Under the pieces are notes generated by a model. That model saw only the letters and a program-made list of their open reading frames with translations. It was not told the origin of the DNA and ran no database searches. From positions 1,240,001 through 1,304,000 of the forward strand of contig BLAA01000001.1 in assembly GCA_017312345.1 (NCBI GenBank): a DNA stretch of 64,000 bases. The letters are read 5' to 3'. This DNA comes from Candidatus Denitrolinea symbiosum (GTDB taxonomy: Bacteria > Chloroflexota > Anaerolineae > Anaerolineales > Villigracilaceae). The position numbers and the translations under genes were made by a program. Below, in pieces: positions 1-64,000 of the stretch (within the stretch, counting starts at the first letter, position 1; each line of letters opens with the position of its first letter).

Positions 1-467
1 AATTGTGCCGCGTATTCTTCGCCTGGCGGGCAATGCCAGACGTTTTCTTCCCGGACATATCGGTGGGGCATTTGCTCTGCCAGATGCAGTAAGTCTTCTT
101 TCGTTTTCCACTCCTCCCACCCGATGCTGTCGCTTCGAATGACAAAGTAGTCTGGAGTGTGCCAAATACCTACTCTCCGCCCGTTCTTTGCCTCGTAGGT
201 CAGCTTGATGCGCGATGGTTGATCATAGTATTCCAATGTCTCCGGGTCGTACTCTTTCTCGTAGATGCCCGCCAATTCGTTTCGATGGCTTTCTGCCTGG
301 ATAATGACGCCCATCTTCCGGCTTGGATAGCGGACACTGACATTTCCTGCCGCACTGCGCACGCGCCGTACAGGCGGAGAGGAACGAATCCCTGCAATGA
401 TCTGTTGGGCTTGTTGAGATAGATTGAGATGTAGGCATAGTTGAAGTAACTCTGTTTCGGTGAGCAT
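1..467 (-). CDS. tnsA: TnsA-type transposon endonuclease, N-terminal part (runs off the window)
   Basis: This is the start of a Tn7-like TnsA endonuclease, which makes the 5' cuts during cut-and-paste transposition. Reading the minus strand from the ATG at 467 gives 155 codons before the window edge. The conserved TnsA N-domain is visible: an ESHRNELAG...YEKEYDPE segment, then YYDQPSRIKLTY, then HTPDY with the catalytic Asp, then WEEWKTK with the ExK lysine. These correspond to the known Glu/Asp/Lys nuclease triad. An ideal GGAGG lies 6 nt before the ATG. The gene begins about 230 nt inside an end made of repeated TnsB-like sites and is transcribed away from that end, the same geometry as tnsA at the right end of Tn7. 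The C-terminal domain and any tnsB/tnsC lie beyond base 1. A TnsA-TnsB fusion cannot be excluded. Confidence 0.85.
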   Translation of the reverse strand, partial: MLTETELLQLCLHLNLSQQAQQIIAGIRSSPPVRRVRSAAGNVSVRYPSRKMGVIIQAESHRNELAGIYEKEYDPETLEYYDQPSRIKLTYEAKNGRRVGIWHTPDYFVIRSDSIGWEEWKTKEDLLHLAEQMPHRYVREENVWHCPPGEEYAAQ

Positions 468-550
468 AATTTGCCTCCAGAAGGATTTAAGATTTGACTG
501 ATGGCAACGAAGGCATACCCCGCTGAGTCTTCGGCGTACATCAGCCTTTT

Positions 551-699
551 ACTTCTGGCAATATTATGCTTCCAGAATTTACTTGCGGCAAAACTATGTT
601 TCCAGTTCATCCCCGTACGCCCGCTTTGGGCCTCCGGTTAGGGGCTAAAAGCGGCAATACTATGCTTCCAGGCGTGGCAAAACTATGGGTAAAGTTACA
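551..699. repeat. Four TnsB-type binding repeats at the transposon end
   Basis: Four copies of a ~20-bp motif, consensus GGCAAWAYTATGYTTCCAG on the plus strand, lie at 551-575, 581-605, 647-671 and 674-699. The outermost copy is divergent in its last third, ending gggtaaagttaca, as terminal sites often are. Copies 1 and 2 are spaced 30 bp, copies 3 and 4 are nearly abutting, and a 41-bp gap separates the pairs. All share one orientation. Arrays of this kind are where TnsB assembles on Tn7-like ends. Confidence 0.8.
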
Positions 700-811
700 A
701 TGAAGCTCGCAAAAAAGATTTTTGACGCCTGCATTTCCCGTCCATCCATTTGATCATGGGCATGCGCTCGCAGGATCGTGGAGCGTTATAATCCCCGTCT
801 GGAGGCAGCGC

Positions 812-1024
812 ATGCCAGTTCTAGAAAAATGGATTACCGCGAAAGAGGCAGCAGAATTAAGTGGCTATCATCCGGAGCGCATCCGTGAATTGATTCGGGA
901 GGGCAAAATCATCGCCCGCAAATTTGGCTCCGTGTGGGCGATCCAACGCAAATCCATGCAAACCTATGTACGTTCGATGCAAAAACTGGGGGAACGGCGC
1001 GGTCCGAAGAGAACCCGTTCTTGA
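812..1024 (+). CDS. Excisionase-family helix-turn-helix protein
   Basis: A 70-residue basic DNA-binding protein. The order EKWITAKEAAELSGYHPERIRELIREGKIIARKFG is the MerR/excisionase-type winged helix: the helix-turn-helix AKEAAELSG...RIRELI followed by a wing of the form GKIIARKFGSVWAI. Its tail is Lys/Arg rich. The ATG at 812 has GGAGG seven bases upstream at 801-805, so the longer upstream frame from 722 is not used. Proteins of this family act as Xis recombination directionality factors or as small repressors. Its place beside a transposon end and at the edge of a mobile backbone fits either role. A consensus TATAAT lies at 787-792. No integrase is seen in the window. Confidence 0.75.
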   Translation: MPVLEKWITAKEAAELSGYHPERIRELIREGKIIARKFGSVWAIQRKSMQTYVRSMQKLGERRGPKRTRS

Positions 1025-1065
1025 CTTCCTGGAAATCATGCTATAATTACTGTATTGATACAGTA
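1021..1065 (+). promoter_or_regulatory. Promoter with extended -10 and a perfect operator palindrome
   Basis: An extended -10 element, TGcTATAAT, sits at 1039-1047. A TTGACT at 1021-1026 overlaps the stop codon of the HTH gene, at a short 15-nt spacing. Directly downstream, over the expected start site, is a perfect inverted repeat TACTGTA-ttga-TACAGTA at 1048-1065. The position of the palindrome suggests repression by blocking initiation, possibly by the neighbouring HTH protein. That link is inference. Confidence 0.6.
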
Positions 1066-1081
1066 TTTACACCCTGAAAGC

Positions 1082-1209
1082 GGGTCGTGCAGCGCTGATA
1101 CGCAAACACGACCCTGACCCAACCCACCGACGCGGCGGCGGGCAGGCTGCTTGTATTATAAGGCACCCAGCAACACGCCCTGGTGGGATTCACCGGGGCG
1201 TTCTGTTTT
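1082..1209 (+). promoter_or_regulatory. Structured leader with a terminator-like hairpin
   Basis: Between the promoter and the next ORF are two stems: GGGTCGTG/CACGACCC at 1082-1089 and 1107-1114, and an 11-bp stem with one G-U pair at 1175-1185/1191-1201 (ACGCCCTGGTG with CACCGGGGCGT). A TCTGTTTT tract follows the second stem at 1202-1209, so it resembles a rho-independent terminator. The segment could be an attenuator for the ORF at 1248 or a short non-coding RNA. No known riboswitch is recognised. Confidence 0.4.
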
Positions 1210-1247
1210 CCGGCCGGGAGAAGAACAGGACGCCCCAAGGAGACCCA

Positions 1248-1520
1248 ATGGATTTGCAAACCGCATTACCTGATTTGAACATCCAACCGCATCCTTACCG
1301 GGCGCAGGCCGTGGAGGCCCTGGCCCAGTTCCGCCAGGAATGGCAGGAGTTGGCCGGCAACCAGAGCCTGCTCGAGGTGCAGACCCCTGTGGGATTGCTG
1401 TTGTACGATGTGACCCAGAGAATGGGTCTGAGTCCCGAGGAACAGTTCATCCTGTTGGGAGCAAGCCTGTCCAGGGAGGTGCAGGACTTCCTGGACCAAC
1501 AAGTGATGCCGGTCGAGTAG
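1248..1520 (+). CDS. Hypothetical 90-residue acidic protein
   Basis: A small protein with no family I recognise. It is acidic, Gln/Glu/Leu rich and predicted largely helical (for example VEALAQFRQEWQELAGN and LSREVQDFLDQQV), with no signal peptide, membrane span or cysteines. The ATG at 1248 has an AAGGAG seven bases upstream, so translation is likely. It is the only ORF after the regulated leader at 1021-1209 and it is closed by a strong hairpin terminator at 1580-1616, so it forms a one-gene transcription unit. A role as a small regulator or accessory of the mobile element is a guess from context only. Confidence 0.6.
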   Translation: MDLQTALPDLNIQPHPYRAQAVEALAQFRQEWQELAGNQSLLEVQTPVGLLLYDVTQRMGLSPEEQFILLGASLSREVQDFLDQQVMPVE

Positions 1521-1579
1521 GCCGCTCCGACCGCCCCGGCGCGGTCAGAAGAGAGCCGCAAAGACAAGCCCTACTCGAC

Positions 1580-1616
1580 AAAAAACGCTCCGTGTTTTAA
1601 ACTCGGAGCGTTTTTT
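1580..1616. terminator. Bidirectional rho-independent terminator
   Basis: A-run, then AACGCTCCG, an 11-nt loop, CGGAGCGTT and a T-run. The 9-bp perfect GC-rich stem flanked by A and T tracts can stop the rightward 1248 gene and the leftward zinc-knuckle gene that converge on it. Confidence 0.85.
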
Positions 1617-1626
1617 CAAGTGGATT

Positions 1627-1842
1627 TCAAAAACCCATTTCCTTCGCCTGCGGGCAGGTCCGCGAGGAATGTCCCATCTTACCGCAAATTTGGCAGGGCA
1701 CGGGAGGCAAGGGTTCACGCCATTTTTCATTAAACACTTCCATCCAACGCGAATACAACCCGGCCCATTGTCGATACAACCAATAGCGGGCGTTTTTCAA
1801 AAAAGACACTGGGCGGTGCGAGCCTGGCGCTGTTGATTTCAT
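1627..1842 (-). CDS. CCHC zinc-knuckle microprotein
   Basis: A 71-residue basic protein. Near its C-terminus it carries CQICGKMGHSSRTC, which is exactly C-x2-C-x4-H-x4-C with the small and hydrophobic residues at the usual knuckle positions. This fold binds one zinc and usually contacts single-stranded nucleic acid. It is common in retroviral Gag and eukaryotic RNA-binding proteins and uncommon in bacteria. The N-terminal half is aromatic and basic (RYWLYRQWAGLYSRWMEVF). No Shine-Dalgarno precedes the ATG at 1842. A TATACT lies at 1851-1856, eight bases away, so the message is probably leaderless. It faces the 1248 gene across the shared terminator. Function is unknown; nucleic-acid binding is inferred from the motif. 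Confidence 0.65.
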   Translation of the reverse strand: MKSTAPGSHRPVSFLKNARYWLYRQWAGLYSRWMEVFNEKWREPLPPVPCQICGKMGHSSRTCPQAKEMGF

Positions 1843-1926
1843 ATGGGGCTAGTATAACGGTAACGTTTTGAGTCGGCAACATAGCGACACGACAACGTGA
1901 CCCCACCTCACAATTCCTTATCATCC

Positions 1927-1952
1927 CGGCTGGCAGAACCAACTGCCAGCCG
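1927..1952 (+). promoter_or_regulatory. Perfect 10-bp hairpin in the pilin leader
   Basis: CGGCTGGCAG-aaccaa-CTGCCAGCCG ends 27 bases before the pilin start codon. The sequence after it, attttcattt, is only weakly T rich. It may stabilise or attenuate the abundant pilin message rather than end transcription. Confidence 0.45.
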
Positions 1953-1979
1953 ATTTTCATTTCAGACAAGGAGTTGCAC

Positions 1980-2159
1980 ATGTTCAAACTGTTCCAGCGT
2001 TTTCTTCGTGAAGAGAGCGGTCAGGACTTTGCCGAATACGCCCTGATCCTGGGCGCCATCGGCGTGGTGGCGATCGCCGTCATCGCCCGTTACCGCAACG
2101 AACTGCAGGCCGCCTTCGAAGCAGGCATCGAAGCTCTGCGCATGGCGCGCGGCGGATAG
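1980..2159 (+). CDS. Flp/Fap-type pilin
   Basis: A 59-residue type IVb (Flp) pilin. The short basic N-terminus (MFKLFQRFLREESG) is followed by the typical G/QDFAEYALILGAIGVVAIAVIA segment: Glu at +5 of the processed form and one hydrophobic helix. A prepilin peptidase would cut after the Gly. The ATG at 1980 has AAGGAG at 1968-1973, so the TTG at 1974 is rejected. It is the first gene of a tightly packed operon with TadE/TadG-like minor pilins (2160-3375). Two prepilin peptidase-like proteins that could process it lie at 25.2 and 28.1 kb. No TadA ATPase is visible in the window. Confidence 0.85.
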   Translation: MFKLFQRFLREESGQDFAEYALILGAIGVVAIAVIARYRNELQAAFEAGIEALRMARGG

Positions 2160-2549
2160 ATGGTCCGCATTAAGGAAAAGGGGCAGGCGATGGCCGAGTT
2201 CGCACTGATGATCCCGGTCCTGATCCTGCTCCTGTTCGGCATGACCTTCGCCGCCTTCTATGCCTTCCGCTCCGCGTCCGTCGATTGGGGCGTGTTCATC
2301 ACGGGCGTCGCGAGCGGGTCATACAACACGCTTGCCACCGGCCTTGCCAGCGAGTCTGTGTTGTGGCCGGATCTGTCGAGCCGCATTGATTCCGGTCCGG
2401 GCGGCTCGCGCCAAGTGCGTTCGCTGATTGCGGTGGAGGACTCACGCGACTGGGTCTTCGGCATTCGCCTGCTTGAGGCACAACGCGCCGAGACCTTCTT
2501 CCGCCTGTGGCGCTTCTATCCCGGGCCTCCCAGTGGAGTCATCGAATGA
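2160..2549 (+). CDS. TadE-like minor pilin
   Basis: A 129-residue pseudopilin. The N-terminus KEKGQAMAEFALMIPVLILLLFGM is the TadE signature: a Gly cleavage point, Glu at the +5-like position and a transmembrane helix with a conserved Pro. The rest is a small periplasmic or extracytoplasmic domain without recognisable motifs. It begins directly at the base after the pilin stop codon and overlaps the next gene by ATGA, so the genes are translationally coupled. TadE-type proteins are minor components of the Flp pilus assembly machine. Confidence 0.75.
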   Translation: MVRIKEKGQAMAEFALMIPVLILLLFGMTFAAFYAFRSASVDWGVFITGVASGSYNTLATGLASESVLWPDLSSRIDSGPGGSRQVRSLIAVEDSRDWVFGIRLLEAQRAETFFRLWRFYPGPPSGVIE

Positions 2550-2962
2550 AGCGAACCGAACGCGGTCAGGCGATGGCCGAGACGGCATTGTTCGCCATGC
2601 TGGCAGTGCTATTAGCCATTGGACTCCTGTCCTGGATTCCCACTCACCGCGCGCGCACCGCTGCCACAGCCGCGGCCTATGCCTGTGCGCAGTTCCTCTC
2701 GCAATCGCCAGATCCGGCGCGCGCTGAACACAATGCCCGCATGATCGCCTGGCAAACCTTGAACGCGGACTGGTCCGCTACGTTGGGTGTGGAATACCGC
2801 ATTGAGGTCGAGCCCCCGAGCGGCGCTGGCGAAGCGGGACGCTGCCAAGTCTCGTTCCACGCGCCGGTTTTGTTCAACGGCCTGCTCGGATTGAGCGATG
2901 GCAAATGGAGTGACGAATGGTTCATCTCCCGCTCCGAAACTTGGAAAGCGAGGTGGCGATGA
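2546..2962 (+). CDS. Second TadE/TadF-like minor pilin
   Basis: A 138-residue protein starting at the ATG at 2546, which overlaps the stop of the previous gene (ATGA). The N-terminal segment RTERGQAMAETALFAMLAVLLAIGLLSWIP again shows the GQAMAE pilin-like processing motif before a membrane helix. The extracytoplasmic part contains two Cys (AYACAQF and GRCQVSF) that could form a disulfide. It belongs to the same coupled operon and is probably a paralogue of the preceding protein that diverged after duplication. Confidence 0.7.
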   Translation: MKRTERGQAMAETALFAMLAVLLAIGLLSWIPTHRARTAATAAAYACAQFLSQSPDPARAEHNARMIAWQTLNADWSATLGVEYRIEVEPPSGAGEAGRCQVSFHAPVLFNGLLGLSDGKWSDEWFISRSETWKARWR

Positions 2963-3375
2963 AACACCATCAGCTCGAACGCGGCCAGTCCATCCTGCTC
3001 TTTGCGATCCTGCTGCCTCTCATGTCCATCTTTTTGTTGGGCATCCTGGATTACATGGTGACGAACGCACGCGTGATGGAGACCGTGGCCGCAGCCGACC
3101 TTGCCGCGCACGCCGGAGCGCAGGAGATCACCGTCCTGCCGGATGGCACGATCACTGCCACGCAGGCTGGGGATGGAATTGCGATGAGATATTTCGAAGC
3201 CCAGCGTCCATCCTATGCTCAACTCGTTTTCGTATCCTGCGGCCGCCATCAGGGGCGACCGGCCTGCCTGTTGGAAGCGCAGACGCGCTCCGCAGGAATC
3301 CTTTTGCCCGCGCGGTGGATCACAGTGCGCGCCATCGGTTACCTGGCGCACGGCGTGACGCGTGGCGATCAATGA
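2959..3375 (+). CDS. TadG-like pilus assembly protein
   Basis: A 138-residue protein starting at 2959 (ATGA overlap with the previous stop). The N-terminus HQLERGQSILLFAILLPLMSIFLLGILDYMV is a pilin-like GQS plus membrane helix, as in TadG-like proteins. It continues with an alanine-rich helix (VAAADLAAHAGAQEITV) characteristic of that family. It is much shorter than classical TadG and lacks the VWA domain, so it is the short TadG/TadE-like form common in Gram-positive and Chloroflexota Tad clusters. Two Cys (SCGRHQGRPACL) lie in the exported part. Confidence 0.65.
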   Translation: MKHHQLERGQSILLFAILLPLMSIFLLGILDYMVTNARVMETVAAADLAAHAGAQEITVLPDGTITATQAGDGIAMRYFEAQRPSYAQLVFVSCGRHQGRPACLLEAQTRSAGILLPARWITVRAIGYLAHGVTRGDQ

Positions 3376-3391
3376 TTTTTTGGAGACAACT

Positions 3392-4396
3392 TTGAAACAA
3401 CTTTGGAAAAATATTTTGGATGGCCTGACCTTCACCGACCTAGCCGGTCACAGACAGCCGCGCCAGTATGTGCTGGTGGCGGGCTTGATTCTGTTCGTCA
3501 GTGTGACACTGGCTGGAGCATCCTGGTTCAACCGGCTGATGTTGAAATATTCGATGAAAGAAACATACATGCCCCGCCTGGAGGCCACTGCCATACCGCC
3601 CACTGAACAAATCAGCGCGCCAACTGACATTCCCTGCCCGGTCCTTTCGGAACAATGGAGCCTGAGCGATCCGGTCATCGAGCAGAACTACAAGGTGATC
3701 CAGCCCGCCTGTGTCTATGACGGTCTGGCGCACACCGTCGCCTGGGCGCTGGCCGTGCGCAACGGGTACAGCCGCGAACAGGCGCGGCAACTCTTGGGCT
3801 TTAGCGAACTGCCCATGCGCCAGATGGATCACGTCGCCATTCCCAACAGTGATTCCAACGGGCCGCAGGATGTGGCCGTGAGCTTCATTCCGCCCACGCT
3901 GAATTTCATCGAATGGCGCGTTGACGATCAGGGCAAACCCGCCGTGGCATACGGCCTGCGCGGCTGTTTCCGCACATCGAGCATAGTTGGAAACAAAGTC
4001 GAGATCTGGGGCGGTGAGTATCCCGTGATCTGCGTGGTGGTGGAGGATGCCGAGAATACCCACATCGTCTACCACCTCGGCGAACATTATTTCACCAACG
4101 ATGCCGTCCCGACGCGGTCCTTCCTGTTGTTCGGATATGTCGGCAACGGGTATTGGGTCTGGCTGGGCACGCAAAATAATCCCAAAACCACCATCGAAGA
4201 TTTTGCCAAGATGGATAACGAACGCCTGACCGTGGCCTTGTTGTTCGATTCCCAACCCTGGGACCTCGCCTGGTTGCAAAGTCGTTACGGTCTGACCCAA
4301 CAACCTCTGCCGGATGGCTGGCGAAACTTCAACGATCCAGTGGAACAACAGATCATCCTGGATGAATTGGTGAATGGGATCATGGTGACGCCATGA
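3392..4396 (+). CDS. Membrane-anchored extracytoplasmic protein of the pilus cluster
   Basis: A 334-residue protein of unknown family. One membrane helix (YVLVAGLILFVSVTLAGASW) follows a ~30-residue basic cytoplasmic tail, and about 270 residues lie outside. The exported domain has several Cys (IPCPV, QPACVYDG, LRGCF, ICVVVED) and is Trp/Tyr rich. I prefer the TTG at 3392, which has GGAGA five bases upstream. The GTG at 3362 would extend the protein by 10 residues but has no ribosome site. It overlaps the next gene by four bases. The position between TadG-like and glycine-linker proteins suggests a surface or pilus-associated role. One stretch (AVRNGYSREQARQLLGFSELPMRQMDHV) reads like a small helical domain. 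Confidence 0.6.
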   Translation: MKQLWKNILDGLTFTDLAGHRQPRQYVLVAGLILFVSVTLAGASWFNRLMLKYSMKETYMPRLEATAIPPTEQISAPTDIPCPVLSEQWSLSDPVIEQNYKVIQPACVYDGLAHTVAWALAVRNGYSREQARQLLGFSELPMRQMDHVAIPNSDSNGPQDVAVSFIPPTLNFIEWRVDDQGKPAVAYGLRGCFRTSSIVGNKVEIWGGEYPVICVVVEDAENTHIVYHLGEHYFTNDAVPTRSFLLFGYVGNGYWVWLGTQNNPKTTIEDFAKMDNERLTVALLFDSQPWDLAWLQSRYGLTQQPLPDGWRNFNDPVEQQIILDELVNGIMVTP

Positions 4397-5595
4397 AACA
4401 CGTGCCCGCTTTTTACCTGTTGATCGCTTTATTACTTTTGGCTGTCCATCCTGCTGCAGCACAGTCCTCGACTCCCATCTGCCATTATGAACCAACCGGC
4501 GAGATCGTTTGTACGACAGGTGGCGGGGGAGGCGGTGGTGGTGGCGGGGGAGGCGGCGGAGGTGGAGGAAGTTGCACGCCCGGCACACACATGGAATACA
4601 AGATCACCGGTTACAACCCCTCCACTCAAACCTGCTCCGGCTTTCCGGCCATCGTGGACAACTGCACCGGCCAGATCATCGAAGCGGCCGGGGACGCGGT
4701 GGATGATATTCCATGCACGATGGAAGCCGGTCCGCCGCCCAACCCTTGCACCACTCTGACCGTGGGCGCGGGCGGGATCAGTTGCGAGGCCACGCAATGG
4801 AACGTCACGGCGCGCGTTTCCTTCCCGCAGATCTTTTTGGATGTGCGTCCCTATCCGGTCACACTGGTGCGCTGGCCGACCGCGATACGTAACGGCGGCC
4901 TGAACACGGCTTCGGGCACAGGGAGTGTTGCGTACATTCCCTATGGCGGCGGTTCGCCGGGAAATCCCCAGGTGGGCGACTGGCGTGACCTGCGCCTGAC
5001 CCTCACCTTGAGTCCCGCCGCGGACATGTTCGTCTTCCTGCCGCATATCGGGCAGTTGATCCTGCCGGATCACGGCGAGACCGGCAGCCCGCGCATCATC
5101 AAATGGGAGGTGCCCTCCCACCCAGCGGTGGGCGGCGGCCCGCTGGCAGGTACGATCACAGGCTTGGATGAACTCCCCTCCGATATGCCTCTGTTCGTGG
5201 GTTCCGGTCGCGCCCCGTACATGTTGTCCTGGGAGCTACGCTACTACATATATGAAGCCATCACGGAATGCGTCTCGGGACCGGATGGCAGCGGCTCGTA
5301 CAACTGCGGAGGCGGCACGGGCCACCGGGAGATCGTGGGCTACGAGTGGCGTCTGCATCGCGAGGGCGGTGTGATCCCACCCAGTGCGGTGGATGGTCTT
5401 CCGCCCCAAATGGCCGCCGACTTGAACGGCGATGGCGTGGCCGACGCCTACTGGGACAACAACCTGACCATCCGGCGCATGGACGACAACAACCGCATCG
5501 ACAATCCGCGCTACCAGCGTTCCTGGAACTGGGGTGGCACGATCTATTGGGCGGTGCGCGAAGGCCAGGGCCAGATCGGCTGGCCGGAGCAGTAG
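4393..5595 (+). CDS. Secreted protein with a 17-residue poly-glycine linker
   Basis: A 400-residue exported protein with a clear signal peptide (KHVPAFYLLIALLLLAVHPAAAQSS, cut after AAA/AQ). A short Cys-containing head is joined through 17 consecutive glycines (codons at 4519-4569) to the main domain. The glycine codons are mixed GGT/GGC/GGG/GGA, so the run is selected at protein level rather than a simple DNA slippage tract. The main domain has paired Cys and ends with an Asp-rich loop DLNGDGVADAYWDNN that resembles a calcium-binding dockerin/EF-type repeat. It is coupled by ATGA to the gene before it. A cell-surface or pilus-tip adhesin-like role is inferred. Confidence 0.6.
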   Translation: MKHVPAFYLLIALLLLAVHPAAAQSSTPICHYEPTGEIVCTTGGGGGGGGGGGGGGGGGSCTPGTHMEYKITGYNPSTQTCSGFPAIVDNCTGQIIEAAGDAVDDIPCTMEAGPPPNPCTTLTVGAGGISCEATQWNVTARVSFPQIFLDVRPYPVTLVRWPTAIRNGGLNTASGTGSVAYIPYGGGSPGNPQVGDWRDLRLTLTLSPAADMFVFLPHIGQLILPDHGETGSPRIIKWEVPSHPAVGGGPLAGTITGLDELPSDMPLFVGSGRAPYMLSWELRYYIYEAITECVSGPDGSGSYNCGGGTGHREIVGYEWRLHREGGVIPPSAVDGLPPQMAADLNGDGVADAYWDNNLTIRRMDDNNRIDNPRYQRSWNWGGTIYWAVREGQGQIGWPEQ

Positions 5596-5759
5596 GTATT
5601 TCAAGGCAGCTCTTCCGTATCAGGATTCCCCCATCAAACGTTGCACAACAAAGCATGTCGAGTAAGGTGCGGATTCGGTGCATCGGATCCGCACCATGTT
5701 CATGCGCACGTTCTCCATCAATCAACCAACAAGGCCCTCGAATAAACAGGAAGGTTTTT

Positions 5760-8700
5760 ATGATTGCATCTGCAACATACAACAAAGCATCTTCGCCTGC
5801 CCATCGCGCGGCGAACAGCACAATCCATCTTGCGGTTCTGTGCATGGTGATATGGAATAGTTTGTTTTCCGTGTCAATCGCAAGCGGTCAAAGTGGATTC
5901 ACTGCGGAATCTGAGAATATGTCGCCTGCTCATGAATCATTATCGGATTCCTCCCGTCTCTTCCATTCCGCTTCCAATATTGGGACGAGGCCGGTTGCAA
6001 CTGCATCCGCACAAGCGCAAGACTATGGCGCCCTGTTGCAATGCGTGGACAGCTACTGCTCCGACCCCAATCCCGGCGTCTTCCTGACGGAGGAGTTCGA
6101 GACCTCGACCGATACACGGAAGCTGAATTTCAAAATCCTCTGCTCCGGTGCAGGTTGCACAAAAAAGAACGATGTGTACTATCGCATTGTCTATCAAGTG
6201 GAGTGGCGCACATTGTACGTCCGTACGGCTTATGCCTCCGCCTATGGCACCGGATATTACGGCAAACAGGGCACCGGCGGAGTCTTCAATGTATTTTGCG
6301 GAACGGGAAAGGCCGGAGGCTGCACTCTCTTCACCCAGGGCGTCATCTCCAAAGACATCATTCATCAGGATCCAAACAAGTGGTATCACGTTGTCGCCAA
6401 CGCGGTGGGGTCGCCAGGCGAGGCCTATGCGCCCGTGCATTGGAAGTGGTTCGTTCAGATGTCCTTCGATCCCGCGCTCCTGACCATGCCTTTGCCCGAG
6501 GATATCGCCTGCGAATTATGCCCGGCGGATATGATTCCCTATCCTACCGCCTGCGGCGGATTCCTGTGTGTGTACGATGAAACGCAAGAGAGCGTCGGCG
6601 ATCCGATCAATGTGCGCACGGGAGTGATGACGTATCCCGTGAAAGACATGTCGTTGTCCATTCGCGGCGGAACGCTGGCATTTCATCGCGTCTACCGCTC
6701 GAATGCGACTTCTGCGACGCCGCTCGGACATGGCTGGACGCATAATCACAACGCGCGCCTGGTGTTTTCAGGCGATCCTGGAGGGATGCCGGGGTTTGTC
6801 CTGTTCGAAGCTCCGGACGGTAACACTTATCGTTTTTGGGATGCTGGCAACGGCAGATATACCCCCTTCGCGGGCTTTCCGGGTTCCCTGACGAAGAGCG
6901 GCGCCACTGGATACAGCCTGCGCACGGCCTCGCAATTGGAGTTCCTGTTTGATTCCGCCGGCCACCTGACGCGCATTTCCGATCCACGCGGCCTTGCCAC
7001 CACGTATTCCTATGATGGCAATGAACGTTTGAGCCGCGTGAGCGCGGACGATGGCACGCGTTATTTTGACTTCGCCTACAATGCCCAGGGCTTGCTCACC
7101 ACGGTGAGCGATTCGACCGGTCGTTCCATTTTGTTCGAGTATGACGAGAACGGGAACCTGGTTGCCGCCAGCGACGTGCTTGGGCAGGAATGGAGGTATG
7201 CCTACGACAGCGATCATCATCTGGTCGAGGTCGCCGACCCGGACGGCAAAACGACAGTTCGCACTGAGTATTACTCGCCGTCCGTCATCAACTTCAACAA
7301 TTATTCCCTCGCCAACTTTGGAAATCAGGACGGCCCGCACAGCGTAAACGTGGAAGACGAGGGGCGCACCCTGCACCTGACCGGCAACACCTGGAAAAGC
7401 ATTCCCTTCCCGTACACGATCACCCCGAATACCGTGATCGAGTTCGATTTCAGGAGCAACACCCAGGGCGAAGCGCATGGGATTGGTTTGGATTCTGACA
7501 ACACTGCCGACCTGAACCGCGTCTTCCGGGTGTATGGCACGGAGTCGGGCGGTTTCAATGACGCCTACAAAAACTACACGGACACCGCGCCCGGCTGGAA
7601 GCATTACAAGCTCCAGCCCTACAACTACTATCGCGGCAAGACCTTCGATTGGACACAGAGCCTGATCCACCTGTTCTTCACGAACGATCAGGATGTAGCC
7701 AGCCTCAGCGCGGACAGTTATTTTTCCAATGTGCGGATCTACGAAGCCACGGAACCGATGGGAAAGGCGATCCGCCAATACGACGGGGATGGCAACCTCG
7801 TCGTTTCCCTGCAATATCATCCCAACAGCACAACGACCGTGACGGATGCGCTGGGTCAGCAGACGGTTTATTCGTATGACGCAAGGGGAACGCTGAGCCG
7901 GGTGGAGGATCCACTGCATGCCGAAACCGCCAAAACGTTCGACAGCAGATTTCGCCCCACCACGATCGTGAATGCTGCCGGTCACACCCTGACCCTGGCC
8001 TGGAGCGCGGACGGGACGGACCTGTTGACCAAAACGGATCCGGCCGGGAATCGAACCGACATGACCTACGATTCCCTCCATAACCTGACATCGGTGACCG
8101 ACCCGCGCGGTTTCCTGACGGCCTACACCTACAACGGAACCTTGCTTGCGAGCAAAACCGACGCGCTCAACAACACCACAACCTACACGTACACCCCGGA
8201 AGGGTATCTCAAAATAGAGATCGATCCAGCCGGTCGCACCACGACCTATTCCTATGACTCGTCCGGCCATCGCGTCGCGGCCGTGGATTTCCTCGGCCGC
8301 ACCACCACCTATGCCTATGATGAACAGGGCAATCTGCTGGACACGACCGATCCATTGGGCGTGGTCACCCACAATGAATATGACGCGGCCGGGCGGTTGA
8401 TTCGCGTCACGCGCAACTATGATGCGGGTCGCCCGCAAAATGACGAAAATCTTTACAACCTCGTCACGCAATATGTTTATGATTCGCACGGCAATCGGGT
8501 TGCCATGACCGACCCCCTCGGGCGAACCACCCTGTATGAATATGATTCCTCCAACAGACTGATCAGTATTACCGATCCGGCCGGAAACAAAACCAGCCAC
8601 CGATACAACGCCACCGGGCAATTGATCGAGACCGCCGATGCGCTGGGACATTCAACCAGGTATGAATACGATCCCGGCGGGCGGCTGGTGAAGACGGTCA

Positions 8701-11700
8701 ATGCGTATGGGCAGGCGATGCGTGCCGTCGCCTTCGATATAGAGAGCAACACAACCTCCGTCTCCGATGCCCTTGGGCGCATGACAGTGACCCACTTCGA
8801 TGCGCTGGGACGCCCCGTCAAGGTTATGGACCCGGCGGGAGGGCAGACCATCACCACCTATGATGAGAACGGCAACATCAGCGCCCGCACAGACGCGCTG
8901 GGCAGGCGGACCACCTACGAATATGACGCACTGAACCGCCTGATCAAAACCACTGATCCGAATGGCGGGATCACGGAAACGTTCTATGACTCACTGGGCA
9001 ACCGCACGGCGACCGTGGACGCGCTGGGAAATGTCACCGCCTACGCCTATGACACGGCTGGCCGCCTGATCGCCGTCACCGATCCCCTGGGTCGCGTGAC
9101 ACGGACTGAATACGATTCCTATGGGCGGCGCATCGCCAGCATCGACCCGGCTGGCAGGCGCACCGTCTACGCCTATGATGTTCTGGGGCGCGTGGTGGCT
9201 GTCACGGATCCAGCCGGTCATGTCACCCGCACGGAGTATGACGCGCTGGGCAATGTCATCCGTCGCACCGATGCCAATGCGCATGTGACCACTACTTCCT
9301 ACGACGCCCTGAACCGCCCGCTCACCATCACGGATGGAAATGGGAACACCCTCACCCATGCCTACGATGCCGCAGGCAACCTGACAACCCTCACGGATGG
9401 TTTGGGCAACGTCACCTCGTATGCCTATGACGCGTTGAACCGCCGCACGGCGGAGACCGATCCGTTGGGAAACACTACGCAATATGAATATGACGCCTCC
9501 AGCAACCTGGTTGGCCGGACGAACACCAATGGCGTGGTGACCCATTATGAATTCGATGCGTTGAACCGATTGATCGCTGTGGTACAGAACCACCGTCCCG
9601 GCGTTCAATCCGACGCGCAGACGAACGTGCGCGTCAGCTACGCGTACGATGCGATGGGGAATCGCATTGCGGTCACGGACGCCAACGGACACGCCACCGC
9701 ATATCAGTACGACAACCTGAATCGCCTGATCCAGAAGACCGACCCGCTCGATCACAGCTGGTTGTTTGCGTATGACGCGTTGGGCAACCGCATCTCCACT
9801 ACCGACGCGAACGGCCTAACCACCTTGTATTCGTATGATGCGGCCCGCCAGATGACCGGCATTGATTATCCCGCGCCGGAAGCGGATGTGACGTTCACCT
9901 ACTCGCTCACCGGCCAGCGCGCCTCCATGACGGATGGGCTGGGGGCCACCTCCTGGATTTACGATGACCTGGATCGGCTGATCTCGGTGACCGACGCCTT
10001 TGGCGCGACGATTGGTTATGATTACGATCCTGCAGGCAACCGCACCAGCCTGATCTACCCGGATGGAAAACAGGTCGCCTATGCCTACGACTCGGGAAAC
10101 CGCATGGTCAGCGTAACCGATTGGGATGGCGGGGTGACGGCTTATACCTATGATGCGGCCAATCGTCTGACCGGCATCGCGCGGCCGAACGGATTGAATT
10201 CACTCTATCGCTACGATGCGGCAAGCCACTTGATCGTATTGGAGCATGGAGAGAATTCCTACCAGTACGCCTATGATGCGGCAGGAAACCGCGTCCAGGC
10301 CATCGAGAATCTCACGCATCCGTTTTCTATACAGCCGACCGAAACGCTTCCATCGACCAGTACGGAGACAGACACGCCAACCGTCATCGAAACCAGTACC
10401 CCGTTTATAACGGATACCCCTGCACCGACAGAGACCATCGAGTTCACAGCCACCCCGTCTGCTGAAGTGATTCCATCCGTCAGCCCCGCCTCTTCCGAGG
10501 TTCCGCTCGAATCGGGATGGATGGAATCTGTCACACAAACGCTCACCCCCACTTTGGAATTTATCTCCTCTCCTGAACCAACGGAATCTCCTGCGGCAAC
10601 CGGAACTTCCATGCCCACAGAAACTCTATTGGAAACATCTTTGCCGGAGGAAACGCCTACGGGGACTCCTGAGCCGACAGAGACGCTGGCCCCTACCGCG
10701 TCTCCGACCCTGACGCCCACGTCGCTTCCAATGCCAACGGAGAGTTCTGATGGCCCGGTGATCATTCAGTACACGTATGATGCGCTCAACCGCCTGTCCC
10801 TGGCGGAATATAGTTCCGGTGTTCAGTTCGCTTACCTCCATGACCCGGCTGGCAATGTGCTGGAATACCGGAAGACCATCGGCGGCGGTGAAGTCGTCAA
10901 TACATACACCTATGATGAGGCCAACCAGCAAACGACAGCCCAGATCGGATCGGAGGCATTCTGGCGTTACACCTATAACAACAATGGCGATTTGATTCAG
11001 GCAGCGCCCGGCGAGGGAATCGGCCCTGGAGCCAAACGCTACTCCTACAACGCGGCCGGTTTCCTGACAAAGATCGAAGCCTTTGATGAGGATTGGCAGA
11101 CACAGGCCGAAATGCACTACAACGCCCTCGGCCAGCGTTTGCAAATGAGTTCCTCCGGCGAAACTGCACGCTATGTGATGGATGGAGAGCAGTCTCTCCT
11201 CGCGGCGTTGGGCGGCAGGACAACCTACTACCTGTATGGCCTCGCCCCCATCGCCGAACTGACCGATGCATGGAGTTACTCCCTTGCGGATGGCTTCGGC
11301 ATGTCGCGTCAAATTTCTGACGCGGGAGGGGCGATCACCTATGCGTCCGATTTCACCCCCTGGGGCGAGACCTTGGAGTCCTTCGGGCAGGGAAATATCA
11401 CCTGGGGCTATTTCGGCGGTTTGATGGACGCGGCCACTGGCTTGCTCTATGTTGGCGACGGACAATATTACAATCCCGCTACCGGGAGATTCCTCACGCG
11501 CGGCGCAAATCCAAACGGCCCGAATCCATATGTTCCCTGGCATGGCGATCCATCCGGCGCGATTCTCGCGCCGTTGACTCTGATGGCGCTGATCGTTGGC
11601 GGAAAACGTAATCGAAGCCGCTGGAATCTTCCGGCGCTCATGCTCGTGGTGGTTTTGTCCCTCAGTCTGGCGTTGTCCGCCTGCGGTTCGGATCCGACTG

Positions 11701-12440
11701 CGCCGCCCGCGACAGAGCCTCCCCTGATCGAACCCTCCCAGACTCCCCCGCCGCAGGATTCAGGCGGCGCGGCAAATATCAGCTACGACAGTTCCAGCGA
11801 TGTTCTTCCGCCCGTGGAAGCCCCAACGATCTCGATTACCTGCACCCCAACCACGGCATTGGCATCCAGTTCCGCGCCGGTTTCCACAGTACCGCCCGCA
11901 TCCACAAGTGGCCAGAACTTGATGTATCTGGGAGAGTGGAAAATCACCCACTACAATTACGCCCTCGAGTCGGATTCGCAGTTCCCGGCCAATGACAAAG
12001 TGCCAGTGGGCGGCCTGGTTCCAGATCGCGTTTATCGCAGGCAGTTCATCTACTCTCCGCCCGGCATCTATGGCCAGGGAACCGGCAAAGCGGAAAGCGG
12101 CGAATACATCACCATCGATCACTGGCGAAACCTGCAGGAATACGGCCCGGGCTGGGAGGATTCCAATCCGGTCTACTGGTACTTCACCTACGGCAAGGGA
12201 GGCAAGTTCAAGGAGGGAACTCCCTGGGCAAGCGTGGCGATGGCACAAACCGAGTCTCAGCTTCGTTATGGAGACAAGGTGAAAATTGGGCTGTACCCGG
12301 ACTACATCTTCGAGGTGACGGATACCGGCACCTTCCCCGATACCTCGCATCTGGATGTGTTCATCGGCGAGGACACCCATGCGAACGCGCTGGCATATGG
12401 CACCCGCTACAACATCTCCGTGTGGAAAGTGATCGACTGA
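5760..12440 (+). CDS. Giant Rhs/YD-repeat protein with 3D-type C-terminal domain
   Basis: A 2,226-residue surface protein. Order: signal or anchor segment (HLAVLCMVIWNSLFSVSIASGQ), a Cys-rich N-domain, a DUF6531-like start (DPINVRTGVMTYPVKDMSL), then dozens of YD repeats of the form YDxxGRL...TDPLG. A Thr/Pro/Ser-rich linker sits at about nt 10318-10760. A closing Rhs core motif follows (GLLYVGDGQYYNPATGRFLTRG, then NPNGPNPYVPW). After the core comes a hydrophobic helix with a lipobox-like LSAC (about nt 11560-11690). The tail ends in WKITHYNY...VTDTG...HLDVFIG...ALAYG, which resembles the 3D (Asp-Asp-Asp) double-psi barrel of MltA/RlpA-like cell-wall enzymes. The ATG at 5760 has AGGAAGG upstream; the open frame extends back to 5268 inside the previous gene and is not used. 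In Rhs proteins the YD shell encapsulates a C-terminal effector. Here the variable tail is probably a wall-acting domain. No immunity gene is evident. Confidence 0.85.
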   Translation: MIASATYNKASSPAHRAANSTIHLAVLCMVIWNSLFSVSIASGQSGFTAESENMSPAHESLSDSSRLFHSASNIGTRPVATASAQAQDYGALLQCVDSYCSDPNPGVFLTEEFETSTDTRKLNFKILCSGAGCTKKNDVYYRIVYQVEWRTLYVRTAYASAYGTGYYGKQGTGGVFNVFCGTGKAGGCTLFTQGVISKDIIHQDPNKWYHVVANAVGSPGEAYAPVHWKWFVQMSFDPALLTMPLPEDIACELCPADMIPYPTACGGFLCVYDETQESVGDPINVRTGVMTYPVKDMSLSIRGGTLAFHRVYRSNATSATPLGHGWTHNHNARLVFSGDPGGMPGFVLFEAPDGNTYRFWDAGNGRYTPFAGFPGSLTKSGATGYSLRTASQLEFLFDSAGHLTRISDPRGLATTYSYDGNERLSRVSADDGTRYFDFAYNAQGLLTTVSDSTGRSILFEYDENGNLVAASDVLGQEWRYAYDSDHHLVEVADPDGKTTVRTEYYSPSVINFNNYSLANFGNQDGPHSVNVEDEGRTLHLTGNTWKSIPFPYTITPNTVIEFDFRSNTQGEAHGIGLDSDNTADLNRVFRVYGTESGGFNDAYKNYTDTAPGWKHYKLQPYNYYRGKTFDWTQSLIHLFFTNDQDVASLSADSYFSNVRIYEATEPMGKAIRQYDGDGNLVVSLQYHPNSTTTVTDALGQQTVYSYDARGTLSRVEDPLHAETAKTFDSRFRPTTIVNAAGHTLTLAWSADGTDLLTKTDPAGNRTDMTYDSLHNLTSVTDPRGFLTAYTYNGTLLASKTDALNNTTTYTYTPEGYLKIEIDPAGRTTTYSYDSSGHRVAAVDFLGRTTTYAYDEQGNLLDTTDPLGVVTHNEYDAAGRLIRVTRNYDAGRPQNDENLYNLVTQYVYDSHGNRVAMTDPLGRTTLYEYDSSNRLISITDPAGNKTSHRYNATGQLIETADALGHSTRYEYDPGGRLVKTVNAYGQAMRAVAFDIESNTTSVSDALGRMTVTHFDALGRPVKVMDPAGGQTITTYDENGNISARTDALGRRTTYEYDALNRLIKTTDPNGGITETFYDSLGNRTATVDALGNVTAYAYDTAGRLIAVTDPLGRVTRTEYDSYGRRIASIDPAGRRTVYAYDVLGRVVAVTDPAGHVTRTEYDALGNVIRRTDANAHVTTTSYDALNRPLTITDGNGNTLTHAYDAAGNLTTLTDGLGNVTSYAYDALNRRTAETDPLGNTTQYEYDASSNLVGRTNTNGVVTHYEFDALNRLIAVVQNHRPGVQSDAQTNVRVSYAYDAMGNRIAVTDANGHATAYQYDNLNRLIQKTDPLDHSWLFAYDALGNRISTTDANGLTTLYSYDAARQMTGIDYPAPEADVTFTYSLTGQRASMTDGLGATSWIYDDLDRLISVTDAFGATIGYDYDPAGNRTSLIYPDGKQVAYAYDSGNRMVSVTDWDGGVTAYTYDAANRLTGIARPNGLNSLYRYDAASHLIVLEHGENSYQYAYDAAGNRVQAIENLTHPFSIQPTETLPSTSTETDTPTVIETSTPFITDTPAPTETIEFTATPSAEVIPSVSPASSEVPLESGWMESVTQTLTPTLEFISSPEPTESPAATGTSMPTETLLETSLPEETPTGTPEPTETLAPTASPTLTPTSLPMPTESSDGPVIIQYTYDALNRLSLAEYSSGVQFAYLHDPAGNVLEYRKTIGGGEVVNTYTYDEANQQTTAQIGSEAFWRYTYNNNGDLIQAAPGEGIGPGAKRYSYNAAGFLTKIEAFDEDWQTQAEMHYNALGQRLQMSSSGETARYVMDGEQSLLAALGGRTTYYLYGLAPIAELTDAWSYSLADGFGMSRQISDAGGAITYASDFTPWGETLESFGQGNITWGYFGGLMDAATGLLYVGDGQYYNPATGRFLTRGANPNGPNPYVPWHGDPSGAILAPLTLMALIVGGKRNRSRWNLPALMLVVVLSLSLALSACGSDPTAPPATEPPLIEPSQTPPPQDSGGAANISYDSSSDVLPPVEAPTISITCTPTTALASSSAPVSTVPPASTSGQNLMYLGEWKITHYNYALESDSQFPANDKVPVGGLVPDRVYRRQFIYSPPGIYGQGTGKAESGEYITIDHWRNLQEYGPGWEDSNPVYWYFTYGKGGKFKEGTPWASVAMAQTESQLRYGDKVKIGLYPDYIFEVTDTGTFPDTSHLDVFIGEDTHANALAYGTRYNISVWKVID

Positions 12441-12447
12441 GGCAACC

Positions 12448-13389
12448 ATGAAAACAACAATGAAAACGATCCTGCTGCTGGTTTTGTTGGCCGCGCTGAC
12501 GGGCTGTATTCCCTCTTCTGGAAATGGATCGAATGGAATGATTGTGTTTCAATCCGACCGCGATGGCAATTACGACTTGTACGTGATGAACCCGGATGGC
12601 ACGGACGTGCGCAACCTGACCAGCCATTCTGCCAGCGACACCGCCCCGATTCCCTCGCCGGATGGCAGGCGGATCGCGTTCCAATCGAACCGCGACAACA
12701 ACAATGAGATCTATGTCCTCGACCTTGAAACCGGCGCGCAGATCAACCTGACGAACAACAGGGCGAATGACCACTCGCCCACGTGGTCTCCGGACGGCTC
12801 CTCCATCGCCTTTGTCTCCGACCGCGACGCCATCCTGTTGGATGAAGCGCGTGGGCTGTGGACCAACGACATCTACATCATGGAAGCGGACGGCTCCGAT
12901 CCGCGCCGCGTGACTGACAGCAATCTGACCAATGGACATAGTTGCCTGGCATGGTCGCCGGATGGCAGGAGCGTTGCGGTGTGCCTGTCATCTTTCACCG
13001 CGCATGGCGGATTCTTTTCGCTTGGGATTCACCTGCTGGATCTGAACGATTCCACGCTGACCCGCCTGACGTTCGATTCGTCCACCAGCCAATGCGATCC
13101 CCATTGGTCCCCGGATGGAAGCAAACTCCTGTTTGTTTCGTCCGGCTCGGGTTTTTCCAACATCTTCGTGATGAACGCCGATGGAACGAATCAGAAGGGC
13201 GCGACAACAGAAACTGCGGCCTACGACACGACTCCCTCTTGGTCGCCGGATGGAAAGTTCATTGTGTTCTCATCGCGGCGGGACGGCGGTTATCATCTCT
13301 ACGTGATGGATGCCGATGGCGCCAATCTCATCCAACTGACGAACGGCCCCGGCGAGGAAACCTTCCCGGTGTGGTTGCCATCGCAGTAG
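12448..13389 (+). CDS. PD40/TolB-like beta-propeller lipoprotein
   Basis: A 313-residue lipoprotein: signal peptide ending LTGC (Cys20), then six TolB/WD40-like PD40 blades. Each blade carries SPDGRRIAF or SPDGSSIAFVSDRD together with an IYVMNPDG-type strand. It starts 7 bases after the Rhs stop codon and is likely co-transcribed. PD40 propellers act as protein or glycan interaction platforms, and in TolB the propeller binds Pal. An attractive but untested idea is that this lipoprotein anchors or presents the Rhs protein at the cell envelope. Nothing in it suggests an enzyme. Confidence 0.85.
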   Translation: MKTTMKTILLLVLLAALTGCIPSSGNGSNGMIVFQSDRDGNYDLYVMNPDGTDVRNLTSHSASDTAPIPSPDGRRIAFQSNRDNNNEIYVLDLETGAQINLTNNRANDHSPTWSPDGSSIAFVSDRDAILLDEARGLWTNDIYIMEADGSDPRRVTDSNLTNGHSCLAWSPDGRSVAVCLSSFTAHGGFFSLGIHLLDLNDSTLTRLTFDSSTSQCDPHWSPDGSKLLFVSSGSGFSNIFVMNADGTNQKGATTETAAYDTTPSWSPDGKFIVFSSRRDGGYHLYVMDADGANLIQLTNGPGEETFPVWLPSQ

Positions 13390-13403
13390 CCAAGTACTGT
13401 CTT

Positions 13404-15539
13404 TCATATCAACCGCCATGCATCATCCTGCACCTCCCACGGATCGAGCACGGTCCGCATGGCTCGCTCCAGCAAAGCGCAATAGCGTTGAACATCCACC
13501 CTTCTAACATCCAGCGTCTCTCCCAATTCCCAAGCGTGGACGCCGTCGCGGGTAAATAGAAAATCGATGGATTGGCCGGGAGCGATCTCCCGGCCAATCA
13601 TTTGCAACTGCCGCGCGGCACGCGCCGCAGGCGAGGGAGTTTTGTAGCCATCCAATACGCGACTCAACTTCTGGCGGATAACCAGATCTTCCAAAGGAAC
13701 GCGACCGGCGCGCAGATCGCGTTTGGCGCGTTCGATATATGTAATTACGGTTGGAAGGTAATCCGACATATCCCCCGGCGAATCTGCCTGAGCCAGGATG
13801 TTCAAAACAGTCAGTTGCGCCTTGCGCACCCAGGTGGTGGTATCACGCCGCCGCAGTTCAATGCCGCGATATTTGAGTGTCCCATCTAGAAACGCGCCAA
13901 AGTACTGGTTGGGGACCGGCACGCGTTTATCCCGTTTCGATGAAAGAAACGCCACCCATTTGAAGACGCCCTCCAAGGCAATGGGAATGCCGGTCTTCTC
14001 CACGATGGCTTCCATCAGCGGGGTGAAATCAGACGGGCGCTCGAAGCCTTCCTGTTGCACAAACAGGCAATCCACGTACATGTGCAAGACCGTGAAGCCC
14101 ATATCTTCGGCAGTCTCCTTGGCCTGCAACATCAACTCGCGGCTGACGGCCGTCACCGCCTCATGGGATTCGATCTTCCCAAAGCGGGCGTTCTTGTATC
14201 CCAGATAGCCAAAGCACACTACGAGCAGCCACTTAAGCGCCGCGGCGCGCGCCTTGAGAATGTCAGCGCGGCAATCGCGCGGGTCGAGTTCCAACAGCAG
14301 GTTCTTCAACGCCAGGCGTTTTTGCACCAACGGTAGCAATGTCTTTGGAATCAATCCCTCCGACGCGTTCTCTTTGCCAACTGTCTCCGGCGAAATATTG
14401 TGCTTTACCATGATGGCCGGATACATGGATGAGAAATCGATCTGCGCGACTTGGCCGTGAACGCCGATCAAGGGTTGGTAGATCAAGCCGCCGTGATCGG
14501 CGCGGATCAGTTCGATCAAGGTTTTCGTCCCTTCCACCTGTTGTTTTTGAACCGGGATCATCACGCCGTTTCGCAGGGCGGTGAGCATCTGCATGGCTGT
14601 GATTCCAGCCCCAGGGGACTTGCGCGCCATCTCCTGCACGCCCAGCCCGGTGACGCGCGCTTGTTCCATCGCCCCTTCCAAACCATATTCCCCGAACGAC
14701 ATGGCGTTGCGGCGGTCGATGTGCCAACGTCCGAACAAGTGCGCCTGTGCGCCGCGATAAACCACCTGTCCGTAGGCAAAGTAACTGTCTGCCCGGCGTT
14801 TCAGGACTTCTCTGGTTTCATCGCGATTGGGATTGAACTCGATCCCACATTCCTTTGCCCATGCTTCCAATTGAGGAAAGAGCCAGGTGTCACCGTAGTC
14901 GGTCAGGATCAGGTCGGGGTCTAGGCGCTGCAGGTCGGCTTTCAGGCTGATTAGGAAGGCGCGCGTGGGTTCGAGGGGCAGGTTGTATTTCCTTTGTTTG
15001 TGTTGAACATGGATATATTTCGGCTTGTGAATAGCTGGGTTGACATCCGGGCAGAGAGTCAGGATACGCAAGGGAAGCGGTGCGGGCTCGATCTCCCAAG
15101 GGGAGTCCAAGGGTTGGATAGCTTGAATCATTTCGTTGTCTAGAACGACGCGGCTCTTTCCCAAGAGATGGGCGTTTGTCTGTGCGATGAACCGCAGGCT
15201 GAGGGGGATGTCGGCATCATAGTAATCCAGGGCCGGGAATTGACGAGATAGATCAGCAAACAAAACTGGCAAGGCAGAAGGGTTGGAAAGGGTAACCGCC
15301 ATCACCTCGCGTTCCCCCAAAAAGAGATCGCGGCGTGTGGCACGTTCCAGTTTGACATTCTTGTCTTTCAGGTGAATCCATGCCTGACGCAAGGTTGCAA
15401 ACTCTCCCGCCGCATAAAATGTGATGGGGAGTTTCATGCGTAATTGCAAGCGTTGGTCATCATCAGTAAGCAACCAGAGAACGAGTCCTTCATCCTGGCC
15501 TGCGTACACATCCAACAACCAGCCGATTCGTTCATCCAT
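13404..15539 (-). CDS. Divergent family-B DNA polymerase
   Basis: A 711-residue protein with family-B polymerase core motifs in order: motif A QIDFSSMYPAIM, a motif-B-like helix LKWLLVVCFGYLGYKNARFG, and motif C in the form HMYVDCLFV. A KxY-like LKYRGIELRRRDTT follows. Compared with the usual YGDTDSLFV, motif C keeps the second, metal-binding Asp but replaces the first with Tyr and the Ser with Cys. The expected FDIE exonuclease I motif is not seen (the region reads LTLCPDVNP), so proofreading is probably lost. It is somewhat short for the family. The start overlaps the stop of the coiled-coil gene by 8 bases. With that gene and the RecA-like gene it forms an operon suggestive of a translesion or repair polymerase rather than the replicase. 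Confidence 0.85.
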   Translation of the reverse strand: MDERIGWLLDVYAGQDEGLVLWLLTDDDQRLQLRMKLPITFYAAGEFATLRQAWIHLKDKNVKLERATRRDLFLGEREVMAVTLSNPSALPVLFADLSRQFPALDYYDADIPLSLRFIAQTNAHLLGKSRVVLDNEMIQAIQPLDSPWEIEPAPLPLRILTLCPDVNPAIHKPKYIHVQHKQRKYNLPLEPTRAFLISLKADLQRLDPDLILTDYGDTWLFPQLEAWAKECGIEFNPNRDETREVLKRRADSYFAYGQVVYRGAQAHLFGRWHIDRRNAMSFGEYGLEGAMEQARVTGLGVQEMARKSPGAGITAMQMLTALRNGVMIPVQKQQVEGTKTLIELIRADHGGLIYQPLIGVHGQVAQIDFSSMYPAIMVKHNISPETVGKENASEGLIPKTLLPLVQKRLALKNLLLELDPRDCRADILKARAAALKWLLVVCFGYLGYKNARFGKIESHEAVTAVSRELMLQAKETAEDMGFTVLHMYVDCLFVQQEGFERPSDFTPLMEAIVEKTGIPIALEGVFKWVAFLSSKRDKRVPVPNQYFGAFLDGTLKYRGIELRRRDTTTWVRKAQLTVLNILAQADSPGDMSDYLPTVITYIERAKRDLRAGRVPLEDLVIRQKLSRVLDGYKTPSPAARAARQLQMIGREIAPGQSIDFLFTRDGVHAWELGETLDVRRVDVQRYCALLERAMRTVLDPWEVQDDAWRLI

Positions 15540-15795
15540 GCTTCGCTTTCATCTGTTCAAGTTCCTGACGCAAGACTGCTATTTCTTTTGCCTGTTCCAA
15601 CAACATCGCCAGCAGGGCGGACTCGAAGGGCAACAAAGACTCGGCCTGCCCGATGGCCGCGATGTGCCGGCGCGCCGAGGCGAAGAGCCCGTCGAAGACA
15701 TACTGGTCACTGCGGCGCAACGTGCGGCGGAAGGGGGACAGCAGGCCCTCGGTCTCGGTGAGTTGCTGGGTGATGGTGATGACGGTGCGGCCCAT
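15532..15795 (-). CDS. Coiled-coil microprotein of the PolB operon
   Basis: An 87-residue protein. The middle is helical (FRRTLRRSDQYVFDGLFASARRHIAAIG) and the C-terminus ends in a leucine-zipper-like coiled coil (LLAMLLEQAKEIAVLRQELEQMKAK). No Cys, signal or membrane span. It starts 3 bases after the stop of the RecA-like gene, and its own stop overlaps the start of the polymerase gene, so the three are translationally coupled. Small coiled-coil proteins in polymerase operons often serve as adaptor subunits. Here that is inference from position only. Confidence 0.7.
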   Translation of the reverse strand: MGRTVITITQQLTETEGLLSPFRRTLRRSDQYVFDGLFASARRHIAAIGQAESLLPFESALLAMLLEQAKEIAVLRQELEQMKAKHG

Positions 15796-15798
15796 AGG

Positions 15799-16344
15799 TT
15801 AGAAAAGAACAGGTTGGATGACTTGCGGTGTAGGTTCTTCCTTGACCAACACTTCATCAGCTTTTTGGCAGACGAGGTCCAATAGGAATGCCCGTTCTGC
15901 GACCAACGGCGGCGCCAGCGTGACCACGACTGGGGCGGAGAGCAACAGCCGCTCGATCTGTTCCAGACAGGAGGCCAACAAGCGGCGAACTTCTTGTGCG
16001 GGGACGTGGTCATCGTAGAAGGTCTGCAATAAATCCAGGATCACATAGGGATGTTTCATGGCCGGAGTGGATGCCAGTAAGGTATTCATCTCATAGCAGG
16101 TGAAGGCGCGCCGGCTGAAGAGACGATTGGCAACCGCATTTACTTGCACGGTCTTCCTGCGTATCAGCATGGCAATCTGATATGGCCTATACCGGTTGCC
16201 GCCATCCAGGATGGTGACTGGCCCGCGCAGGCCGAGCTCGGCAATCAGGTGCATACTTTCTTCACACGCCGCATGAGGGGAATAAAGAACGATCAGCTTA
16301 CCGGTTTTGAGAACGGGGAGGATATCCATGCCAACAGGATACAT
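15799..16344 (-). CDS. RecA/RadA-like protein lacking a Walker A motif
   Basis: A 181-residue protein that reads like a trimmed RecA-fold domain. The strand-loop GKLIVLYSPHAACEESMHLIAELGLRGPVTILDGG sits where the P-loop should be but has no GxxxxGKT. Later segments (ANRLFSRRAFTCYEMNTLL, then YVILDLLQTFYDDHV, then PVVVTLAPP) resemble the Walker-B strand and following helices of RadA/KaiC-type ATPases. I see no catalytic residues, so it may be a non-hydrolysing paralogue, as with the Csm/SWSAP-type partners of Rad51 or ImuA-like partners of error-prone polymerases. It is the first gene of the PolB operon. The comparison with ImuA is functional analogy, not proven homology. ATG at 16344; an in-frame ATG at 16329 is an alternative. 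Confidence 0.6.
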   Translation of the reverse strand: MYPVGMDILPVLKTGKLIVLYSPHAACEESMHLIAELGLRGPVTILDGGNRYRPYQIAMLIRRKTVQVNAVANRLFSRRAFTCYEMNTLLASTPAMKHPYVILDLLQTFYDDHVPAQEVRRLLASCLEQIERLLLSAPVVVTLAPPLVAERAFLLDLVCQKADEVLVKEEPTPQVIQPVLF

Positions 16345-16351
16345 GTGAGCT

Positions 16352-16379
16352 ACAAAAACAAAAAGTCCCCGTGCGGGGA
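16352..16379 (-). terminator. Hairpin with U-tract just before the PolB operon
   Basis: On the minus strand TCCCCG-ca-CGGGGA is followed by CTTTTTGTTTTT, ending only about 8 bases before the ATG at 16344. It may stop leftward transcripts from the LuxR-type gene or attenuate the polymerase operon. Confidence 0.5.
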
Positions 16380-16488
16380 TATTTTGGGTGAAAAACAGGT
16401 GCGCCAGATATGGGGAACAGCGCTTTTAAGAATCCCACCTGGCGGGTTTCAGGGTATGATTAGGTAGGATTCCGAGTTGAGGCAACCA

Positions 16489-16659
16489 ATGAAATCGAAC
16501 AAAAAGGAATGGATTTTCTATCTAGTCGTTGGGTGTGGCGTGCTACTGAACGAGATCGCCTCTAACTTTGGATTGCAGATGATCACCTTTACGCTTACCA
16601 TTCTGGCTGCAATCTGGGCAGGTTCGAAGTTCCTAACCAGGGATGAGTCTGTAAATTAG
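16489..16659 (+). CDS. Small two-helix membrane protein
   Basis: A 56-residue protein with a positively charged start (MKSNKKEW) and two hydrophobic segments (IFYLVVGCGVLLNEIA and LQMITFTLTILAAIWAGS), so a small integral membrane protein. The ATG at 16489 has GAGG six bases upstream; a TTG at 16477 would add four residues. It is the only plus-strand gene between two leftward units and I do not recognise its family. Toxin-like or membrane-stress microprotein are possible but unsupported readings. Confidence 0.5.
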   Translation: MKSNKKEWIFYLVVGCGVLLNEIASNFGLQMITFTLTILAAIWAGSKFLTRDESVN

Positions 16660-16678
16660 TCTATTTTGCGGGGGAATA

Positions 16679-17092
16679 TTATTTTTGCCAGGCGCTAAAG
16701 TCCCAGTGCGCCAGCATGACCCGCAATTCCGCGCGCTTGTGCAGGTTCAGTTTTCGTAATACGTTTTGAAAACGCGATTTCACTGTTTCGGGGGATATGC
16801 TTAACCGCGCTGCAATCTCACGATTGGTATAACCCAGGCAAACGAATGCGGCCACATCCTTCTCGCGCGGCGAGAGACGTTCCCATTTGTTCCACAGCCG
16901 TTCGTTGGCGGTGTATTGGTTTAGGCCAGCGTTCAGGAGTTCGGGAATCAGCTCGTGTTCAGGACGGCCTTCGTCTGAGGCGAGGGTGGATAGGGTGACC
17001 TGCAAACTTTCGCTGACATCCACATGATAGGTACGAGGGCCGGGCGTGGAACGCTTGCCTATCAGGTACAGGAAGCGATCCCAGATAGACAT
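16679..17092 (-). CDS. LuxR-type helix-turn-helix transcriptional regulator
   Basis: A 137-residue regulator. Its C-terminal half is a canonical GerE/LuxR tetrahelical HTH: LSPREKDVAAFVCLGYTNREIAARLSISPETVKSRFQNVLRKL, with the recognition helix SPETVKSRFQNVL. The N-terminal half (about 60 residues) has no receiver domain, so it is not a classical response regulator and is probably controlled by its own expression. I choose the ATG at 17092, because the longer frame from 17131 would start inside the -35 box of an excellent promoter. The gene is then almost leaderless. The promoter carries a LexA-like palindrome, which suggests damage control. Confidence 0.85.
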   Translation of the reverse strand: MSIWDRFLYLIGKRSTPGPRTYHVDVSESLQVTLSTLASDEGRPEHELIPELLNAGLNQYTANERLWNKWERLSPREKDVAAFVCLGYTNREIAARLSISPETVKSRFQNVLRKLNLHKRAELRVMLAHWDFSAWQK

Positions 17093-17101
17093 ATCGCCGG
17101 G

Positions 17102-17131
17102 ATTATAGTAGAACAAGTGTTCTGGCGTCAA
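17102..17131 (-). promoter_or_regulatory. Sigma70 promoter with a LexA-like (SOS) palindrome between -35 and -10
   Basis: On the minus strand: TTGACG at 17131-17126, an 18-nt spacer, TATAAT at 17107-17102, and the ATG nine bases later. Within the spacer, at 17122-17111, is AGAACACTTGTTCT with core GAAC-N4-GTTC, the known LexA box form of many Gram-positive-type bacteria. Bound repressor would block polymerase directly. Confidence 0.65.
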
Positions 17132-17265
17132 GGAATGGGCTTAATCTTGTGAAGTACCTTTCCGAAGGTGGAAATCCGTTCTCAGTCAGGGATCTGAGGT
17201 AAGACCCGTTAACTTAAGCCTGACGTGACAGAAATGCGTAAAGAAGGACACATCACCTAGAATAA

Positions 17266-17303
17266 AATCTGATCCAACATCGGACAAGAGGTTGGATCAG
17301 ATT
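17266..17303 (-). terminator. Terminator of the membrane/VWA operon
   Basis: A 13-bp perfect stem, AATCTGATCCAAC / GTTGGATCAGATT, around a 12-nt loop, with A/T-rich flanks, lies 48 bases past the stop of the polytopic membrane gene. Confidence 0.8.
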
Positions 17304-17351
17304 GTTTATTTGTTGATTGCTAGGCATCAGGATTGGATTGTCCGAGCGAGT

Positions 17352-18617
17352 TCATTGGTGGTCGTTGTTGCGGGGGACTTCGATGATCGTCTCCATGGCA
17401 CGGCCAAGCGTGACATCTTCTTGGCGCTTCAATAAGCTCTCTTGCTCTGTTGATGCTTCGGGTTTCGCCAGCACTTGATCGAGTTTCTTCAAGAGTATTT
17501 CCATCTGCTCATCGGATTTGTTTACTGATGAAGAGGTAGTTGGAGTACTCCGAGAAAGAAACTGCTTCATCAATGGTGCGACAAAGTTCCAGATAACCAC
17601 CGGAGGATTGGTGATAACGTCTAAGAGCTTCTGCAGGATTTCTGTCAATGCGGCAGCGCCGGCAATAACAGCGCCAAGGATCCACCCCAATCCCATCAAG
17701 AGCAGATTGGTAATCACGTGGAGTATGCCTGAAGCTGTGGAGTCGTCCATGCCGGAATTGTGAACAATTTGACGCAGAAGTTTCAGGAGGACCCGCGTGA
17801 ACTGGAACGTCAACGACACAACTCCGATCGTTGCAGCATAAAGAACCAACAAGCCATAGATCCCTCTGAGCATCATGAAGGTGGTGATCAGCATGGGAAT
17901 CACGATTAGGCTTTGAGCCAAGGAGGCCCACCGGTGGATTTCGCCCTGCACAGCAGGGCTGAATGATGCAAAATCAACCAGGTTTGCAATCAGAGATGCG
18001 CGATTCAAGGCGATGAGCACTACGCACAGCAGTGTCATTGTGGTAATAACTAACACAGATCCAATGAAGATTCCCTTGCCGAAACCTTTCATGCGCGCAA
18101 CAGGCGTAAAATCTGAAAAGCCCAAACCATCCCAGAACAACATACCCAGTGCAAAGATAGAGCCGACCGAAGCTGCGATCAACGCCATACCAATGTCGCG
18201 AAGCATTTCGGGTACAGTGATATCCGAAAACAGGGTCTGGACAGCTTGTAAGCCGAGTGCCGCATCCGCATAGAGGAACGTCAACATTACAATCAGACTG
18301 ACGAGAGAACCGAGGATGCGTGATGCAAGATTGCCCTTTTCATAGGATAGCTGGCGACACACGTGCTCAATCTGTGCTTGCAGCGCTTTGATGCCATTGC
18401 TGAGGGTGTCAATGCCAAGTTCGAGCACGCGTTCGAGGGTTTTGAAGACTTGATTGTTGGTCTTCTGGACCACTTTCCCGGCATCCTTACCTTCAGACAA
18501 TAGCGATCCTGTCATCTCGCCAATGGCTTTTAGCAGGCTTTTCACCTGGTCCCTGCTGATTACCAGCACGAAATACACGACTGACCAAAACATAGGGGAT
18601 TCGAGTAGTTTTTCCAT
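17352..18617 (-). CDS. Polytopic membrane protein paired with a VWA protein
   Basis: A 421-residue protein with about seven to eight membrane helices: one at the N-terminus (MFWSVVYFVLVIS), then a ~70-residue amphipathic coiled-coil-like stretch (VVQKTNNQVFKTLERVLELGIDTLSNGIKALQAQIEHV), then a cluster from ILGSLVSLIVMLTFLYA to LLMGLGWILGAVIAGAAAL. A hydrophilic C-terminal tail of ~60 residues is Ser/Thr and Lys rich and contains SSSVNKSDEQMEILLKKLDQVL. I recognise no family. AAGGAG precedes the ATG, and the upstream VWA gene ends only 4 bases before it. The two probably form a membrane complex. Confidence 0.7.
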   Translation of the reverse strand: MEKLLESPMFWSVVYFVLVISRDQVKSLLKAIGEMTGSLLSEGKDAGKVVQKTNNQVFKTLERVLELGIDTLSNGIKALQAQIEHVCRQLSYEKGNLASRILGSLVSLIVMLTFLYADAALGLQAVQTLFSDITVPEMLRDIGMALIAASVGSIFALGMLFWDGLGFSDFTPVARMKGFGKGIFIGSVLVITTMTLLCVVLIALNRASLIANLVDFASFSPAVQGEIHRWASLAQSLIVIPMLITTFMMLRGIYGLLVLYAATIGVVSLTFQFTRVLLKLLRQIVHNSGMDDSTASGILHVITNLLLMGLGWILGAVIAGAAALTEILQKLLDVITNPPVVIWNFVAPLMKQFLSRSTPTTSSSVNKSDEQMEILLKKLDQVLAKPEASTEQESLLKRQEDVTLGRAMETIIEVPRNNDHQ

Positions 18618-18621
18618 GTCA

Positions 18622-19680
18622 TTATCTCCTTGCGAGCAAATCGATCAGTTTTTCTTCGGGGTAGGTCTCTTGAATGTAGATTATTTCCTTCGCATTCATT
18701 TGAGCGAATTCTTCCGTCCAGTGAGATTTGAGTTCCTCACATTTCGTGGCTTGTGCACAACGCAAGACTACGATCACTGTGACATTACTAAGATAAGGAT
18801 GTACGCCGGTGAATCCGCGAGCATACGTTTCATTCATGTCTGAGAAGAGTATCAGATACCGAACCTGCCGCTTATCATCACCATTGAGTACTGTTGCCGC
18901 TCGGTAGATTGCTTCGCGGATATTAGTGAACGATTCGAACCGCGTTATGGAGAACTTTGGTTCAGCAGATTGCCAAAACGCATTAATCGCCGACAGCTCG
19001 TCGCTATGCCAACTCTGTAATTTCCATGACGCGTCCTCGTTCCTTTTCTTCATGTCACAGTTGTACTTCTGTGTTTTTTCTTTATTGCGTGCGACAATGA
19101 ATTTGTTGTTCAGCTCGCGCTGAGCTTCTTCAACTGAACTTGCCTCGTGGTTGGGTGAGAGAGTCTGCTCAAGAACAGGCCGAACTGGAATTGGCGGCAG
19201 GGAAGGCGCTTCAATCTGAGGAACGGGTTGTTCACAACAAAACGTATTGTTTGGATCTGCCGAATCCTGGCCAATCCAACTCGCAGTCAGGCGATCATCG
19301 GCCGACAAGGTTTCCCCCAGTACGTGTTTGATCGTATCGAGAGCCCATTGGGTATCTTGTTTGTACGAGATCGATCGATCAATCAAGATATACAGCCCTC
19401 GCCCAGGTGCAGGGGAAGGAGCCATGATTGGGGCCTCGGCAGGGCAGGAGGTAACTGTTGGATCAGACGTGGCGATAACAGAGGGATAGGTACCCTGATC
19501 GACTGACCCAATGTCAATCAAGAATCCACTGTATCGCCTCGCCACAATAACCGCAAACGACAGTGCTCCGATGAGAGTGAGCATTCCAAAAGTAGCTGTC
19601 TGCCCGGCAAACCATGAAAGAACTTTATTTGATAAAGCTCCGCTCGGTTTTGGTCGCTTGGATTTTCTATGTGATGCCAT
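18622..19680 (-). CDS. Membrane-anchored von Willebrand factor A-like protein
   Basis: A 352-residue protein. A basic N-terminal tail rich in Lys/Arg/Ser/Pro is followed by one membrane helix (ATFGMLTLIGALSFAVIVARRYSG), then an exported VWA-like domain. It begins GLYILIDRSISYKQDTQWALDTIKHVL, where DRSIS matches the DxSxS metal-ion site (MIDAS). YLILFSDMNETYARG is the later strand that in VWA domains carries a conserved Asp. A central insert holds Cys residues (NTFCCEQPVP) and a Glu/Lys-rich helix. VWA domains mediate divalent-ion-dependent protein contacts. Its 4-base spacing to the polytopic gene argues for a joint complex, of unknown purpose. GAGG lies before the ATG. Confidence 0.75.
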   Translation of the reverse strand: MASHRKSKRPKPSGALSNKVLSWFAGQTATFGMLTLIGALSFAVIVARRYSGFLIDIGSVDQGTYPSVIATSDPTVTSCPAEAPIMAPSPAPGRGLYILIDRSISYKQDTQWALDTIKHVLGETLSADDRLTASWIGQDSADPNNTFCCEQPVPQIEAPSLPPIPVRPVLEQTLSPNHEASSVEEAQRELNNKFIVARNKEKTQKYNCDMKKRNEDASWKLQSWHSDELSAINAFWQSAEPKFSITRFESFTNIREAIYRAATVLNGDDKRQVRYLILFSDMNETYARGFTGVHPYLSNVTVIVVLRCAQATKCEELKSHWTEEFAQMNAKEIIYIQETYPEEKLIDLLARR

Positions 19681-19705
19681 ATCGCCTCGCTTTCTTTGGG
19701 AAAAG

Positions 19706-19933
19706 TTACAATTTGATTTTCAGCCTCGCCGTTGCGTGGCAAATGTTTGTGTGTTGCGAACCAGTCTTGTTGCGTCCCGCAGTAGCAGTCTTGGTCGCGG
19801 ACCTAACCCGTTTTGCTTCAGCTACCTCACTATTATGGTGGCAGGTGATTCGTCGCGGATCTTCTTCTACATCGCCATAGTAGGATATATAGTAGCCCAG
19901 GCCATTGCAAGAGGGACAGTTTTTAGTGTTCAT
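19706..19933 (-). CDS. Possible zinc-finger microprotein, probably decayed
   Basis: A 75-residue reading frame starting at an ATG with GGAG upstream. The N-terminus NCPSCNGLGYYISYYGDVEEDPRRITCHH resembles the CxxCxGxG zinc finger of DnaJ or of small Zn-binding proteins. The expected second CxxC is broken (TCHHN) and the C-terminal third looks like random translation. Either a frameshift has damaged it or the frame is spurious. It lies just upstream of the VWA gene on the same strand. Evidence is weak. Confidence 0.3.
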   Translation of the reverse strand: MNTKNCPSCNGLGYYISYYGDVEEDPRRITCHHNSEVAEAKRVRSATKTATAGRNKTGSQHTNICHATARLKIKL

Positions 19934-20187
19934 TTTTGCATTCTCCATGTAATGTATTGGGAATACTTCTTGTTCATTGCGACGAAATGATACGCAATAT
20001 CGCAAAATATTTCGAGAGAGTGGCAGGGGAAATTACAGGGAAGGGGAAACTTGCAACAAGGTTTTTTCGTCACGATCCCACCGTGACATCAGGTAGATGA
20101 AGGCCTCCCAACAAGGTGCATTTCAGATAATGATTACCCTGTCGTAGGGTTGTATAGTTAATCATTTTGAGATAAATTTCAAGCACG

Positions 20188-22515
20188 ATGAAGCCACCCC
20201 CCCCCTCTTTGCTTAGTGGACCAGCTGGTGATCGGCCGGGACCAAGGGCACTCCTATTCACTCATCGATGGCAGATAAGTCTATTAATCTTGTTTATTCC
20301 AGGTGCTGTCGCCGTCCTACTCGGAGTGAATGGAAGTCACAGTATTGCTGTACTTACCGCTTTCTCATGTTTTTTGATCTTTTCAATACTTGATGTGATT
20401 TATGCAGACACTTTACAAAGGACATTGCCCCGCATAGGCTACGTTCTTTGGAATTTCAGTGGTATGTTAGGTCCGGTTGTTGTATATCTCTGGCTTCTAC
20501 GCAATCTCGACTCTACTGGCCCCTTGGCCCTCTGGCCGCTTTTATGTTTTCCCCTCTACTTCCTAATTCGACTGTATCAACATCGAGGGTTTTTCCCGTT
20601 AATAGTAGTTCCTGTAATTATGTTGGCGGTTATTGCCTTCGTGGCACCTTTTGTGCTTGCGCCAACCTCGGTTTCAAACAGCAATTTGTCTGCGGCATTA
20701 TGGCTTACCATCACACTTCTTGTTTACCTAGTTCATGTACGAACATGGGACGCACGGAAAATTCGCTACGATGCTTATCGCGATATCGTCAAGTGGAGAG
20801 GATATCAAGAAGCACAGTTGGAAGAAATCCAACGCTTAGTAAAGGATCTTGGATCTCGTCTGAATATGGAACTCCTCACAGTACTGGAGATATTTAGACC
20901 GAATGTGGATTCGGATCTCAGACAGCAAAATGTTGAAATGATGCAAATTTCAGATGGGGCTGACCCCAAAGCAATTCGTCCACCGCATTACGTTAGGATC
21001 GTCGCTAAATATCCCGATGAGATCGTTGTCCAACCATGGCCTCTCAACCGAGGATTGTTACATGAAGCATTTAAAAAGAGAGAGCCCATCATCTGTTTGG
21101 ATAACAATCAGCTTCCGTGCAAAGGAATTTATTACAATCCACCGGATGCAAAAATTTTTGATGGAACACGAAGTGAATTGGTGGTACCAATAATTGACGG
21201 CCCAGACGGTGAAATTATTGGTTTTGTAGATTTGCAGAGCAAAACTGCGCGAGGTATTGAGGAAGAAGATAAAGACCTCCTTGCAGCTCTGGCAGCTGAG
21301 ATTTCTCCATTTATGGTTAAAAGGCGACTTCGTACATTTCTTACAGCACTAGAAAAGTTACGAGCATCATTAGAGCGTGCTTGGTATGAGGAAGATGCCT
21401 TCGATCAAATAGCCAGGTTTGCGCAACGCGTTTTAGATGTTGATGTCGTTACTTACTATAAACTAGGCTATGGTAACGGATGGCCTAAACCCCGCCCAAT
21501 GCAACTAGGAGCCTGGTTCCCCAATCGTCTCGAAGATGAAGCATTTCACCGAGACAATCCACCTCCCGTCTTACTTGTCTCACGGTGGGAGGTGCTCCCT
21601 GAACAAAACTCCAAGAATAATGTTGACCTTCTGCCCTCGGGTTGGGCCGGATTATCAGAAAAGGATTTTTTTATATTGCGGGAGCAAATCGAGTCTACCG
21701 TATTTCTGCCGGTCGGGACAAAAAAGCGGCGTCTCGGCGCTCTCTTTCTCAACTACCGCGTCCAGAAAACTTTTAGCGACACAGACAAGTTGATGTTTAA
21801 TACATTTTTGCAGACGATCATTCCCTTTTTTGATGGAGCGAGGAGGCATTCAGATACACAGGAGGGGTTTGAAAATGAGATTTTCATCCTTCATGATCTC
21901 ATTGGAAGATCGGGTCGTGCGGGTCAATCACTAGACTCAAAATTAACATCACTGAAACAAAACAAAGTTTTGGGTAATGAGATAGATTTCAGCAAAATGC
22001 TTGATGAATTAAGAGAAGATGTAAACAAGCTCACTCGTGAAACCAATAGCGCCTCCATTAAAACAAGCGTGGACGTTCGTGATCATTTGCATCAGGGCTT
22101 GGTTGAGGCTTTTAGTGTCGCGACGGGTCAACTTGCTCATGCCTATGGTGTTGGTTTTGCTTGGCAATTAAACCCACCGCAAATCGGTACGGCGTTTCCG
22201 TTTGAATTCAGACTCGCGGTTTTCAGCATTGTTGTAGAAGCCGCTCACAATGCTATCCGAGAGGGACATGCCAATATCGTCAATGTCACACTTGCTCAGG
22301 ACACAAAATTTCTTAGCATTGTGATAACAAACGATGGACTTACTTGGGATCCACTACAACCTGGAAGCAGATATAGTGAATATGGAATTAAGTCAAAACT
22401 GAAAATAGCACGAGAGACTATGTTTGCAACATCCGAGTGGGATGATACTGGAAACAAGCTGACAGTGCAGATTCCACTTCTGCCATTTTTGAGTGGAAAG
22501 GATCCCTATGAATAA
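20188..22515 (+). CDS. Membrane GAF-domain sensor histidine kinase
   Basis: A 775-residue sensor. About six N-terminal membrane helices (WQISLLILFIPGAVAVLLGV to LWLTITLLVYLVHV) lead into two tandem GAF-like regions; one contains LVVPIIDGPDGEIIGFVDLQSK. The C-terminus is an HPK7/NarX-like kinase core: DVRDHLHQGLVEAFSVA as the likely His-bearing helix, EAAHNAIREGHA as the N-box, ITNDGLTWDP as the G1-like box and YGIKSKLKIARE as the G2 region. The G1 loop is short and DxG is replaced by NDG, so activity should be checked. It overlaps the response regulator by 8 bases. The region from here to 25.1 kb is AT-richer than its surroundings. Ligand unknown. Confidence 0.8.
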   Translation: MKPPPPSLLSGPAGDRPGPRALLFTHRWQISLLILFIPGAVAVLLGVNGSHSIAVLTAFSCFLIFSILDVIYADTLQRTLPRIGYVLWNFSGMLGPVVVYLWLLRNLDSTGPLALWPLLCFPLYFLIRLYQHRGFFPLIVVPVIMLAVIAFVAPFVLAPTSVSNSNLSAALWLTITLLVYLVHVRTWDARKIRYDAYRDIVKWRGYQEAQLEEIQRLVKDLGSRLNMELLTVLEIFRPNVDSDLRQQNVEMMQISDGADPKAIRPPHYVRIVAKYPDEIVVQPWPLNRGLLHEAFKKREPIICLDNNQLPCKGIYYNPPDAKIFDGTRSELVVPIIDGPDGEIIGFVDLQSKTARGIEEEDKDLLAALAAEISPFMVKRRLRTFLTALEKLRASLERAWYEEDAFDQIARFAQRVLDVDVVTYYKLGYGNGWPKPRPMQLGAWFPNRLEDEAFHRDNPPPVLLVSRWEVLPEQNSKNNVDLLPSGWAGLSEKDFFILREQIESTVFLPVGTKKRRLGALFLNYRVQKTFSDTDKLMFNTFLQTIIPFFDGARRHSDTQEGFENEIFILHDLIGRSGRAGQSLDSKLTSLKQNKVLGNEIDFSKMLDELREDVNKLTRETNSASIKTSVDVRDHLHQGLVEAFSVATGQLAHAYGVGFAWQLNPPQIGTAFPFEFRLAVFSIVVEAAHNAIREGHANIVNVTLAQDTKFLSIVITNDGLTWDPLQPGSRYSEYGIKSKLKIARETMFATSEWDDTGNKLTVQIPLLPFLSGKDPYE

Positions 22516-23338
22516 GAAACGTGTACTAGTAGTGGACGATGAACCTTTCGCTCGAAGCGGGGTTTGCGCAGAGCTACTAAAGGTAGATGATTTTGATATC
22601 AAAGAATGCGGAAATGTCGAAGATGCATTGGAATTATTGCGAAAACATACTGATTTCTCGCTTGTATTAGTGGACCTTCGTCTCCCGGAAACTAGACAGG
22701 CGGAAGCAGAACATCAAGTATCGCCTGGAGCCGGGGCCGCACTACTTCGGAGAATATCCAATGATTTTCCCTTTGCAAGTAGAAATCTAGTACTTTATAC
22801 TACTAAAGGAGCCATCCCAGATGTAGGTGATATGCAACATGTTCTAAGGGCGGGCGCCTCTGCATTGGCTGCCTTTTCCGGTGTTTCAAAGGAAAAGGTT
22901 TTCAATGATCTAAAAGCCATAGTGAACGGGGAGTGGATAGTCCACGCTCCTTTCAAGAACACGGGAATTGTAGCAATCGATCCCGAAAATGAATGCCCGT
23001 TTGATCAAGTTGAGTATTATTGCATAAGACTCATTGCAGAAAACCGAGGCAAGAAAGGGGCAGCAGAAAAATGGAACGAAGAAAGAAGTCAAGAAATACC
23101 ATTAACCGAGCACATAATAGACGATCTCTTGGAGGATATCTATGCTCGCATGGCCGAAGAGTACGATGATTTTTATGAACTGGGTAGGGATGCAAAACAA
23201 AGAAGATTGTCAAAGTGGTATCACGATGATGCAGTTCCGCGTTATGGTCGGGCTGTGCCAGTAGATTACGTTTCCAAAAATAAACGCACAAAGAGTCGCT
23301 TAAGCACTGAAAACAAGGCTAGATCGAATCAACAATAG
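22508..23338 (+). CDS. Response regulator with an unrecognised output domain
   Basis: A 276-residue protein. Residues 1-130 are a receiver domain: KKRVLVVDDEPFARSG gives the acidic pair and VLVDLRLPE the phospho-acceptor Asp. An insertion rich in Glu/Gln/Ala follows the Asp (TRQAEAEHQVSPGAGAA), and YTTKG gives the Thr. The conserved C-terminal Lys is not at its normal place (ALAAFSG). The output half is neither LuxR, OmpR nor AraC type. It is acidic and helical (IIDDLLEDIYARMAEEYDDFYELG) and ends in a basic tail. The ATG at 22508 with GGAAAGGA upstream overlaps the kinase stop. Output by protein-protein interaction rather than DNA binding is possible; the basic tail leaves DNA binding open. 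Confidence 0.75.
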   Translation: MNKKRVLVVDDEPFARSGVCAELLKVDDFDIKECGNVEDALELLRKHTDFSLVLVDLRLPETRQAEAEHQVSPGAGAALLRRISNDFPFASRNLVLYTTKGAIPDVGDMQHVLRAGASALAAFSGVSKEKVFNDLKAIVNGEWIVHAPFKNTGIVAIDPENECPFDQVEYYCIRLIAENRGKKGAAEKWNEERSQEIPLTEHIIDDLLEDIYARMAEEYDDFYELGRDAKQRRLSKWYHDDAVPRYGRAVPVDYVSKNKRTKSRLSTENKARSNQQ

Positions 23339-23577
23339 TTTTGGCAGGGCTGGTGAATGATATTTGATCCAGTTCAATATATTCCTGGAGAACATAAGAA
23401 AACCAAAAATATGTAAGCGGATTGCTCTCCTTCTTAATAATGTACATGTGGTAATTTAGTACCGCCATTTTACACGTCAGTAATGAATTATGGTAACTAC
23501 ATTCTTGGCGCACAAAAAGGATTTTAACATGAAAAATAGCAATAATATAAGGGCGGAGAACATGCTAAAATGGTGAT

Positions 23578-24324
23578 ATGCGTTTTCAGATTGCGTTTCT
23601 CCTTGTAGGCATTGGGATTACCATTGCTTTTGCGCTTCTTCCTATTGGATTTCCTGAAATGCCACATTCGCTAATTGTTGCGGGTATATTATTCGGTATT
23701 CTTATTTCTCTTACTGGGTTGGTCATGCTAATTTTGCCCCAAAAATCCAAGAATATTCTTATCATACCGAGCGTTATAAAAAATGGACAATGGGTGAGTG
23801 CAAGAATAATTAACCCTCTAAATAAAGTAATAGAATGTTATTGCATATGGAGAACAATAGAGATAAATGGAAAAATAAGAGACGATGTAAAACAATACAT
23901 AACATCACACAGCACTAGAGTATCATGGTCTGGGGGCGATACAAACGGGGCTACCGAGGGAATTAAGCATATTGACGACGAGGGAATATTGAATATAGCG
24001 ACCCCAACTAATGCGGGGCTTAAATTTGAGACCGCTAAAGGAGGACGGGAGTTTGGACTTGATAAAGATTACGGAAAAGGGGAATATAAAATTGGTTTTG
24101 AATTGAAATATAGGCCTCTAGGTGAAGGAGAATTTCAATCTAAGTTATTTGATGTAAATTTCAGTTGTTGGATAGAGCCAAGAAGAATAGTAAGAGTTTT
24201 TAGCGAAGGCGATGATAAATTTGAAGATGTTGACATTATAATATGTGAGGTTGGCCCTCAACTATTTACCGGCAATAATCAGGTTTTATGTTTGTATTTA
24301 AAGATTATTCGAGAAGAAGATTGA
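23578..24324 (+). CDS. Hypothetical protein with two N-terminal membrane helices
   Basis: A 248-residue protein of unknown family. Two hydrophobic helices (FQIAFLLVGIGITIAFALLP and SLIVAGILFGILISLTGLVMLIL) are followed by about 190 residues that look all-beta. Alternating segments such as WVSARIINPLNKVIECYCIWRTIEI and YKIGFELKYRPLGEGEFQSKLFDVNFS recall Ig-like or SMODS/SAVED-neighbour beta domains. The gene is strongly AT-rich against the surrounding GC-rich pilus genes, which points to recent transfer. It lies in a small two-gene AT-rich patch (23.5-25.1 kb) between the two-component system and the pilus block. No motif allows a functional call. Confidence 0.55.
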   Translation: MRFQIAFLLVGIGITIAFALLPIGFPEMPHSLIVAGILFGILISLTGLVMLILPQKSKNILIIPSVIKNGQWVSARIINPLNKVIECYCIWRTIEINGKIRDDVKQYITSHSTRVSWSGGDTNGATEGIKHIDDEGILNIATPTNAGLKFETAKGGREFGLDKDYGKGEYKIGFELKYRPLGEGEFQSKLFDVNFSCWIEPRRIVRVFSEGDDKFEDVDIIICEVGPQLFTGNNQVLCLYLKIIREED

Positions 24325-24470
24325 ATAGGCATTTGAAGGATATTATGATGGTCGCACTTGCTGGATTTATCAGGGAGCGATTAAATAAGTCTGTGTATTT
24401 CCTATTCCCCAAGAGGGAAATATAACGGTTCAATCTTTATTATCGTGGAGAGAAAACAAGAAAGATAATC

Positions 24471-25073
24471 TTGAAGGTATTTATTGAATATGGATTTGTA
24501 AATAAAAAATCAGTGGCTTACAGTATCGGAAAAGAAATCTATGAAACAGTAGGATTGAAAATGTCAGAATTCCATTGTGAAAAATACAAAGACATTGAGT
24601 TTGAAACGTATCCTCTGATAAAAGTCTTTTCCCTTTGGAAAAAAAAACCGAAAATATTTAGATACTTTCCATATTGGACTGCACAAAAAGTTACTTTTGT
24701 AGTGAAGATAAAATCAGAGACTAATCAAAAATTGCTCTCTGATATTCCCATATTTTCAAAGCCAAGTGATTCTTCCTTTTTTGAAAGAGTAGAAGTTGGA
24801 GAGCATTGTAGATTAGAAGAAAATGGGAGGCAAGCGAGAATACTTACAGACGGCCTTCGTGGTTCATATGTTTTGAAATATTATTTTGGAAGCCCTGCAA
24901 CAAGCGGAGCAAAAGAAATTGTTGAACTTCAAGGCAATTGGAAAGATAAAATTTGGTTTATTGTTTTTGGTTTAGTTGGTGGTTTTATTGGAAGCCTGAT
25001 TGTTTTTGTTCTTGGAGTGATGTTTGAACTTATAAAAATTAATCCGTATTGGGAAGTGTGGATTAATCGCTAA
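24471..25073 (+). CDS. Hypothetical C-terminally anchored membrane protein
   Basis: A 200-residue protein with a soluble N-terminal part (beta-rich, for example WTAQKVTFVVKIKSETNQKLLSDIP) and one C-terminal membrane helix (IWFIVFGLVGGFIGSLIVFVLGVMFELI), so tail-anchored. The frame opens at a TTG at 24471 with only a weak ribosome site. An ATG at 24561 would remove 30 residues. Very AT-rich. With the preceding AT-rich gene it seems to be an acquired pair, but neither is recognised. The intervening 146 bases contain only an imperfect hairpin (tatttcc...gggaaata). Confidence 0.5.
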   Translation: MKVFIEYGFVNKKSVAYSIGKEIYETVGLKMSEFHCEKYKDIEFETYPLIKVFSLWKKKPKIFRYFPYWTAQKVTFVVKIKSETNQKLLSDIPIFSKPSDSSFFERVEVGEHCRLEENGRQARILTDGLRGSYVLKYYFGSPATSGAKEIVELQGNWKDKIWFIVFGLVGGFIGSLIVFVLGVMFELIKINPYWEVWINR

Positions 25074-25166
25074 AAAGGTCTGTTTGTCAAGTATGTAGTT
25101 ACCAGAATTATTTATACCGACACCTTCCCCCCACCCCCCACCTAAATCCCCTATTATCCGCAACCG

Positions 25167-25562
25167 ATGACCTGGTTGTTCCTCTACGCGTTCGCTCTCA
25201 GCCTGTACGATCTGCGCACGCGCCGCATCCCGAATTGGGCAACCCTGCCGTTGATCGTGGCGGGATTGGCCGCGCATTTCCCCGGTTCTCCCGATGTCTG
25301 GTTTGCCAGCATCGGACTGTTCCTCGTCTGGTCAATCGGCTGGATGGGCGCGGGGGACGCCAAACTCTGGATCGCCCTGCTGTGGGCATTGCCGGTGGAG
25401 ATGTCAAGCCGGGCGCTTCCCTTGATGTTCCTTGCATTCTTTGTCACTGGTCTTCCTCAACTCGCGTGGAGACTGATCCGCAAGCGACCCGTCACCAACC
25501 TTCTCACCCCTAGTGCATGGCGCACGATCCCCTTCCTGCTGTTTTGTTGGTATGTACACTGA
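25167..25562 (+). CDS. Prepilin peptidase-like (A24, TadV/CpaA type)
   Basis: A 131-residue membrane protease of the A24 family. Both aspartate motifs are present: SLYDLRTRRIPN after the first helix and GAGDAKLWIALLW in the third (GxGDxK, here GAGDAK). Four hydrophobic helices fit the short TadV/CpaA form that lacks the N-methylation domain. It would process the Flp pilin and TadE-like proteins encoded at 2.0-3.4 kb. It is the first gene of the second pilus/transfer block. Its stop overlaps the start of the Cys-motif protein that follows. Confidence 0.8.
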   Translation: MTWLFLYAFALSLYDLRTRRIPNWATLPLIVAGLAAHFPGSPDVWFASIGLFLVWSIGWMGAGDAKLWIALLWALPVEMSSRALPLMFLAFFVTGLPQLAWRLIRKRPVTNLLTPSAWRTIPFLLFCWYVH

Positions 25563-26454
25563 CCTGTTCCGCGCCCTGCTCAACCGCAAGAACGCACGTG
25601 AGCATCCCATCCTGTCTGCTTTGACATACGCCTTCTGTCCCGCTGCGGCCTATTGGTGGAAGGCCGGCGCAGACCCGGTTCCACCTTTTGATCCTGTCTG
25701 GCAATCCCTGCATGACCTAACCTCCGACGGAACGCTCCTCGATCATCTCACCCGCTATGAATTCAGCGGATTGATCGAGGAGATTAGGAAGTATGTGGAG
25801 GAGGTTAAAGCCTATCGCGCGCTCCATCCCATTCAAGCACCGGAACTCATGCCCATCTTTCGCGGCGGATCTATCCCCAGCAGAATGCGCTTCGGTTCGC
25901 AGAATGCGATCGCTCATCTCGGCAACGATTGGCGCAACCTGTTTATCTACATCCGCACTTGGGCATTTCTCTCACAGGATTGGCGGCGCGGCATAGGTAT
26001 CTCACCAGATATGGAGTACAGCCTCACTAGCGAGACCGTGGCACTCACCCTGCCGGGCATTCGTCTCCCCGTCCAGTTTGAGACGTGGGTTTGGAAAGTG
26101 TCGGTCGGGCATGTGAAGGAAACCCGCATCGGTCTGCTGACTCAAAACAGGGAACAAGATCCCTTGCGCTTCGCGCTCCTGGCACGTTGCAGCCCACTGG
26201 GAGATCAACCCTGGCCGAACACCCCGCTCATCTTCGCCCTGGACCGCGAGAGCGGGGAGGTCAAAAACCATGACCCGACTTTGGAAGATAAAGACCTGGA
26301 ACCTCTTGTGTCCTCCCTGGCGGCTCTCGCCAAAAAGGGACCACATCCTCCCTTGAACGCCCTACATCATCCTACTACCTGCCGAACCTGTGGATACCAA
26401 AACTTATGCTTCGACAAACACACCATCTCCCCGCATGCCCTCGCCCGCCTATGA
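25552..26454 (+). CDS. Cas4/AddB-like four-cysteine (Fe-S) protein in the pilus operon
   Basis: A 300-residue soluble protein. It has one Cys near the N-terminus (Cys29 in ALTYAFCPAAAYWW) and three at the C-terminus (Cys277, Cys280, Cys286 in TCRTCGYQNLCF: C-x2-C-x5-C). This 1+3 layout is that of the 4Fe-4S cluster in Cas4 and AddB RecB-family nucleases. The middle does not show an unambiguous D...ExK triad, so the nuclease may be degenerate or too divergent to read by eye. I choose the ATG at 25552 (overlapping the upstream stop); the long frame starts at 25513 inside the previous gene. Overlap with the TrbL-like gene by four bases shows it is an operon member. A DNA-processing role in transfer is inferred. 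Confidence 0.55.
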   Translation: MYTDLFRALLNRKNAREHPILSALTYAFCPAAAYWWKAGADPVPPFDPVWQSLHDLTSDGTLLDHLTRYEFSGLIEEIRKYVEEVKAYRALHPIQAPELMPIFRGGSIPSRMRFGSQNAIAHLGNDWRNLFIYIRTWAFLSQDWRRGIGISPDMEYSLTSETVALTLPGIRLPVQFETWVWKVSVGHVKETRIGLLTQNREQDPLRFALLARCSPLGDQPWPNTPLIFALDRESGEVKNHDPTLEDKDLEPLVSSLAALAKKGPHPPLNALHHPTTCRTCGYQNLCFDKHTISPHALARL

Positions 26455-28106
26455 AAAAAGCCCGACCCTTCATCCTGCTCTTTCTGTTTCTGGGATTCGT
26501 CTCGTTGAGTTTCCTCGGGGTGGCTGTCCGCCCGGCGCAGGCGCTCAGCGCGCCCTATGATACGACTCCCACGCCCACCCCCTCGCCGACCCCAACTCCT
26601 GGTGGCGGCGGGACCAGCATCACCGAGATTTTCTATCATCTAGTCTTCCCTGCCGAGACGATCTCCGAAGCCCTCGCCAGCATTTTCAACAAGGCTGTGG
26701 AGACCGAGATCAACGCCATGAGTGAGGAGGTAGCGCGCTGGACGAGCGTGATTGGCGAGATCATCCAGGCTCCCAGCCAGGGCGATTACAGCAAGGTCGC
26801 CCAATCCAGCCTGCCGGTCGCGGCCGCGCTCGCTCCGGCCTTATTCCTCCTGCGCTTGGCGCTCTATCACTGGGGACGACTTCTCGGCGATGACGATACC
26901 GGGTTGCGCGTGGTGGGGGACTGGGTTACAGCGGGCGCGCTGGCTGTGGCCGCAGGTCCACTGCTCGATCTGATCGTTCAACTCGGATGGTGGATGGTGG
27001 GTAAGGTGATCGGCGAAACCGCCGCGCTTGCCGTGGAGTTTGTTCAATCCACCACCGCCACCTCCGCGACGTTGGGGCTGTTGAACCTGACCTTCCTCGG
27101 CAGTTTGATCTCCATCGCTTTGGCGTTGGGATCATTGATTGCCATTGGCGGAATGTTGTTCGCCTTCGCCTCCGCCAATGCCGTATTGTTTATTCTGGCC
27201 GTGCTCGGTCCGCCACTTGCAATCGCCAGTACATTACCCCAGGTGACCTGGTTGCGCTCCCTGTGGTTGAAGGCCGTGATAGTGATCGCACTTCTGCCCG
27301 TGGTGGCAGGTGGAATCTTCAAGGCTGGTTTGGCCGCCAGTTATTTCTTCGACCAGCAGGGCTTGCTGTCCGCCGTGATCCGGGTGATATGGCTGTGGGG
27401 CGCGACAGGTCTCTTGATCTCCATCGCGGGCATCCTCGGCAAGATGACCATCACTACCACTGCCGATGCGGTTGGAAAATTATTCCAGGCGGTGAAGCAG
27501 GTCGCTTCCATCGCGGCATTGGCCGCCAGCGGCGTGGGCGCGGCCGAAGGCGCAGCCGCAGGTGGAGCAGGAGCGGCGGGAGGAGCGGCGGCAGGCGGCG
27601 CCACCGGCGGGGAAGCCGCCATGAGTCATTTGGGCAGCGCCGGACAACTGACCCAACGCGCCGGGATCTTCGAAGCCTTGGGATTGAAAACTCCGGCCGC
27701 ATACAACCGCTCCCAAGCACACGAACACGAACTCGCCGCGCGCCAGGCCGAACTGGGCGAACGTATGCAACGATTCGATGGTGCACAGACGCAGACCCAA
27801 ACGGACTATGGTTTTTCCCCGTCCGTGAACAGCGCCATTCAATCCAACTTCAGCGGATCGCACGATGATTTTCAACGCGGCTTTGATGGCCTGTCTCCGC
27901 ATATCTCCTCACAGGGTTTCGATCCGAACGTCTTTGCGGCGCAATATCCTGAGGCCACTGCCCACATGGTACAAGCCTATAACGATCACCCGGAAGACAT
28001 CAACGGCGCTCAAAATCCGCTCTATCGCGCCGCCCAACTGGGCAATGCCGGACAGATTCAGCAGATGCTCACCTTCCGTTCCAATCAGGAAGACGGGAAC
28101 GCATGA
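26451..28106 (+). CDS. TrbL/VirB6-like conjugation channel protein
   Basis: A 551-residue membrane protein. A signal peptide (FILLFLFLGFVSLSFLG...AQA) and a Thr/Pro linker precede six to seven membrane helices, for example LAPALFLLRLALYHW, FLGSLISIALALGSLIAIGGMLF and AVLFILAVLGPPLAIASTLPQ. A Gly/Ala-rich hinge (GVGAAEGAAAGGAGAAGGAAAGG) and a ~170-residue hydrophilic C-terminal domain follow. This architecture is TrbL/VirB6-like, the inner-membrane core of type IV secretion. The start at 26451 overlaps the Fe-S protein stop. The Gln-rich tail (FDGAQTQTQTDYGFSPS) is probably cytoplasmic or translocated. No VirB4 or coupling protein is seen in the window. Confidence 0.7.
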   Translation: MKKARPFILLFLFLGFVSLSFLGVAVRPAQALSAPYDTTPTPTPSPTPTPGGGGTSITEIFYHLVFPAETISEALASIFNKAVETEINAMSEEVARWTSVIGEIIQAPSQGDYSKVAQSSLPVAAALAPALFLLRLALYHWGRLLGDDDTGLRVVGDWVTAGALAVAAGPLLDLIVQLGWWMVGKVIGETAALAVEFVQSTTATSATLGLLNLTFLGSLISIALALGSLIAIGGMLFAFASANAVLFILAVLGPPLAIASTLPQVTWLRSLWLKAVIVIALLPVVAGGIFKAGLAASYFFDQQGLLSAVIRVIWLWGATGLLISIAGILGKMTITTTADAVGKLFQAVKQVASIAALAASGVGAAEGAAAGGAGAAGGAAAGGATGGEAAMSHLGSAGQLTQRAGIFEALGLKTPAAYNRSQAHEHELAARQAELGERMQRFDGAQTQTQTDYGFSPSVNSAIQSNFSGSHDDFQRGFDGLSPHISSQGFDPNVFAAQYPEATAHMVQAYNDHPEDINGAQNPLYRAAQLGNAGQIQQMLTFRSNQEDGNA

Positions 28107-28564
28107 GCCTGTCCGAATCCTTCGCGTTGGTTTCGTTCACGCTTTTCAGTTTCGCCGATCTGCGTTATCGCCTCGTCCCGGGCATCGAGTGGTTCCTGAT
28201 CGGGACGATCCTCCTGACCTTTCCCTCCAACCCATTGCAGAGCGGTTTGATCCTGCTGGCGTGTGGTTGGGGCGTGCTCCAAAATCTTTCCGGCTGGTTG
28301 GCGATTCCATTATTGTTCTATCCACCTGCCTGGCCGGTGCTGCTCACCGGTTATGGGTATCGCAAAGGCATGATCGGCCGCGCGGATCTACTGGCGATTG
28401 CAGGTTTGGCCTGTCTCTTTCCCCTGCCTGCAGTGCTGCTGTCCCTGCTTGGCTTGGAGTTATGGCGGAGGGTTTGGATTCGCAGACGAAGTGGTTCGAT
28501 ACCGGCATTGCCCGGAATGTTACTTGGATTGCTCGTCTTCTTACTGTTTCGAATAATCCTGTAA
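28103..28564 (+). CDS. Second prepilin peptidase-like membrane protein
   Basis: A 153-residue protein with four to five hydrophobic helices. It retains an A24-like first motif (FSFADLRYRLVPG; compare DLRTRRIPN of the 25167 protein) and a second motif GMIGRADLLAIAGLACL, where GxxGxAD replaces GxGDxK. The second Asp is thus present in a changed context. It may be a divergent peptidase with different substrate range or an inactive paralogue. It overlaps the TrbL-like stop by four bases and ends the leftmost part of the block before the AT-rich HEPN/DUF2130 insert. Confidence 0.6.
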   Translation: MSLSESFALVSFTLFSFADLRYRLVPGIEWFLIGTILLTFPSNPLQSGLILLACGWGVLQNLSGWLAIPLLFYPPAWPVLLTGYGYRKGMIGRADLLAIAGLACLFPLPAVLLSLLGLELWRRVWIRRRSGSIPALPGMLLGLLVFLLFRIIL

Positions 28565-28702
28565 CCAAAACAAGAGATTCTCTCAAGTCATGAGTTTTTA
28601 CACGAGGTGACGCAGGTGAAGAATATCCAGGTGCCGACGGAGGAGTGAAGAGAGTGGATGATTAGAGAATAGAGAGTAGTGCGTGTGGCGTATTGCGTAA
28701 GA

Positions 28703-28723
28703 CCTCCGAGGGTGGCTCGGAGG
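28703..28723. terminator. Hairpin between the pilus block and the HEPN gene
   Basis: CCTCCGAG-ggtgg-CTCGGAGG, an 8-bp perfect GC-rich stem in the gap between two convergent genes. The T-tract is poor, so it may act with Rho or as a boundary. Confidence 0.5.
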
Positions 28724-28757
28724 CCTTCATGTGAAAACTGTCTGTTCTGAAATTTCG

Positions 28758-29873
28758 TTATGAATGCATTTTTCTAAAACGTGTTTGATACACGATGTTG
28801 TCTCGGAACAAAATCCACGAGATATATCTTTCTACTAAATCTTCCAGTTGCTGTGTGTCTTCTTCTCCAACTGAAACTGTAAGTTTTATGTTTGGGTTGC
28901 CTCTGTGAAGAAGAGAGTTTCGGATTTTGTTGAACTTTCCAAACGCTACAATATCGTTTTCGTATCCATTCAGTTTTGCTTCATTGGCAAGGGCTTCAAA
29001 ACGAAGAGCAAGACCTGGCTGGTGCAATTTTTCAAGGTGCTCAAGATAGGCTAACAGTTCTTCTTTTTCATCTTCGTTACTGTTTGAAATTAGAACTTTA
29101 ATCTTGTTAAATCTCTTCTCCTGTTGGTTGTCTGTAATGTCGTCTTTACTTACCTTTCCAAGAGCGATTTCCAACGGTGTAAACAAGGCAAGGAATTTTG
29201 AAACTCCATCTCTTTCAGACCAAGCGCGAAGAATCCATCTAAAAACCGCAATCGCAAATTCGTGTGCTGAAGGCTGAGCTTTCTCTACTCCTTTAAAAGT
29301 ATTTTGGATAGCTTCTACACCTGTCGGTTTAAGACTTAATTCTTCCAGCATTTGAAGCCATGAGCCTGTAATTCTGTATGCCCAATCTTCCTCATCTCTG
29401 ATCGCAAATACGTTTTCGTTTATCAATTCAAGAACAAATTGCGGATGAAAGCGTAATCCAATAATTCCAGCAACCAAGGCGGCAATATTTCTAAAATTGC
29501 TGATATCCTTTTCCGCCAATTTGATAATTTCATTATGTGCACCTGACTTCTTATCATTGTGGAACTTCTCTGATAACTCTGTAGGAACCTCAATACTTTT
29601 GATGCATTGGATTTCTGTGAAAAAGTTTCTTGGATAGTCTGAATCTGCTGGGTTTTTGAAGTATTGCCACTTTCCCATTGGAGAAATACCATCAGGAAAC
29701 ACATACTTCCCACTGTCGGATGATATTACTATACCCCTTCTTGGCCGATGTCCGATATAAACCATGACATCGTAACCTTGAATGCCAAACCCAAATTCCA
29801 ATTCTTCTCTATCGGAAAGAGAGCACCCGATTGAATCATAAAGTCGGCGATACCCAACGCGTTCTATAGCCAT
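28758..29873 (-). CDS. HEPN-motif protein, candidate toxin/RNase
   Basis: A 371-residue protein. Its C-terminal third carries KIRNSLLHRGNP (Arg318 to His323), which matches the R-x4-H catalytic motif of HEPN RNases with the usual Asn after the Arg. It sits at the start of a helix preceded by other helices (LALRFEALANEAKLN). The N-terminal ~200 residues are unlike anything I recognise; the layout (long N-terminal domain, C-terminal HEPN) resembles ApeA-type single-protein defences. It lies 19 bases after the DUF2130-like gene on the same strand, so both are probably one operon. The pair is AT-rich and interrupts the GC-rich transfer block. Abortive-infection RNase activity is a hypothesis. Confidence 0.6.
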   Translation of the reverse strand: MAIERVGYRRLYDSIGCSLSDREELEFGFGIQGYDVMVYIGHRPRRGIVISSDSGKYVFPDGISPMGKWQYFKNPADSDYPRNFFTEIQCIKSIEVPTELSEKFHNDKKSGAHNEIIKLAEKDISNFRNIAALVAGIIGLRFHPQFVLELINENVFAIRDEEDWAYRITGSWLQMLEELSLKPTGVEAIQNTFKGVEKAQPSAHEFAIAVFRWILRAWSERDGVSKFLALFTPLEIALGKVSKDDITDNQQEKRFNKIKVLISNSNEDEKEELLAYLEHLEKLHQPGLALRFEALANEAKLNGYENDIVAFGKFNKIRNSLLHRGNPNIKLTVSVGEEDTQQLEDLVERYISWILFRDNIVYQTRFRKMHS

Positions 29874-29892
29874 AATTTTGTGGTTTTAGGGA

Positions 29893-31158
29893 TTAATTTT
29901 GAAGTTCTTCAATATCAACAAATTGCTGTTGTGGTGGAGGTAATTCCAAAGGCTTTTTTCCAGGTATTCCTCTAATTAGAGATCGTAACTTGTGATCAAT
30001 CACGCCAATGTCAATAAACAAAGATTTGTAGACTTTATACCGTTTTTCCCAGACTCTCCTATGGGATGAAATCTCGGTTTTCAATTCTTTCCCTAAATCA
30101 ATCAATTGGGTTGCCAAATCATTGACCTTGTTTGAGTAGTCATTGCTAGAAAGGAAATCATAGACCTGTTGCACCGCTTTCGATTTCGCCTCATTTGAAA
30201 GACGAAGCATGTAAATCCTGACCAAACTATCTCGGAGGGTTTGAGTAATGGGCTCAAGACTGACAGGGCTGATTACAAAAACCGTTTTCTCGACAAAATA
30301 GAATTGTTTCTTCGACGGAAAAACATTTGTAACTAATACTGCAAAATCAGCGCCGCGAACACGCCGAGCAGTTTTTGCTTGGTCAATATGCTTTTTATCG
30401 AAAACCTTTACCTTTTTGCATTCGTAGACAATTATTCCAATTTGCTGTCCTTGCTCAATCACAAACTGGAGAATGTCGCCGCCTTTTCCTGGATGCTCAA
30501 ATCTGTCGTGCGGAAATAGTTCCTGCAATGTAGCAAGCAATTTGCCTTCTTCGAGCAAGCCTTCGATTTGCGGAGTAATTCCCTTTTGGATTTGCTCTTT
30601 CAATTTCTTGATTTCGGCATTTGCCTGTTGATATTTATCGGCGGATAATTTCAGGCTCTTTTCGAGTTGAGCCATTTTGTTCTTGGTTTTGGTAATCTCA
30701 GCCTGTTGTTTCTTGAATTCCGCCTCCTGTTTTTTGAGCTGAGCCTTTTGTTGCTCTATACCTTTAGCAACCCCCTCTTTGACTTGGGCTTGCATTTGTT
30801 TCTTTAGAGACGATTCGACTTGCTTTCGTTGTTGTTTCAACCGTCGCTCTGCAAGAGCCCGTTCTTTCTTAATGGCTTGGTCTGTCTTTTTTGCCTGATC
30901 GGCTAATGCCTTTTTTGTCTGGGCGCGCAACTTTGCCTGTTCGGCTTTGAAGGACTGCTCCTTTTCTCGGAGTTTCTTCCGCTCTGCTTCAACTATTTGC
31001 TTATTCTTCTTGGCTTGCTCTTTTAACTTCTTTTGCTCGGCTTCTAGGTGTTTGATATGCTTTTGCTTCTCGTCCCACAATCCCAAAGCCTTGTCGTATT
31101 CCGTTTGAGTGAGTGGTTTTCCGCAAACAGGGCAAGTGAGAGAATTTTGCTTTGCCAT
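29893..31158 (-). CDS. Coiled-coil DUF2130-like PD-(D/E)XK nuclease
   Basis: A 421-residue protein in three parts. Residues 1-20 are a zinc ribbon (LTCPVCGKPLT). About residues 30-205 are a very long Lys/Gln/Glu coiled coil. From about residue 215 comes a nuclease-like domain with GGDILQFV and, ~20 residues later, IIVYECKKVK: the D...ExK pattern of PD-(D/E)XK enzymes, as in DUF2130 proteins. The C-terminal part (VYDFLSSNDYSNKVNDLATQLIDLG) is helical. GAGGG precedes the ATG. It is upstream of and probably co-transcribed with the HEPN-motif gene. Coiled coil plus nuclease plus HEPN suggests a sensor-effector defence pair. A general DNA-repair role is an alternative. Confidence 0.75.
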   Translation of the reverse strand: MAKQNSLTCPVCGKPLTQTEYDKALGLWDEKQKHIKHLEAEQKKLKEQAKKNKQIVEAERKKLREKEQSFKAEQAKLRAQTKKALADQAKKTDQAIKKERALAERRLKQQRKQVESSLKKQMQAQVKEGVAKGIEQQKAQLKKQEAEFKKQQAEITKTKNKMAQLEKSLKLSADKYQQANAEIKKLKEQIQKGITPQIEGLLEEGKLLATLQELFPHDRFEHPGKGGDILQFVIEQGQQIGIIVYECKKVKVFDKKHIDQAKTARRVRGADFAVLVTNVFPSKKQFYFVEKTVFVISPVSLEPITQTLRDSLVRIYMLRLSNEAKSKAVQQVYDFLSSNDYSNKVNDLATQLIDLGKELKTEISSHRRVWEKRYKVYKSLFIDIGVIDHKLRSLIRGIPGKKPLELPPPQQQFVDIEELQN

Positions 31159-31365
31159 AGTTTTACCCTCGCATGTTAACGATTTGTTGCAAGTTTATGA
31201 AAGTATACCTGCATTTACAATTTATCTCAGAAGCGATCTTGCACTGAGCGATTGTGAACAGAGGAGATTTCATTTTGCCCACCAAGGTGGGCGATTGCCA
31301 GAATTATACAACTCAATAGCGACAGACGAACCCCTCCCTTTCCGCTAACAGAATATCATGCCCCC

Positions 31366-32175
31366 ATGCCGCGCTCCGGAACCTTGGGTAACCCACAACC
31401 ATACACTCCCTTTGGTGTCTTCGCTGGCCTGCCCTTCTGGGGCGGCGGCCTCACCCTATTAGCCGCAGCGCCAGGATTGGGTAAGACCTCCTGGCTGCTG
31501 CGGATGGTCTTCGATGCCGCATCCATTCACATTCCCGCCGCGATTGGTTGTTACGAACACACCCCCGAGGAACTGCGTTACCGCCTCTTCCTGCAAGTGG
31601 AAGCCATGACCTGCGGTCCCCACCTGCCCGCGCCGCGCACACAGGTGGAACGCAAACTGGCGAACGCCAGCGAGTCTGTTTTGTTGTCTTTGAACTCGCA
31701 GGAAGATACCGTGCGCGGATTGGAGGCCACGCTCTTGCATGATTACGCCTTTCCCGTGCAAGGTCCCACGCTCGTAGCCGTTGACTATCTCAACCGCGTG
31801 CCCGTGGTTGGCTTGACCGGCATGATGAGCGAGAACGGACGAAGCGGTGAAGCTGCAGCCTCCCTGCGTGAACTGGCGCGTCGTCACGGCTGGGCGGTCA
31901 TCGCCGCGGCCGCGCTGAAATCCGATTCTTTTGAAACAGTGGAAGACTTGTCCGCCCTGCTTGGCGACGAACGCGTCCCGTATGAAGCCGATCGCGTCCT
32001 CGTGGTTCAGCGTTGCGGAAAGGTGCAGTCATGCGACTGCGTACCGCTTGAAGTTGTTACGCTGAAAGACCGTACCGGTCCAACGCGCCGCTGGCCAATG
32101 CAGTTCTGGGGTGCGCGTTTTTATCCCGCACTAGAATCCGAATTTCACCTGCACGAAGCGATGGTAATGGAATGA
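31366..32175 (+). CDS. DnaB/RecA-fold P-loop ATPase
   Basis: A 269-residue ATPase with a DnaB-C/RecA-like core. Walker A is LLAAAPGLGKTSWLLRM, Walker B is GPTLVAVDYLNRV, and a later strand GWAVIAAAALKSDS corresponds to the sensor region of DnaB-type helicases (the usual QLxR is not clear). The N-terminal primase-interaction domain of DnaB is missing. It is the first gene of the third part of the transfer block, overlapping the next membrane gene by four bases. In this place it might be a plasmid or ICE replication ATPase, or a substitute motor. It does not look like TadA or VirB4. Confidence 0.7.
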   Translation: MPRSGTLGNPQPYTPFGVFAGLPFWGGGLTLLAAAPGLGKTSWLLRMVFDAASIHIPAAIGCYEHTPEELRYRLFLQVEAMTCGPHLPAPRTQVERKLANASESVLLSLNSQEDTVRGLEATLLHDYAFPVQGPTLVAVDYLNRVPVVGLTGMMSENGRSGEAAASLRELARRHGWAVIAAAALKSDSFETVEDLSALLGDERVPYEADRVLVVQRCGKVQSCDCVPLEVVTLKDRTGPTRRWPMQFWGARFYPALESEFHLHEAMVME

Positions 32176-32648
32176 GCGCTTCCATCATTCTGGAATTTCT
32201 GCGCCAGGGTTGGCTGGCCTTGGCAGGCGCGTTCCTAGCTTTTGCCTTGCTGGCAGGGATGGCGCAGATTCTGCGCATCAGTTCGGCTGGTGTGGCAGGC
32301 GCGAATTTATGGGTTTGGCAATCCGTCTCGGCGTTGGTCTCGATCCTGGTCTTGAGTCTGTTTGCCTTCCTCGGCATTCCCCAAATCGTGCAAGCATTGC
32401 AGCATTCCCTGCCAGGCGCCGCAGGCTGTGGACCGATCAGCGTGCTGGGGCAATACGCCTCTGACCTGATCGGCGGGTTGGTCGCGGTGCGCATGCTCAA
32501 GGCCACTTTCATCTCCGTGTTATCCGCCTCCATCGGCGGGACATCCACCTTTTCCCAGGCGCTGATCGAATGCGGTGAGGCGATCTTCGGCATGTTGATC
32601 GCAGCCGCCGCCATTCCGCTGGCGGCCTGGTTTCTCGGAACTTGTTGA
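32172..32648 (+). CDS. Membrane protein of the transfer block
   Basis: A 158-residue protein with four hydrophobic helices (GWLALAGAFLAFALLAGMAQIL, WVWQSVSALVSILVLSLFAFLGIP, a central one, and EAIFGMLIAAAAIPLAAWFL) and three Cys (AAGCGP, IECGE, LGTC). It overlaps the DnaB-like gene by ATGA. The N-terminal helices and the phrase LSLFAFLGIPQIVQAL are similar in layout to the following 88-residue protein (VLFAFLFLPQIGEML). The two may be paralogous pilin-like subunits of a type IV secretion pilus. No family is recognised with confidence. Confidence 0.55.
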   Translation: MSASIILEFLRQGWLALAGAFLAFALLAGMAQILRISSAGVAGANLWVWQSVSALVSILVLSLFAFLGIPQIVQALQHSLPGAAGCGPISVLGQYASDLIGGLVAVRMLKATFISVLSASIGGTSTFSQALIECGEAIFGMLIAAAAIPLAAWFLGTC

Positions 32649-32667
32649 TCCTCGAAAGGAGATTTCG

Positions 32668-32934
32668 ATGTTCGATCCCATTATGGAACAAATCCTTGCT
32701 ATTGCGCGCGATGCCTGGGCCTTCCTCGCCGGGCTGTTGATCGTGGTCGCCCTGCTGGGCGGCCTGTATTACGTGTTGCAGGGCACGGCAGGCGCGGCCT
32801 TCGGCGGCAGCCGCATGACCTCGATGGCCATCATCGGTGCAGTGGGCTTGGTGATCCTGGTCTTGTTCGCCTTCCTGTTCCTGCCGCAGATAGGCGAAAT
32901 GCTCAAGAACTTTCAACCCAATCCGCCCTTCTAA
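32668..32934 (+). CDS. VirB2/TrbC-like small membrane subunit
   Basis: An 88-residue protein with two membrane helices (WAFLAGLLIVVALLGGLYYVL and MAIIGAVGLVILVLFAFLFLP) joined by a short Gly/Arg loop (GTAGAAFGGSRMTS). Size and two-helix topology match VirB2/TrbC pilins of type IV secretion, which have a short polar loop between two helices. Signal peptide is absent or cryptic. Strong AAAGGAG lies before the ATG at 32668. It is followed after 2 bases by a VirB3-like gene, the VirB2-VirB3 order seen in T4SS operons. The assignment rests on topology and order, not on residue motifs. Confidence 0.55.
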   Translation: MFDPIMEQILAIARDAWAFLAGLLIVVALLGGLYYVLQGTAGAAFGGSRMTSMAIIGAVGLVILVLFAFLFLPQIGEMLKNFQPNPPF

Positions 32935-32936
32935 AT

Positions 32937-33410
32937 ATGTTCAACGACCGCGATCTCGGCATCCTCGGCGCAGGCGCCTTACTCGCCGTGTTGAGTCTAT
33001 TCCTGCCCCTGTCCTTCGCAGGCAAGGTGGTGGTGGGCTTTCTGGTGTTGGTGGCGTTCATGGCGCTGGCTTTGTTACGCCTCGGTCCGGACCGCGTCCC
33101 GCCCGAGATCTGGTTGATGCGTCGATTCCGTTATTCGATGCAGACGCGGCAGTATGTCAACCAGCAGGAAGCGTCGCGCAGGGCACAACCCACGCAAACA
33201 TCTGTACCGTCAAATAAGAAAGCCCACCCACCCAAAGTAGAACGTTCAACGCCGATCCCATCCGTTCCCGTTCTGCGCCCGCTGGATCTGGCTTGGAACG
33301 AAATCGGAGTCTATCCCCTGCTCACTGCTTTTCTGGCGGTGGTGGGCGTGTACTTCGCCGTCTGGCTGGCGCAGGGTGGCGCGCAGGAATTATCCATTTG
33401 GTTTCAATAG
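32937..33410 (+). CDS. VirB3/PrgI-like membrane protein
   Basis: A 157-residue protein. The N-terminal hydrophobic pair (LGILGAGALLAVLSLFLPL and VVVGFLVLVAFMALALL) is followed by GPDRVPPEIWLMRRFRYSMQTRQY, a basic segment typical of PrgI/VirB3-like proteins. A Pro/Lys/Thr-rich linker and a third C-terminal helix (PLLTAFLAVVGVYFAVWL) end the protein. Position after the VirB2-like gene supports this. It would sit in the inner membrane next to a VirB4-type ATPase, but no such gene is in the window. The following TadB-like gene starts 7 bases on with AGGAG. Confidence 0.55.
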   Translation: MFNDRDLGILGAGALLAVLSLFLPLSFAGKVVVGFLVLVAFMALALLRLGPDRVPPEIWLMRRFRYSMQTRQYVNQQEASRRAQPTQTSVPSNKKAHPPKVERSTPIPSVPVLRPLDLAWNEIGVYPLLTAFLAVVGVYFAVWLAQGGAQELSIWFQ

Positions 33411-33417
33411 GAGAGAT

Positions 33418-34350
33418 ATGAGCACGTTATTGGCATTGATCGCTGCGTTGGCGTTGGCCGCCATTCCTATCGCGCTTGGCTGGCGGCGCATCGTAGATGA
33501 AGCAGGCATGGCGCGTGCGATGGGCATTGCCCAACCGAAGAAACGCTTCGACCCTGAGAAGTTTGCGCGTCAGACCGGAACCGGCCTAGCCTTCAACCAG
33601 ATCGCATATGGCTTTTTGGCTTGGGTGGGAGGCGGGTTGGCAGGCGGGATATTTCTCGGGATCTTTCCCGCCATCCTATTCGCCATAGCGGGTGGCTTGT
33701 TGTATGCCGGGACCTTGTCCGATAAACGCCAGGAATTTCGCCTGCGCCAGGCCAAGGACATCCTGCGCGGCCTGGGTGTAGTGGAGACTCTGTTGTCGCA
33801 GGGCAAGCCGCTGGGTGATGCGTTGGATGACGCGGCGCAAGCCGTGGGTCCGGATGGGAGAATGGTTCTCGGCGATCTGGTGATCCGCCTGCGCACCGCG
33901 CCCGCGGATGAGGCCGCACTGGCGGTGCGCGAATGGACAACCGCCTGGGACAATCCCGCCGTGGACATTGTAGCGACCTCTCTGCTGGCTTCGCTCGAAG
34001 GACGCATCGAGATCGGACCCTTGGTGGCTTCTTTGCGTAAGACTCTTGGTACTGTGGTTGAAGTTCTTTCGCGCGCCCGCGCCGCGGCCAAGGGTGTGGA
34101 ATGGCAGGCGCGTTTCCTGGCGCTCTTTCCCCCGGCTGTCTTGGTGGTGATCGCCATCACCACGCCGGAAACGGGCAGGCTATATTCCGCCAATCCATTA
34201 CTGCTTGCACCCGTGATCCTCGGCTCCGGCATTTCGTATTGGCTCTCCATGCGCATGATCCGCAACGGCTTGTCCATCGAGGCCTCGATGGGTTTGCAAG
34301 CCGGGGGTCAGGGCGAGATCCGTCTGGATCGGCTCGGTCGCGTACTGTGA
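33418..34350 (+). CDS. TadB/TadC-like type II secretion F-domain protein
   Basis: A 310-residue inner-membrane platform protein. The N-terminal helix MSTLLALIAALALAAIPIALG and a second hydrophobic pair (LAGGIFLGIFPAILFAIAGGLLY) frame a T2SSF-type cytoplasmic domain (RLRQAKDILRGLGVVETLLSQGKPLGDALDDAAQ). C-terminal helices follow (ALFPPAVLVVIAITTP and LLLAPVILGSGISYWL). The ATG at 33418 has AGGAG upstream, so the frame from 33376 is rejected. TadB/TadC interact with the TadA ATPase to extrude Flp pili. It ends with a GTGA overlap into the M23 peptidase gene. Confidence 0.7.
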   Translation: MSTLLALIAALALAAIPIALGWRRIVDEAGMARAMGIAQPKKRFDPEKFARQTGTGLAFNQIAYGFLAWVGGGLAGGIFLGIFPAILFAIAGGLLYAGTLSDKRQEFRLRQAKDILRGLGVVETLLSQGKPLGDALDDAAQAVGPDGRMVLGDLVIRLRTAPADEAALAVREWTTAWDNPAVDIVATSLLASLEGRIEIGPLVASLRKTLGTVVEVLSRARAAAKGVEWQARFLALFPPAVLVVIAITTPETGRLYSANPLLLAPVILGSGISYWLSMRMIRNGLSIEASMGLQAGGQGEIRLDRLGRVL

Positions 34351-35048
34351 AATTCCTTTCGCGTCTCCTGGTTTTCATCCTGATCCTGCCCTTCCTGTGC
34401 GGCGTGGCAATGGTGGTGGGCTACGTGTTGTTCATTGTCCTCACCATCCCGCAACTGCCTGCCTGGGCGCAACCTGCGGCTTACGAGTGGCTGTTCGATA
34501 TTCCGCAATATGCCGAGACCAGCGACAACGGCTCGTATAGCGGTTCGTCCCCGGCAGGTCCGAGCGCGGTACCGTGGGATGGGTACGTTGGGCCGGGCGC
34601 TGATATCCACGGCGTGCCGTTGTACGGTCCGCTCCAGCATTGGAGCACGTGGTACGACAAGCCGCTACTGGGTTGTGTGTTCCATGATTCACGCTATCAG
34701 ACTCACACCGGCGCGGACTTCCCGGTGAACGAAGGTACGCCTGTCCACACCACGCTGGCGGGGAAGGTAGTCTGGGCTGGGCCGAACGGTCCGTGGGGCA
34801 ATCTGGTGGTGGTGGAGAACAACGGCTACCAGGTCTGGTTCGCACATTTGAGTGCCATCAGCGTGTCGGTGGGCGACATCCTTGAATACGGCGACGTGGT
34901 GGGTTTGAGCGGCAACACCGGCAACAGCACCGGCGCGCATCTGCATTACGGTATCAAGCAGAAGACGGGAGAGGATACTTATGTCTGGCTCGACCCGCAG
35001 ATGTTCTTTACCGAAGATGAAGTCATTTATATCGGGTGTGGAGGCTGA
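34347..35048 (+). CDS. M23-family peptidoglycan peptidase
   Basis: A 233-residue exported peptidase starting at GTG 34347, which overlaps the TadB-like stop (GTGA). One N-terminal membrane helix (VFILILPFLCGVAMVVGYVLFIVL) anchors it. The M23 domain carries the zinc ligands in HTGADFPVNEGTPVHTTLAGKVV (H-x3-D) and in GNSTGAHLHYGIK (HxH), with VWFAHLSAI between them. LytM/M23 enzymes in conjugation and pilus clusters open the cell wall locally for the apparatus. The stop codon is 3 bases from the next gene. The window has no other obvious wall hydrolase besides the Rhs tail. Confidence 0.85.
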   Translation: MKFLSRLLVFILILPFLCGVAMVVGYVLFIVLTIPQLPAWAQPAAYEWLFDIPQYAETSDNGSYSGSSPAGPSAVPWDGYVGPGADIHGVPLYGPLQHWSTWYDKPLLGCVFHDSRYQTHTGADFPVNEGTPVHTTLAGKVVWAGPNGPWGNLVVVENNGYQVWFAHLSAISVSVGDILEYGDVVGLSGNTGNSTGAHLHYGIKQKTGEDTYVWLDPQMFFTEDEVIYIGCGG

Positions 35049-35051
35049 GCC

Positions 35052-36152
35052 ATGACCGTGCGTGTTTGCGATGCCACTTTTTCAGATTGGGTCAGCCTGC
35101 CGTTTCGTGACGGCTGGACGGATACTTTCATCATCCAGATTTCAGCACAAGCATGTCTTCCGCCGTTTGTGTACGAAGATCCCTTGAAGCGAATTGCATC
35201 GTACCTGGTGCGCAAACGCAGAAGCGCTTCCATCTGGGTGCAGGTGGACGCCCCCGGTGAATGGTATGCCTTGGAGTTACGATCTGCTCTGGAAGGTTTG
35301 AAACTGCCGTATGCGGTGACGCGCGCTGGGAAACAACTGGACTGGATTGATTTTGACAAGCCACCCTGGCTGGATTATCGTTCATCCGAGCGACCGCCAG
35401 CCGTTCCCGAGAAACCGCATGGCCTTTCTCCGGATGCGATCCGATGCTTGCAAGCTCTTGCACGGATGGGAAAGGGAGATGAGGATGAAATTGCTTCCCT
35501 GACCAGGCTTGCTTTGAATGATGTGAAATCCATCTTTGTTCATCTCTCCAAAGCGCAGTATATTGTTCATAAGATTGGCGAGAAGATTCAGCCGGGCAAG
35601 CCTGTGCAGATGGATCAGTTTCCACACTGGCACCTGCGCCGCAAGGGAAAGTCTCTGGCCTTTCGGCATTGGAATATCCCCGCGGGTTTTCCATTTGAGG
35701 CGTATACCGAAGCCAACCAATATCTGATGGAAACCCCACACCATCACCGCTCGCGTCTCTGGCCGGACTGGTTGCGCTCCGCCTGGCCACAGGCAGAGAT
35801 CTGGACCGGCTGGTGCGAGGTGCCCATTCCTGAAATATCGGTCTTGCCGGATGCATTGGCTTGGGGAAGAATCCAAGGCTATGAAACACTCTTTTGGCTG
35901 GAGGTGGGGGACACACACAAATCAAAAGAAGAGATCGAAGCCAACACTGTGACAAGAATGAACGAAGCCTTGAAACTGACCAGGCGCACGGGGATGCGTC
36001 TGATCTATACCCAACTCAGCACGAATTGGGTGCACGAGGCCGCGCGTTGGGCTTGTGTGAATTTAGAACCGGATGTGGCGGTGGTGATGGGAGACCAGCG
36101 GAGGGTGGGAGAATTGCCGATAATGGAGTGGGGAAAGCTCACAAAAAAATAA
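35052..36152 (+). CDS. Replication-relaxation-like / winged-helix protein
   Basis: A 366-residue protein. Residues 120-180 form a winged helix (SPDAIRCLQALARMGKGDEDEIASLTRLALNDVKSIFVHL). The C-terminal half has LPDALAWGRIQGYETLFWLEVGDTHKSKEEIEANTVTRMNEALKLTRR, a pattern like the PDg...f.lEvD.....s.e.i motif of replication-relaxation and mobilisation-associated endonuclease-like proteins. It ends the transfer block. A short copy of its 3' end lies 760 bp further on (36781-36942), so this gene has been duplicated or rearranged locally. Its N-terminal 100 residues are unfamiliar. Function in plasmid-like replication or relaxation is tentative. Confidence 0.55.
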   Translation: MTVRVCDATFSDWVSLPFRDGWTDTFIIQISAQACLPPFVYEDPLKRIASYLVRKRRSASIWVQVDAPGEWYALELRSALEGLKLPYAVTRAGKQLDWIDFDKPPWLDYRSSERPPAVPEKPHGLSPDAIRCLQALARMGKGDEDEIASLTRLALNDVKSIFVHLSKAQYIVHKIGEKIQPGKPVQMDQFPHWHLRRKGKSLAFRHWNIPAGFPFEAYTEANQYLMETPHHHRSRLWPDWLRSAWPQAEIWTGWCEVPIPEISVLPDALAWGRIQGYETLFWLEVGDTHKSKEEIEANTVTRMNEALKLTRRTGMRLIYTQLSTNWVHEAARWACVNLEPDVAVVMGDQRRVGELPIMEWGKLTKK

Positions 36153-36162
36153 GAAGGCAAGA

Positions 36163-36582
36163 TTATTTGGATGCGTGAGCATCCTGCTTGGCCGCGCCTG
36201 AGGCAATCCGACTCCGGCGTAGGAAACGTTCGATGGCCTGTACTTTCTGTTTTAGATGTCGGATTCGGCTTTCCATCTCATCGATCATGGCGGCGATCTC
36301 AGACGGATCGGTTTGGATCTTGTAACCGGCCCTGCCCGAGGTTGACACGATTGGAACGCCCAGGTCGCGCAACCGTTCGATCCCTTTGCGGATTTTGCGG
36401 TCATGGGTGTTATTGCCGAGATTGTGTCCCGGCTCCTCCCCAAACACTTCCCGGATCAATTCCGCACGGGTTAATCCCTGGGGGGAGTCCAATAATCGCT
36501 GGTGGATCGTACACTGGATCTCATCTAGTGCGCCGGATTCAAGTTCAAGTTGAATGCCTTCGTATTTCAAGGTGTGCGCCAT
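36163..36582 (-). CDS. Winged-helix DNA-binding regulator with C-terminal coiled coil
   Basis: A 139-residue protein. A winged-helix segment (IHQRLLDSPQGLTRAELIREVFG...NNTHDRKIRKGIERLRDLGVPIVSTSGRAGYKI) ends in the GYKI wing typical of small mobile-element regulators. It is followed by a C-terminal helical oligomerisation region (IDEMESRIRHLKQKVQAIERFLRRSRI). It converges on the replication-relaxation-like gene with 10 bases between the stop codons. An AAGGAGA ribosome site sits inside an inverted repeat (36588-36605), so autorepression at the RBS is possible. Confidence 0.7.
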   Translation of the reverse strand: MAHTLKYEGIQLELESGALDEIQCTIHQRLLDSPQGLTRAELIREVFGEEPGHNLGNNTHDRKIRKGIERLRDLGVPIVSTSGRAGYKIQTDPSEIAAMIDEMESRIRHLKQKVQAIERFLRRSRIASGAAKQDAHASK

Positions 36583-36587
36583 AACAG

Positions 36588-36605
36588 GTCTCCTTTGCTG
36601 GAGAC
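36588..36605 (-). promoter_or_regulatory. Inverted repeat overlapping a ribosome-binding site
   Basis: GTCTCC-tttgct-GGAGAC, a perfect 6-bp inverted repeat. On the minus strand it includes the AAGGAGA of the regulator at 36582. It could be an operator or an RNA hairpin that hides the RBS. Confidence 0.35.
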
Positions 36606-37308
36606 GATGCTACCCAAATGCCAGGAGGGGTGGTGCGCAGGTGTCGTTTGTCGTGGGAGCGTCTTTCAACGGAAAAGGAGGTACTTCTCTTTCACTTCCA
36701 TCGTGATTTCCAATCGTTGATTCTTTGAGCTTGAGTGGGGGCACAAATAAGAAGAAGCAGGAATGTATGGTTGATGCAATGTAAATCGAATGAATGAGCC
36801 TGCACGCCGGGCTTGTGTGAAATTGGAGCCAGATGTGGCGGTGGTGAAGGGGGGGATCAGGGAAGGTTTAGGGAATTGCCGAAGCGGAGTGGGGGAAGGT
36901 GATTATCCTGTTTTTCAGAAAACCCGAAGGGATCAAAACTAAAACAACTTAAACCATAGTGCGAATTTGTTACAAGGTATCGCATTCACTATGGAGATGG
37001 TTGTCGTGTTCCGTTTCTTGGTTTCAAAGAAACCGGGAAATCCCAACCATGCATAGGAATGACCCCAATACATTTATTAAGGAGAATAGTTGATATTTTC
37101 GCGATAAAATCCATTTAGTATCGAATAATCAAACTATCATAAGGGATACCCTTGTCCCAAACCGTTGCTGTATTTCTCCAGTACCTTGCTTTCTTCCTTC
37201 GACCCAACTCGAAAGCCCGGACCCAAGTGATGGAGCATGAAATCTCGCGTAAGGAAAGAACGGAATTTCCATGATAGTACGATATCTACAACGCTCGGGG
37301 AGTAACCA
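36606..37308. other. About 700 bp without an intact gene
   Basis: This spacer separates the GC-rich transfer block from the addAB operon. It holds the 3' copy of the replication-relaxation-like gene (see the pseudogene entry) and a GGTTTC-aaa-GAAACC hairpin at 37020-37034. Otherwise it is AT-rich sequence with stops in all frames. A small minus-strand frame at 37137-37328 is not convincing. The promoter of addB is expected in its last 100 bases but I see no clear consensus. Confidence 0.6.
36781..36942 (+). pseudogene. Truncated copy of the 3' end of the replication-relaxation-like gene
   Basis: The block at 36801-36900 aligns by eye with 36041-36140 at an offset of exactly 760 bp. Shared runs include gcttgtgtga and gatgtggcggtggtga. 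Translation gives ARRACVKLEPDVAVVKGG against ARWACVNLEPDVAVVMGD in the intact protein, then a frameshift. Only the last ~35 codons survive and no ribosome site is visible, so it is a remnant of a duplicated gene or of a second copy lost by deletion. Confidence 0.7.
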
Positions 37309-40300
37309 GTGCCATCAGAATTAATCATCGCTCCTCCTGCGTCCGGAAAAACAGAAGCCTGTATCCAGAGAATCAGGGAAACCCTGTCAGAACATCCACT
37401 GGCTCAGATATGGGTTGTTGTGCCGGACCGGTTACAAGCAGCCGCGTTCCGTTATCGTCTGGCTTCGACAGGCGGTGCGATTGGCGCTTATGTTGGTACA
37501 TTTGGCGACCTATATCGAACCATTCTCGAACGTGCTGGGAACCATTTGCCGGTCGCTTCATCGCCATTTTTACACCGCTTGCTGCAGGAAGTAATTGATC
37601 AATCCGTGGGGCAGGGGGAACTTCAGTATTTTGCCCCATTGCAATTGGCGCCCGGTTTCATCCTAGCGTTACGCGACTCATTTGCCGAACTAAAACGCTC
37701 GATGATCTACCCCGACCAATTTTTGGAATTCGCGCAAACTGGTACCCAATCTCAAAAAGAATTGGCACTGTTGTACGAACGATACCAATCCCGTCTGCGC
37801 CAATTGAATTGGGCCGACCCGGAAGGGTTGAGTTGGCTGGCGGTTGAGGTATTGGAAAATGATTCAACCATTGCCTCGTCAATCCGTCTGCTGATAGTGG
37901 ATGGCTTTGACTCATTCACCGGTGCACAGCGTCAGGCGTTGAAATTGCTAACTGCTCAGGTCGATCACCTACTGATCACCTACCCTGGCGAAGAAACATC
38001 CACACGTCTCGCGCATCGCCGTTTTGTTCAGGGACTCGAAACGCTTCGTCGGGAATTCTCCCCGCAGATCACATCCATCCACATTGCTCCCAACCTGCAT
38101 ACCGATCTTCTACTGATCGAACGTCAACTATTCGAATCGGTGTCCGGTGACAAGCGCACATCTACCACATCCTTTCTGCTGGAGGCGCGTTCCCCAGCCG
38201 ACGAAGCGCGCGAAGCCCTACGCTGGATCAAGGCACGCGTCATTCGCGACAATGTGCCTTTAACAGACTGCGCCATCTTTGCGCCTAACCTCGATATCTA
38301 CCGTCCCCTGCTGCGCATGGCTGCTGCGGAATTTGGCATCCCCGTCCATTTCACCCAAGACGAATCGCTCAGTGCATCCCCAGCCATTGCTGCACTCCAA
38401 AACCTGCTCCGCCTGCCTGCCCAAAATTTCAAGATCCGTTCCATGTTCAACACCCTGCGTTCTCCGTATTTCGATTTTGGGTTGGACCATCCCATGATCG
38501 ACCGGCTCGAAACAATCAGTCGCGCGGCTTGTATTGTGGAAGGACGGGATCAATGGGAGGATACCTGGGAGCGACTTGCTCCTGCTGGACATCAGCTGGA
38601 TTCCGACATCGACGAGGAACGCACGCTGCCCGTACTTCCGCATGGCTCTGCTGCCCAAGTATTGAAAACCACCCTGGGCGGATTCTTTGAACGCGTCACG
38701 CCACCCGGCCAAACTCTACCCCATATACACTGGGTGGATTGGCTGGAAAGCCTGCTCGAAGATCTGCAATTCTATGAACATGCCAGCCATGAACGTGACC
38801 AACTTGCCTGCGTTGCGCTACGCGAGGCTTTACGCGCCTTAGTTCTAAGCGAGGCAGTGATTGGTGCGCGACAAGTGGACTATGTCCAATTTCTCTCTGA
38901 TCTACAAGGCACATTGGATGGAGTGATATTGCCCGAACTATCCATACCTGGTCAGCCTGCTTTGCTGGTCGGCAGAATGATGGAGGCGCGTGGGATTCGC
39001 TTTCAAGCGGTAGTGTTACTCGGATTATCTGAGGGCGTTTTTCCTGAAGTTGAACGCGCCGATCCGTTCCTGGATGAAAATTTGCGTCGGGAACTGGGGC
39101 TCGAATTACGCCTACAGCGCGAGCAGGCCGGCCTGTTCTATCAGGCAGTCACCCGCAGCGACCATCACCTGCTGATCACGCGTCCCTATCTTTCCGAGGA
39201 TGGCGAAGATTGGGAACCATCCCCATTTTGGAAGGCGGTTCAAAGCCTATTCGATGAATCCGCAGTTGTCAGGTTCCGTCCGGACGATCCCCGCCTGCTG
39301 ATCAATGCCGCATCCACACAGGAATTATTATTCTGGGCGGTGCGCCGCAAGGGACTCCCCAAACAGTATGTAGAATTACAGCCTCGCTGGGAGGCTCTGC
39401 GCAGGGCACGCGAGATCGTGCGCGCCCGGCGCGCCAGGGAAGCGGCCAGTCCATACGAAGGAAATGCCGAAGCGATTGTAAATGCTCTTACAGCGCGTTA
39501 TTCCCCTAGTCAGGTTTGGAGTGCATCGCGCCTGGAAGCCTATGGCACCTGCCCGCACATGTTCTACGTGCGCGTTGCGCTCGGATTGGAATCCGTCAGC
39601 ACGCCGGAATTGGGATTGGATACTAGCCAGATTGGCTCGCTCCTGCACAAAATATTGGAAGGGACGTACAAATCCGCCGATGATCCATCGAATGTGGAGT
39701 CGGTTCTAAAAACATTACCCGATCTGGCGAAACAGGTGTTTGCGACTGCCCCGCAGGATTATGGCTTTCGTCCCTCGCCGTTGTGGAATGTGGAACAGGC
39801 GCAATATTTGGCGGCACTAGAAGCAACCATCCGCGCCATCGCAGACGAGACAGGCTGGGTTCCCTTTGCTTACGAACAAACCTTTGGTCTGCACGGGAAT
39901 CCCCCACTCCAGGTCAATCTTGGCGGCGAAGCCTTGCTCATGCACGGCGTGATAGACCGCTTGGATCGCAATGAGCGCGGTGAAATTCGCGTGGTGGATT
40001 ACAAGACCGGTAGCAGCCATCTTGGGCAGAATGACCTCAAGGATGGCAGGCGTCTGCAATTGCCGCTGTATGCGCTGGCAGCGCGTGACGCGCTCGGATT
40101 GGGAAATCCTGTGGATGGTATGTATTGGAAGATCCTGGCAGCCGAGGCAGGCTCCCTCAAATTGGCAAAATTCAAGTCCGAGGGCGGACAGGGTGTGGAG
40201 GTTGCTATTCAAACAGCCAAAAGGCATTTGCGCAGGATCATCACTGGCATCCGTTCAGCCGACTTTCCGCCCGTACCACCCAAGGGGGGCTGTCCTGCGT

Positions 40301-40347
40301 ACTGTCCCGCCGCACAGTGGTGTTGGCGGTACGAGGCAGGTTGGTAA
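37309..40347 (+). CDS. addB: AddB-like helicase/nuclease subunit with Fe-S cluster
   Basis: A 1,012-residue AddB/RexB-type protein that processes double-strand ends with AddA. An N-terminal P-loop is present (IIAPPASGKTEACIQRI). The middle has LLIVDGFDSFTGAQ and GLSEGVFPEVERADPFL, a typical motif of inactivated helicase domains. The C-terminal PD-(D/E)XK nuclease has HGVIDRLDR...IRVVDYKTGSS. Four cysteines for the 4Fe-4S cluster are at YGTCPHMFY and GGCPAYCPAAQWCW. It starts at GTG 37309 with GGAG nearby and is slightly short for the family. AddA begins 3 bases after its stop. Its co-transcription with TerB/BrxD/Lhr genes is unusual and suggests a defence-coupled role besides repair. Confidence 0.9.
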   Translation: MPSELIIAPPASGKTEACIQRIRETLSEHPLAQIWVVVPDRLQAAAFRYRLASTGGAIGAYVGTFGDLYRTILERAGNHLPVASSPFLHRLLQEVIDQSVGQGELQYFAPLQLAPGFILALRDSFAELKRSMIYPDQFLEFAQTGTQSQKELALLYERYQSRLRQLNWADPEGLSWLAVEVLENDSTIASSIRLLIVDGFDSFTGAQRQALKLLTAQVDHLLITYPGEETSTRLAHRRFVQGLETLRREFSPQITSIHIAPNLHTDLLLIERQLFESVSGDKRTSTTSFLLEARSPADEAREALRWIKARVIRDNVPLTDCAIFAPNLDIYRPLLRMAAAEFGIPVHFTQDESLSASPAIAALQNLLRLPAQNFKIRSMFNTLRSPYFDFGLDHPMIDRLETISRAACIVEGRDQWEDTWERLAPAGHQLDSDIDEERTLPVLPHGSAAQVLKTTLGGFFERVTPPGQTLPHIHWVDWLESLLEDLQFYEHASHERDQLACVALREALRALVLSEAVIGARQVDYVQFLSDLQGTLDGVILPELSIPGQPALLVGRMMEARGIRFQAVVLLGLSEGVFPEVERADPFLDENLRRELGLELRLQREQAGLFYQAVTRSDHHLLITRPYLSEDGEDWEPSPFWKAVQSLFDESAVVRFRPDDPRLLINAASTQELLFWAVRRKGLPKQYVELQPRWEALRRAREIVRARRAREAASPYEGNAEAIVNALTARYSPSQVWSASRLEAYGTCPHMFYVRVALGLESVSTPELGLDTSQIGSLLHKILEGTYKSADDPSNVESVLKTLPDLAKQVFATAPQDYGFRPSPLWNVEQAQYLAALEATIRAIADETGWVPFAYEQTFGLHGNPPLQVNLGGEALLMHGVIDRLDRNERGEIRVVDYKTGSSHLGQNDLKDGRRLQLPLYALAARDALGLGNPVDGMYWKILAAEAGSLKLAKFKSEGGQGVEVAIQTAKRHLRRIITGIRSADFPPVPPKGGCPAYCPAAQWCWRYEAGW

Positions 40348-40350
40348 ACC

Positions 40351-43300
40351 ATGACAAAATCAATCGCTGAACGTGTGGTTGAAACCTTTGGGCTGACTCC
40401 CGCGCAAAAAGAAGCTGCCTTGGAGCGCGGGCGCGATGTCGCTGTGACCGCCGGCGCTGGCAGCGGCAAGACGCGTACCCTGGTGGCGCGCTATGCCAGT
40501 CTACTGGCGGACGGACTGCTCCCGCGCCGCGTGGTGGCGATTACATTTACTGAAAAAGCCGCGCGGGAAATGCGCTCGCGCGTACGCGATGCCCTGCAGG
40601 TGCTTGCCTCCAAGGCGGAGTCCGCGCCTGAAAAGGAACAATGGCTTTCCCTAGGTTCGCAATTGGACTCTGCCCGCATCGGAACCATCCACAGCCTGTG
40701 CGCCGAAATCCTGCGGGCGCATCCCGCCGAGGCCGGTGTTGATCCGCGCTTCGATGTGTTGGATGAGGGCCTGTCCGCGGCGTTGTGCGCAGAGGTGGTC
40801 GAGGAAACGCTTTCCACACTGGTTGGCCAGCCGCAATTTACACTGCTCTTCCAAGTGTTCGAAACACGGGGCGTGCAGACTCTGTTGGAGACGTTGCTGG
40901 GGCGCCGATTGGAAGCGCAGGAAACGTTCAACCAAAACATGGACAGCGAACACCTGATCCGCCAAATCCTTTCGGAACGGATGAAATCGCCGTCTCTCAT
41001 GGAACCCATCGCTGAGTTGCGTCATATCCCCATCTCCAGCCTGATGAATAACGAGGGCGACAAGTTCGGTGAAATGGTAAAGGCGCTTCTCCTTCTTTGG
41101 GATCTGGCAGAGGCAGCATTGGAGAAAGGAGATGCGATCGCCTGCGCGGAGAGTTTGTTCCAGGCGCGCCGGACAAAAATGAGCGGGACGGTCGGCAAGA
41201 AAGGTAGCGCACTCAAGGATACGGTCGCTGCCATCAAAGAGGCCTATGATGAATTGCTCGATCCATTGATTGGCGGTTCGGATTCAAAAGATACACCGCC
41301 CAGCCGGGAAAGTGAAGCGCTGTTCGCGGAACTTCAACCGTTGGTTCGATTCGCCTTTGAGTTTTTGCACAATGCCTACCGGGAGCGCCTACGTCAACGG
41401 CAGGCGCTCGATTTCGATGATCTTGAGTACGGAGCCATGCAATTGTTGAAACGCGCCGACATCCGTACCCACTGGCAGGCCGAACTGGATTCCCTGCTGG
41501 TGGATGAATTTCAGGATACCAACGCCCGCCAGCGTGAAATAGTACAAGGGTTGAGCGGCGCACCTGGACGGTTGTTTGTGGTCGGCGACGCCCGCCAGAG
41601 TATTTATCGTTTCCGGCGTGCAGATGTGACCGTATTCCGCGCTATCCAGAAAAAGGTAAGCGATGAAGGCGGCCTAGTCAAGAATCTGGATATTACCTAC
41701 CGCGCCCACGACCCGCTCCTGTCTGCCACCGGGGATCTGCTCGCGGACATCATGGGGACCGAAGCCGATCCTGCGCGCCCATACTACGTTCCGTTTTCGC
41801 CACTGAATGCTGATCGAAAATTGGTACCGGATCATCTGAAGGAACCACATGTGGAAATCGTGCTCGGCGCGGGAGAGGATACTGCTTCTGCCCGGCCTGT
41901 CGCGGCGCGGGCGTTAGCCACCCGCTTATTGGAACTCAAGGAAGCCGGCCAAATCCGCACTTGGGATGATGTGACCCTGCTTTTCCGCGCTTCGACCGGA
42001 TACATTCATTATGAGGACGCCTTCGAGGAAATTGGCATTCCGTTTGTGACTGTCTCGGGGCGCGGCTTCTACAACCGTCCGGAGATTCGGGATGTGCTCA
42101 ACCTGCTACGTACCTTGGCCGATCCAGCTGATGATCTGGCGATGGCCGGTCTGTTGCGTTCCCCGGCATTTGGCCTGACCGACGCGGCGTTGTATCAATT
42201 GCGCTGGCAAGGCAAAACGCCCCTTGCCTATTGGACAGCTTTGCAGACCGATCTTTCCCTTCTGAGCGAAGCAGACCATGCGCAAGCCGTGCGCGCCTTG
42301 CAAATCCTGAGCATTCTTTTGCCGCTCGTCGATCGCATCCCAGTCGCCGAACTGCTGAAACAGCTGGTGGATCTAACCGATTATCGCGCTATTCTGGCCG
42401 CGGATGATTCCTCCGGTAGTGCGCGGCTCTGGCGCAACCTTGACAAGCTCATCGGCGATGCCCAATCCAGTGGACAGGTGAACGTACGCGACTTTCTGCA
42501 ATACCTTGCCACGCTCAGCGACGCTGGCGCGCGTGAAGGCGAAGCGCCGGTCGAGGCGCAGGGCGCAGTCCGTTTGATGACGATCCACAAATCCAAGGGA
42601 CTCGAATTTCCATTGGTTGTGCTAGCCGATGCCGGTCGCGACCCGCGCGGCGGAAGCGATAATGTTTACCTGCTACCGGAATATGGTCTATCGTTCAAAT
42701 TGGAAAATCCCCCGTTGTTATATCGCCTGTCCCGCTGGCTGGACAAACAGCAGAATGAAGCCGAAACGCAACGATTGTTATATGTTGCCTTGACCCGCGC
42801 CAAGGATAAGTTGCTCATCAGCGGGCACGCCACGCCGACTCGAAGCGGCAGCGCGATGACCGTTTCTGCATGGATGGCCAACCTTTGTGAGGCCGCAGGT
42901 GTGGATGTTCAGGTTGCAATAGATCAGAGTGGAACACCTATTTCAACTAGGACAAAATCCGGTCATGGGATTCGCACTCTGTGCATTTCCAAGAATGCAG
43001 GTGAAATCCCCAGTGTGGAACAGGCAGCCAGAGCAACGCTGGAAGAACCCAACCTCGTCTCTTTGTATCCCCCGCTTGCAGTGCCGGTTTCTGCTTCCGT
43101 TTCCGAGGATGAACCGGAACCATCCCATCCCTGGCGCGCCACTGGTAGCGGGCAACCTGTGCCCGCTGGCGTTATCGGGCAGATGGTTCACAAGGCTATT
43201 GAATTGTGGCTCTTCCCGGATGATCCCCGTGTAATACCTATGTTGGAAGCTGTGGCGCTCCAGGCCGGCCTGGCCGGCGAGGTACAGCGTAGCGAAGCGG

Positions 43301-43650
43301 TTCGGCGAGTGCGTGAACTGCTCGAACGCTTCCGCATGCATCCCCTATGGGAAGAGATCAATTCTGCGGAGGAACGGCATCACGAACTTCCCTACTCGCG
43401 CATGGCAGATGGGCGTGCGGAAGCGGGATACATCGATCTGCTCTATCGAAATACATCCGGCTGGAAGGTTATCGATTTCAAAACGGATATAATTCGCAAC
43501 GAAGCGGTGCGTACGAAATTGGCAGGACAATATAAAAATCAAATGCTCAGATACGAAAAGGCCATTGAAACACTTGTGGGGCAGGCGCCACAGGTCTACA
43601 TCTGTTTTCTTGACGATCACGGAAGTCTCAATATCCATCCGATTACTTGA
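40351..43650 (+). CDS. addA: AddA-like UvrD-family helicase/nuclease
   Basis: A 1,099-residue SF1A helicase-nuclease. Motif I is AVTAGAGSGKTRTLVARY, motif Ia-like is VVAITFTEKAAREMRSR, motif II is SLLVDEFQDTN, motif III is GRLFVVGDARQSIYRFRRA, and motifs V/VI are VRLMTIHKSKGLEFPLVV and LLYVALTRAKDKLL. The C-terminal RecB-type nuclease reads AGYIDLLYR...WKVIDFKTDII (D...DFK). All core residues are present, so it should be active with AddB. The 68 bases after it before the TerB-type gene have no terminator, so read-through of a five-gene operon is likely. Confidence 0.92.
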   Translation: MTKSIAERVVETFGLTPAQKEAALERGRDVAVTAGAGSGKTRTLVARYASLLADGLLPRRVVAITFTEKAAREMRSRVRDALQVLASKAESAPEKEQWLSLGSQLDSARIGTIHSLCAEILRAHPAEAGVDPRFDVLDEGLSAALCAEVVEETLSTLVGQPQFTLLFQVFETRGVQTLLETLLGRRLEAQETFNQNMDSEHLIRQILSERMKSPSLMEPIAELRHIPISSLMNNEGDKFGEMVKALLLLWDLAEAALEKGDAIACAESLFQARRTKMSGTVGKKGSALKDTVAAIKEAYDELLDPLIGGSDSKDTPPSRESEALFAELQPLVRFAFEFLHNAYRERLRQRQALDFDDLEYGAMQLLKRADIRTHWQAELDSLLVDEFQDTNARQREIVQGLSGAPGRLFVVGDARQSIYRFRRADVTVFRAIQKKVSDEGGLVKNLDITYRAHDPLLSATGDLLADIMGTEADPARPYYVPFSPLNADRKLVPDHLKEPHVEIVLGAGEDTASARPVAARALATRLLELKEAGQIRTWDDVTLLFRASTGYIHYEDAFEEIGIPFVTVSGRGFYNRPEIRDVLNLLRTLADPADDLAMAGLLRSPAFGLTDAALYQLRWQGKTPLAYWTALQTDLSLLSEADHAQAVRALQILSILLPLVDRIPVAELLKQLVDLTDYRAILAADDSSGSARLWRNLDKLIGDAQSSGQVNVRDFLQYLATLSDAGAREGEAPVEAQGAVRLMTIHKSKGLEFPLVVLADAGRDPRGGSDNVYLLPEYGLSFKLENPPLLYRLSRWLDKQQNEAETQRLLYVALTRAKDKLLISGHATPTRSGSAMTVSAWMANLCEAAGVDVQVAIDQSGTPISTRTKSGHGIRTLCISKNAGEIPSVEQAARATLEEPNLVSLYPPLAVPVSASVSEDEPEPSHPWRATGSGQPVPAGVIGQMVHKAIELWLFPDDPRVIPMLEAVALQAGLAGEVQRSEAVRRVRELLERFRMHPLWEEINSAEERHHELPYSRMADGRAEAGYIDLLYRNTSGWKVIDFKTDIIRNEAVRTKLAGQYKNQMLRYEKAIETLVGQAPQVYICFLDDHGSLNIHPIT

Positions 43651-43718
43651 CCTCGTTGTTCTGAATTTGTGCCCATATCTATAGCCATGTGTGCACATCA
43701 ACAAGCCGGTAAATTTTT

Positions 43719-45590
43719 ATGCCCAAACGATCAAAAAAATCCAATCAAGGTTGTTGCCTGGTTTCCCTGGTGATCTGGCCATTCAAGTTGCTGGAAGACC
43801 TGATCAATTCAATTATTAATCCACCTGCTGCATCAAAAACCCAATCCCTCCAACAAAGAAACACACTAGTCCGTCCACCAAAGAGAGCCAGCGGCACGGA
43901 CCGATTTGTCGATGTGACGCCTGGCGGTAGACAGAGGCCAAATACGCCATCCATCGGCGTCACGATTTCGTATGAAAATTCTCACACCAATTTTGTAAAG
44001 GAAGCTCAAAAGTTTAGAAGCAAGGAAGGGAAAATCGCCAGCCATGTTCCTTTCAAGTGCTATTGGCCGACATACGGAAACATGAATGGCGGGCAGCAAC
44101 AATGGTATTTCTATTGGCGGACACAGGTGCGCCTGGGTACGTTTCTTCCCACAGATTTAAGTTATATCTTCGTACATGTGTATGAAATTCTGAACTTGGT
44201 GGAAACACCAGACCCTGTTCAGGCGGCGGATCGACTTCGTATCCTATGGATGCGCTATCGGGAGGCCTACCCCAATTTGGATGGGTATCTGGCCGATTGG
44301 GGCGGCGATTTACTGGCGGTGAAATCTGGCGGAGTGCATGCCCTGGCTTGGTGGGAAAATCTTCTCGGGATGGATGGTTTGAGAATCCCCGATCCGATCA
44401 TTAATACCATTGTGGAAAAGGCGATCCGAACCAATGGGTTGGACAAACTTCCCTATAAAATCTGGGCGTTACTCTCCGATTACCAACCCAAAAACAAGTT
44501 CTACCAAAGATACAATGCGAACCATTATGTGGATTTGGCCTATGAAAAAGCGATAAAAGTCGCCAACGACTTTTATCTTCAAACATCGCAGAAATCCCTG
44601 ATCGACCAATTTGTTTCGGATCGTATTCAGAATTATGAAAAACAGGTGTTCACCTCAGCGATTATTGGTTACCCCTGCCCGCGCGTGATCCGCCTCGCAA
44701 GTGGGCGGGATTATGCGGGCTCGCCCCGCCTGGCAGCCAATATTACCTCCATTATGAAATACGCTGAGAATCTATTACGGAAACAATTGAAGTTTTCCGC
44801 AAAACTTTCCGGCGTTGAACTTCCACCCGAATTGGCAAAAAAGTTAGACATTGTCTTCCAATCTATTAAACCCAAACCTCAAAAACCAGAGCCCATACGC
44901 ATTGCGCTAGACCCTGGCCGTATCGCAACGCTGCACCAGGAAAGCCAGGTTGTAAGCGAAATGCTGGCAACCAACCAGAATTCCAGTGGAAAAGCATTAT
45001 TGACGGACTTGAGTGAAATGCGCACGCTTTGGAAACTGCTGAATAATCTGGAACGTCTGATGCTTGCCGGCTTGCTTAGCAAGGAGTTGAACTCATCTTC
45101 CGGGATCGAACAGGCGTATGGAGCGACAGCCGAAAAAGTGAAAAGCACGCTAGATGATATCAACAATAAAGCATCGCCTGTTCTTGGGGACCATCTGGTC
45201 TACGAAGCCAATTCCTCCATTAGCCTGGCGGAGGACTTTATCGATGAACTGGAGGTGATTGTGAAAGAATCCCCTCCCAATCTTGATACCTTGTCTGTCG
45301 ATGGCGCTGATGTCAATAACGATCCCTGGGTGCAGTTCTTTGATACACTTGAGCCAATTGAAGTCGAGATAACGAAGATCCTTGGAGACAGTGGACAGCT
45401 GGATGAACTAGAATTGGACAGTATCGCAAGGGTCCATAATTTAATGGGGAACGCGGTGATGGATTCCCTGAATGAAAAAGCTCAGGAAACCCTGAGCCAT
45501 CTTCCCTTTTATCCTGATGGCGGATACTGGCTTGTGGAAGAGGATGATCTGCCCACCTTGCGACAATATCTTGGTATTGAGGTGAATTAA
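43719..45590 (+). CDS. TerB-N/TerB-C domain protein
   Basis: A 623-residue protein. After a hydrophobic stretch near the N-terminus (CCLVSLVIWPFKLLEDLIN) and a basic linker, the TerB-N domain is recognised by QQWYFYWRTQVRLGTFLPTDLSYIFVHVYEILN. The C-terminal end, LDELELDSIARVHNLMGNAVMD...LPFYPDGGYWLVEEDDLPTLRQYL, is TerB-C-like. Between them is a long helical region. TerB-N/C proteins were described in tellurite/stress ('Ter') gene neighbourhoods together with P-loop ATPases and helicases. The gene ends 2 bases before the BrxD-like gene. The protein likely scaffolds or senses at the membrane, since the N-terminal hydrophobic patch could anchor it. Confidence 0.8.
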   Translation: MPKRSKKSNQGCCLVSLVIWPFKLLEDLINSIINPPAASKTQSLQQRNTLVRPPKRASGTDRFVDVTPGGRQRPNTPSIGVTISYENSHTNFVKEAQKFRSKEGKIASHVPFKCYWPTYGNMNGGQQQWYFYWRTQVRLGTFLPTDLSYIFVHVYEILNLVETPDPVQAADRLRILWMRYREAYPNLDGYLADWGGDLLAVKSGGVHALAWWENLLGMDGLRIPDPIINTIVEKAIRTNGLDKLPYKIWALLSDYQPKNKFYQRYNANHYVDLAYEKAIKVANDFYLQTSQKSLIDQFVSDRIQNYEKQVFTSAIIGYPCPRVIRLASGRDYAGSPRLAANITSIMKYAENLLRKQLKFSAKLSGVELPPELAKKLDIVFQSIKPKPQKPEPIRIALDPGRIATLHQESQVVSEMLATNQNSSGKALLTDLSEMRTLWKLLNNLERLMLAGLLSKELNSSSGIEQAYGATAEKVKSTLDDINNKASPVLGDHLVYEANSSISLAEDFIDELEVIVKESPPNLDTLSVDGADVNNDPWVQFFDTLEPIEVEITKILGDSGQLDELELDSIARVHNLMGNAVMDSLNEKAQETLSHLPFYPDGGYWLVEEDDLPTLRQYLGIEVN

Positions 45591-45592
45591 TT

Positions 45593-46936
45593 ATGCCGAT
45601 CATGAAACGGGAAGCCAAAACAATTCTAAACTCGCTAAGCGCCGGAGTTGTCCCCCGAACTGGGCTCCGGTATATTTCCGTAGGGCGGTTGCCGGAAATT
45701 GCCGCGCTGAAAAGCGACCTGGATCACAATCGTGAAGGCGGGGCGACGGTTCGCTTTGTCATCGGTCGTTATGGAAGCGGAAAAAGCTTTTTGCTTCAAC
45801 TCATGCGCACCTATGCCTTGGAAAGCAAATTTGTCGTAGCGGATTCGGATTTCTCGCCGGAACGCAGACTGTTTGGGTCAGGGGATGAAGCCATCGCCAC
45901 CTACCGGGAGCTGATGAAGAATCTATCCACCCAAACCCGCCCGGACGGGAATGCGCTTCCTGCCATTGTCGAAAAGTGGATATCCGGCATTCAAGCCAGT
46001 GTTGCCGCGGAAGGCGGTCTGGAACCAGGTTCTCCCCAGTTTGTGAGCCAGGTCAAAGCCCGCATTGTCAGCACCCTCAATGAAATGCAGGAACTGGTCC
46101 ATGGCTTTGATTTTGGCAACATTCTCGCTGCTTATTATCAGGGATACTCTGATAACAACGATGAATTGAAAGCCAGCGCCATTCGATGGCTGCGCGGGGA
46201 ATACTCCACGAAGACGGAAGCGTTTACAGCCTTGAAGGTGCGCTCGATCATCGATAGCAATAATTTCTATGATTACCTGAAGGTTCTTGCGGTCTTTTTC
46301 GAAAAAATTGGTTATGCCGGGCTGGTGGTTTGTCTGGATGAAGCAGCCTATCTTTACAAGATCACGAACAGCATATCCCGAAACAATAATTACGAGGCGA
46401 TTCTCTCGATTGTCAATGATTGTTTGCAGGGAAAAGCCGCACATATCGGTTTTTTGATCTGCGGAACGCCCGAGTTTCTGGAGGATCAGCGCCGGGGTTT
46501 GTTTAGTTACGAGGCTTTACGATCCCGTCTGGCTGCCAATCGATTTATCGGCGAGGGTTTGCAGGATTTCACCGGCCCGGTCATCAAACTTTCATCCCTG
46601 ACCGCTGAGGAGATTTTTGTTCTTCTCCAGAAAATCCGTGAAATTCATCGCGATCAAGCCATTACAGCAGTCAGGATGACGGATCAGGATATTCATGCGT
46701 ATATGGAGGAGACTCTGCGCCGGATGGGTGCACGGGAATTTACCACGCCGCGTGAGCTGGTGCGGGAGTTTGTCAACTTGCTAAATTTACTGGTTCAATA
46801 CCCCGATAAGAACTGGCAGGAGATTGTTCTTGGTTTGCCAGCGCCAAGCGAACCATCGCCTGAGGAATCCCCCGAGCCCTCGGGGACCGTTGAAGATGAC
46901 CCATTGAATCGGTTCAACGACTTTAAAGTGAACTAA
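45593..46936 (+). CDS. BrxD-like (DUF2791) ATP-binding protein
   Basis: A 447-residue P-loop protein. Walker A is VRFVIGRYGSGKSFLLQLM (Gly61-Ser65 region) and the Walker-B-like strand is YAGLVVCLDEAAYLYKI. A sensor-like IGFLICGTPEFLEDQRRGLFSYEALRSRLAAN follows. The N-terminal helix REAKTILNSLSAGVVPRTGLRYISVGR is the typical DUF2791/BrxD start. The C-terminal domain includes FTTPRELVREFVNLLNLL. BrxD is known from BREX types 2 and 3 beside an Lhr-type helicase, which is also the next gene here (1 base away). No BREX methyltransferase, PglZ or BrxC is present, so this is a BrxD module used in another system. Confidence 0.85.
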   Translation: MPIMKREAKTILNSLSAGVVPRTGLRYISVGRLPEIAALKSDLDHNREGGATVRFVIGRYGSGKSFLLQLMRTYALESKFVVADSDFSPERRLFGSGDEAIATYRELMKNLSTQTRPDGNALPAIVEKWISGIQASVAAEGGLEPGSPQFVSQVKARIVSTLNEMQELVHGFDFGNILAAYYQGYSDNNDELKASAIRWLRGEYSTKTEAFTALKVRSIIDSNNFYDYLKVLAVFFEKIGYAGLVVCLDEAAYLYKITNSISRNNNYEAILSIVNDCLQGKAAHIGFLICGTPEFLEDQRRGLFSYEALRSRLAANRFIGEGLQDFTGPVIKLSSLTAEEIFVLLQKIREIHRDQAITAVRMTDQDIHAYMEETLRRMGAREFTTPRELVREFVNLLNLLVQYPDKNWQEIVLGLPAPSEPSPEESPEPSGTVEDDPLNRFNDFKVN

Positions 46937-46937
46937 A

Positions 46938-49133
46938 ATGTCAGCCCCAAATGCCTTTGAGCGACTTGCCCCTTTTGTACAGGAGTTCGTCTACCGGTTG
47001 GGCTGGAAAGAATTACGCGTCCTGCAGGCCCAGGCTATTGACGCCATTTTCGATACCGACCATGATGTGTTGATCACAACAGGAACCGCCAGCGGAAAAA
47101 CGGAGGCGGCATTTCTTCCCATCCTGAGCCTGATCGCAGGCGAGCCGACCGGATCGGTGAGGGCGCTTTATATTGGTCCGCTCAAGGCGTTGATCAACGA
47201 TCAATTCCGGCGGCTTGAATTGTTGTGCGAGGCTGGTGGCATTCCCATCCATCGCTGGCACGGGGATGTTGGTAGTAATCAAAAATCCGACCTGGTGGAA
47301 CACCCTAGCGGGGTTCTGCAAATTACACCTGAATCGATTGAAAGCCTGTTTATCAACAAAACGAATTACTTGCACCGCCTGTTCGGTGGTTTACAGTTCA
47401 TTGTCGTGGATGAAGTGCATTCCTTCATGGAATCCGACCGGGGCGTGCAATTACGAAGCCAATTGCAACGCATTGAGAAATATTCCAAATTATCCCGGCC
47501 GAGACGGATCGGTTTATCGGCCACGGTTGGGGACATGGAATCTGCAAGACGGTGGCTACATCCTCAGGATCCGTCCAAGGTGCAAATTATCAACCCGGAT
47601 GTCGCTGTGGCGCCAGTGCGATTAAGCCATCTGCACTTTACCCTAACGAAGGAAGAGGTTCCTTCCGAACTAATCGATGATCTTTATGCCCTTACCAAAA
47701 ATAGGCGGGCGCTAGTATTCTGTAATAGCCGCAAAAACGTGGAAGTTTTGACCGCACAACTTAATCGTAGAAGCAACCGCGAACGCATCCCCGAGCACTA
47801 TCTTCCCCATCACGGCTCTATTAGTAAGGAAATTCGGGAGGATGCCGAGACGCGCATGCGGGATGACGATCATCCGACATCGGTCATTTGTACGAACACA
47901 CTTGAATTGGGGATTGATATTGGCCAATTGGATCTGGCCGTTCAAGTGGACAGTACGCATACCGTCATGTCATTTGTTCAACGACTGGGCCGGACCGGGC
48001 GGCGCCAGGGCGCCAATCGCATCATGCAAATTTACACCTCGGAGATGCAGTCTGAGCCGGGCGATGAATTCTATGAAAGGCTTCCGTTCTCATTGCTAAA
48101 GGCGCTGGCGATTGTGGATTTGTTCCTGGAAGGCTGGCTGGAACCGCCCTTTGAACGAACCGTCCCCTATAATGTTCTCTATCACCAACTCCTTTCAAGG
48201 CTGGTGGAGACACACGGTAGCACTCCCAAAGATTTGGTCGGACATTTCCTGGGATCGAACGTTTTTCCGGGTGTCACTCCACAGGATTATGCCGATTTAC
48301 TCAAGCATCTTGGAAGTATTGACCATATCGAACAACTGGAAACGGGTGAACTGATTCTGGGCCTGGCTGGTGAAAAAATCGTGCGATCGAAGGATTTCTA
48401 TGCTGTTTTTGCAACGCCGCCTGAATGGGATGTATTTTATAAAGAGCGTACTTTGGGGCGGATCACTCCCAAGCCGGATTTGCAGCCGGGAACCTGTTTA
48501 TTGCTGGTGGGAAGACTGTGGGAGGTAAAGGATATTTTTCCGGACAAACAGCAGGTTATGGTCAGTCCGGCAAAAGAGGCGCATGATGTAATGTTTTTGG
48601 GGTTGGGCATTCCGGAGATGCACCCCAAAATAGCCCAGCGTGTACGTGAACTTTTACTTTCGGAAAACCCCTTTCCCTATCTAGGCGCAAGTGGGCAACA
48701 AGCATTATTGGATGCGCGTCGCATGAGTCAGGATTGGGGAATCGGGCAGGAAAGAATATTTGAATCTGGGGGAAAGTGGGTCATATTTCCGTGGACAGGT
48801 ACACGTGCAGCTCGGACACTTCAATATTGGTTCCAGGCATGTGGCCTTAAAGCGGAATTTCCCATGATGATGTTCCCCTGGGTTATGACTATTGACAAGT
48901 CTGCCCCGGAAGAAGCAAGAGAGCAGTTCATTAACCGTTTACAAGAAATTGAAGCATCTGGGTATGAGTTAGAGGATATTGTTGATTCCATCCCGATTGA
49001 CAGTCTGCGCGTTCATAAATTTGATGAATTTTTGCCTGACGATTTGATTCAAAAGAGAACAGGACAGGAATGGCTGGATTGGGAACAGGCAAAGATGGAT
49101 TTACAGGGAATTATTCAGGAATCCTTGAATTGA
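46938..49133 (+). CDS. Lhr-like DEVH-box helicase (BrxHI/BrxHII type)
   Basis: A 731-residue SF2 helicase. Motif Q/I is LRVLQAQAIDAIF...VLITTGTASGKTEAAFLPIL, motif Ia is ALYIGPLKALINDQF, motif II is FIVVDEVHSFM, motif III is RIGLSATVGD, motif V is TSVICTNTLELGIDIGQLD and motif VI is SFVQRLGRTGRRQG. A winged-helix/Lhr-core region follows. It is shorter than Lhr and lacks a large C-terminal extension. In BREX-2/3-type loci such helicases partner BrxD. The last coding part runs up to 49133, and the WYL regulator's operator lies 28 bases later. Confidence 0.88.
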   Translation: MSAPNAFERLAPFVQEFVYRLGWKELRVLQAQAIDAIFDTDHDVLITTGTASGKTEAAFLPILSLIAGEPTGSVRALYIGPLKALINDQFRRLELLCEAGGIPIHRWHGDVGSNQKSDLVEHPSGVLQITPESIESLFINKTNYLHRLFGGLQFIVVDEVHSFMESDRGVQLRSQLQRIEKYSKLSRPRRIGLSATVGDMESARRWLHPQDPSKVQIINPDVAVAPVRLSHLHFTLTKEEVPSELIDDLYALTKNRRALVFCNSRKNVEVLTAQLNRRSNRERIPEHYLPHHGSISKEIREDAETRMRDDDHPTSVICTNTLELGIDIGQLDLAVQVDSTHTVMSFVQRLGRTGRRQGANRIMQIYTSEMQSEPGDEFYERLPFSLLKALAIVDLFLEGWLEPPFERTVPYNVLYHQLLSRLVETHGSTPKDLVGHFLGSNVFPGVTPQDYADLLKHLGSIDHIEQLETGELILGLAGEKIVRSKDFYAVFATPPEWDVFYKERTLGRITPKPDLQPGTCLLLVGRLWEVKDIFPDKQQVMVSPAKEAHDVMFLGLGIPEMHPKIAQRVRELLLSENPFPYLGASGQQALLDARRMSQDWGIGQERIFESGGKWVIFPWTGTRAARTLQYWFQACGLKAEFPMMMFPWVMTIDKSAPEEAREQFINRLQEIEASGYELEDIVDSIPIDSLRVHKFDEFLPDDLIQKRTGQEWLDWEQAKMDLQGIIQESLN

Positions 49134-49160
49134 GCAACAAATTCCAAGAAATCAGTGTCA

Positions 49161-49197
49161 CAGAGTGCACACTGGCTGCACTCTGTTATTGTATACT
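49161..49197 (+). promoter_or_regulatory. Promoter with a perfect 9-bp operator palindrome
   Basis: CAGAGTGCA-cactggc-TGCACTCTG at 49161-49185 is a perfect inverted repeat. A TATACT -10-like box lies at 49192-49197 and the WYL start codon is at 49230. The palindrome overlaps the -35 region, as expected for a repressor site. The adjacent WYL protein is the obvious candidate to bind it. Confidence 0.65.
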
Positions 49198-49229
49198 TCA
49201 AACTGGAATATACGAAAGGTTTCCAGACT

Positions 49230-50198
49230 ATGTCCCAGCGCCAACAATTAGAACGTATCATGACCATTGACCGCCGCATCCGGGATGGTGAGTATCCGAA
49301 TGCAGATCGTCTTGCCAGCGATTTGGAGGTTAGCCGGAGGGTTATATTCATGGACCGCGATTTCATGAAAAACCGTTTGGGCGCGCCTATGGAATATGAC
49401 CGCGATCATGGAGGATGGTATTACTCTGATGAAACCTGGGTGCTCCCAGGAATTATTGTGACCAAAGGTGAAATATTGGCGTTTTTCTTGAGTGTAGAAG
49501 TAGCCAAACGATATTTGGGAACTGGATTGGAAGAGACTTTACGATCGGCTGTTGAAAAATTATCAAAGAATGTCAGCGGTTCAATTACAGTAGATCTGGA
49601 TACACTCCGTTCACATTATAGTTTCTCGGCCCCCACCCTGCTGGCTGCAAATGAACAGGCGTTGCTTGATCTACATCACGCCATTGCCGGCTCTAGAAAA
49701 CTATGGATGCGTTACTACACCGCCAGCCGTGATGAGCATACCGAACGCACAGTTCATCCTTATCATTTGAGCAATATTCGCGGAGACTGGTATTTGATAG
49801 GGTACGATGAGCTCCGCAAGCAAATTCGCAATTTTTCTGTGGGCCGAATCGAAGAGTGGAAATTAACGAGAGAGAAATTTAAGCGCAATCCAGAATTCTC
49901 TGTCGCTAAATATATGGGGGCTGCATTTCAGGCTGAGCGAGGGGGAGAAACGGTTGAGGTCGTAATTCGCTTTGCCCCGCAAGCAGCTCGCTATGTTCGA
50001 GAAAAACACTGGCACGACACGCAACGAATTGAGGAGAAAGATGATGGTGGGCTCACCCTCACACTTAATACCAGCGGATTAGGCGAAGTAAAGCGGTGGG
50101 TCTTACAATATGGTGGAGATGCAGAAGTGATGTCCCCATCCAGTTTGCGTGAAGAATTCAAGAAAGAAATAAATTCCATGAAAAGGAGATACAGCTAA
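49230..50198 (+). CDS. WYL-domain transcriptional regulator
   Basis: A 322-residue regulator: N-terminal winged helix (RQQLERIMTIDRRIRDGEYPNADRLASDLEVSRRVIFMDRDFMK), then the WYL domain (KLWMRYYTASRDEHTERTVHPYHLSNIRGDWYLIGYDELRKQIRNFSVGRIEEW), then a WCX-like C-terminal part (GGLTLTLNTSGLGEVKRWVLQYGGDAEVMSP). Start ATG 49230 with GAAAGG upstream; the frame from 49155 would run through the operator. WYL regulators (for example CapW and BrxR) repress defence operons and release them in response to nucleic acid or nucleotide ligands. Here it sits between the Lhr-like helicase and the unrecognised pair, and may control either or both. Confidence 0.88.
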   Translation: MSQRQQLERIMTIDRRIRDGEYPNADRLASDLEVSRRVIFMDRDFMKNRLGAPMEYDRDHGGWYYSDETWVLPGIIVTKGEILAFFLSVEVAKRYLGTGLEETLRSAVEKLSKNVSGSITVDLDTLRSHYSFSAPTLLAANEQALLDLHHAIAGSRKLWMRYYTASRDEHTERTVHPYHLSNIRGDWYLIGYDELRKQIRNFSVGRIEEWKLTREKFKRNPEFSVAKYMGAAFQAERGGETVEVVIRFAPQAARYVREKHWHDTQRIEEKDDGGLTLTLNTSGLGEVKRWVLQYGGDAEVMSPSSLREEFKKEINSMKRRYS

Positions 50199-50367
50199 AT
50201 TCAACGCGGAAAATCAACTTCTAATCAAAGGTCTTCCCCCAGATTAGCCAAATTAAATGTTGTAATAATCAATTGGACTTTATCGCACCTCATATCAACG
50301 TCACACACCAACACACTCGATGAACCATTTCATCACTTAAGGTTTTCAAACAGGCTAGCTAAATCAA

Positions 50368-53300
50368 ATGAAAAATAAGTCTTCATCAATCCCCAAAGAA
50401 ACAGAAGAGGGTCCTCGAACCAGAATTATTAATTCTTACCTTGAGATCATTGACAATGGTATTCGAGAAAACCGTCCCAGCATCAAACTAATCAACTACG
50501 GGACAGGATCAGGTAAGACCCATCAGCTATTTCAAGCAATATGCGAAACAATCAATAAATACCCCGATATGCAAATAGTTGGAATATATGTTGCACCTTT
50601 GAGAGAACATTTACAAGTTCCTACATTAATTGAAAGTCAATATCCAGAAATTGCCGTTTACCCTATCAATTCCCTGGAAATGAAAACAACAGAGGATTCC
50701 ATAAAGGCATACAAAAAATGGATACCAGCGATTCTGGCAAACAAGGGATTCTGGAAAAAGAGTGCCAAAAATAATTCCTGGGAGAAGGAGCAAGAAGCTA
50801 GACAGAATCTAAGCAATGCCAAAAAAGCCATTAGTCGACTTGAGTACATCAAGAAGTCTGACTTTGGAAACCATGAATTTAAGCAGGTTGAAATCACGGA
50901 TGCAATGCGTGATCTAAACAATTGTATTGAGAACTTCCTCGAATTTGTTGTTAAATACAAATCTGATGAAAAAGACTGGCCTATTGAATGTGTAAATCTG
51001 ATTGCGATATTTTTCCCTTTGCACTTGCTGAGAGAAAAATCCGGGATTTTGATGTTGACTTATGACAAATTTGAGACACTTGTTCCGTATTTCAATCGCA
51101 GCGGCGAAAACTGGGTAAAAAAGAACGACTATCTTGATAAATACATTACAAAACATACAGACAGTAATAGAAAATTTATCGTAGCTTTCGATGAACAAGA
51201 AGATGGTTATCAAATTATGCTAAAGCATAAAATTGATATCATTTCCCCAAAAAAGTTGGCAATCAATAATGCTCTTTCATCCATCAAGAGAGAGTTTTCT
51301 GTTCTCTTCTCAGCAGCAAATGATGAAAACAGACAGTTCCTGAACTTCATCGAAAACAATCCCGGAGCATTTTACGAACTTCAAGAATTCTCTGAAAAAG
51401 GGAAAGTCATAGATCCGGGTTTACAGAAGTTCATACCAACTTATAACCGATTGACAGTTGAAGAAGGTAATTCCATAAAATTTCTTACAAAAGTGATCGA
51501 GCTCAACAAAGGCCTTCAAAAATCCTTCGCAGAAATTGCAGGAACTTTTGATGATTACGGAGAAGATAATCCAATTCTTTTGAATTTCGAGGTGCTAGCC
51601 AGAGTATTTTCGAAATTTGAGAACAACAGAAGTTTACTGATCCCTCAGGCTCTTTATTCCAAGATAAGTGAAGAGTTAATGAATATTTTTGCCTACAACA
51701 ATTTATATATTTATAACATTGAGCCATTAAAGAAGTTATTCTTAACCAGGTCATCGGGGGGACACGTTCATATTGCCGAGGATGACGCTGCAGAGAATCC
51801 GTCCGTTGCAGAATTAATCTATGCAATTTTAGCAATTCGCCTACAGATCAAAACGATAAATGAGTTTTTAGAAAATGTCCTAGACGCTGAGGACTCTCAG
51901 TCCCGCTCTTTAGATATCTGGTCGGAACAGATAGATAAAGCTCAAAAAGCAAGCGAGGAAGGTGCACTTCAAAACCACCCGATCAAATACTTGAACCGGG
52001 CATATGTATATCAAAGTTACAAATCCATTATCAACATCATGGAAATTGCCCGTTATCAATTTCCAACGAACAACTTAATTAACCAATCTCTTAGAGAAGT
52101 ATCCATTGGCAGTACGGCTATTATGACATCTCCTGAGCGTCGGATTGATTCCATGCTGGCTAATAACGGGAATGTGGTTTTTCTGATATCAGCAACCGGG
52201 GGAGTTGTTGGAGATCTGAGCACGAGCTACGATATGCGGTATTTGGAAGATGCCCTCCGAAACGAATCTGGGGACAGTTCATTTGAAGCAATGAATGAAC
52301 AGGAAATCCAGCTATGTGAGGAAATTAGAACCTACCGCCAATCAAAGCGGAAAGTCATAGCAGGCTTCTTTTCTGAAAGCCTGTCTTCTTTTCCCAATTC
52401 GGATACTCGAGAAATCCTGACGGTATTCGATAAATTAGTGCTAAAAGATTTCATCGAATCTATCGGCAACGAAGGGCGGTCCGGACTTGGAATTTACAAA
52501 GTCCAAGAGTTGCAAAACTTTGTCCGCTACCTGTTTTACCTATTTGAGGATGATGAGATTCAGGAAACAATCGCCTTTACCCAAACCATCCGCTGGATCA
52601 AACAGCTGATAAATTTTTGTGAAAAGCTCCATCATGCCAACTTTATCGTTGAAGCTTCCAACGAAAATCCAAATGTGTATTTTTTTCAGTTGCGACATGC
52701 CAAGTATCAAAGCGCCCTTCGTATAAAGATCGTCCTCTATGAAGCATCTTTCAACAGTCTTTACTACAACAAAACAACTGGAAAAACCTATTTGGATGAG
52801 CTTGTTGAAGAAGACGGACAAAAGGTCTTCTTTATTTCAGCTTATCAATCTGCATCGAAAGGGTTAAATCCAATCATAACAAACAAAAAGGAAGAGAAAA
52901 AAGATTTTGACTCTTTGGTCTTATTGATGGATAGTTATTACACTGCAATGGGACCCGCTCTTTATAAGGCGCAGGACGCGGGACATGCTGTTACAGCTTT
53001 TCATTTCTCCTTGATGAAAAGCATAGTTCATTTGGGCGACAGCAATCTGGAAATAAAAGATTTCAATAAATACTTAAGTCAACCAGAGGCGAGAGAGTTC
53101 CAGGATCAACAGCATCAAATTCTGCTTGGCAAAGGAATTTTACAAGCCATCGGAAGAACAGAGCGAAGAGATTTCCCCCATCAGGTGGTAAAGATATTTA
53201 TCAATGAGGAAACCCGAAAAAATCTCGTGAATTTTTACAGGTATCTAAACAAGGATGAGCCAAACGAAATCCGCAAACTCTCCGTAAATAACTACGAAGT

Positions 53301-54321
53301 ATATTCAAGTGTGCAGGCTGAGGAGCAAAAGCGATTAATTGAGAACTACGATGAGCATGTTTACGATGAAACCGAGGCATATCTGACCTTCCAAGGTTTT
53401 AGGGAAAGGATGTTGAAAGAGATCGCTAACTTTCACTCAGACAATACCACCTACCCAATCACACAAGCCTGGGATTCTCTGCGTGATCCTCTTGTTTTTG
53501 TGGATCCCGCAAAATATCTGGAAAGATTACGGGCAACCAGTTTATTTCCAGACGGTTTTCCGGAATCTTTGTTCTATCAGAAAACTGTCCAGCCGGAATT
53601 CACGCCTTATCTAGCAACCGTGGAAGAACAGGGTAAAAAATTCGAAATCATCAGTGACAGCGCAAACGGAGAAAAGGTTTATCCATATCTAAATCGACTA
53701 TTTCCCGATTATCTCAAAACATATTCCCGAGGTTATGATCTGGAAGGTAATGAAGTTTTATCGCCAGACACATCTACAGAGTTAATCTATAAGCAGTACA
53801 AATTACTGGTCCCTCAGGCGGAAATATTTACCACATATATTCCGCGCCCCCAGTTCTTTTATGATGTCTTGTATCCGTCCTTGACGGAGAATTTCACTGA
53901 GCGCTGGATTCAAAATGTAATCTTCAACGGTAAAGACTGGAAAAGCATAAAAAGCAGCTATGGCTTTGAACCACTTCAAGATTTCAATATGTACAAAAAA
54001 TTGTACGAATTATTTGATTTGTTCTATCTCAGGGAAAGAACTCTATATTGTATTGATGTCAAAGCATGGAGTCTGGCATCTGGGAATCGTCTCTCACAAA
54101 AGACGTTGGAAAAAGCACAGAAAAAGCTGAATGCAATCGCCAAAGGATATCCGGAATTCTCCGCAGTAAGGGGATTGCTTCTAAACTTACACGCTTTGGA
54201 AGAAAAAAACCATCAATACTCACCAACACTGTTTTCGGGAAACCTGATCTATTTCAATGATTATCGTTTTCCAGTTGAATCCAGTATTTTAAGAAGTTTC
54301 CTGTTCCAAAAGGAGAAGTAA
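50368..54321 (+). CDS. Unrecognised giant SF2-helicase-like ATPase
   Basis: A 1,317-residue protein that no family name fits from memory. Helicase-like motifs are readable: Walker A LINYGTGSGKTHQL (45-51), motif Ia VGIYVAPLREHLQV, Walker B FIVAFDEQEDGY (about 275), motif III VFLISATGG (about 610), motif V-like FFISAYQSASKGLNP (about 829) and motif VI ILQAIGRTERRDFPHQ (about 925). A ~150-residue helical insertion lies between Ia and II, and ~300 residues separate II and III. The ~390 residues after motif VI have no motif I can name. It is AT-rich, starts 170 bases after the WYL gene, and its stop is 1 base before the next gene. A DNA- or RNA-unwinding role in a defence pair is inferred. Confidence 0.8.
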   Translation: MKNKSSSIPKETEEGPRTRIINSYLEIIDNGIRENRPSIKLINYGTGSGKTHQLFQAICETINKYPDMQIVGIYVAPLREHLQVPTLIESQYPEIAVYPINSLEMKTTEDSIKAYKKWIPAILANKGFWKKSAKNNSWEKEQEARQNLSNAKKAISRLEYIKKSDFGNHEFKQVEITDAMRDLNNCIENFLEFVVKYKSDEKDWPIECVNLIAIFFPLHLLREKSGILMLTYDKFETLVPYFNRSGENWVKKNDYLDKYITKHTDSNRKFIVAFDEQEDGYQIMLKHKIDIISPKKLAINNALSSIKREFSVLFSAANDENRQFLNFIENNPGAFYELQEFSEKGKVIDPGLQKFIPTYNRLTVEEGNSIKFLTKVIELNKGLQKSFAEIAGTFDDYGEDNPILLNFEVLARVFSKFENNRSLLIPQALYSKISEELMNIFAYNNLYIYNIEPLKKLFLTRSSGGHVHIAEDDAAENPSVAELIYAILAIRLQIKTINEFLENVLDAEDSQSRSLDIWSEQIDKAQKASEEGALQNHPIKYLNRAYVYQSYKSIINIMEIARYQFPTNNLINQSLREVSIGSTAIMTSPERRIDSMLANNGNVVFLISATGGVVGDLSTSYDMRYLEDALRNESGDSSFEAMNEQEIQLCEEIRTYRQSKRKVIAGFFSESLSSFPNSDTREILTVFDKLVLKDFIESIGNEGRSGLGIYKVQELQNFVRYLFYLFEDDEIQETIAFTQTIRWIKQLINFCEKLHHANFIVEASNENPNVYFFQLRHAKYQSALRIKIVLYEASFNSLYYNKTTGKTYLDELVEEDGQKVFFISAYQSASKGLNPIITNKKEEKKDFDSLVLLMDSYYTAMGPALYKAQDAGHAVTAFHFSLMKSIVHLGDSNLEIKDFNKYLSQPEAREFQDQQHQILLGKGILQAIGRTERRDFPHQVVKIFINEETRKNLVNFYRYLNKDEPNEIRKLSVNNYEVYSSVQAEEQKRLIENYDEHVYDETEAYLTFQGFRERMLKEIANFHSDNTTYPITQAWDSLRDPLVFVDPAKYLERLRATSLFPDGFPESLFYQKTVQPEFTPYLATVEEQGKKFEIISDSANGEKVYPYLNRLFPDYLKTYSRGYDLEGNEVLSPDTSTELIYKQYKLLVPQAEIFTTYIPRPQFFYDVLYPSLTENFTERWIQNVIFNGKDWKSIKSSYGFEPLQDFNMYKKLYELFDLFYLRERTLYCIDVKAWSLASGNRLSQKTLEKAQKKLNAIAKGYPEFSAVRGLLLNLHALEEKNHQYSPTLFSGNLIYFNDYRFPVESSILRSFLFQKEK

Positions 54322-54322
54322 C

Positions 54323-56665
54323 ATGATCAATCTCACTAATGCTCTCTCGGATATATCCAGAACAAATCAAATTAAGATCATACAATCCCATGAAGAAGTT
54401 GCAGAGAAGCTGTTTCAGTATCTCTACAAATCAGGCAAGGGTATCGAATACTTTAGTATCAAAGGGTGGTATGCCAAAGAAGACCGCCCCAGGAATGACA
54501 AGCAGGCATCCGATTCCTTTTTTAGGAAACGACATAAGAATATCAAGCAAGAAATTCAAAAGAGGCTTGCCGAGTATGGGGAAAAACCTGATTTATCGAG
54601 TATTCAATATTTTCTCTCGTATGCGGATGGCGCTAATTACGTATTCTTTCTATCTCCAAACAACACCCACTCAGGATGGAAACAGCTATTTTCCGAAAAA
54701 TGGGGTACGAGTAATCGAGAAAGAATTTTTAATTTGGTCTTCAAGTTTTACATCTTATCTCAAGGATTGCCATCTGAAACGATTAATGGATTCGAGGAAC
54801 TTCTTCTCGTTCATTCCAAAAATCTGAGTGAGAAGAAAGGCGCCCTTTTGGTTTGGGGTCAAAACTTATTTGTTAAGTACAACCATCACAGAGTATTGAC
54901 ATTAACACTTTCACGAAGAAGCATGCGGTTTTTACCCAAAGATCAATACAGCATCATGGACGGCGACGATATTGGGGAATTGTTGGTCCATAAAAAGATT
55001 AATTATTATTTTGAACGCAAGCGAGACGCGCGAAGCGCAAACTCAATTATGTTTATGCGGTTCGACTCCAAAGACGAAAATTATGAAAAATTTAAACAAA
55101 CTCAACTTTACCACCATCACAACCTCATATCGAAACTTGAGGGGTTTTTAGAAGAGTGCAACATAACTTTTACCCCTCTTCATTTTCAAGCAAACTTCTA
55201 TCTGGAAAATCCTTTCATAAAAAATATTGAAGCAGTTCAATCGCTGGAGTTTATCAATAATACCGGTCATGATTTGACTGAGATCAACAAAAAGTTTCTG
55301 ACAAACCTCCTGAAATATCAGGGCGTACAGATGTTGACTTTCTATAATGATGGAAAATCCATTAGTAAATATTCCCTTGTAGAAGGAGAAGATGATCTTT
55401 GTTGGGAAATTTCGGAATGCGTTCCCTGGTCAGATGTTGTGTTGGACAGGAATAAGAATTATTTGGTTTTCAATCGACAATTCGATGAAGAATCCGGTTC
55501 TATGGCATATCAGCGAGAGGATGGGCTCTGGACTCCTTCCTCAGATATAAGTGAAAAAACGAAAGTAGATTTCTACTCACAGCTAAAAAGAAGATTCAAC
55601 TATCTCGACTCGGGAGAATTCTTTAGCACTCAAGGAATAAACTTATCGAAATTCTGGGCGGTAAGGGATTCTGATGGCGAAGATACTGACGATACCACTC
55701 CTGTGCTTGTATACAATCACATTCAAAAGAAAGTTGATAGAGATACTTTATTTGAAGATGCCAAAGGTTTTACTTCTGGGCGGTATTTAGACACAGACGA
55801 TTTAATAGTTGCCTATATATCTGGGCAAGACGATATAAGTTTATTGAAAAGATTTATTGAAAAACATAACATAAAAATTACCCCTGAATTTCAGAAAGTA
55901 TTGATTGAGCTTGGAATTAAGAATTGGATCAAAGAGAGCATAGGAAATCCTGACGCTGGCTTGCCTGTTGACTCTCAGGCTTTTTCCGAAAAACATTTCT
56001 TCACCATTTATGTGCGCAGTCCAAGAAACCAGGAAACAAAAACTGTTGCAGTAGAATTTGTTTACAGAAACGGATTCATATATATCAAGGATATAATGCG
56101 CGATCCCAGAAAAGTAATGAGCCGTTTTCCATTTCTGAAAACAAGGAAAAACCAGCCAAATATTCTGATGAACGATCAGGAGTATTTTGTCGATGAAGAT
56201 AGCCAAATCTACATTAATTGCTATACGGACGACAACTATACGCCGACATTAATTGGTCGAACCGACATCCTCCAAAACTTGGCAGATAGGACATTGGAGG
56301 TCAACAGACAAACAAAAGAAGAAAATAGCAGCAGGCTATTGCCGTTGGTGTCCTACTACAATGGAGACATTAAGCCGGCAAACCGAATACAAAATATGAT
56401 ATGTTTCGACCTGAAGAACGAAACATTTATCCAATACTATGTACCTTCTGGAAAAGGTCTTGAGCGCACGATCAAAAGAGGTTTTAGGGTTTATCATTTG
56501 ATCGGGAAGACTTACGATAAACAAGATATTCCTACATCTAACTTAATCAATCATCCGATTACTGCCTTGCATTTCAGCACATTAACTCAAAACATTCTGA
56601 AAATTAACGAGAACAGTCAATCTTCACTATTACAAAAAGTAGCCAAAGTATTGGTGGAGAATTAG
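54323..56665 (+). CDS. Unrecognised 780-residue partner of the giant ATPase
   Basis: A 780-residue soluble protein starting 1 base after the upstream stop, with AAAGGAG inside the upstream gene's end. No helicase, nuclease or methylase motif is obvious. It is beta-rich with evenly spaced Tyr/Phe. Stretches such as YHHHNLISKLEGFLEECNITFTPLHF and FTIYVRSPRNQETKTVAVEFVYRNGFIYIKD are reminiscent of Argonaute/PIWI-type or RNase H-like layouts. The C-terminal NHPITALHFSTLTQNILKINEN could be the last helix of such a fold. A short Asp/Glu-rich loop (DSDGEDTDDTTP) lies in the middle. The PIWI idea is only a guess and no catalytic DEDx set is visible. The 1:1 coupling with the ATPase suggests an effector-motor complex. 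Confidence 0.7.
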   Translation: MINLTNALSDISRTNQIKIIQSHEEVAEKLFQYLYKSGKGIEYFSIKGWYAKEDRPRNDKQASDSFFRKRHKNIKQEIQKRLAEYGEKPDLSSIQYFLSYADGANYVFFLSPNNTHSGWKQLFSEKWGTSNRERIFNLVFKFYILSQGLPSETINGFEELLLVHSKNLSEKKGALLVWGQNLFVKYNHHRVLTLTLSRRSMRFLPKDQYSIMDGDDIGELLVHKKINYYFERKRDARSANSIMFMRFDSKDENYEKFKQTQLYHHHNLISKLEGFLEECNITFTPLHFQANFYLENPFIKNIEAVQSLEFINNTGHDLTEINKKFLTNLLKYQGVQMLTFYNDGKSISKYSLVEGEDDLCWEISECVPWSDVVLDRNKNYLVFNRQFDEESGSMAYQREDGLWTPSSDISEKTKVDFYSQLKRRFNYLDSGEFFSTQGINLSKFWAVRDSDGEDTDDTTPVLVYNHIQKKVDRDTLFEDAKGFTSGRYLDTDDLIVAYISGQDDISLLKRFIEKHNIKITPEFQKVLIELGIKNWIKESIGNPDAGLPVDSQAFSEKHFFTIYVRSPRNQETKTVAVEFVYRNGFIYIKDIMRDPRKVMSRFPFLKTRKNQPNILMNDQEYFVDEDSQIYINCYTDDNYTPTLIGRTDILQNLADRTLEVNRQTKEENSSRLLPLVSYYNGDIKPANRIQNMICFDLKNETFIQYYVPSGKGLERTIKRGFRVYHLIGKTYDKQDIPTSNLINHPITALHFSTLTQNILKINENSQSSLLQKVAKVLVEN

Positions 56666-56743
56666 GAAAATACCTTTACCTAGTCTGCCAAAACATGCAT
56701 CTGGAAAGCGCATTTTCACGGATGTCTTTAGTCAAAAAGCTTT

Positions 56744-56904
56744 CCTAGCAGGCTGTCGGAGAGCAACAAAAACTGCTCAAATGGCTGGCTTGGGATTGCC
56801 AAATCCAAACATAAACAGGGCAAAAGACCGCTGGAAATTGCCAGATTTGGCAATCTGGCAAAGCAGAAAGGCAACCTTTTAGGGTTCTCCGACAAACTGC
56901 TAGG
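56744..56904. mobile_element. MITE-like element with 19-bp imperfect terminal inverted repeats
   Basis: CCTAGCAGGCTGTCGGAGA at 56744-56762 and TCTCCGACAAACTGCTAGG at 56886-56904 are complementary at 17 of 19 positions. They enclose ~120 bp with an internal hairpin (GCCAGATTTGGC). No transposase is present, so this would be a non-autonomous miniature IS. A target duplication is not clear. It sits between the AT-rich pair and the SNF2/GHKL operon and marks a module boundary. Confidence 0.6.
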
Positions 56905-57289
56905 CGGCATTAATATTCCCTTCTTCCTTCTATTTCTGCCATTAGACATATTTCCTGATCCGGGCTTCATCCATACTAAACGTGCCGACACAGTATTCTC
57001 TCGCCTGTATGTGACGCTTCTATTTGCGCCACTTTTCAACTTTTGTACTATTGGAAAATCACTCAGCTAAAGTATTTCTATCTGTTATGTGTATTTGCAT
57101 AATTGACACACTATTGCCTGACGTATTCCTGTTTTTCTTTAGATATCCAAAATTGATATTTCAGACCGAACACAAGTGATACTTTTGATCGGAAGTAGTT
57201 TTATAAGTTAGTATAAAATCTCTAGGTTATGCTAAACTTATGCCCAGGTTTAGGAAATTTCAACTAGATCAGGAAGTTTCGTTATCACT
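56905..57289. other. 385-bp AT-rich intergenic region upstream of the SNF2 gene
   Basis: No ORF is convincing here. A weak inverted repeat CTAAAC-n10-GTTTAG lies at 57232-57253 close to the start codon, and TATAAA occurs at 57212-57217. These may be the promoter and operator of the SNF2/GHKL operon but the match to consensus is poor. Confidence 0.35.
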
Positions 57290-60200
57290 ATGGCTAAATT
57301 AGAAGACCTGAAACGCAATACGCAAGTCAAAGGGCTGGTCCCCTCGGGGACCGTCACCATTTTAAACGTGCAAAGTCACGGACCAGACGTATTCGAGGTC
57401 ACGTATCGCGATGTGAACGGGAAGGATAATAGCGAACTCCTTTTCCGTGACCGCGAGGCTGACCTCGAGGTAATCGAGGCCGGCACACCTTGGGCTTTCG
57501 ATAGTGATGGGGAATTGTTCCGCCTGGTGTCTGAAGCTTATCGCATTCGCATGGCCTATCTGTTCGACCCGTGGATGGCTGTGCACCTTTCCCAAGTAGA
57601 ACCCTTACCCCACCAAATCACAGCTGTATATGGCGAAATGCTGCCGCGCCAGCCACTCCGTTTTTTACTGGCAGATGACCCCGGCGCTGGCAAGACCATC
57701 ATGACGGGGTTGTTCATCAAGGAATTGATGTTGCGAGGGGACTTGCAACGCTGTCTGATCGTGGTTCCGGGCAACCTTGTCGAGCAGTGGCAGGATGAAC
57801 TCTATCAAAAGTTCCAACTGGATTTTGAGCTTCTCACCAATGATCGCATCAACGGAGCGCGGACAGGAAATGCGTTAGCAGAAATGCCTTTGGTAGTGGC
57901 TCGCCTGGACAAGCTCAGCCGTGACGAAGAACTGCAGAAGAAGCTGGCGCAGACCGATTGGGACCTGGTTGTGATGGATGAGTCTCACAAGTGCTCTGCA
58001 TCTGTCTTTGGCGGCGAGATCAAGTACACCAAGCGTTATCACTTGGCGGAATTGCTTTCCCAGCGGACGAGGCATCTATTGATGCTGACCGCCACACCGC
58101 ACAACGGCAAAGAAGAAGATTTTCAACTCTTCATGGCACTGATCGACCCGGACCGCTTCGAAGGCAAATACCGCGAAGGCACGCATGAAGCCGATGCGTC
58201 CGATTTGATGCGCAGATTGGTCAAAGAGAAATTGCTGAAATTCGACGGCACTCCTCTTTTCCCAGAACGTCGCGCATACACCGTAACGTATGAATTGTCC
58301 GAACTGGAAGCGGCCTTGTACGAGCAGGTGACCAGCTACGTGCGGGAGGAGTTCAATCGCGCAGAAAAACTTGACAAGGACCGGAAAGGAACCGTCGGCT
58401 TTGCTCTCACTGTTTTGCAGCGCCGGCTGGCGTCCAGCCCTGAAGCGATTTATCAATCCTTACATCGCAGGCGGGAACGTCTGGAAACACGTTTGCGTGA
58501 AGAGAAGTTGATGAAACGCGGACGGGATGTGGACATTACCGAAGACACATTCAAGGATATACCGAAATTTTCCGAGGAAGATTATGAAGATTTCGATGAT
58601 GCTCCTGAAACAGAAAACGAACAGACAGAGGAACAGGTCAGCGATTCAGCCAGTGCCGCGCGTACGATCGCTGAATTGGAGCTGGAAATTGATCACTTGG
58701 CGGAATTGGAGAAACTCGCCGATAAAGTCCGTCGTAGCGGGCAGGATCGCAAGTGGACGGAACTATCCAAGCTTTTGCAGGACCAGGCAGAGATGTTCGA
58801 TGCGGATGGGCGCCGCCGTAAGCTGGTCATCTTTTCTGAGCATCGTGACACCCTCAATTACCTGACAGACAAGATTCGCACCTTGCTGGGAAAACACGAG
58901 GCCGTGGTTTCCATTCATGGTGGAATTGATCGCGACAAGCGTCGTGCGATTCAGGCATCCTTTGTGCAGGATAAGGATGTAATTGTATTGGTGGCCACAG
59001 ATGCGGCCGGCGAAGGTATCAACCTGCAACGTGCCCACCTGATGATCAACTATGACCTGCCGTGGAATCCAACCCGTCTGGAACAGCGCTTTGGACGCAT
59101 TCACCGCATCGGCCAAACCGAAGTCTGCCACTTGTGGAATCTGGTTTCCGATCAGACCCGCGAAGGCGAAGTGTATATTCGATTACTGCAAAAGATAGAA
59201 GAGCAGCGCAAGGCATTGATGAGCGATGGTGTCTTTGATATATTGGGAAAACTCTTCCGCGAGACTAGTTTGCGTCAGTTATTGATGGAAGCCATTCGCT
59301 ATGGCGATCAACCCGAAGTCAAAGCGCGTTTATTCCAGGCAGTGGACAATCTTGCTGACCAGGAACACGTGCGCGAGTTGCTCGAGGAACGCTCGCTAGC
59401 GCAGGACACATTGGATGTAACCAATGTCCGCCGAATCCGCGAGGACTTTGAACGGGCTCAGGCGCGTCGCTTGCAACCACACTTCATTGCTGGATTCTTC
59501 AAAGCCGCGTTCGAGCACCTCGGTGGGACGATGCACGCGCGTGAACCTTTGCGATTTGAGATCACCCATGTGCCGGCGCCGATTCGCAATCGTGCCAGCA
59601 CCTTCGGAAGAGGTACAGTGCTCAATAAATATGAACGGGTCACGTTTAACAAGGAAGCCATCCATCAACCTGGCAAAGTGACAGCCGAATTTCTCTGCCC
59701 TGGCAATCCGTTGATGGACGCGGTGACAGACCTGATCCTGGAGCGGTATCGAGGATTATTGCGTCAAGGCGCGATCCTGGTGGACCCAACGGACATGGGA
59801 GAAGAGCCTCGGGTGTTGTATTATCTCGAACACGCGATAAAGGATGCCCGTCCAGCAAAGATCGGCGAACGACGCGTGATCTCGAAGCAGATGCAATTCG
59901 TTGAGATCAACTCCAAAGGTGAGGCAAAGTCTGCGGGACCAGCCCCCTTCCACAATTATTTACCATTGGAGGAAACATCCAAACCGCTGATCGAGTCCGT
60001 ACTGGAGACGGACTGGCTGCGAGGTGATCTTGAGTCAAGCATCCGCACTTACGCAGCCCAAACCCTTGTGCCTCAACACCTGCAAGAGGTGAAGTCGCGA
60101 CGGGAAGAAAGCATCCTCAAAACCGAGGCGGCTGTGAAGGATCGTCTGACGAAAGAAATCACCTATTGGGATAATCGTGCCGCGGAGCTCATAGCGCAGG

Positions 60201-60802
60201 AACAAGCTGGAAAAACCAACGCGCGCTTGAATTCGGATTTGGCGCGTCGGAGGGCAGACGAACTTGCAGCGCGTCTACAAAAACGGATGGAAGAATTGGA
60301 GCAGGAGCGCCATATCTCGGCTGCGCCGCCAGTCATCATGGGAGGTGCGCTGGTGATCCCGGCCGGCTTATTGGCAAAAATGCAGAACCGACCACCCAGC
60401 CTGTTTGCCCGGCAGACCAAAGCCGTGGAGTTGGCTGCCATGCGAGCGGTGATGGAGCATGAGCTCAAGCTGGGCTTCATTCCCAAAGACGTGAGCGCGG
60501 ACAAAGTTGGCTGGGACATCGAGTCGCAGGCCGGTGAAGGAAAGCTGCGCTTCATTGAAGTGAAGGGACGCGTAGAAGGCGCAAAAACTGTCACGGTCAC
60601 CAAGACAGAAATCCTTGCCGCGCTCAACAAGCCGGATGATTTTATCCTGGCAGTCGTGGAAGTATTGTTCGAGGGTGAAGCTGCCAAAGGTGGTGTACCC
60701 GGCTATCTCCACAAGCCTTTTCAACGCGAACCCGATTTTGCAGCGGTAAGTGTGAACTATGAATTGAAAGAATTATTGGTAAAAGGTGAGACGTCAAAAT
60801 GA
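57290..60802 (+). CDS. SNF2-family helicase with C-terminal DUF3883 domain (DrmD-like)
   Basis: A 1,170-residue helicase-related protein. Motif I is FLLADDPGAGKTIMTGLFIKEL (about 127-148), motif II is LVVMDESHKCS (DESH, about 230), motif III is LLMLTATPHNGKEEDF, motif V is VLVATDAAGEGINLQ and motif VI is RFGRIHRIGQ (about 602). An acidic low-complexity insert (EDYEDFDDAPETENEQTEEQ) lies between the two lobes. The last ~100 residues (GWDIESQAGEGKLRFIEVKGR...VTKTEILAALNKPDDFILAVVEV) are a DUF3883 domain with an ExK nuclease-like core. DISARM DrmD is the nearest familiar system protein, but no DISARM methylase or DrmABC is here. ATGA-coupled to the GHKL gene. Confidence 0.85.
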   Translation: MAKLEDLKRNTQVKGLVPSGTVTILNVQSHGPDVFEVTYRDVNGKDNSELLFRDREADLEVIEAGTPWAFDSDGELFRLVSEAYRIRMAYLFDPWMAVHLSQVEPLPHQITAVYGEMLPRQPLRFLLADDPGAGKTIMTGLFIKELMLRGDLQRCLIVVPGNLVEQWQDELYQKFQLDFELLTNDRINGARTGNALAEMPLVVARLDKLSRDEELQKKLAQTDWDLVVMDESHKCSASVFGGEIKYTKRYHLAELLSQRTRHLLMLTATPHNGKEEDFQLFMALIDPDRFEGKYREGTHEADASDLMRRLVKEKLLKFDGTPLFPERRAYTVTYELSELEAALYEQVTSYVREEFNRAEKLDKDRKGTVGFALTVLQRRLASSPEAIYQSLHRRRERLETRLREEKLMKRGRDVDITEDTFKDIPKFSEEDYEDFDDAPETENEQTEEQVSDSASAARTIAELELEIDHLAELEKLADKVRRSGQDRKWTELSKLLQDQAEMFDADGRRRKLVIFSEHRDTLNYLTDKIRTLLGKHEAVVSIHGGIDRDKRRAIQASFVQDKDVIVLVATDAAGEGINLQRAHLMINYDLPWNPTRLEQRFGRIHRIGQTEVCHLWNLVSDQTREGEVYIRLLQKIEEQRKALMSDGVFDILGKLFRETSLRQLLMEAIRYGDQPEVKARLFQAVDNLADQEHVRELLEERSLAQDTLDVTNVRRIREDFERAQARRLQPHFIAGFFKAAFEHLGGTMHAREPLRFEITHVPAPIRNRASTFGRGTVLNKYERVTFNKEAIHQPGKVTAEFLCPGNPLMDAVTDLILERYRGLLRQGAILVDPTDMGEEPRVLYYLEHAIKDARPAKIGERRVISKQMQFVEINSKGEAKSAGPAPFHNYLPLEETSKPLIESVLETDWLRGDLESSIRTYAAQTLVPQHLQEVKSRREESILKTEAAVKDRLTKEITYWDNRAAELIAQEQAGKTNARLNSDLARRRADELAARLQKRMEELEQERHISAAPPVIMGGALVIPAGLLAKMQNRPPSLFARQTKAVELAAMRAVMEHELKLGFIPKDVSADKVGWDIESQAGEGKLRFIEVKGRVEGAKTVTVTKTEILAALNKPDDFILAVVEVLFEGEAAKGGVPGYLHKPFQREPDFAAVSVNYELKELLVKGETSK

Positions 60803-63800
60803 CCGTCGTTAAGCCTAATTATTTTGATCCCATCCAGCAAAAGACAGCGAAACGCTGGCAGCAACTGGAAGCGGATCACGATCTAGCCGCACCCTGGCAT
60901 CAACTTTTCAAACAGGTGCAGAGTCCAAGGCATGTTCTGTCTGAGTTGCTGCAGAACGCCGATGATGCCGAGGCGACAGAAGTCTCTGTCCGAATTGAAA
61001 ATGGAATATTTTCCTTCATCCATAATGGCAAGGATTTTACCGATGAAGACTTTGCATCCTTGTGTCGCTTTGGTTATTCCAACAAAAGACTGCTCCGAAC
61101 CATTGGGTTTCGCGGCATCGGCTTTAAAAGCACCTTCAGCCTGGGAGATACAGTAGTACTTCGCAGCCCCACTCTTATAGTGGCATTTCACAAAAGGCAG
61201 TTTACGCTGCCCATATGGTCTGATGGAGAGACCACAAAGGATGGAACCACACAGATAATTGTCAAGATTCAGGATGATCAGCGCAAGAAGGAACTTGTAA
61301 ATAACATACAGGAGTGGCTGAGCAGCCCGTTTTCCCTCCTGTTTTTTAATCACATCCGCCACCTGAAACTTGGTGACCATGATCTACACTGGGACAAGTT
61401 CAAGAAAGGCCCTACTTCGGAGTCAGAGTGGATGTCTCTGCAAGGTGATCATGGACCAAATCTAGTGGTTCGGTCCGATGTTGAGCCATTTCCTGATGAT
61501 GCGTTGAAAGAAATTCGGGAGGAGCGCCTATTGGATATGGGGGAGACCACAGAACTTGCGCCCTGCAAAGTGGAGATTGTTCTCGGTGCACCCGGTCAAC
61601 TCTTCGTGGTTCTACCCACCGGGGTGAAGACCAGACTGCCTTTTGCTATTAATGCCCCATTCGTTCAGGATCCTGCACGTCTAAAAATCAAAGATCCCGG
61701 GATATCTTCGACAAACCGATGGTTGTTACACAGGATCGGGAAACTGGCCGCAGAGACAATGATCACATGGTTGGAACGGGAAAATTTGTCTGAGGAAGCC
61801 CGTGCCAAAGCATACGACCTGCTCCCCGCCGGTTTTCCAATGGATGATTCTTTGGAAAGCGCTTGTATGTCAGTCATCGAAGAATCCATTACAGATATAC
61901 TTCGTGAACGTGATTTTGTGTTATCGGATGGCGGAGCCCTTGAACCGTCAGGTCAATGCACAAGTGTACCAACAGTTATCAGGAACATCTGGACCGGCGA
62001 TCAGATTATCTCCATTCTAGGGAATAAGTTCTCTCAGCCCGTCCTGCTTTCAAACTATGTTGATGAGCAAAGCAGACAAAAACTTTATGATAGAAAAGCA
62101 ATAAAAGCCATCAATCAGGATGATTTTCAAAATATCCTGACAAATCAAACACCACCAAAGCCAACCAGCTGGGCTCCACTTTTAGAACTCTGGAATTTTA
62201 TTTCGCAACTGCCTTACACATGGAAAAACAAAAACCTGAATATTTTCCCTGTTCGCGGTCAGGATGTTCTCGTGTCCGCCAAAAATGTGGTCCGACTGGG
62301 TGAAAAGCGATTGCTTCAATCTGAAGAGGATTGGGATTTTCTTGCCAGGTATTTGTTGGTTCTTGATGTTAACTGGACCCGCTATTTAACTGAGCAGCGA
62401 AGAATTTCCGAGGAAAACAACGACAAGGAGTTGGCAGAGAAATCCGCCGCAGCTGAACAGTTATTGATTAATGCCGAGTTGGATAAACCAAGCAATGTCG
62501 ATAGCGTGATCGAGCGGACGGCTCTGGTTTTCTTTTCTGAAAACCAGCCCACATTGGATGAGTCAATTCGTATTGCACAGATCGCCGCGAAACTCAACGC
62601 AAAGATCGGGGCCAACTTTCGGTTTTGGACAAGAGATGGAAGGCTTTATTCCATCAATGATGTTCTTATGTTCGACGAGACCGGGAGGCTGGAAGAATTT
62701 ATTCCACCTCAGATACAGACGAGCGCCTTTCTACACAGTGAGTATTACGGCAACTTTGTTTCCTGCACGAAGAGGGAATGGTATGACTGGATTCGCTCCG
62801 GAATGGCGGGGATCAATACATTTCCATCCATCGAGAGCCAGACCAATCCTGTTTGGGGAGATAAGAATATCGAGAAGGAAGTCAAATCGCGCGGATACAT
62901 AGAACCGCTTTACTATCAATATAAAACCAGGCAATATGAGATCGAGGACTGGGATTTCGCCATCGAATACTGGGAACACTGGGAGGCATGTGTCCAGAAT
63001 GATCCCACATTCTGGGGCCGGCTGCTCGATCATTTACTCAATCAACGAAAAACGTGGGAGAGCGCCCTTAACGCGAGGGCTTTGCAAGTGGCAACCACCG
63101 GAAGCCGAAGAGTTATCACCACGATGCCCCTTGCGCCCACCTGGCTATTAAAACTACATGCCCTCCCATGCTTGCGTGACACACGCGGAAATTATCGCCA
63201 ACCAGCTGAATTGATGTTGCGTACTCCCGAAACCGAACCACTCATGGATGTTGAGTCGTTCGTGGACGCCCATCTGGATACCGAAGCATCGCGTCCGCTA
63301 CTGAAACTACTTGGAGTGCGCGATACGCCAAGTGGACCGCAACAGATCCTCGAGCGTTTACGTGCACTGGCACTGGCCACAAAGCCACCTCTTTTGGAAT
63401 TGACCAAATGGTACCAGCGCCTGGATGCACTGTTTGAGCACTGCTCCACGGTTGATCAGCAGGAGATGATTTCCGTTTTTCGAAACGAGGCATTGATCTT
63501 CACAGAGGATGGGACCTGGCAAACATCGGAGACAGTGTACATCATCGCTGACGAAAATGATGCGCCTGGCGCGGCGTTGATCCATTCTTCGATAGATCGC
63601 CTATCCTTGTGGAGAAGGATATATGTAAACGAGCGTCCGACAGTTGAACTTGCCATTCAATGGCTCAATCGTCTCCATTCCAATGAAAAACTCCCAACAG
63701 GTGACTCTCGTCGGGTGAAGGCATTGCTGGGACGGCACCCCACACGGATTCTCCGTGAGTGCGGACATTGGCTCAATCTGGCAGGTACATGGGTACCGTT

Positions 63801-64000
63801 TGAGGAATTGAAATTTTCCTTGAGCATGCAATCCCTTATCCCTTGGGGACATTTCCACGATTGGGTAAAAGAAGAAACCGCTGACCTGCAAATGCTCAGC
63901 GCAGAAGTGGTGCGCGATGCCCCCTTTGCCTCCCTGTTATCGCTTGCAAGCCAGGTCGAAAACCGTGTCCAAAATCCGCCAAGAGCAACACGATATCTTT
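60799..64000 (+). CDS. Sacsin/GHKL-type ATPase, 5' part (runs off the window)
   Basis: At least 1,067 residues, open to the right edge. The N-terminal GHKL (Hsp90/MutL/MORC-like) ATPase is clear: ELLQNADDAEATEVSV with the Mg-binding Glu/Asn helix, FSFIHNGKDFTDEDF as the ATP-lid Asp/Gly box, and TIGFRGIGFKSTFSLGD as the G2 box. This matches sacsin N-terminal-like prokaryotic proteins. The remainder is long and without motifs I can name. Its start overlaps the SNF2-DUF3883 stop by four bases, so the two proteins form a coupled pair. GHKL ATPases beside helicases are known in prokaryotic restriction-like systems. The stop codon and any further genes of this operon lie beyond the window. Confidence 0.85.
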   Translation, partial: MTVVKPNYFDPIQQKTAKRWQQLEADHDLAAPWHQLFKQVQSPRHVLSELLQNADDAEATEVSVRIENGIFSFIHNGKDFTDEDFASLCRFGYSNKRLLRTIGFRGIGFKSTFSLGDTVVLRSPTLIVAFHKRQFTLPIWSDGETTKDGTTQIIVKIQDDQRKKELVNNIQEWLSSPFSLLFFNHIRHLKLGDHDLHWDKFKKGPTSESEWMSLQGDHGPNLVVRSDVEPFPDDALKEIREERLLDMGETTELAPCKVEIVLGAPGQLFVVLPTGVKTRLPFAINAPFVQDPARLKIKDPGISSTNRWLLHRIGKLAAETMITWLERENLSEEARAKAYDLLPAGFPMDDSLESACMSVIEESITDILRERDFVLSDGGALEPSGQCTSVPTVIRNIWTGDQIISILGNKFSQPVLLSNYVDEQSRQKLYDRKAIKAINQDDFQNILTNQTPPKPTSWAPLLELWNFISQLPYTWKNKNLNIFPVRGQDVLVSAKNVVRLGEKRLLQSEEDWDFLARYLLVLDVNWTRYLTEQRRISEENNDKELAEKSAAAEQLLINAELDKPSNVDSVIERTALVFFSENQPTLDESIRIAQIAAKLNAKIGANFRFWTRDGRLYSINDVLMFDETGRLEEFIPPQIQTSAFLHSEYYGNFVSCTKREWYDWIRSGMAGINTFPSIESQTNPVWGDKNIEKEVKSRGYIEPLYYQYKTRQYEIEDWDFAIEYWEHWEACVQNDPTFWGRLLDHLLNQRKTWESALNARALQVATTGSRRVITTMPLAPTWLLKLHALPCLRDTRGNYRQPAELMLRTPETEPLMDVESFVDAHLDTEASRPLLKLLGVRDTPSGPQQILERLRALALATKPPLLELTKWYQRLDALFEHCSTVDQQEMISVFRNEALIFTEDGTWQTSETVYIIADENDAPGAALIHSSIDRLSLWRRIYVNERPTVELAIQWLNRLHSNEKLPTGDSRRVKALLGRHPTRILRECGHWLNLAGTWVPFEELKFSLSMQSLIPWGHFHDWVKEETADLQMLSAEVVRDAPFASLLSLASQVENRVQNPPRATRYL

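What the first reader, a model, noticed from the sequence alone, without database searches (positions are those of the whole stretch)
37309..49133. AddAB-TerB-BrxD-Lhr five-gene operon
AddB and AddA are separated by 3 bases, and TerB-N/C, BrxD-like and Lhr-like genes follow with gaps of 68, 2 and 1 bases. TerB-N/C proteins with P-loop ATPases and helicases are known from Ter-type stress neighbourhoods, and BrxD-Lhr pairs from BREX-2/3. Here they join an end-processing nuclease without any methyltransferase or PglZ. I infer a system that recognises foreign DNA without modification and hands it to AddAB.
Basis: partly seen in the sequence, partly recalled or inferred. Interest (0 to 1): 0.75.

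Follow-up and report, generated by a model that had tools for sequence, protein, structure and literature searches.

The report
Shango defence operon with AddAB upstream
Three of the five genes are a known bacterial anti-virus system called Shango; the other two are a DNA-end-chewing enzyme pair (AddAB) that, in one order of bacteria, travels on mobile DNA and repeatedly sits directly in front of different anti-virus systems, which suggests, but does not prove, that it is a shared tool of these systems.

Summary
Genes 3-5 are Shango (SngA/SngB/SngC; PADLOC E 5e-64, 2e-175, 4e-229), a published three-gene anti-phage system, so they are not a new BREX-like trio. Genes 1-2 are an intact AddB-AddA pair and the only RecBCD-type enzyme found in this genome. 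The pair is accessory: it is absent from a same-species genome and found in 80 of 400 genomes of the order (Anaerolineales). Two relatives carry it besides a housekeeping-looking AddAB. The five-gene order recurs (G005, G701, SURF_68; independently G406), in 4 of 10 Shango loci of the order and 2 of 80 from a wide genome scan. The AddABs beside closely related Shangos are not one clade (AU p 0.0009), and close AddAB relatives precede pPIWI-RE or helicase/type III methyltransferase genes. In the window the genes are cargo of an ICE-like element whose hotspot carries type I RM, DISARM, reverse-transcriptase, Shango or AddAB-Shango cassettes in other copies. Best reading: Shango plus an exchangeable AddAB helicase-nuclease module. 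Joint action is inferred, not shown. Several Shango genomes lack any AddAB, so it is not a fixed five-gene system.

The parts
37309..40347 (+). AddB-like helicase-nuclease subunit, 1012 aa; GKT (13-15), GVIDR880, DYKT897, cysteines 748/995/999/1005
40351..43650 (+). AddA-like helicase-nuclease subunit, 1099 aa; AGAGSGKT34, DEFQ385, GYIDL1026, DFKT1042
43719..45590 (+). SngA (Shango), TerB_N/TerB_C protein, 623 aa; N-terminal hydrophobic stretch at residues 11-29
   Evidence: PADLOC SngA 4.6e-64; Pfam; hydropathy
45593..46936 (+). SngB (Shango), BrxC/BrxD-type ATPase, 447 aa; Walker A GRYGSGKS58
   Evidence: PADLOC SngB 2.1e-175
46938..49133 (+). SngC (Shango), BrxHI/Lhr-like SF2 helicase, 731 aa; DEVH158
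   Evidence: PADLOC SngC 4.3e-229
49160..49186 (.). perfect 10-bp inverted repeat ACAGAGTGCA-N7-TGCACTCTGT followed by TATACTT; conserved before the related WYL genes in L061, L063, L079; probable WYL operator/promoter
49230..50198 (+). WYL/WCX regulator; start revised from 49155 by comparison with 323-aa relatives; flanks AddAB in L061, L063, L079
35052..36152 (+). orf366 of the ICE-like backbone; its 3' end is the cargo insertion point
36763..36861 (+). remnant of a second orf366 3' end (55% over 33 aa) just before addB; marks a cassette junction
26406..36152 (+). conserved backbone of an ICE-like element (DnaB-like ATPase, PrgI-like (weak), 324-aa protein 89-96% identical between genomes, M23 peptidase, orf366); two minus-strand genes at 28758-31158 interrupt it in the window

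Best explanation
The locus is a Shango anti-phage operon (SngABC) with an accessory AddAB helicase-nuclease directly in front, carried as one cassette in the defence-cargo hotspot of an ICE-like element of Anaerolineales. AddAB is an exchangeable module: the same subfamily also precedes pPIWI-RE islands and a helicase/type III methyltransferase set, and it has been acquired or replaced next to Shango more than once. Likely mechanism (inferred): Shango, whose ATPase, helicase and TerB protein carry no recognised nuclease domain, engages invading or replicating phage DNA; AddAB loads on double-stranded ends (phage genome ends, or ends exposed by the first system) and degrades the DNA. Shown here: gene identities, intact motifs, accessory distribution, recurrent adjacency, separate histories of AddAB and Shango, and the cargo hotspot. 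Inferred: co-transcription, cooperation, and degradation of phage DNA.
For: PADLOC hits SngA/SngB/SngC. The same order occurs in G005 (L032), G701 (L067), SURF_68 (L125) and, in another family with a 2-bp AddA-SngA gap, in G406 (L106). AddB relatives are in 80 of 400 order genomes and absent from the same-species and sampled same-genus genomes. G609 and G601 carry an accessory AddAB plus another AddAB in a conserved, housekeeping-looking neighbourhood. Downstream partners of close AddAB relatives include WYL + pPIWI-RE (L061, L063) and a SNF2 helicase + type III methyltransferase (L062). AU test rejects one clade for the AddABs next to the window-type Shango (p 0.0009), while the Shango genes do not reject it (p 0.10). 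Eight backbone copies carry different defence cargo after orf366, with orf366 3'-end remnants at junctions but none between AddA and SngA. Catalytic residues are conserved across 59 AddAB pairs.
Against: Shango works without AddAB in PAO1 (PMC10250203), and Shango genomes G318, G618 and G734 show no AddAB-type protein. Close Shango L126/L206 has none next to it. The arrangement is confined to Anaerolineales in what was searched. L032 has a good promoter-like match between AddA and SngA, so co-transcription is not assured; such matches are no more frequent than chance. Linkage may come from the cargo hotspot alone. Co-occurrence by genus is weak (p 0.09).
Confidence: 0.55

Rival explanations
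1. Passenger of a hotspot: AddAB and Shango are neighbours only because both are carried in the same ICE cargo site; AddAB acts alone (double-strand-break repair, or its own degradation of phage DNA).
For: The hotspot holds unrelated defence cargo in other copies; AddAB relatives occur without any recognised defence partner in many loci; AddAB is the only RecBCD-type enzyme in G000, so it could serve repair; some relatives sit beside SbcCD-like genes.
Against: The same upstream, same-strand adjacency also occurs in G406, where no backbone gene was found in the fetched region; no cassette junction lies between AddA and SngA; AddABs of different lineages occupy the same place before related Shangos.
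Confidence: 0.3
2. Guard or licence model: the defence system monitors AddAB. Phage proteins that block RecBCD-type enzymes would trigger or license Shango, as proposed for Gabija and reported for OLD and retron Ec48 with RecBCD; the linked AddAB would be the guarded protein or bait.
For: Precedent in PMC12407980 and PMC12904381; AddAB is linked to several unrelated DNA-targeting systems.
Against: Active sites of both nuclease domains are intact and conserved, which fits an active enzyme at least as well as a bait; nothing here tests sensing.
Confidence: 0.1
3. Obligate new five-gene system that recognises foreign DNA and passes it to AddAB.
For: Compact order and recurrence in related and unrelated lineages.
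Against: 78 of 80 Shango loci of the wide scan have no AddAB neighbour; Shango genomes without AddAB; AddAB relatives linked to other systems.
Confidence: 0.05

Closest known systems
Shango (SngABC; Millman 2022; Johnson et al. 2023, PMC10250203)
   Same: Gene content, order and PADLOC families of genes 3-5
   Different: Published Shango is three genes; here AddAB precedes it. SngA of this clade has an N-terminal hydrophobic stretch.
AddAB helicase-nuclease (Bacillus type)
   Same: AddB-AddA pair, helicase and nuclease motifs, four-cysteine pattern in AddB
   Different: Scores below the NCBIfam equivalog cut-offs (addA 312 of 708 bits, addB 151 of 904); mobile and patchy rather than conserved.
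BREX types 2/3 (BrxD, BrxHI/Lhr)
   Same: Related ATPase and helicase families
   Different: No PglZ or methyltransferase; BrxD equivalog score 176 against cut-off 350; SngB/SngC models fit far better.
Gabija and RecBCD (PMC12407980)
   Same: Precedent for a defence system whose action depends on a RecBCD-type enzyme
   Different: There the enzyme is the host's, not encoded in the defence locus.

Membership tests
Shango | SngA TerB-domain protein | tested here: met
   PADLOC SngA 4.6e-64; Pfam TerB_N and TerB_C above cut-off
Shango | SngB ATPase and SngC helicase, in order SngA-SngB-SngC | tested here: met
Shango | anti-phage activity | not testable with these tools
   shown for P. aeruginosa PA14 Shango in PAO1 (PMC10250203), not for this locus
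AddAB | adjacent AddB and AddA with intact helicase and nuclease motifs | tested here: met
AddAB | NCBIfam AddA/AddB equivalog cut-offs | tested here: not met
   best model but below cut-off for both; called AddAB-like for this reason
AddAB | Chi-regulated end resection | not testable with these tools
   needs biochemistry
BREX 2/3 | PglZ and methyltransferase genes | tested here: not met
   none among the five genes or the neighbouring genes scanned
BREX 2/3 | BrxD equivalog | tested here: not met
   175.8 bits against cut-off 350
fixed AddAB-Shango five-gene system | AddAB constantly linked to Shango | tested here: not met
   4 of 10 in the order; 2 of 80 in the wide scan

The most novel reading that the evidence does not exclude
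AddAB-type helicase-nucleases have become interchangeable front modules of DNA-targeting defence systems (Shango, pPIWI-RE, helicase/type III methyltransferase) in Anaerolineales, supplying a shared end-processing or guide/substrate-generating step in trans to unrelated sensors.
Probability: 0.3. Interest if true: 0.75.

Novelty: new variant of a known kind. Interest (0 to 1): 0.48.

Why it matters
Shango's mechanism is listed as unknown in a 2026 review (PMC12926258) and no nuclease domain was recognised in its proteins here. A lineage in which a helicase-nuclease is encoded directly in front of it, and is exchanged between defence systems, gives a concrete and testable hypothesis for how it destroys phage DNA, and asks whether RecBCD/AddAB of ordinary hosts does the same job. 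In the papers searched I found no report of AddAB linked to Shango or pPIWI-RE.

Tried and rejected
1) BREX-like trio: rejected on PADLOC and NCBIfam scores. 2) Idea that Shango requires a RecBCD/AddAB-type enzyme and brings its own: weakened, since G318, G618 and G734 have Shango but no AddAB-type protein, and no RecC family was found in any of 16 Shango genomes. 3) WYL as regulator of the whole operon: not supported, its palindrome occurs once in the window, before WYL itself. 4) At first I read the orf366 fragment in L126 as a truncated gene; L214 showed a full orf366 upstream, so it is a junction remnant. 5) The second AddA-like hit in G000 (C1:218576) is a UvrD helicase with an intein-type insert, not a second AddA. 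6) Structure of SngA: AlphaFold model too weak (pLDDT 55) for a fold search; mostly helical. 8) Mutte et al. 2025 on repair proteins and immune systems is not held. 9) The FastTree tree put the window's AddAB with the pPIWI/SbcCD-linked group, the IQ-TREE mixture tree at the base of the G005/L062 group; both agree that the Shango-linked AddABs are not one clade.

Full report
OBSERVATION. The five ORFs are at 37309-40347, 40351-43650, 43719-45590, 45593-46936 and 46938-49133, all on the + strand, with gaps of 3, 68, 2 and 1 bases. Pfam gives ADDB_N + PDDEXK_1; UvrD + PDDEXK_1; TerB_N + TerB_C; BrxC_BrxD; DEAD + Helicase_C. Motifs of both helicase-nuclease subunits, of the ATPase and of the SF2 helicase are intact.

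WHAT THE LAST THREE GENES ARE. PADLOC names them SngA (4.6e-64), SngB (2.1e-175) and SngC (4.3e-229), in the Shango order. The BrxD model scores half its cut-off. Shango was described as a TerB-helicase-ATPase system that protects PAO1 from several phages (PMC10250203); its mechanism is listed as unknown in a 2026 review (PMC12926258).

IS THIS ADDAB HOUSEKEEPING? A whole-genome search of G000 finds no second AddA; the other hits are UvrD/PcrA-type helicases, one with an intein-type insert, and small PD-(D/E)XK proteins. AddB relatives occur in 80 of 400 genomes of the order, but not in the same-species genome G622 nor in the sampled same-genus genomes G064, G096, G634 and G693. G609 and G601 have both an accessory AddAB (L061, L068) and one in a neighbourhood conserved between genomes (L098, L092). 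So the pair is accessory here, though it could still do repair.

IS IT LINKED TO SHANGO? In 400 order genomes SngB occurs in 10. Four of these have AddAB directly upstream on the same strand: G000, G005, G701 and G406. G005 and G701 are close relatives. In G406 (another family) the AddA-SngA gap is 2 bp. G181, in another family of the phylum, has AddAB 5 kb downstream of Shango. A wide scan gave 80 Shango loci, of which only SURF_68 and the G406 record have AddAB; some contigs are too short to tell. Seven of 10 Shango genomes of the order have AddB somewhere against 80 of 400 overall (p 0.0007), but counted by genus the excess is weak (p 0.09). Direct adjacency in three separate cases is much less likely than random placement even within small islands (a rough model).

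SEPARATE HISTORIES. AddAB of the window is closer to AddABs that precede pPIWI-RE or a helicase/type III methyltransferase set than to those of G005/G701 (61-64% against 57-58%). Holding the AddABs of the window, G005, G701 and SURF_68 as one clade is rejected (AU p 0.0009). The Shango genes do not reject it (p 0.10), although Shango of G618, which has no AddAB, falls inside the group. AddAB was therefore acquired more than once or replaced next to related Shangos. G406 adds an independent case on both trees.

PARTNERS OF ADDAB. Among about 60 AddAB loci of the order the pair is nearly always kept, while the next genes vary: Shango; WYL + pPIWI-RE (L061, L063); SNF2 helicase + type III methyltransferase + DEAD helicase (L062); two AAA/STAND-like proteins, one with TPR repeats (L070); DUF4132 protein (L068); WYL + radical SAM (L079); SbcCD-like pair (L065, L075, L083, L085, L109, L115); many without a recognised partner.

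CARRIER. Window 26406-36152 matches a backbone found in at least eight element copies in the family, including a second copy in G000 at C1:1068559. It holds a DnaB-like ATPase, a weak PrgI match, an M23 peptidase and a 324-aa protein 89-96% identical between genomes; 'ICE-like' is inferred from these. After orf366 each copy has other cargo: type I RM (G634), reverse transcriptase + NERD helicase (G000 copy 2; G337 has matching ORF sizes), DrmA-DrmB + methyltransferase (second copies of G701 and, by ORF sizes, G005), an HKD-SNF2 helicase (G112), Shango alone after a two-gene cassette (G618), AddAB-Shango (window, G005, G701). The 3' end of orf366 is repeated at junctions: window 36763-36861, L214 14997-15140, L212 8914-8699, L213 9180-8965. 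None lies between AddA and SngA. DNA similarity of Shango starts at the SngA start codon (43716-43718) in L067, L032 and L214, so Shango is a discrete block and AddAB a second one.

REGULATION. WYL relatives start at a position equal to 49230 in the window; a palindrome AGTGCAC...GTGCACT and TATACTT precede WYL in the window, L061, L063 and L079. WYL therefore probably has its own promoter. No promoter-like site was found in the 68-bp AddA-SngA gap of the window, whereas L032 has a 10/12 match in its longer gap; neither scan exceeds chance.

MECHANISM. Shown: gene identity, intact motifs, accessory and mobile nature, recurrence, exchange. Inferred: Shango engages phage DNA and AddAB degrades DNA from its ends. 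Rivals are a hotspot passenger and a guard/licence model after Gabija, OLD and retron Ec48 (PMC12407980, PMC12904381). Only phage tests in a recBCD-deficient laboratory host can decide.

VERDICT. Known system (Shango) in a new combination with a mobile AddAB; not an obligate five-gene system. Interest moderate.

Noticed in passing
window 57290-60802: HmaA-like SNF2/DEAD helicase (PADLOC 1676 bits) with NOV_C domain; no HmaB or HmaC recognised beside it in the genes scanned.
   Followed up: partly
window 50368-54321 and 54323-56665: Two large ORFs (1317 and 780 aa, 1 bp apart) in a 38-40% G+C stretch, no Pfam or PADLOC match above cut-off; the first has helicase-like motifs (GTGSGKT, DEQED, QAIGRTERR). 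Possible unknown defence pair.
   Followed up: partly
L093, L102, L105, L108, L111, L112, L113, L120 and relatives: Recurrent set: ZorD/DpdE-like SNF2 helicase (about 950-1140 aa) upstream of a more distant AddB-AddA, often followed by a pRiA4b ORF-3-like protein; may be a defence system of its own.
   Followed up: partly
L207, L127 and window 43719-45590: SngA of this Shango clade has an N-terminal hydrophobic segment: strong transmembrane-like in L207 and L127 (mean hydropathy 2.9), weaker in the window (1.6); suggests membrane attachment of the TerB protein.
   Followed up: partly
L039 (Deinococcus psychrotolerans plasmid): AddB-like and AddA-like genes followed by a small protein, WYL, DUF499, DUF3780 and an anti-phage-associated DUF1156 protein: another AddAB next to a defence system, in another phylum.
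   Followed up: partly
G000:C1:212000-228000 (L011 6556-9813): UvrD helicase of 1085 aa interrupted by an intein/Hint-type insert.
   Followed up: partly
L212, L213, L214 and window 35925-36861: Cargo cassettes of the ICE-like element are separated by repeats of the 3' end of orf366, which looks like a site for stepwise cassette insertion; the recombinase was not identified.
   Followed up: partly
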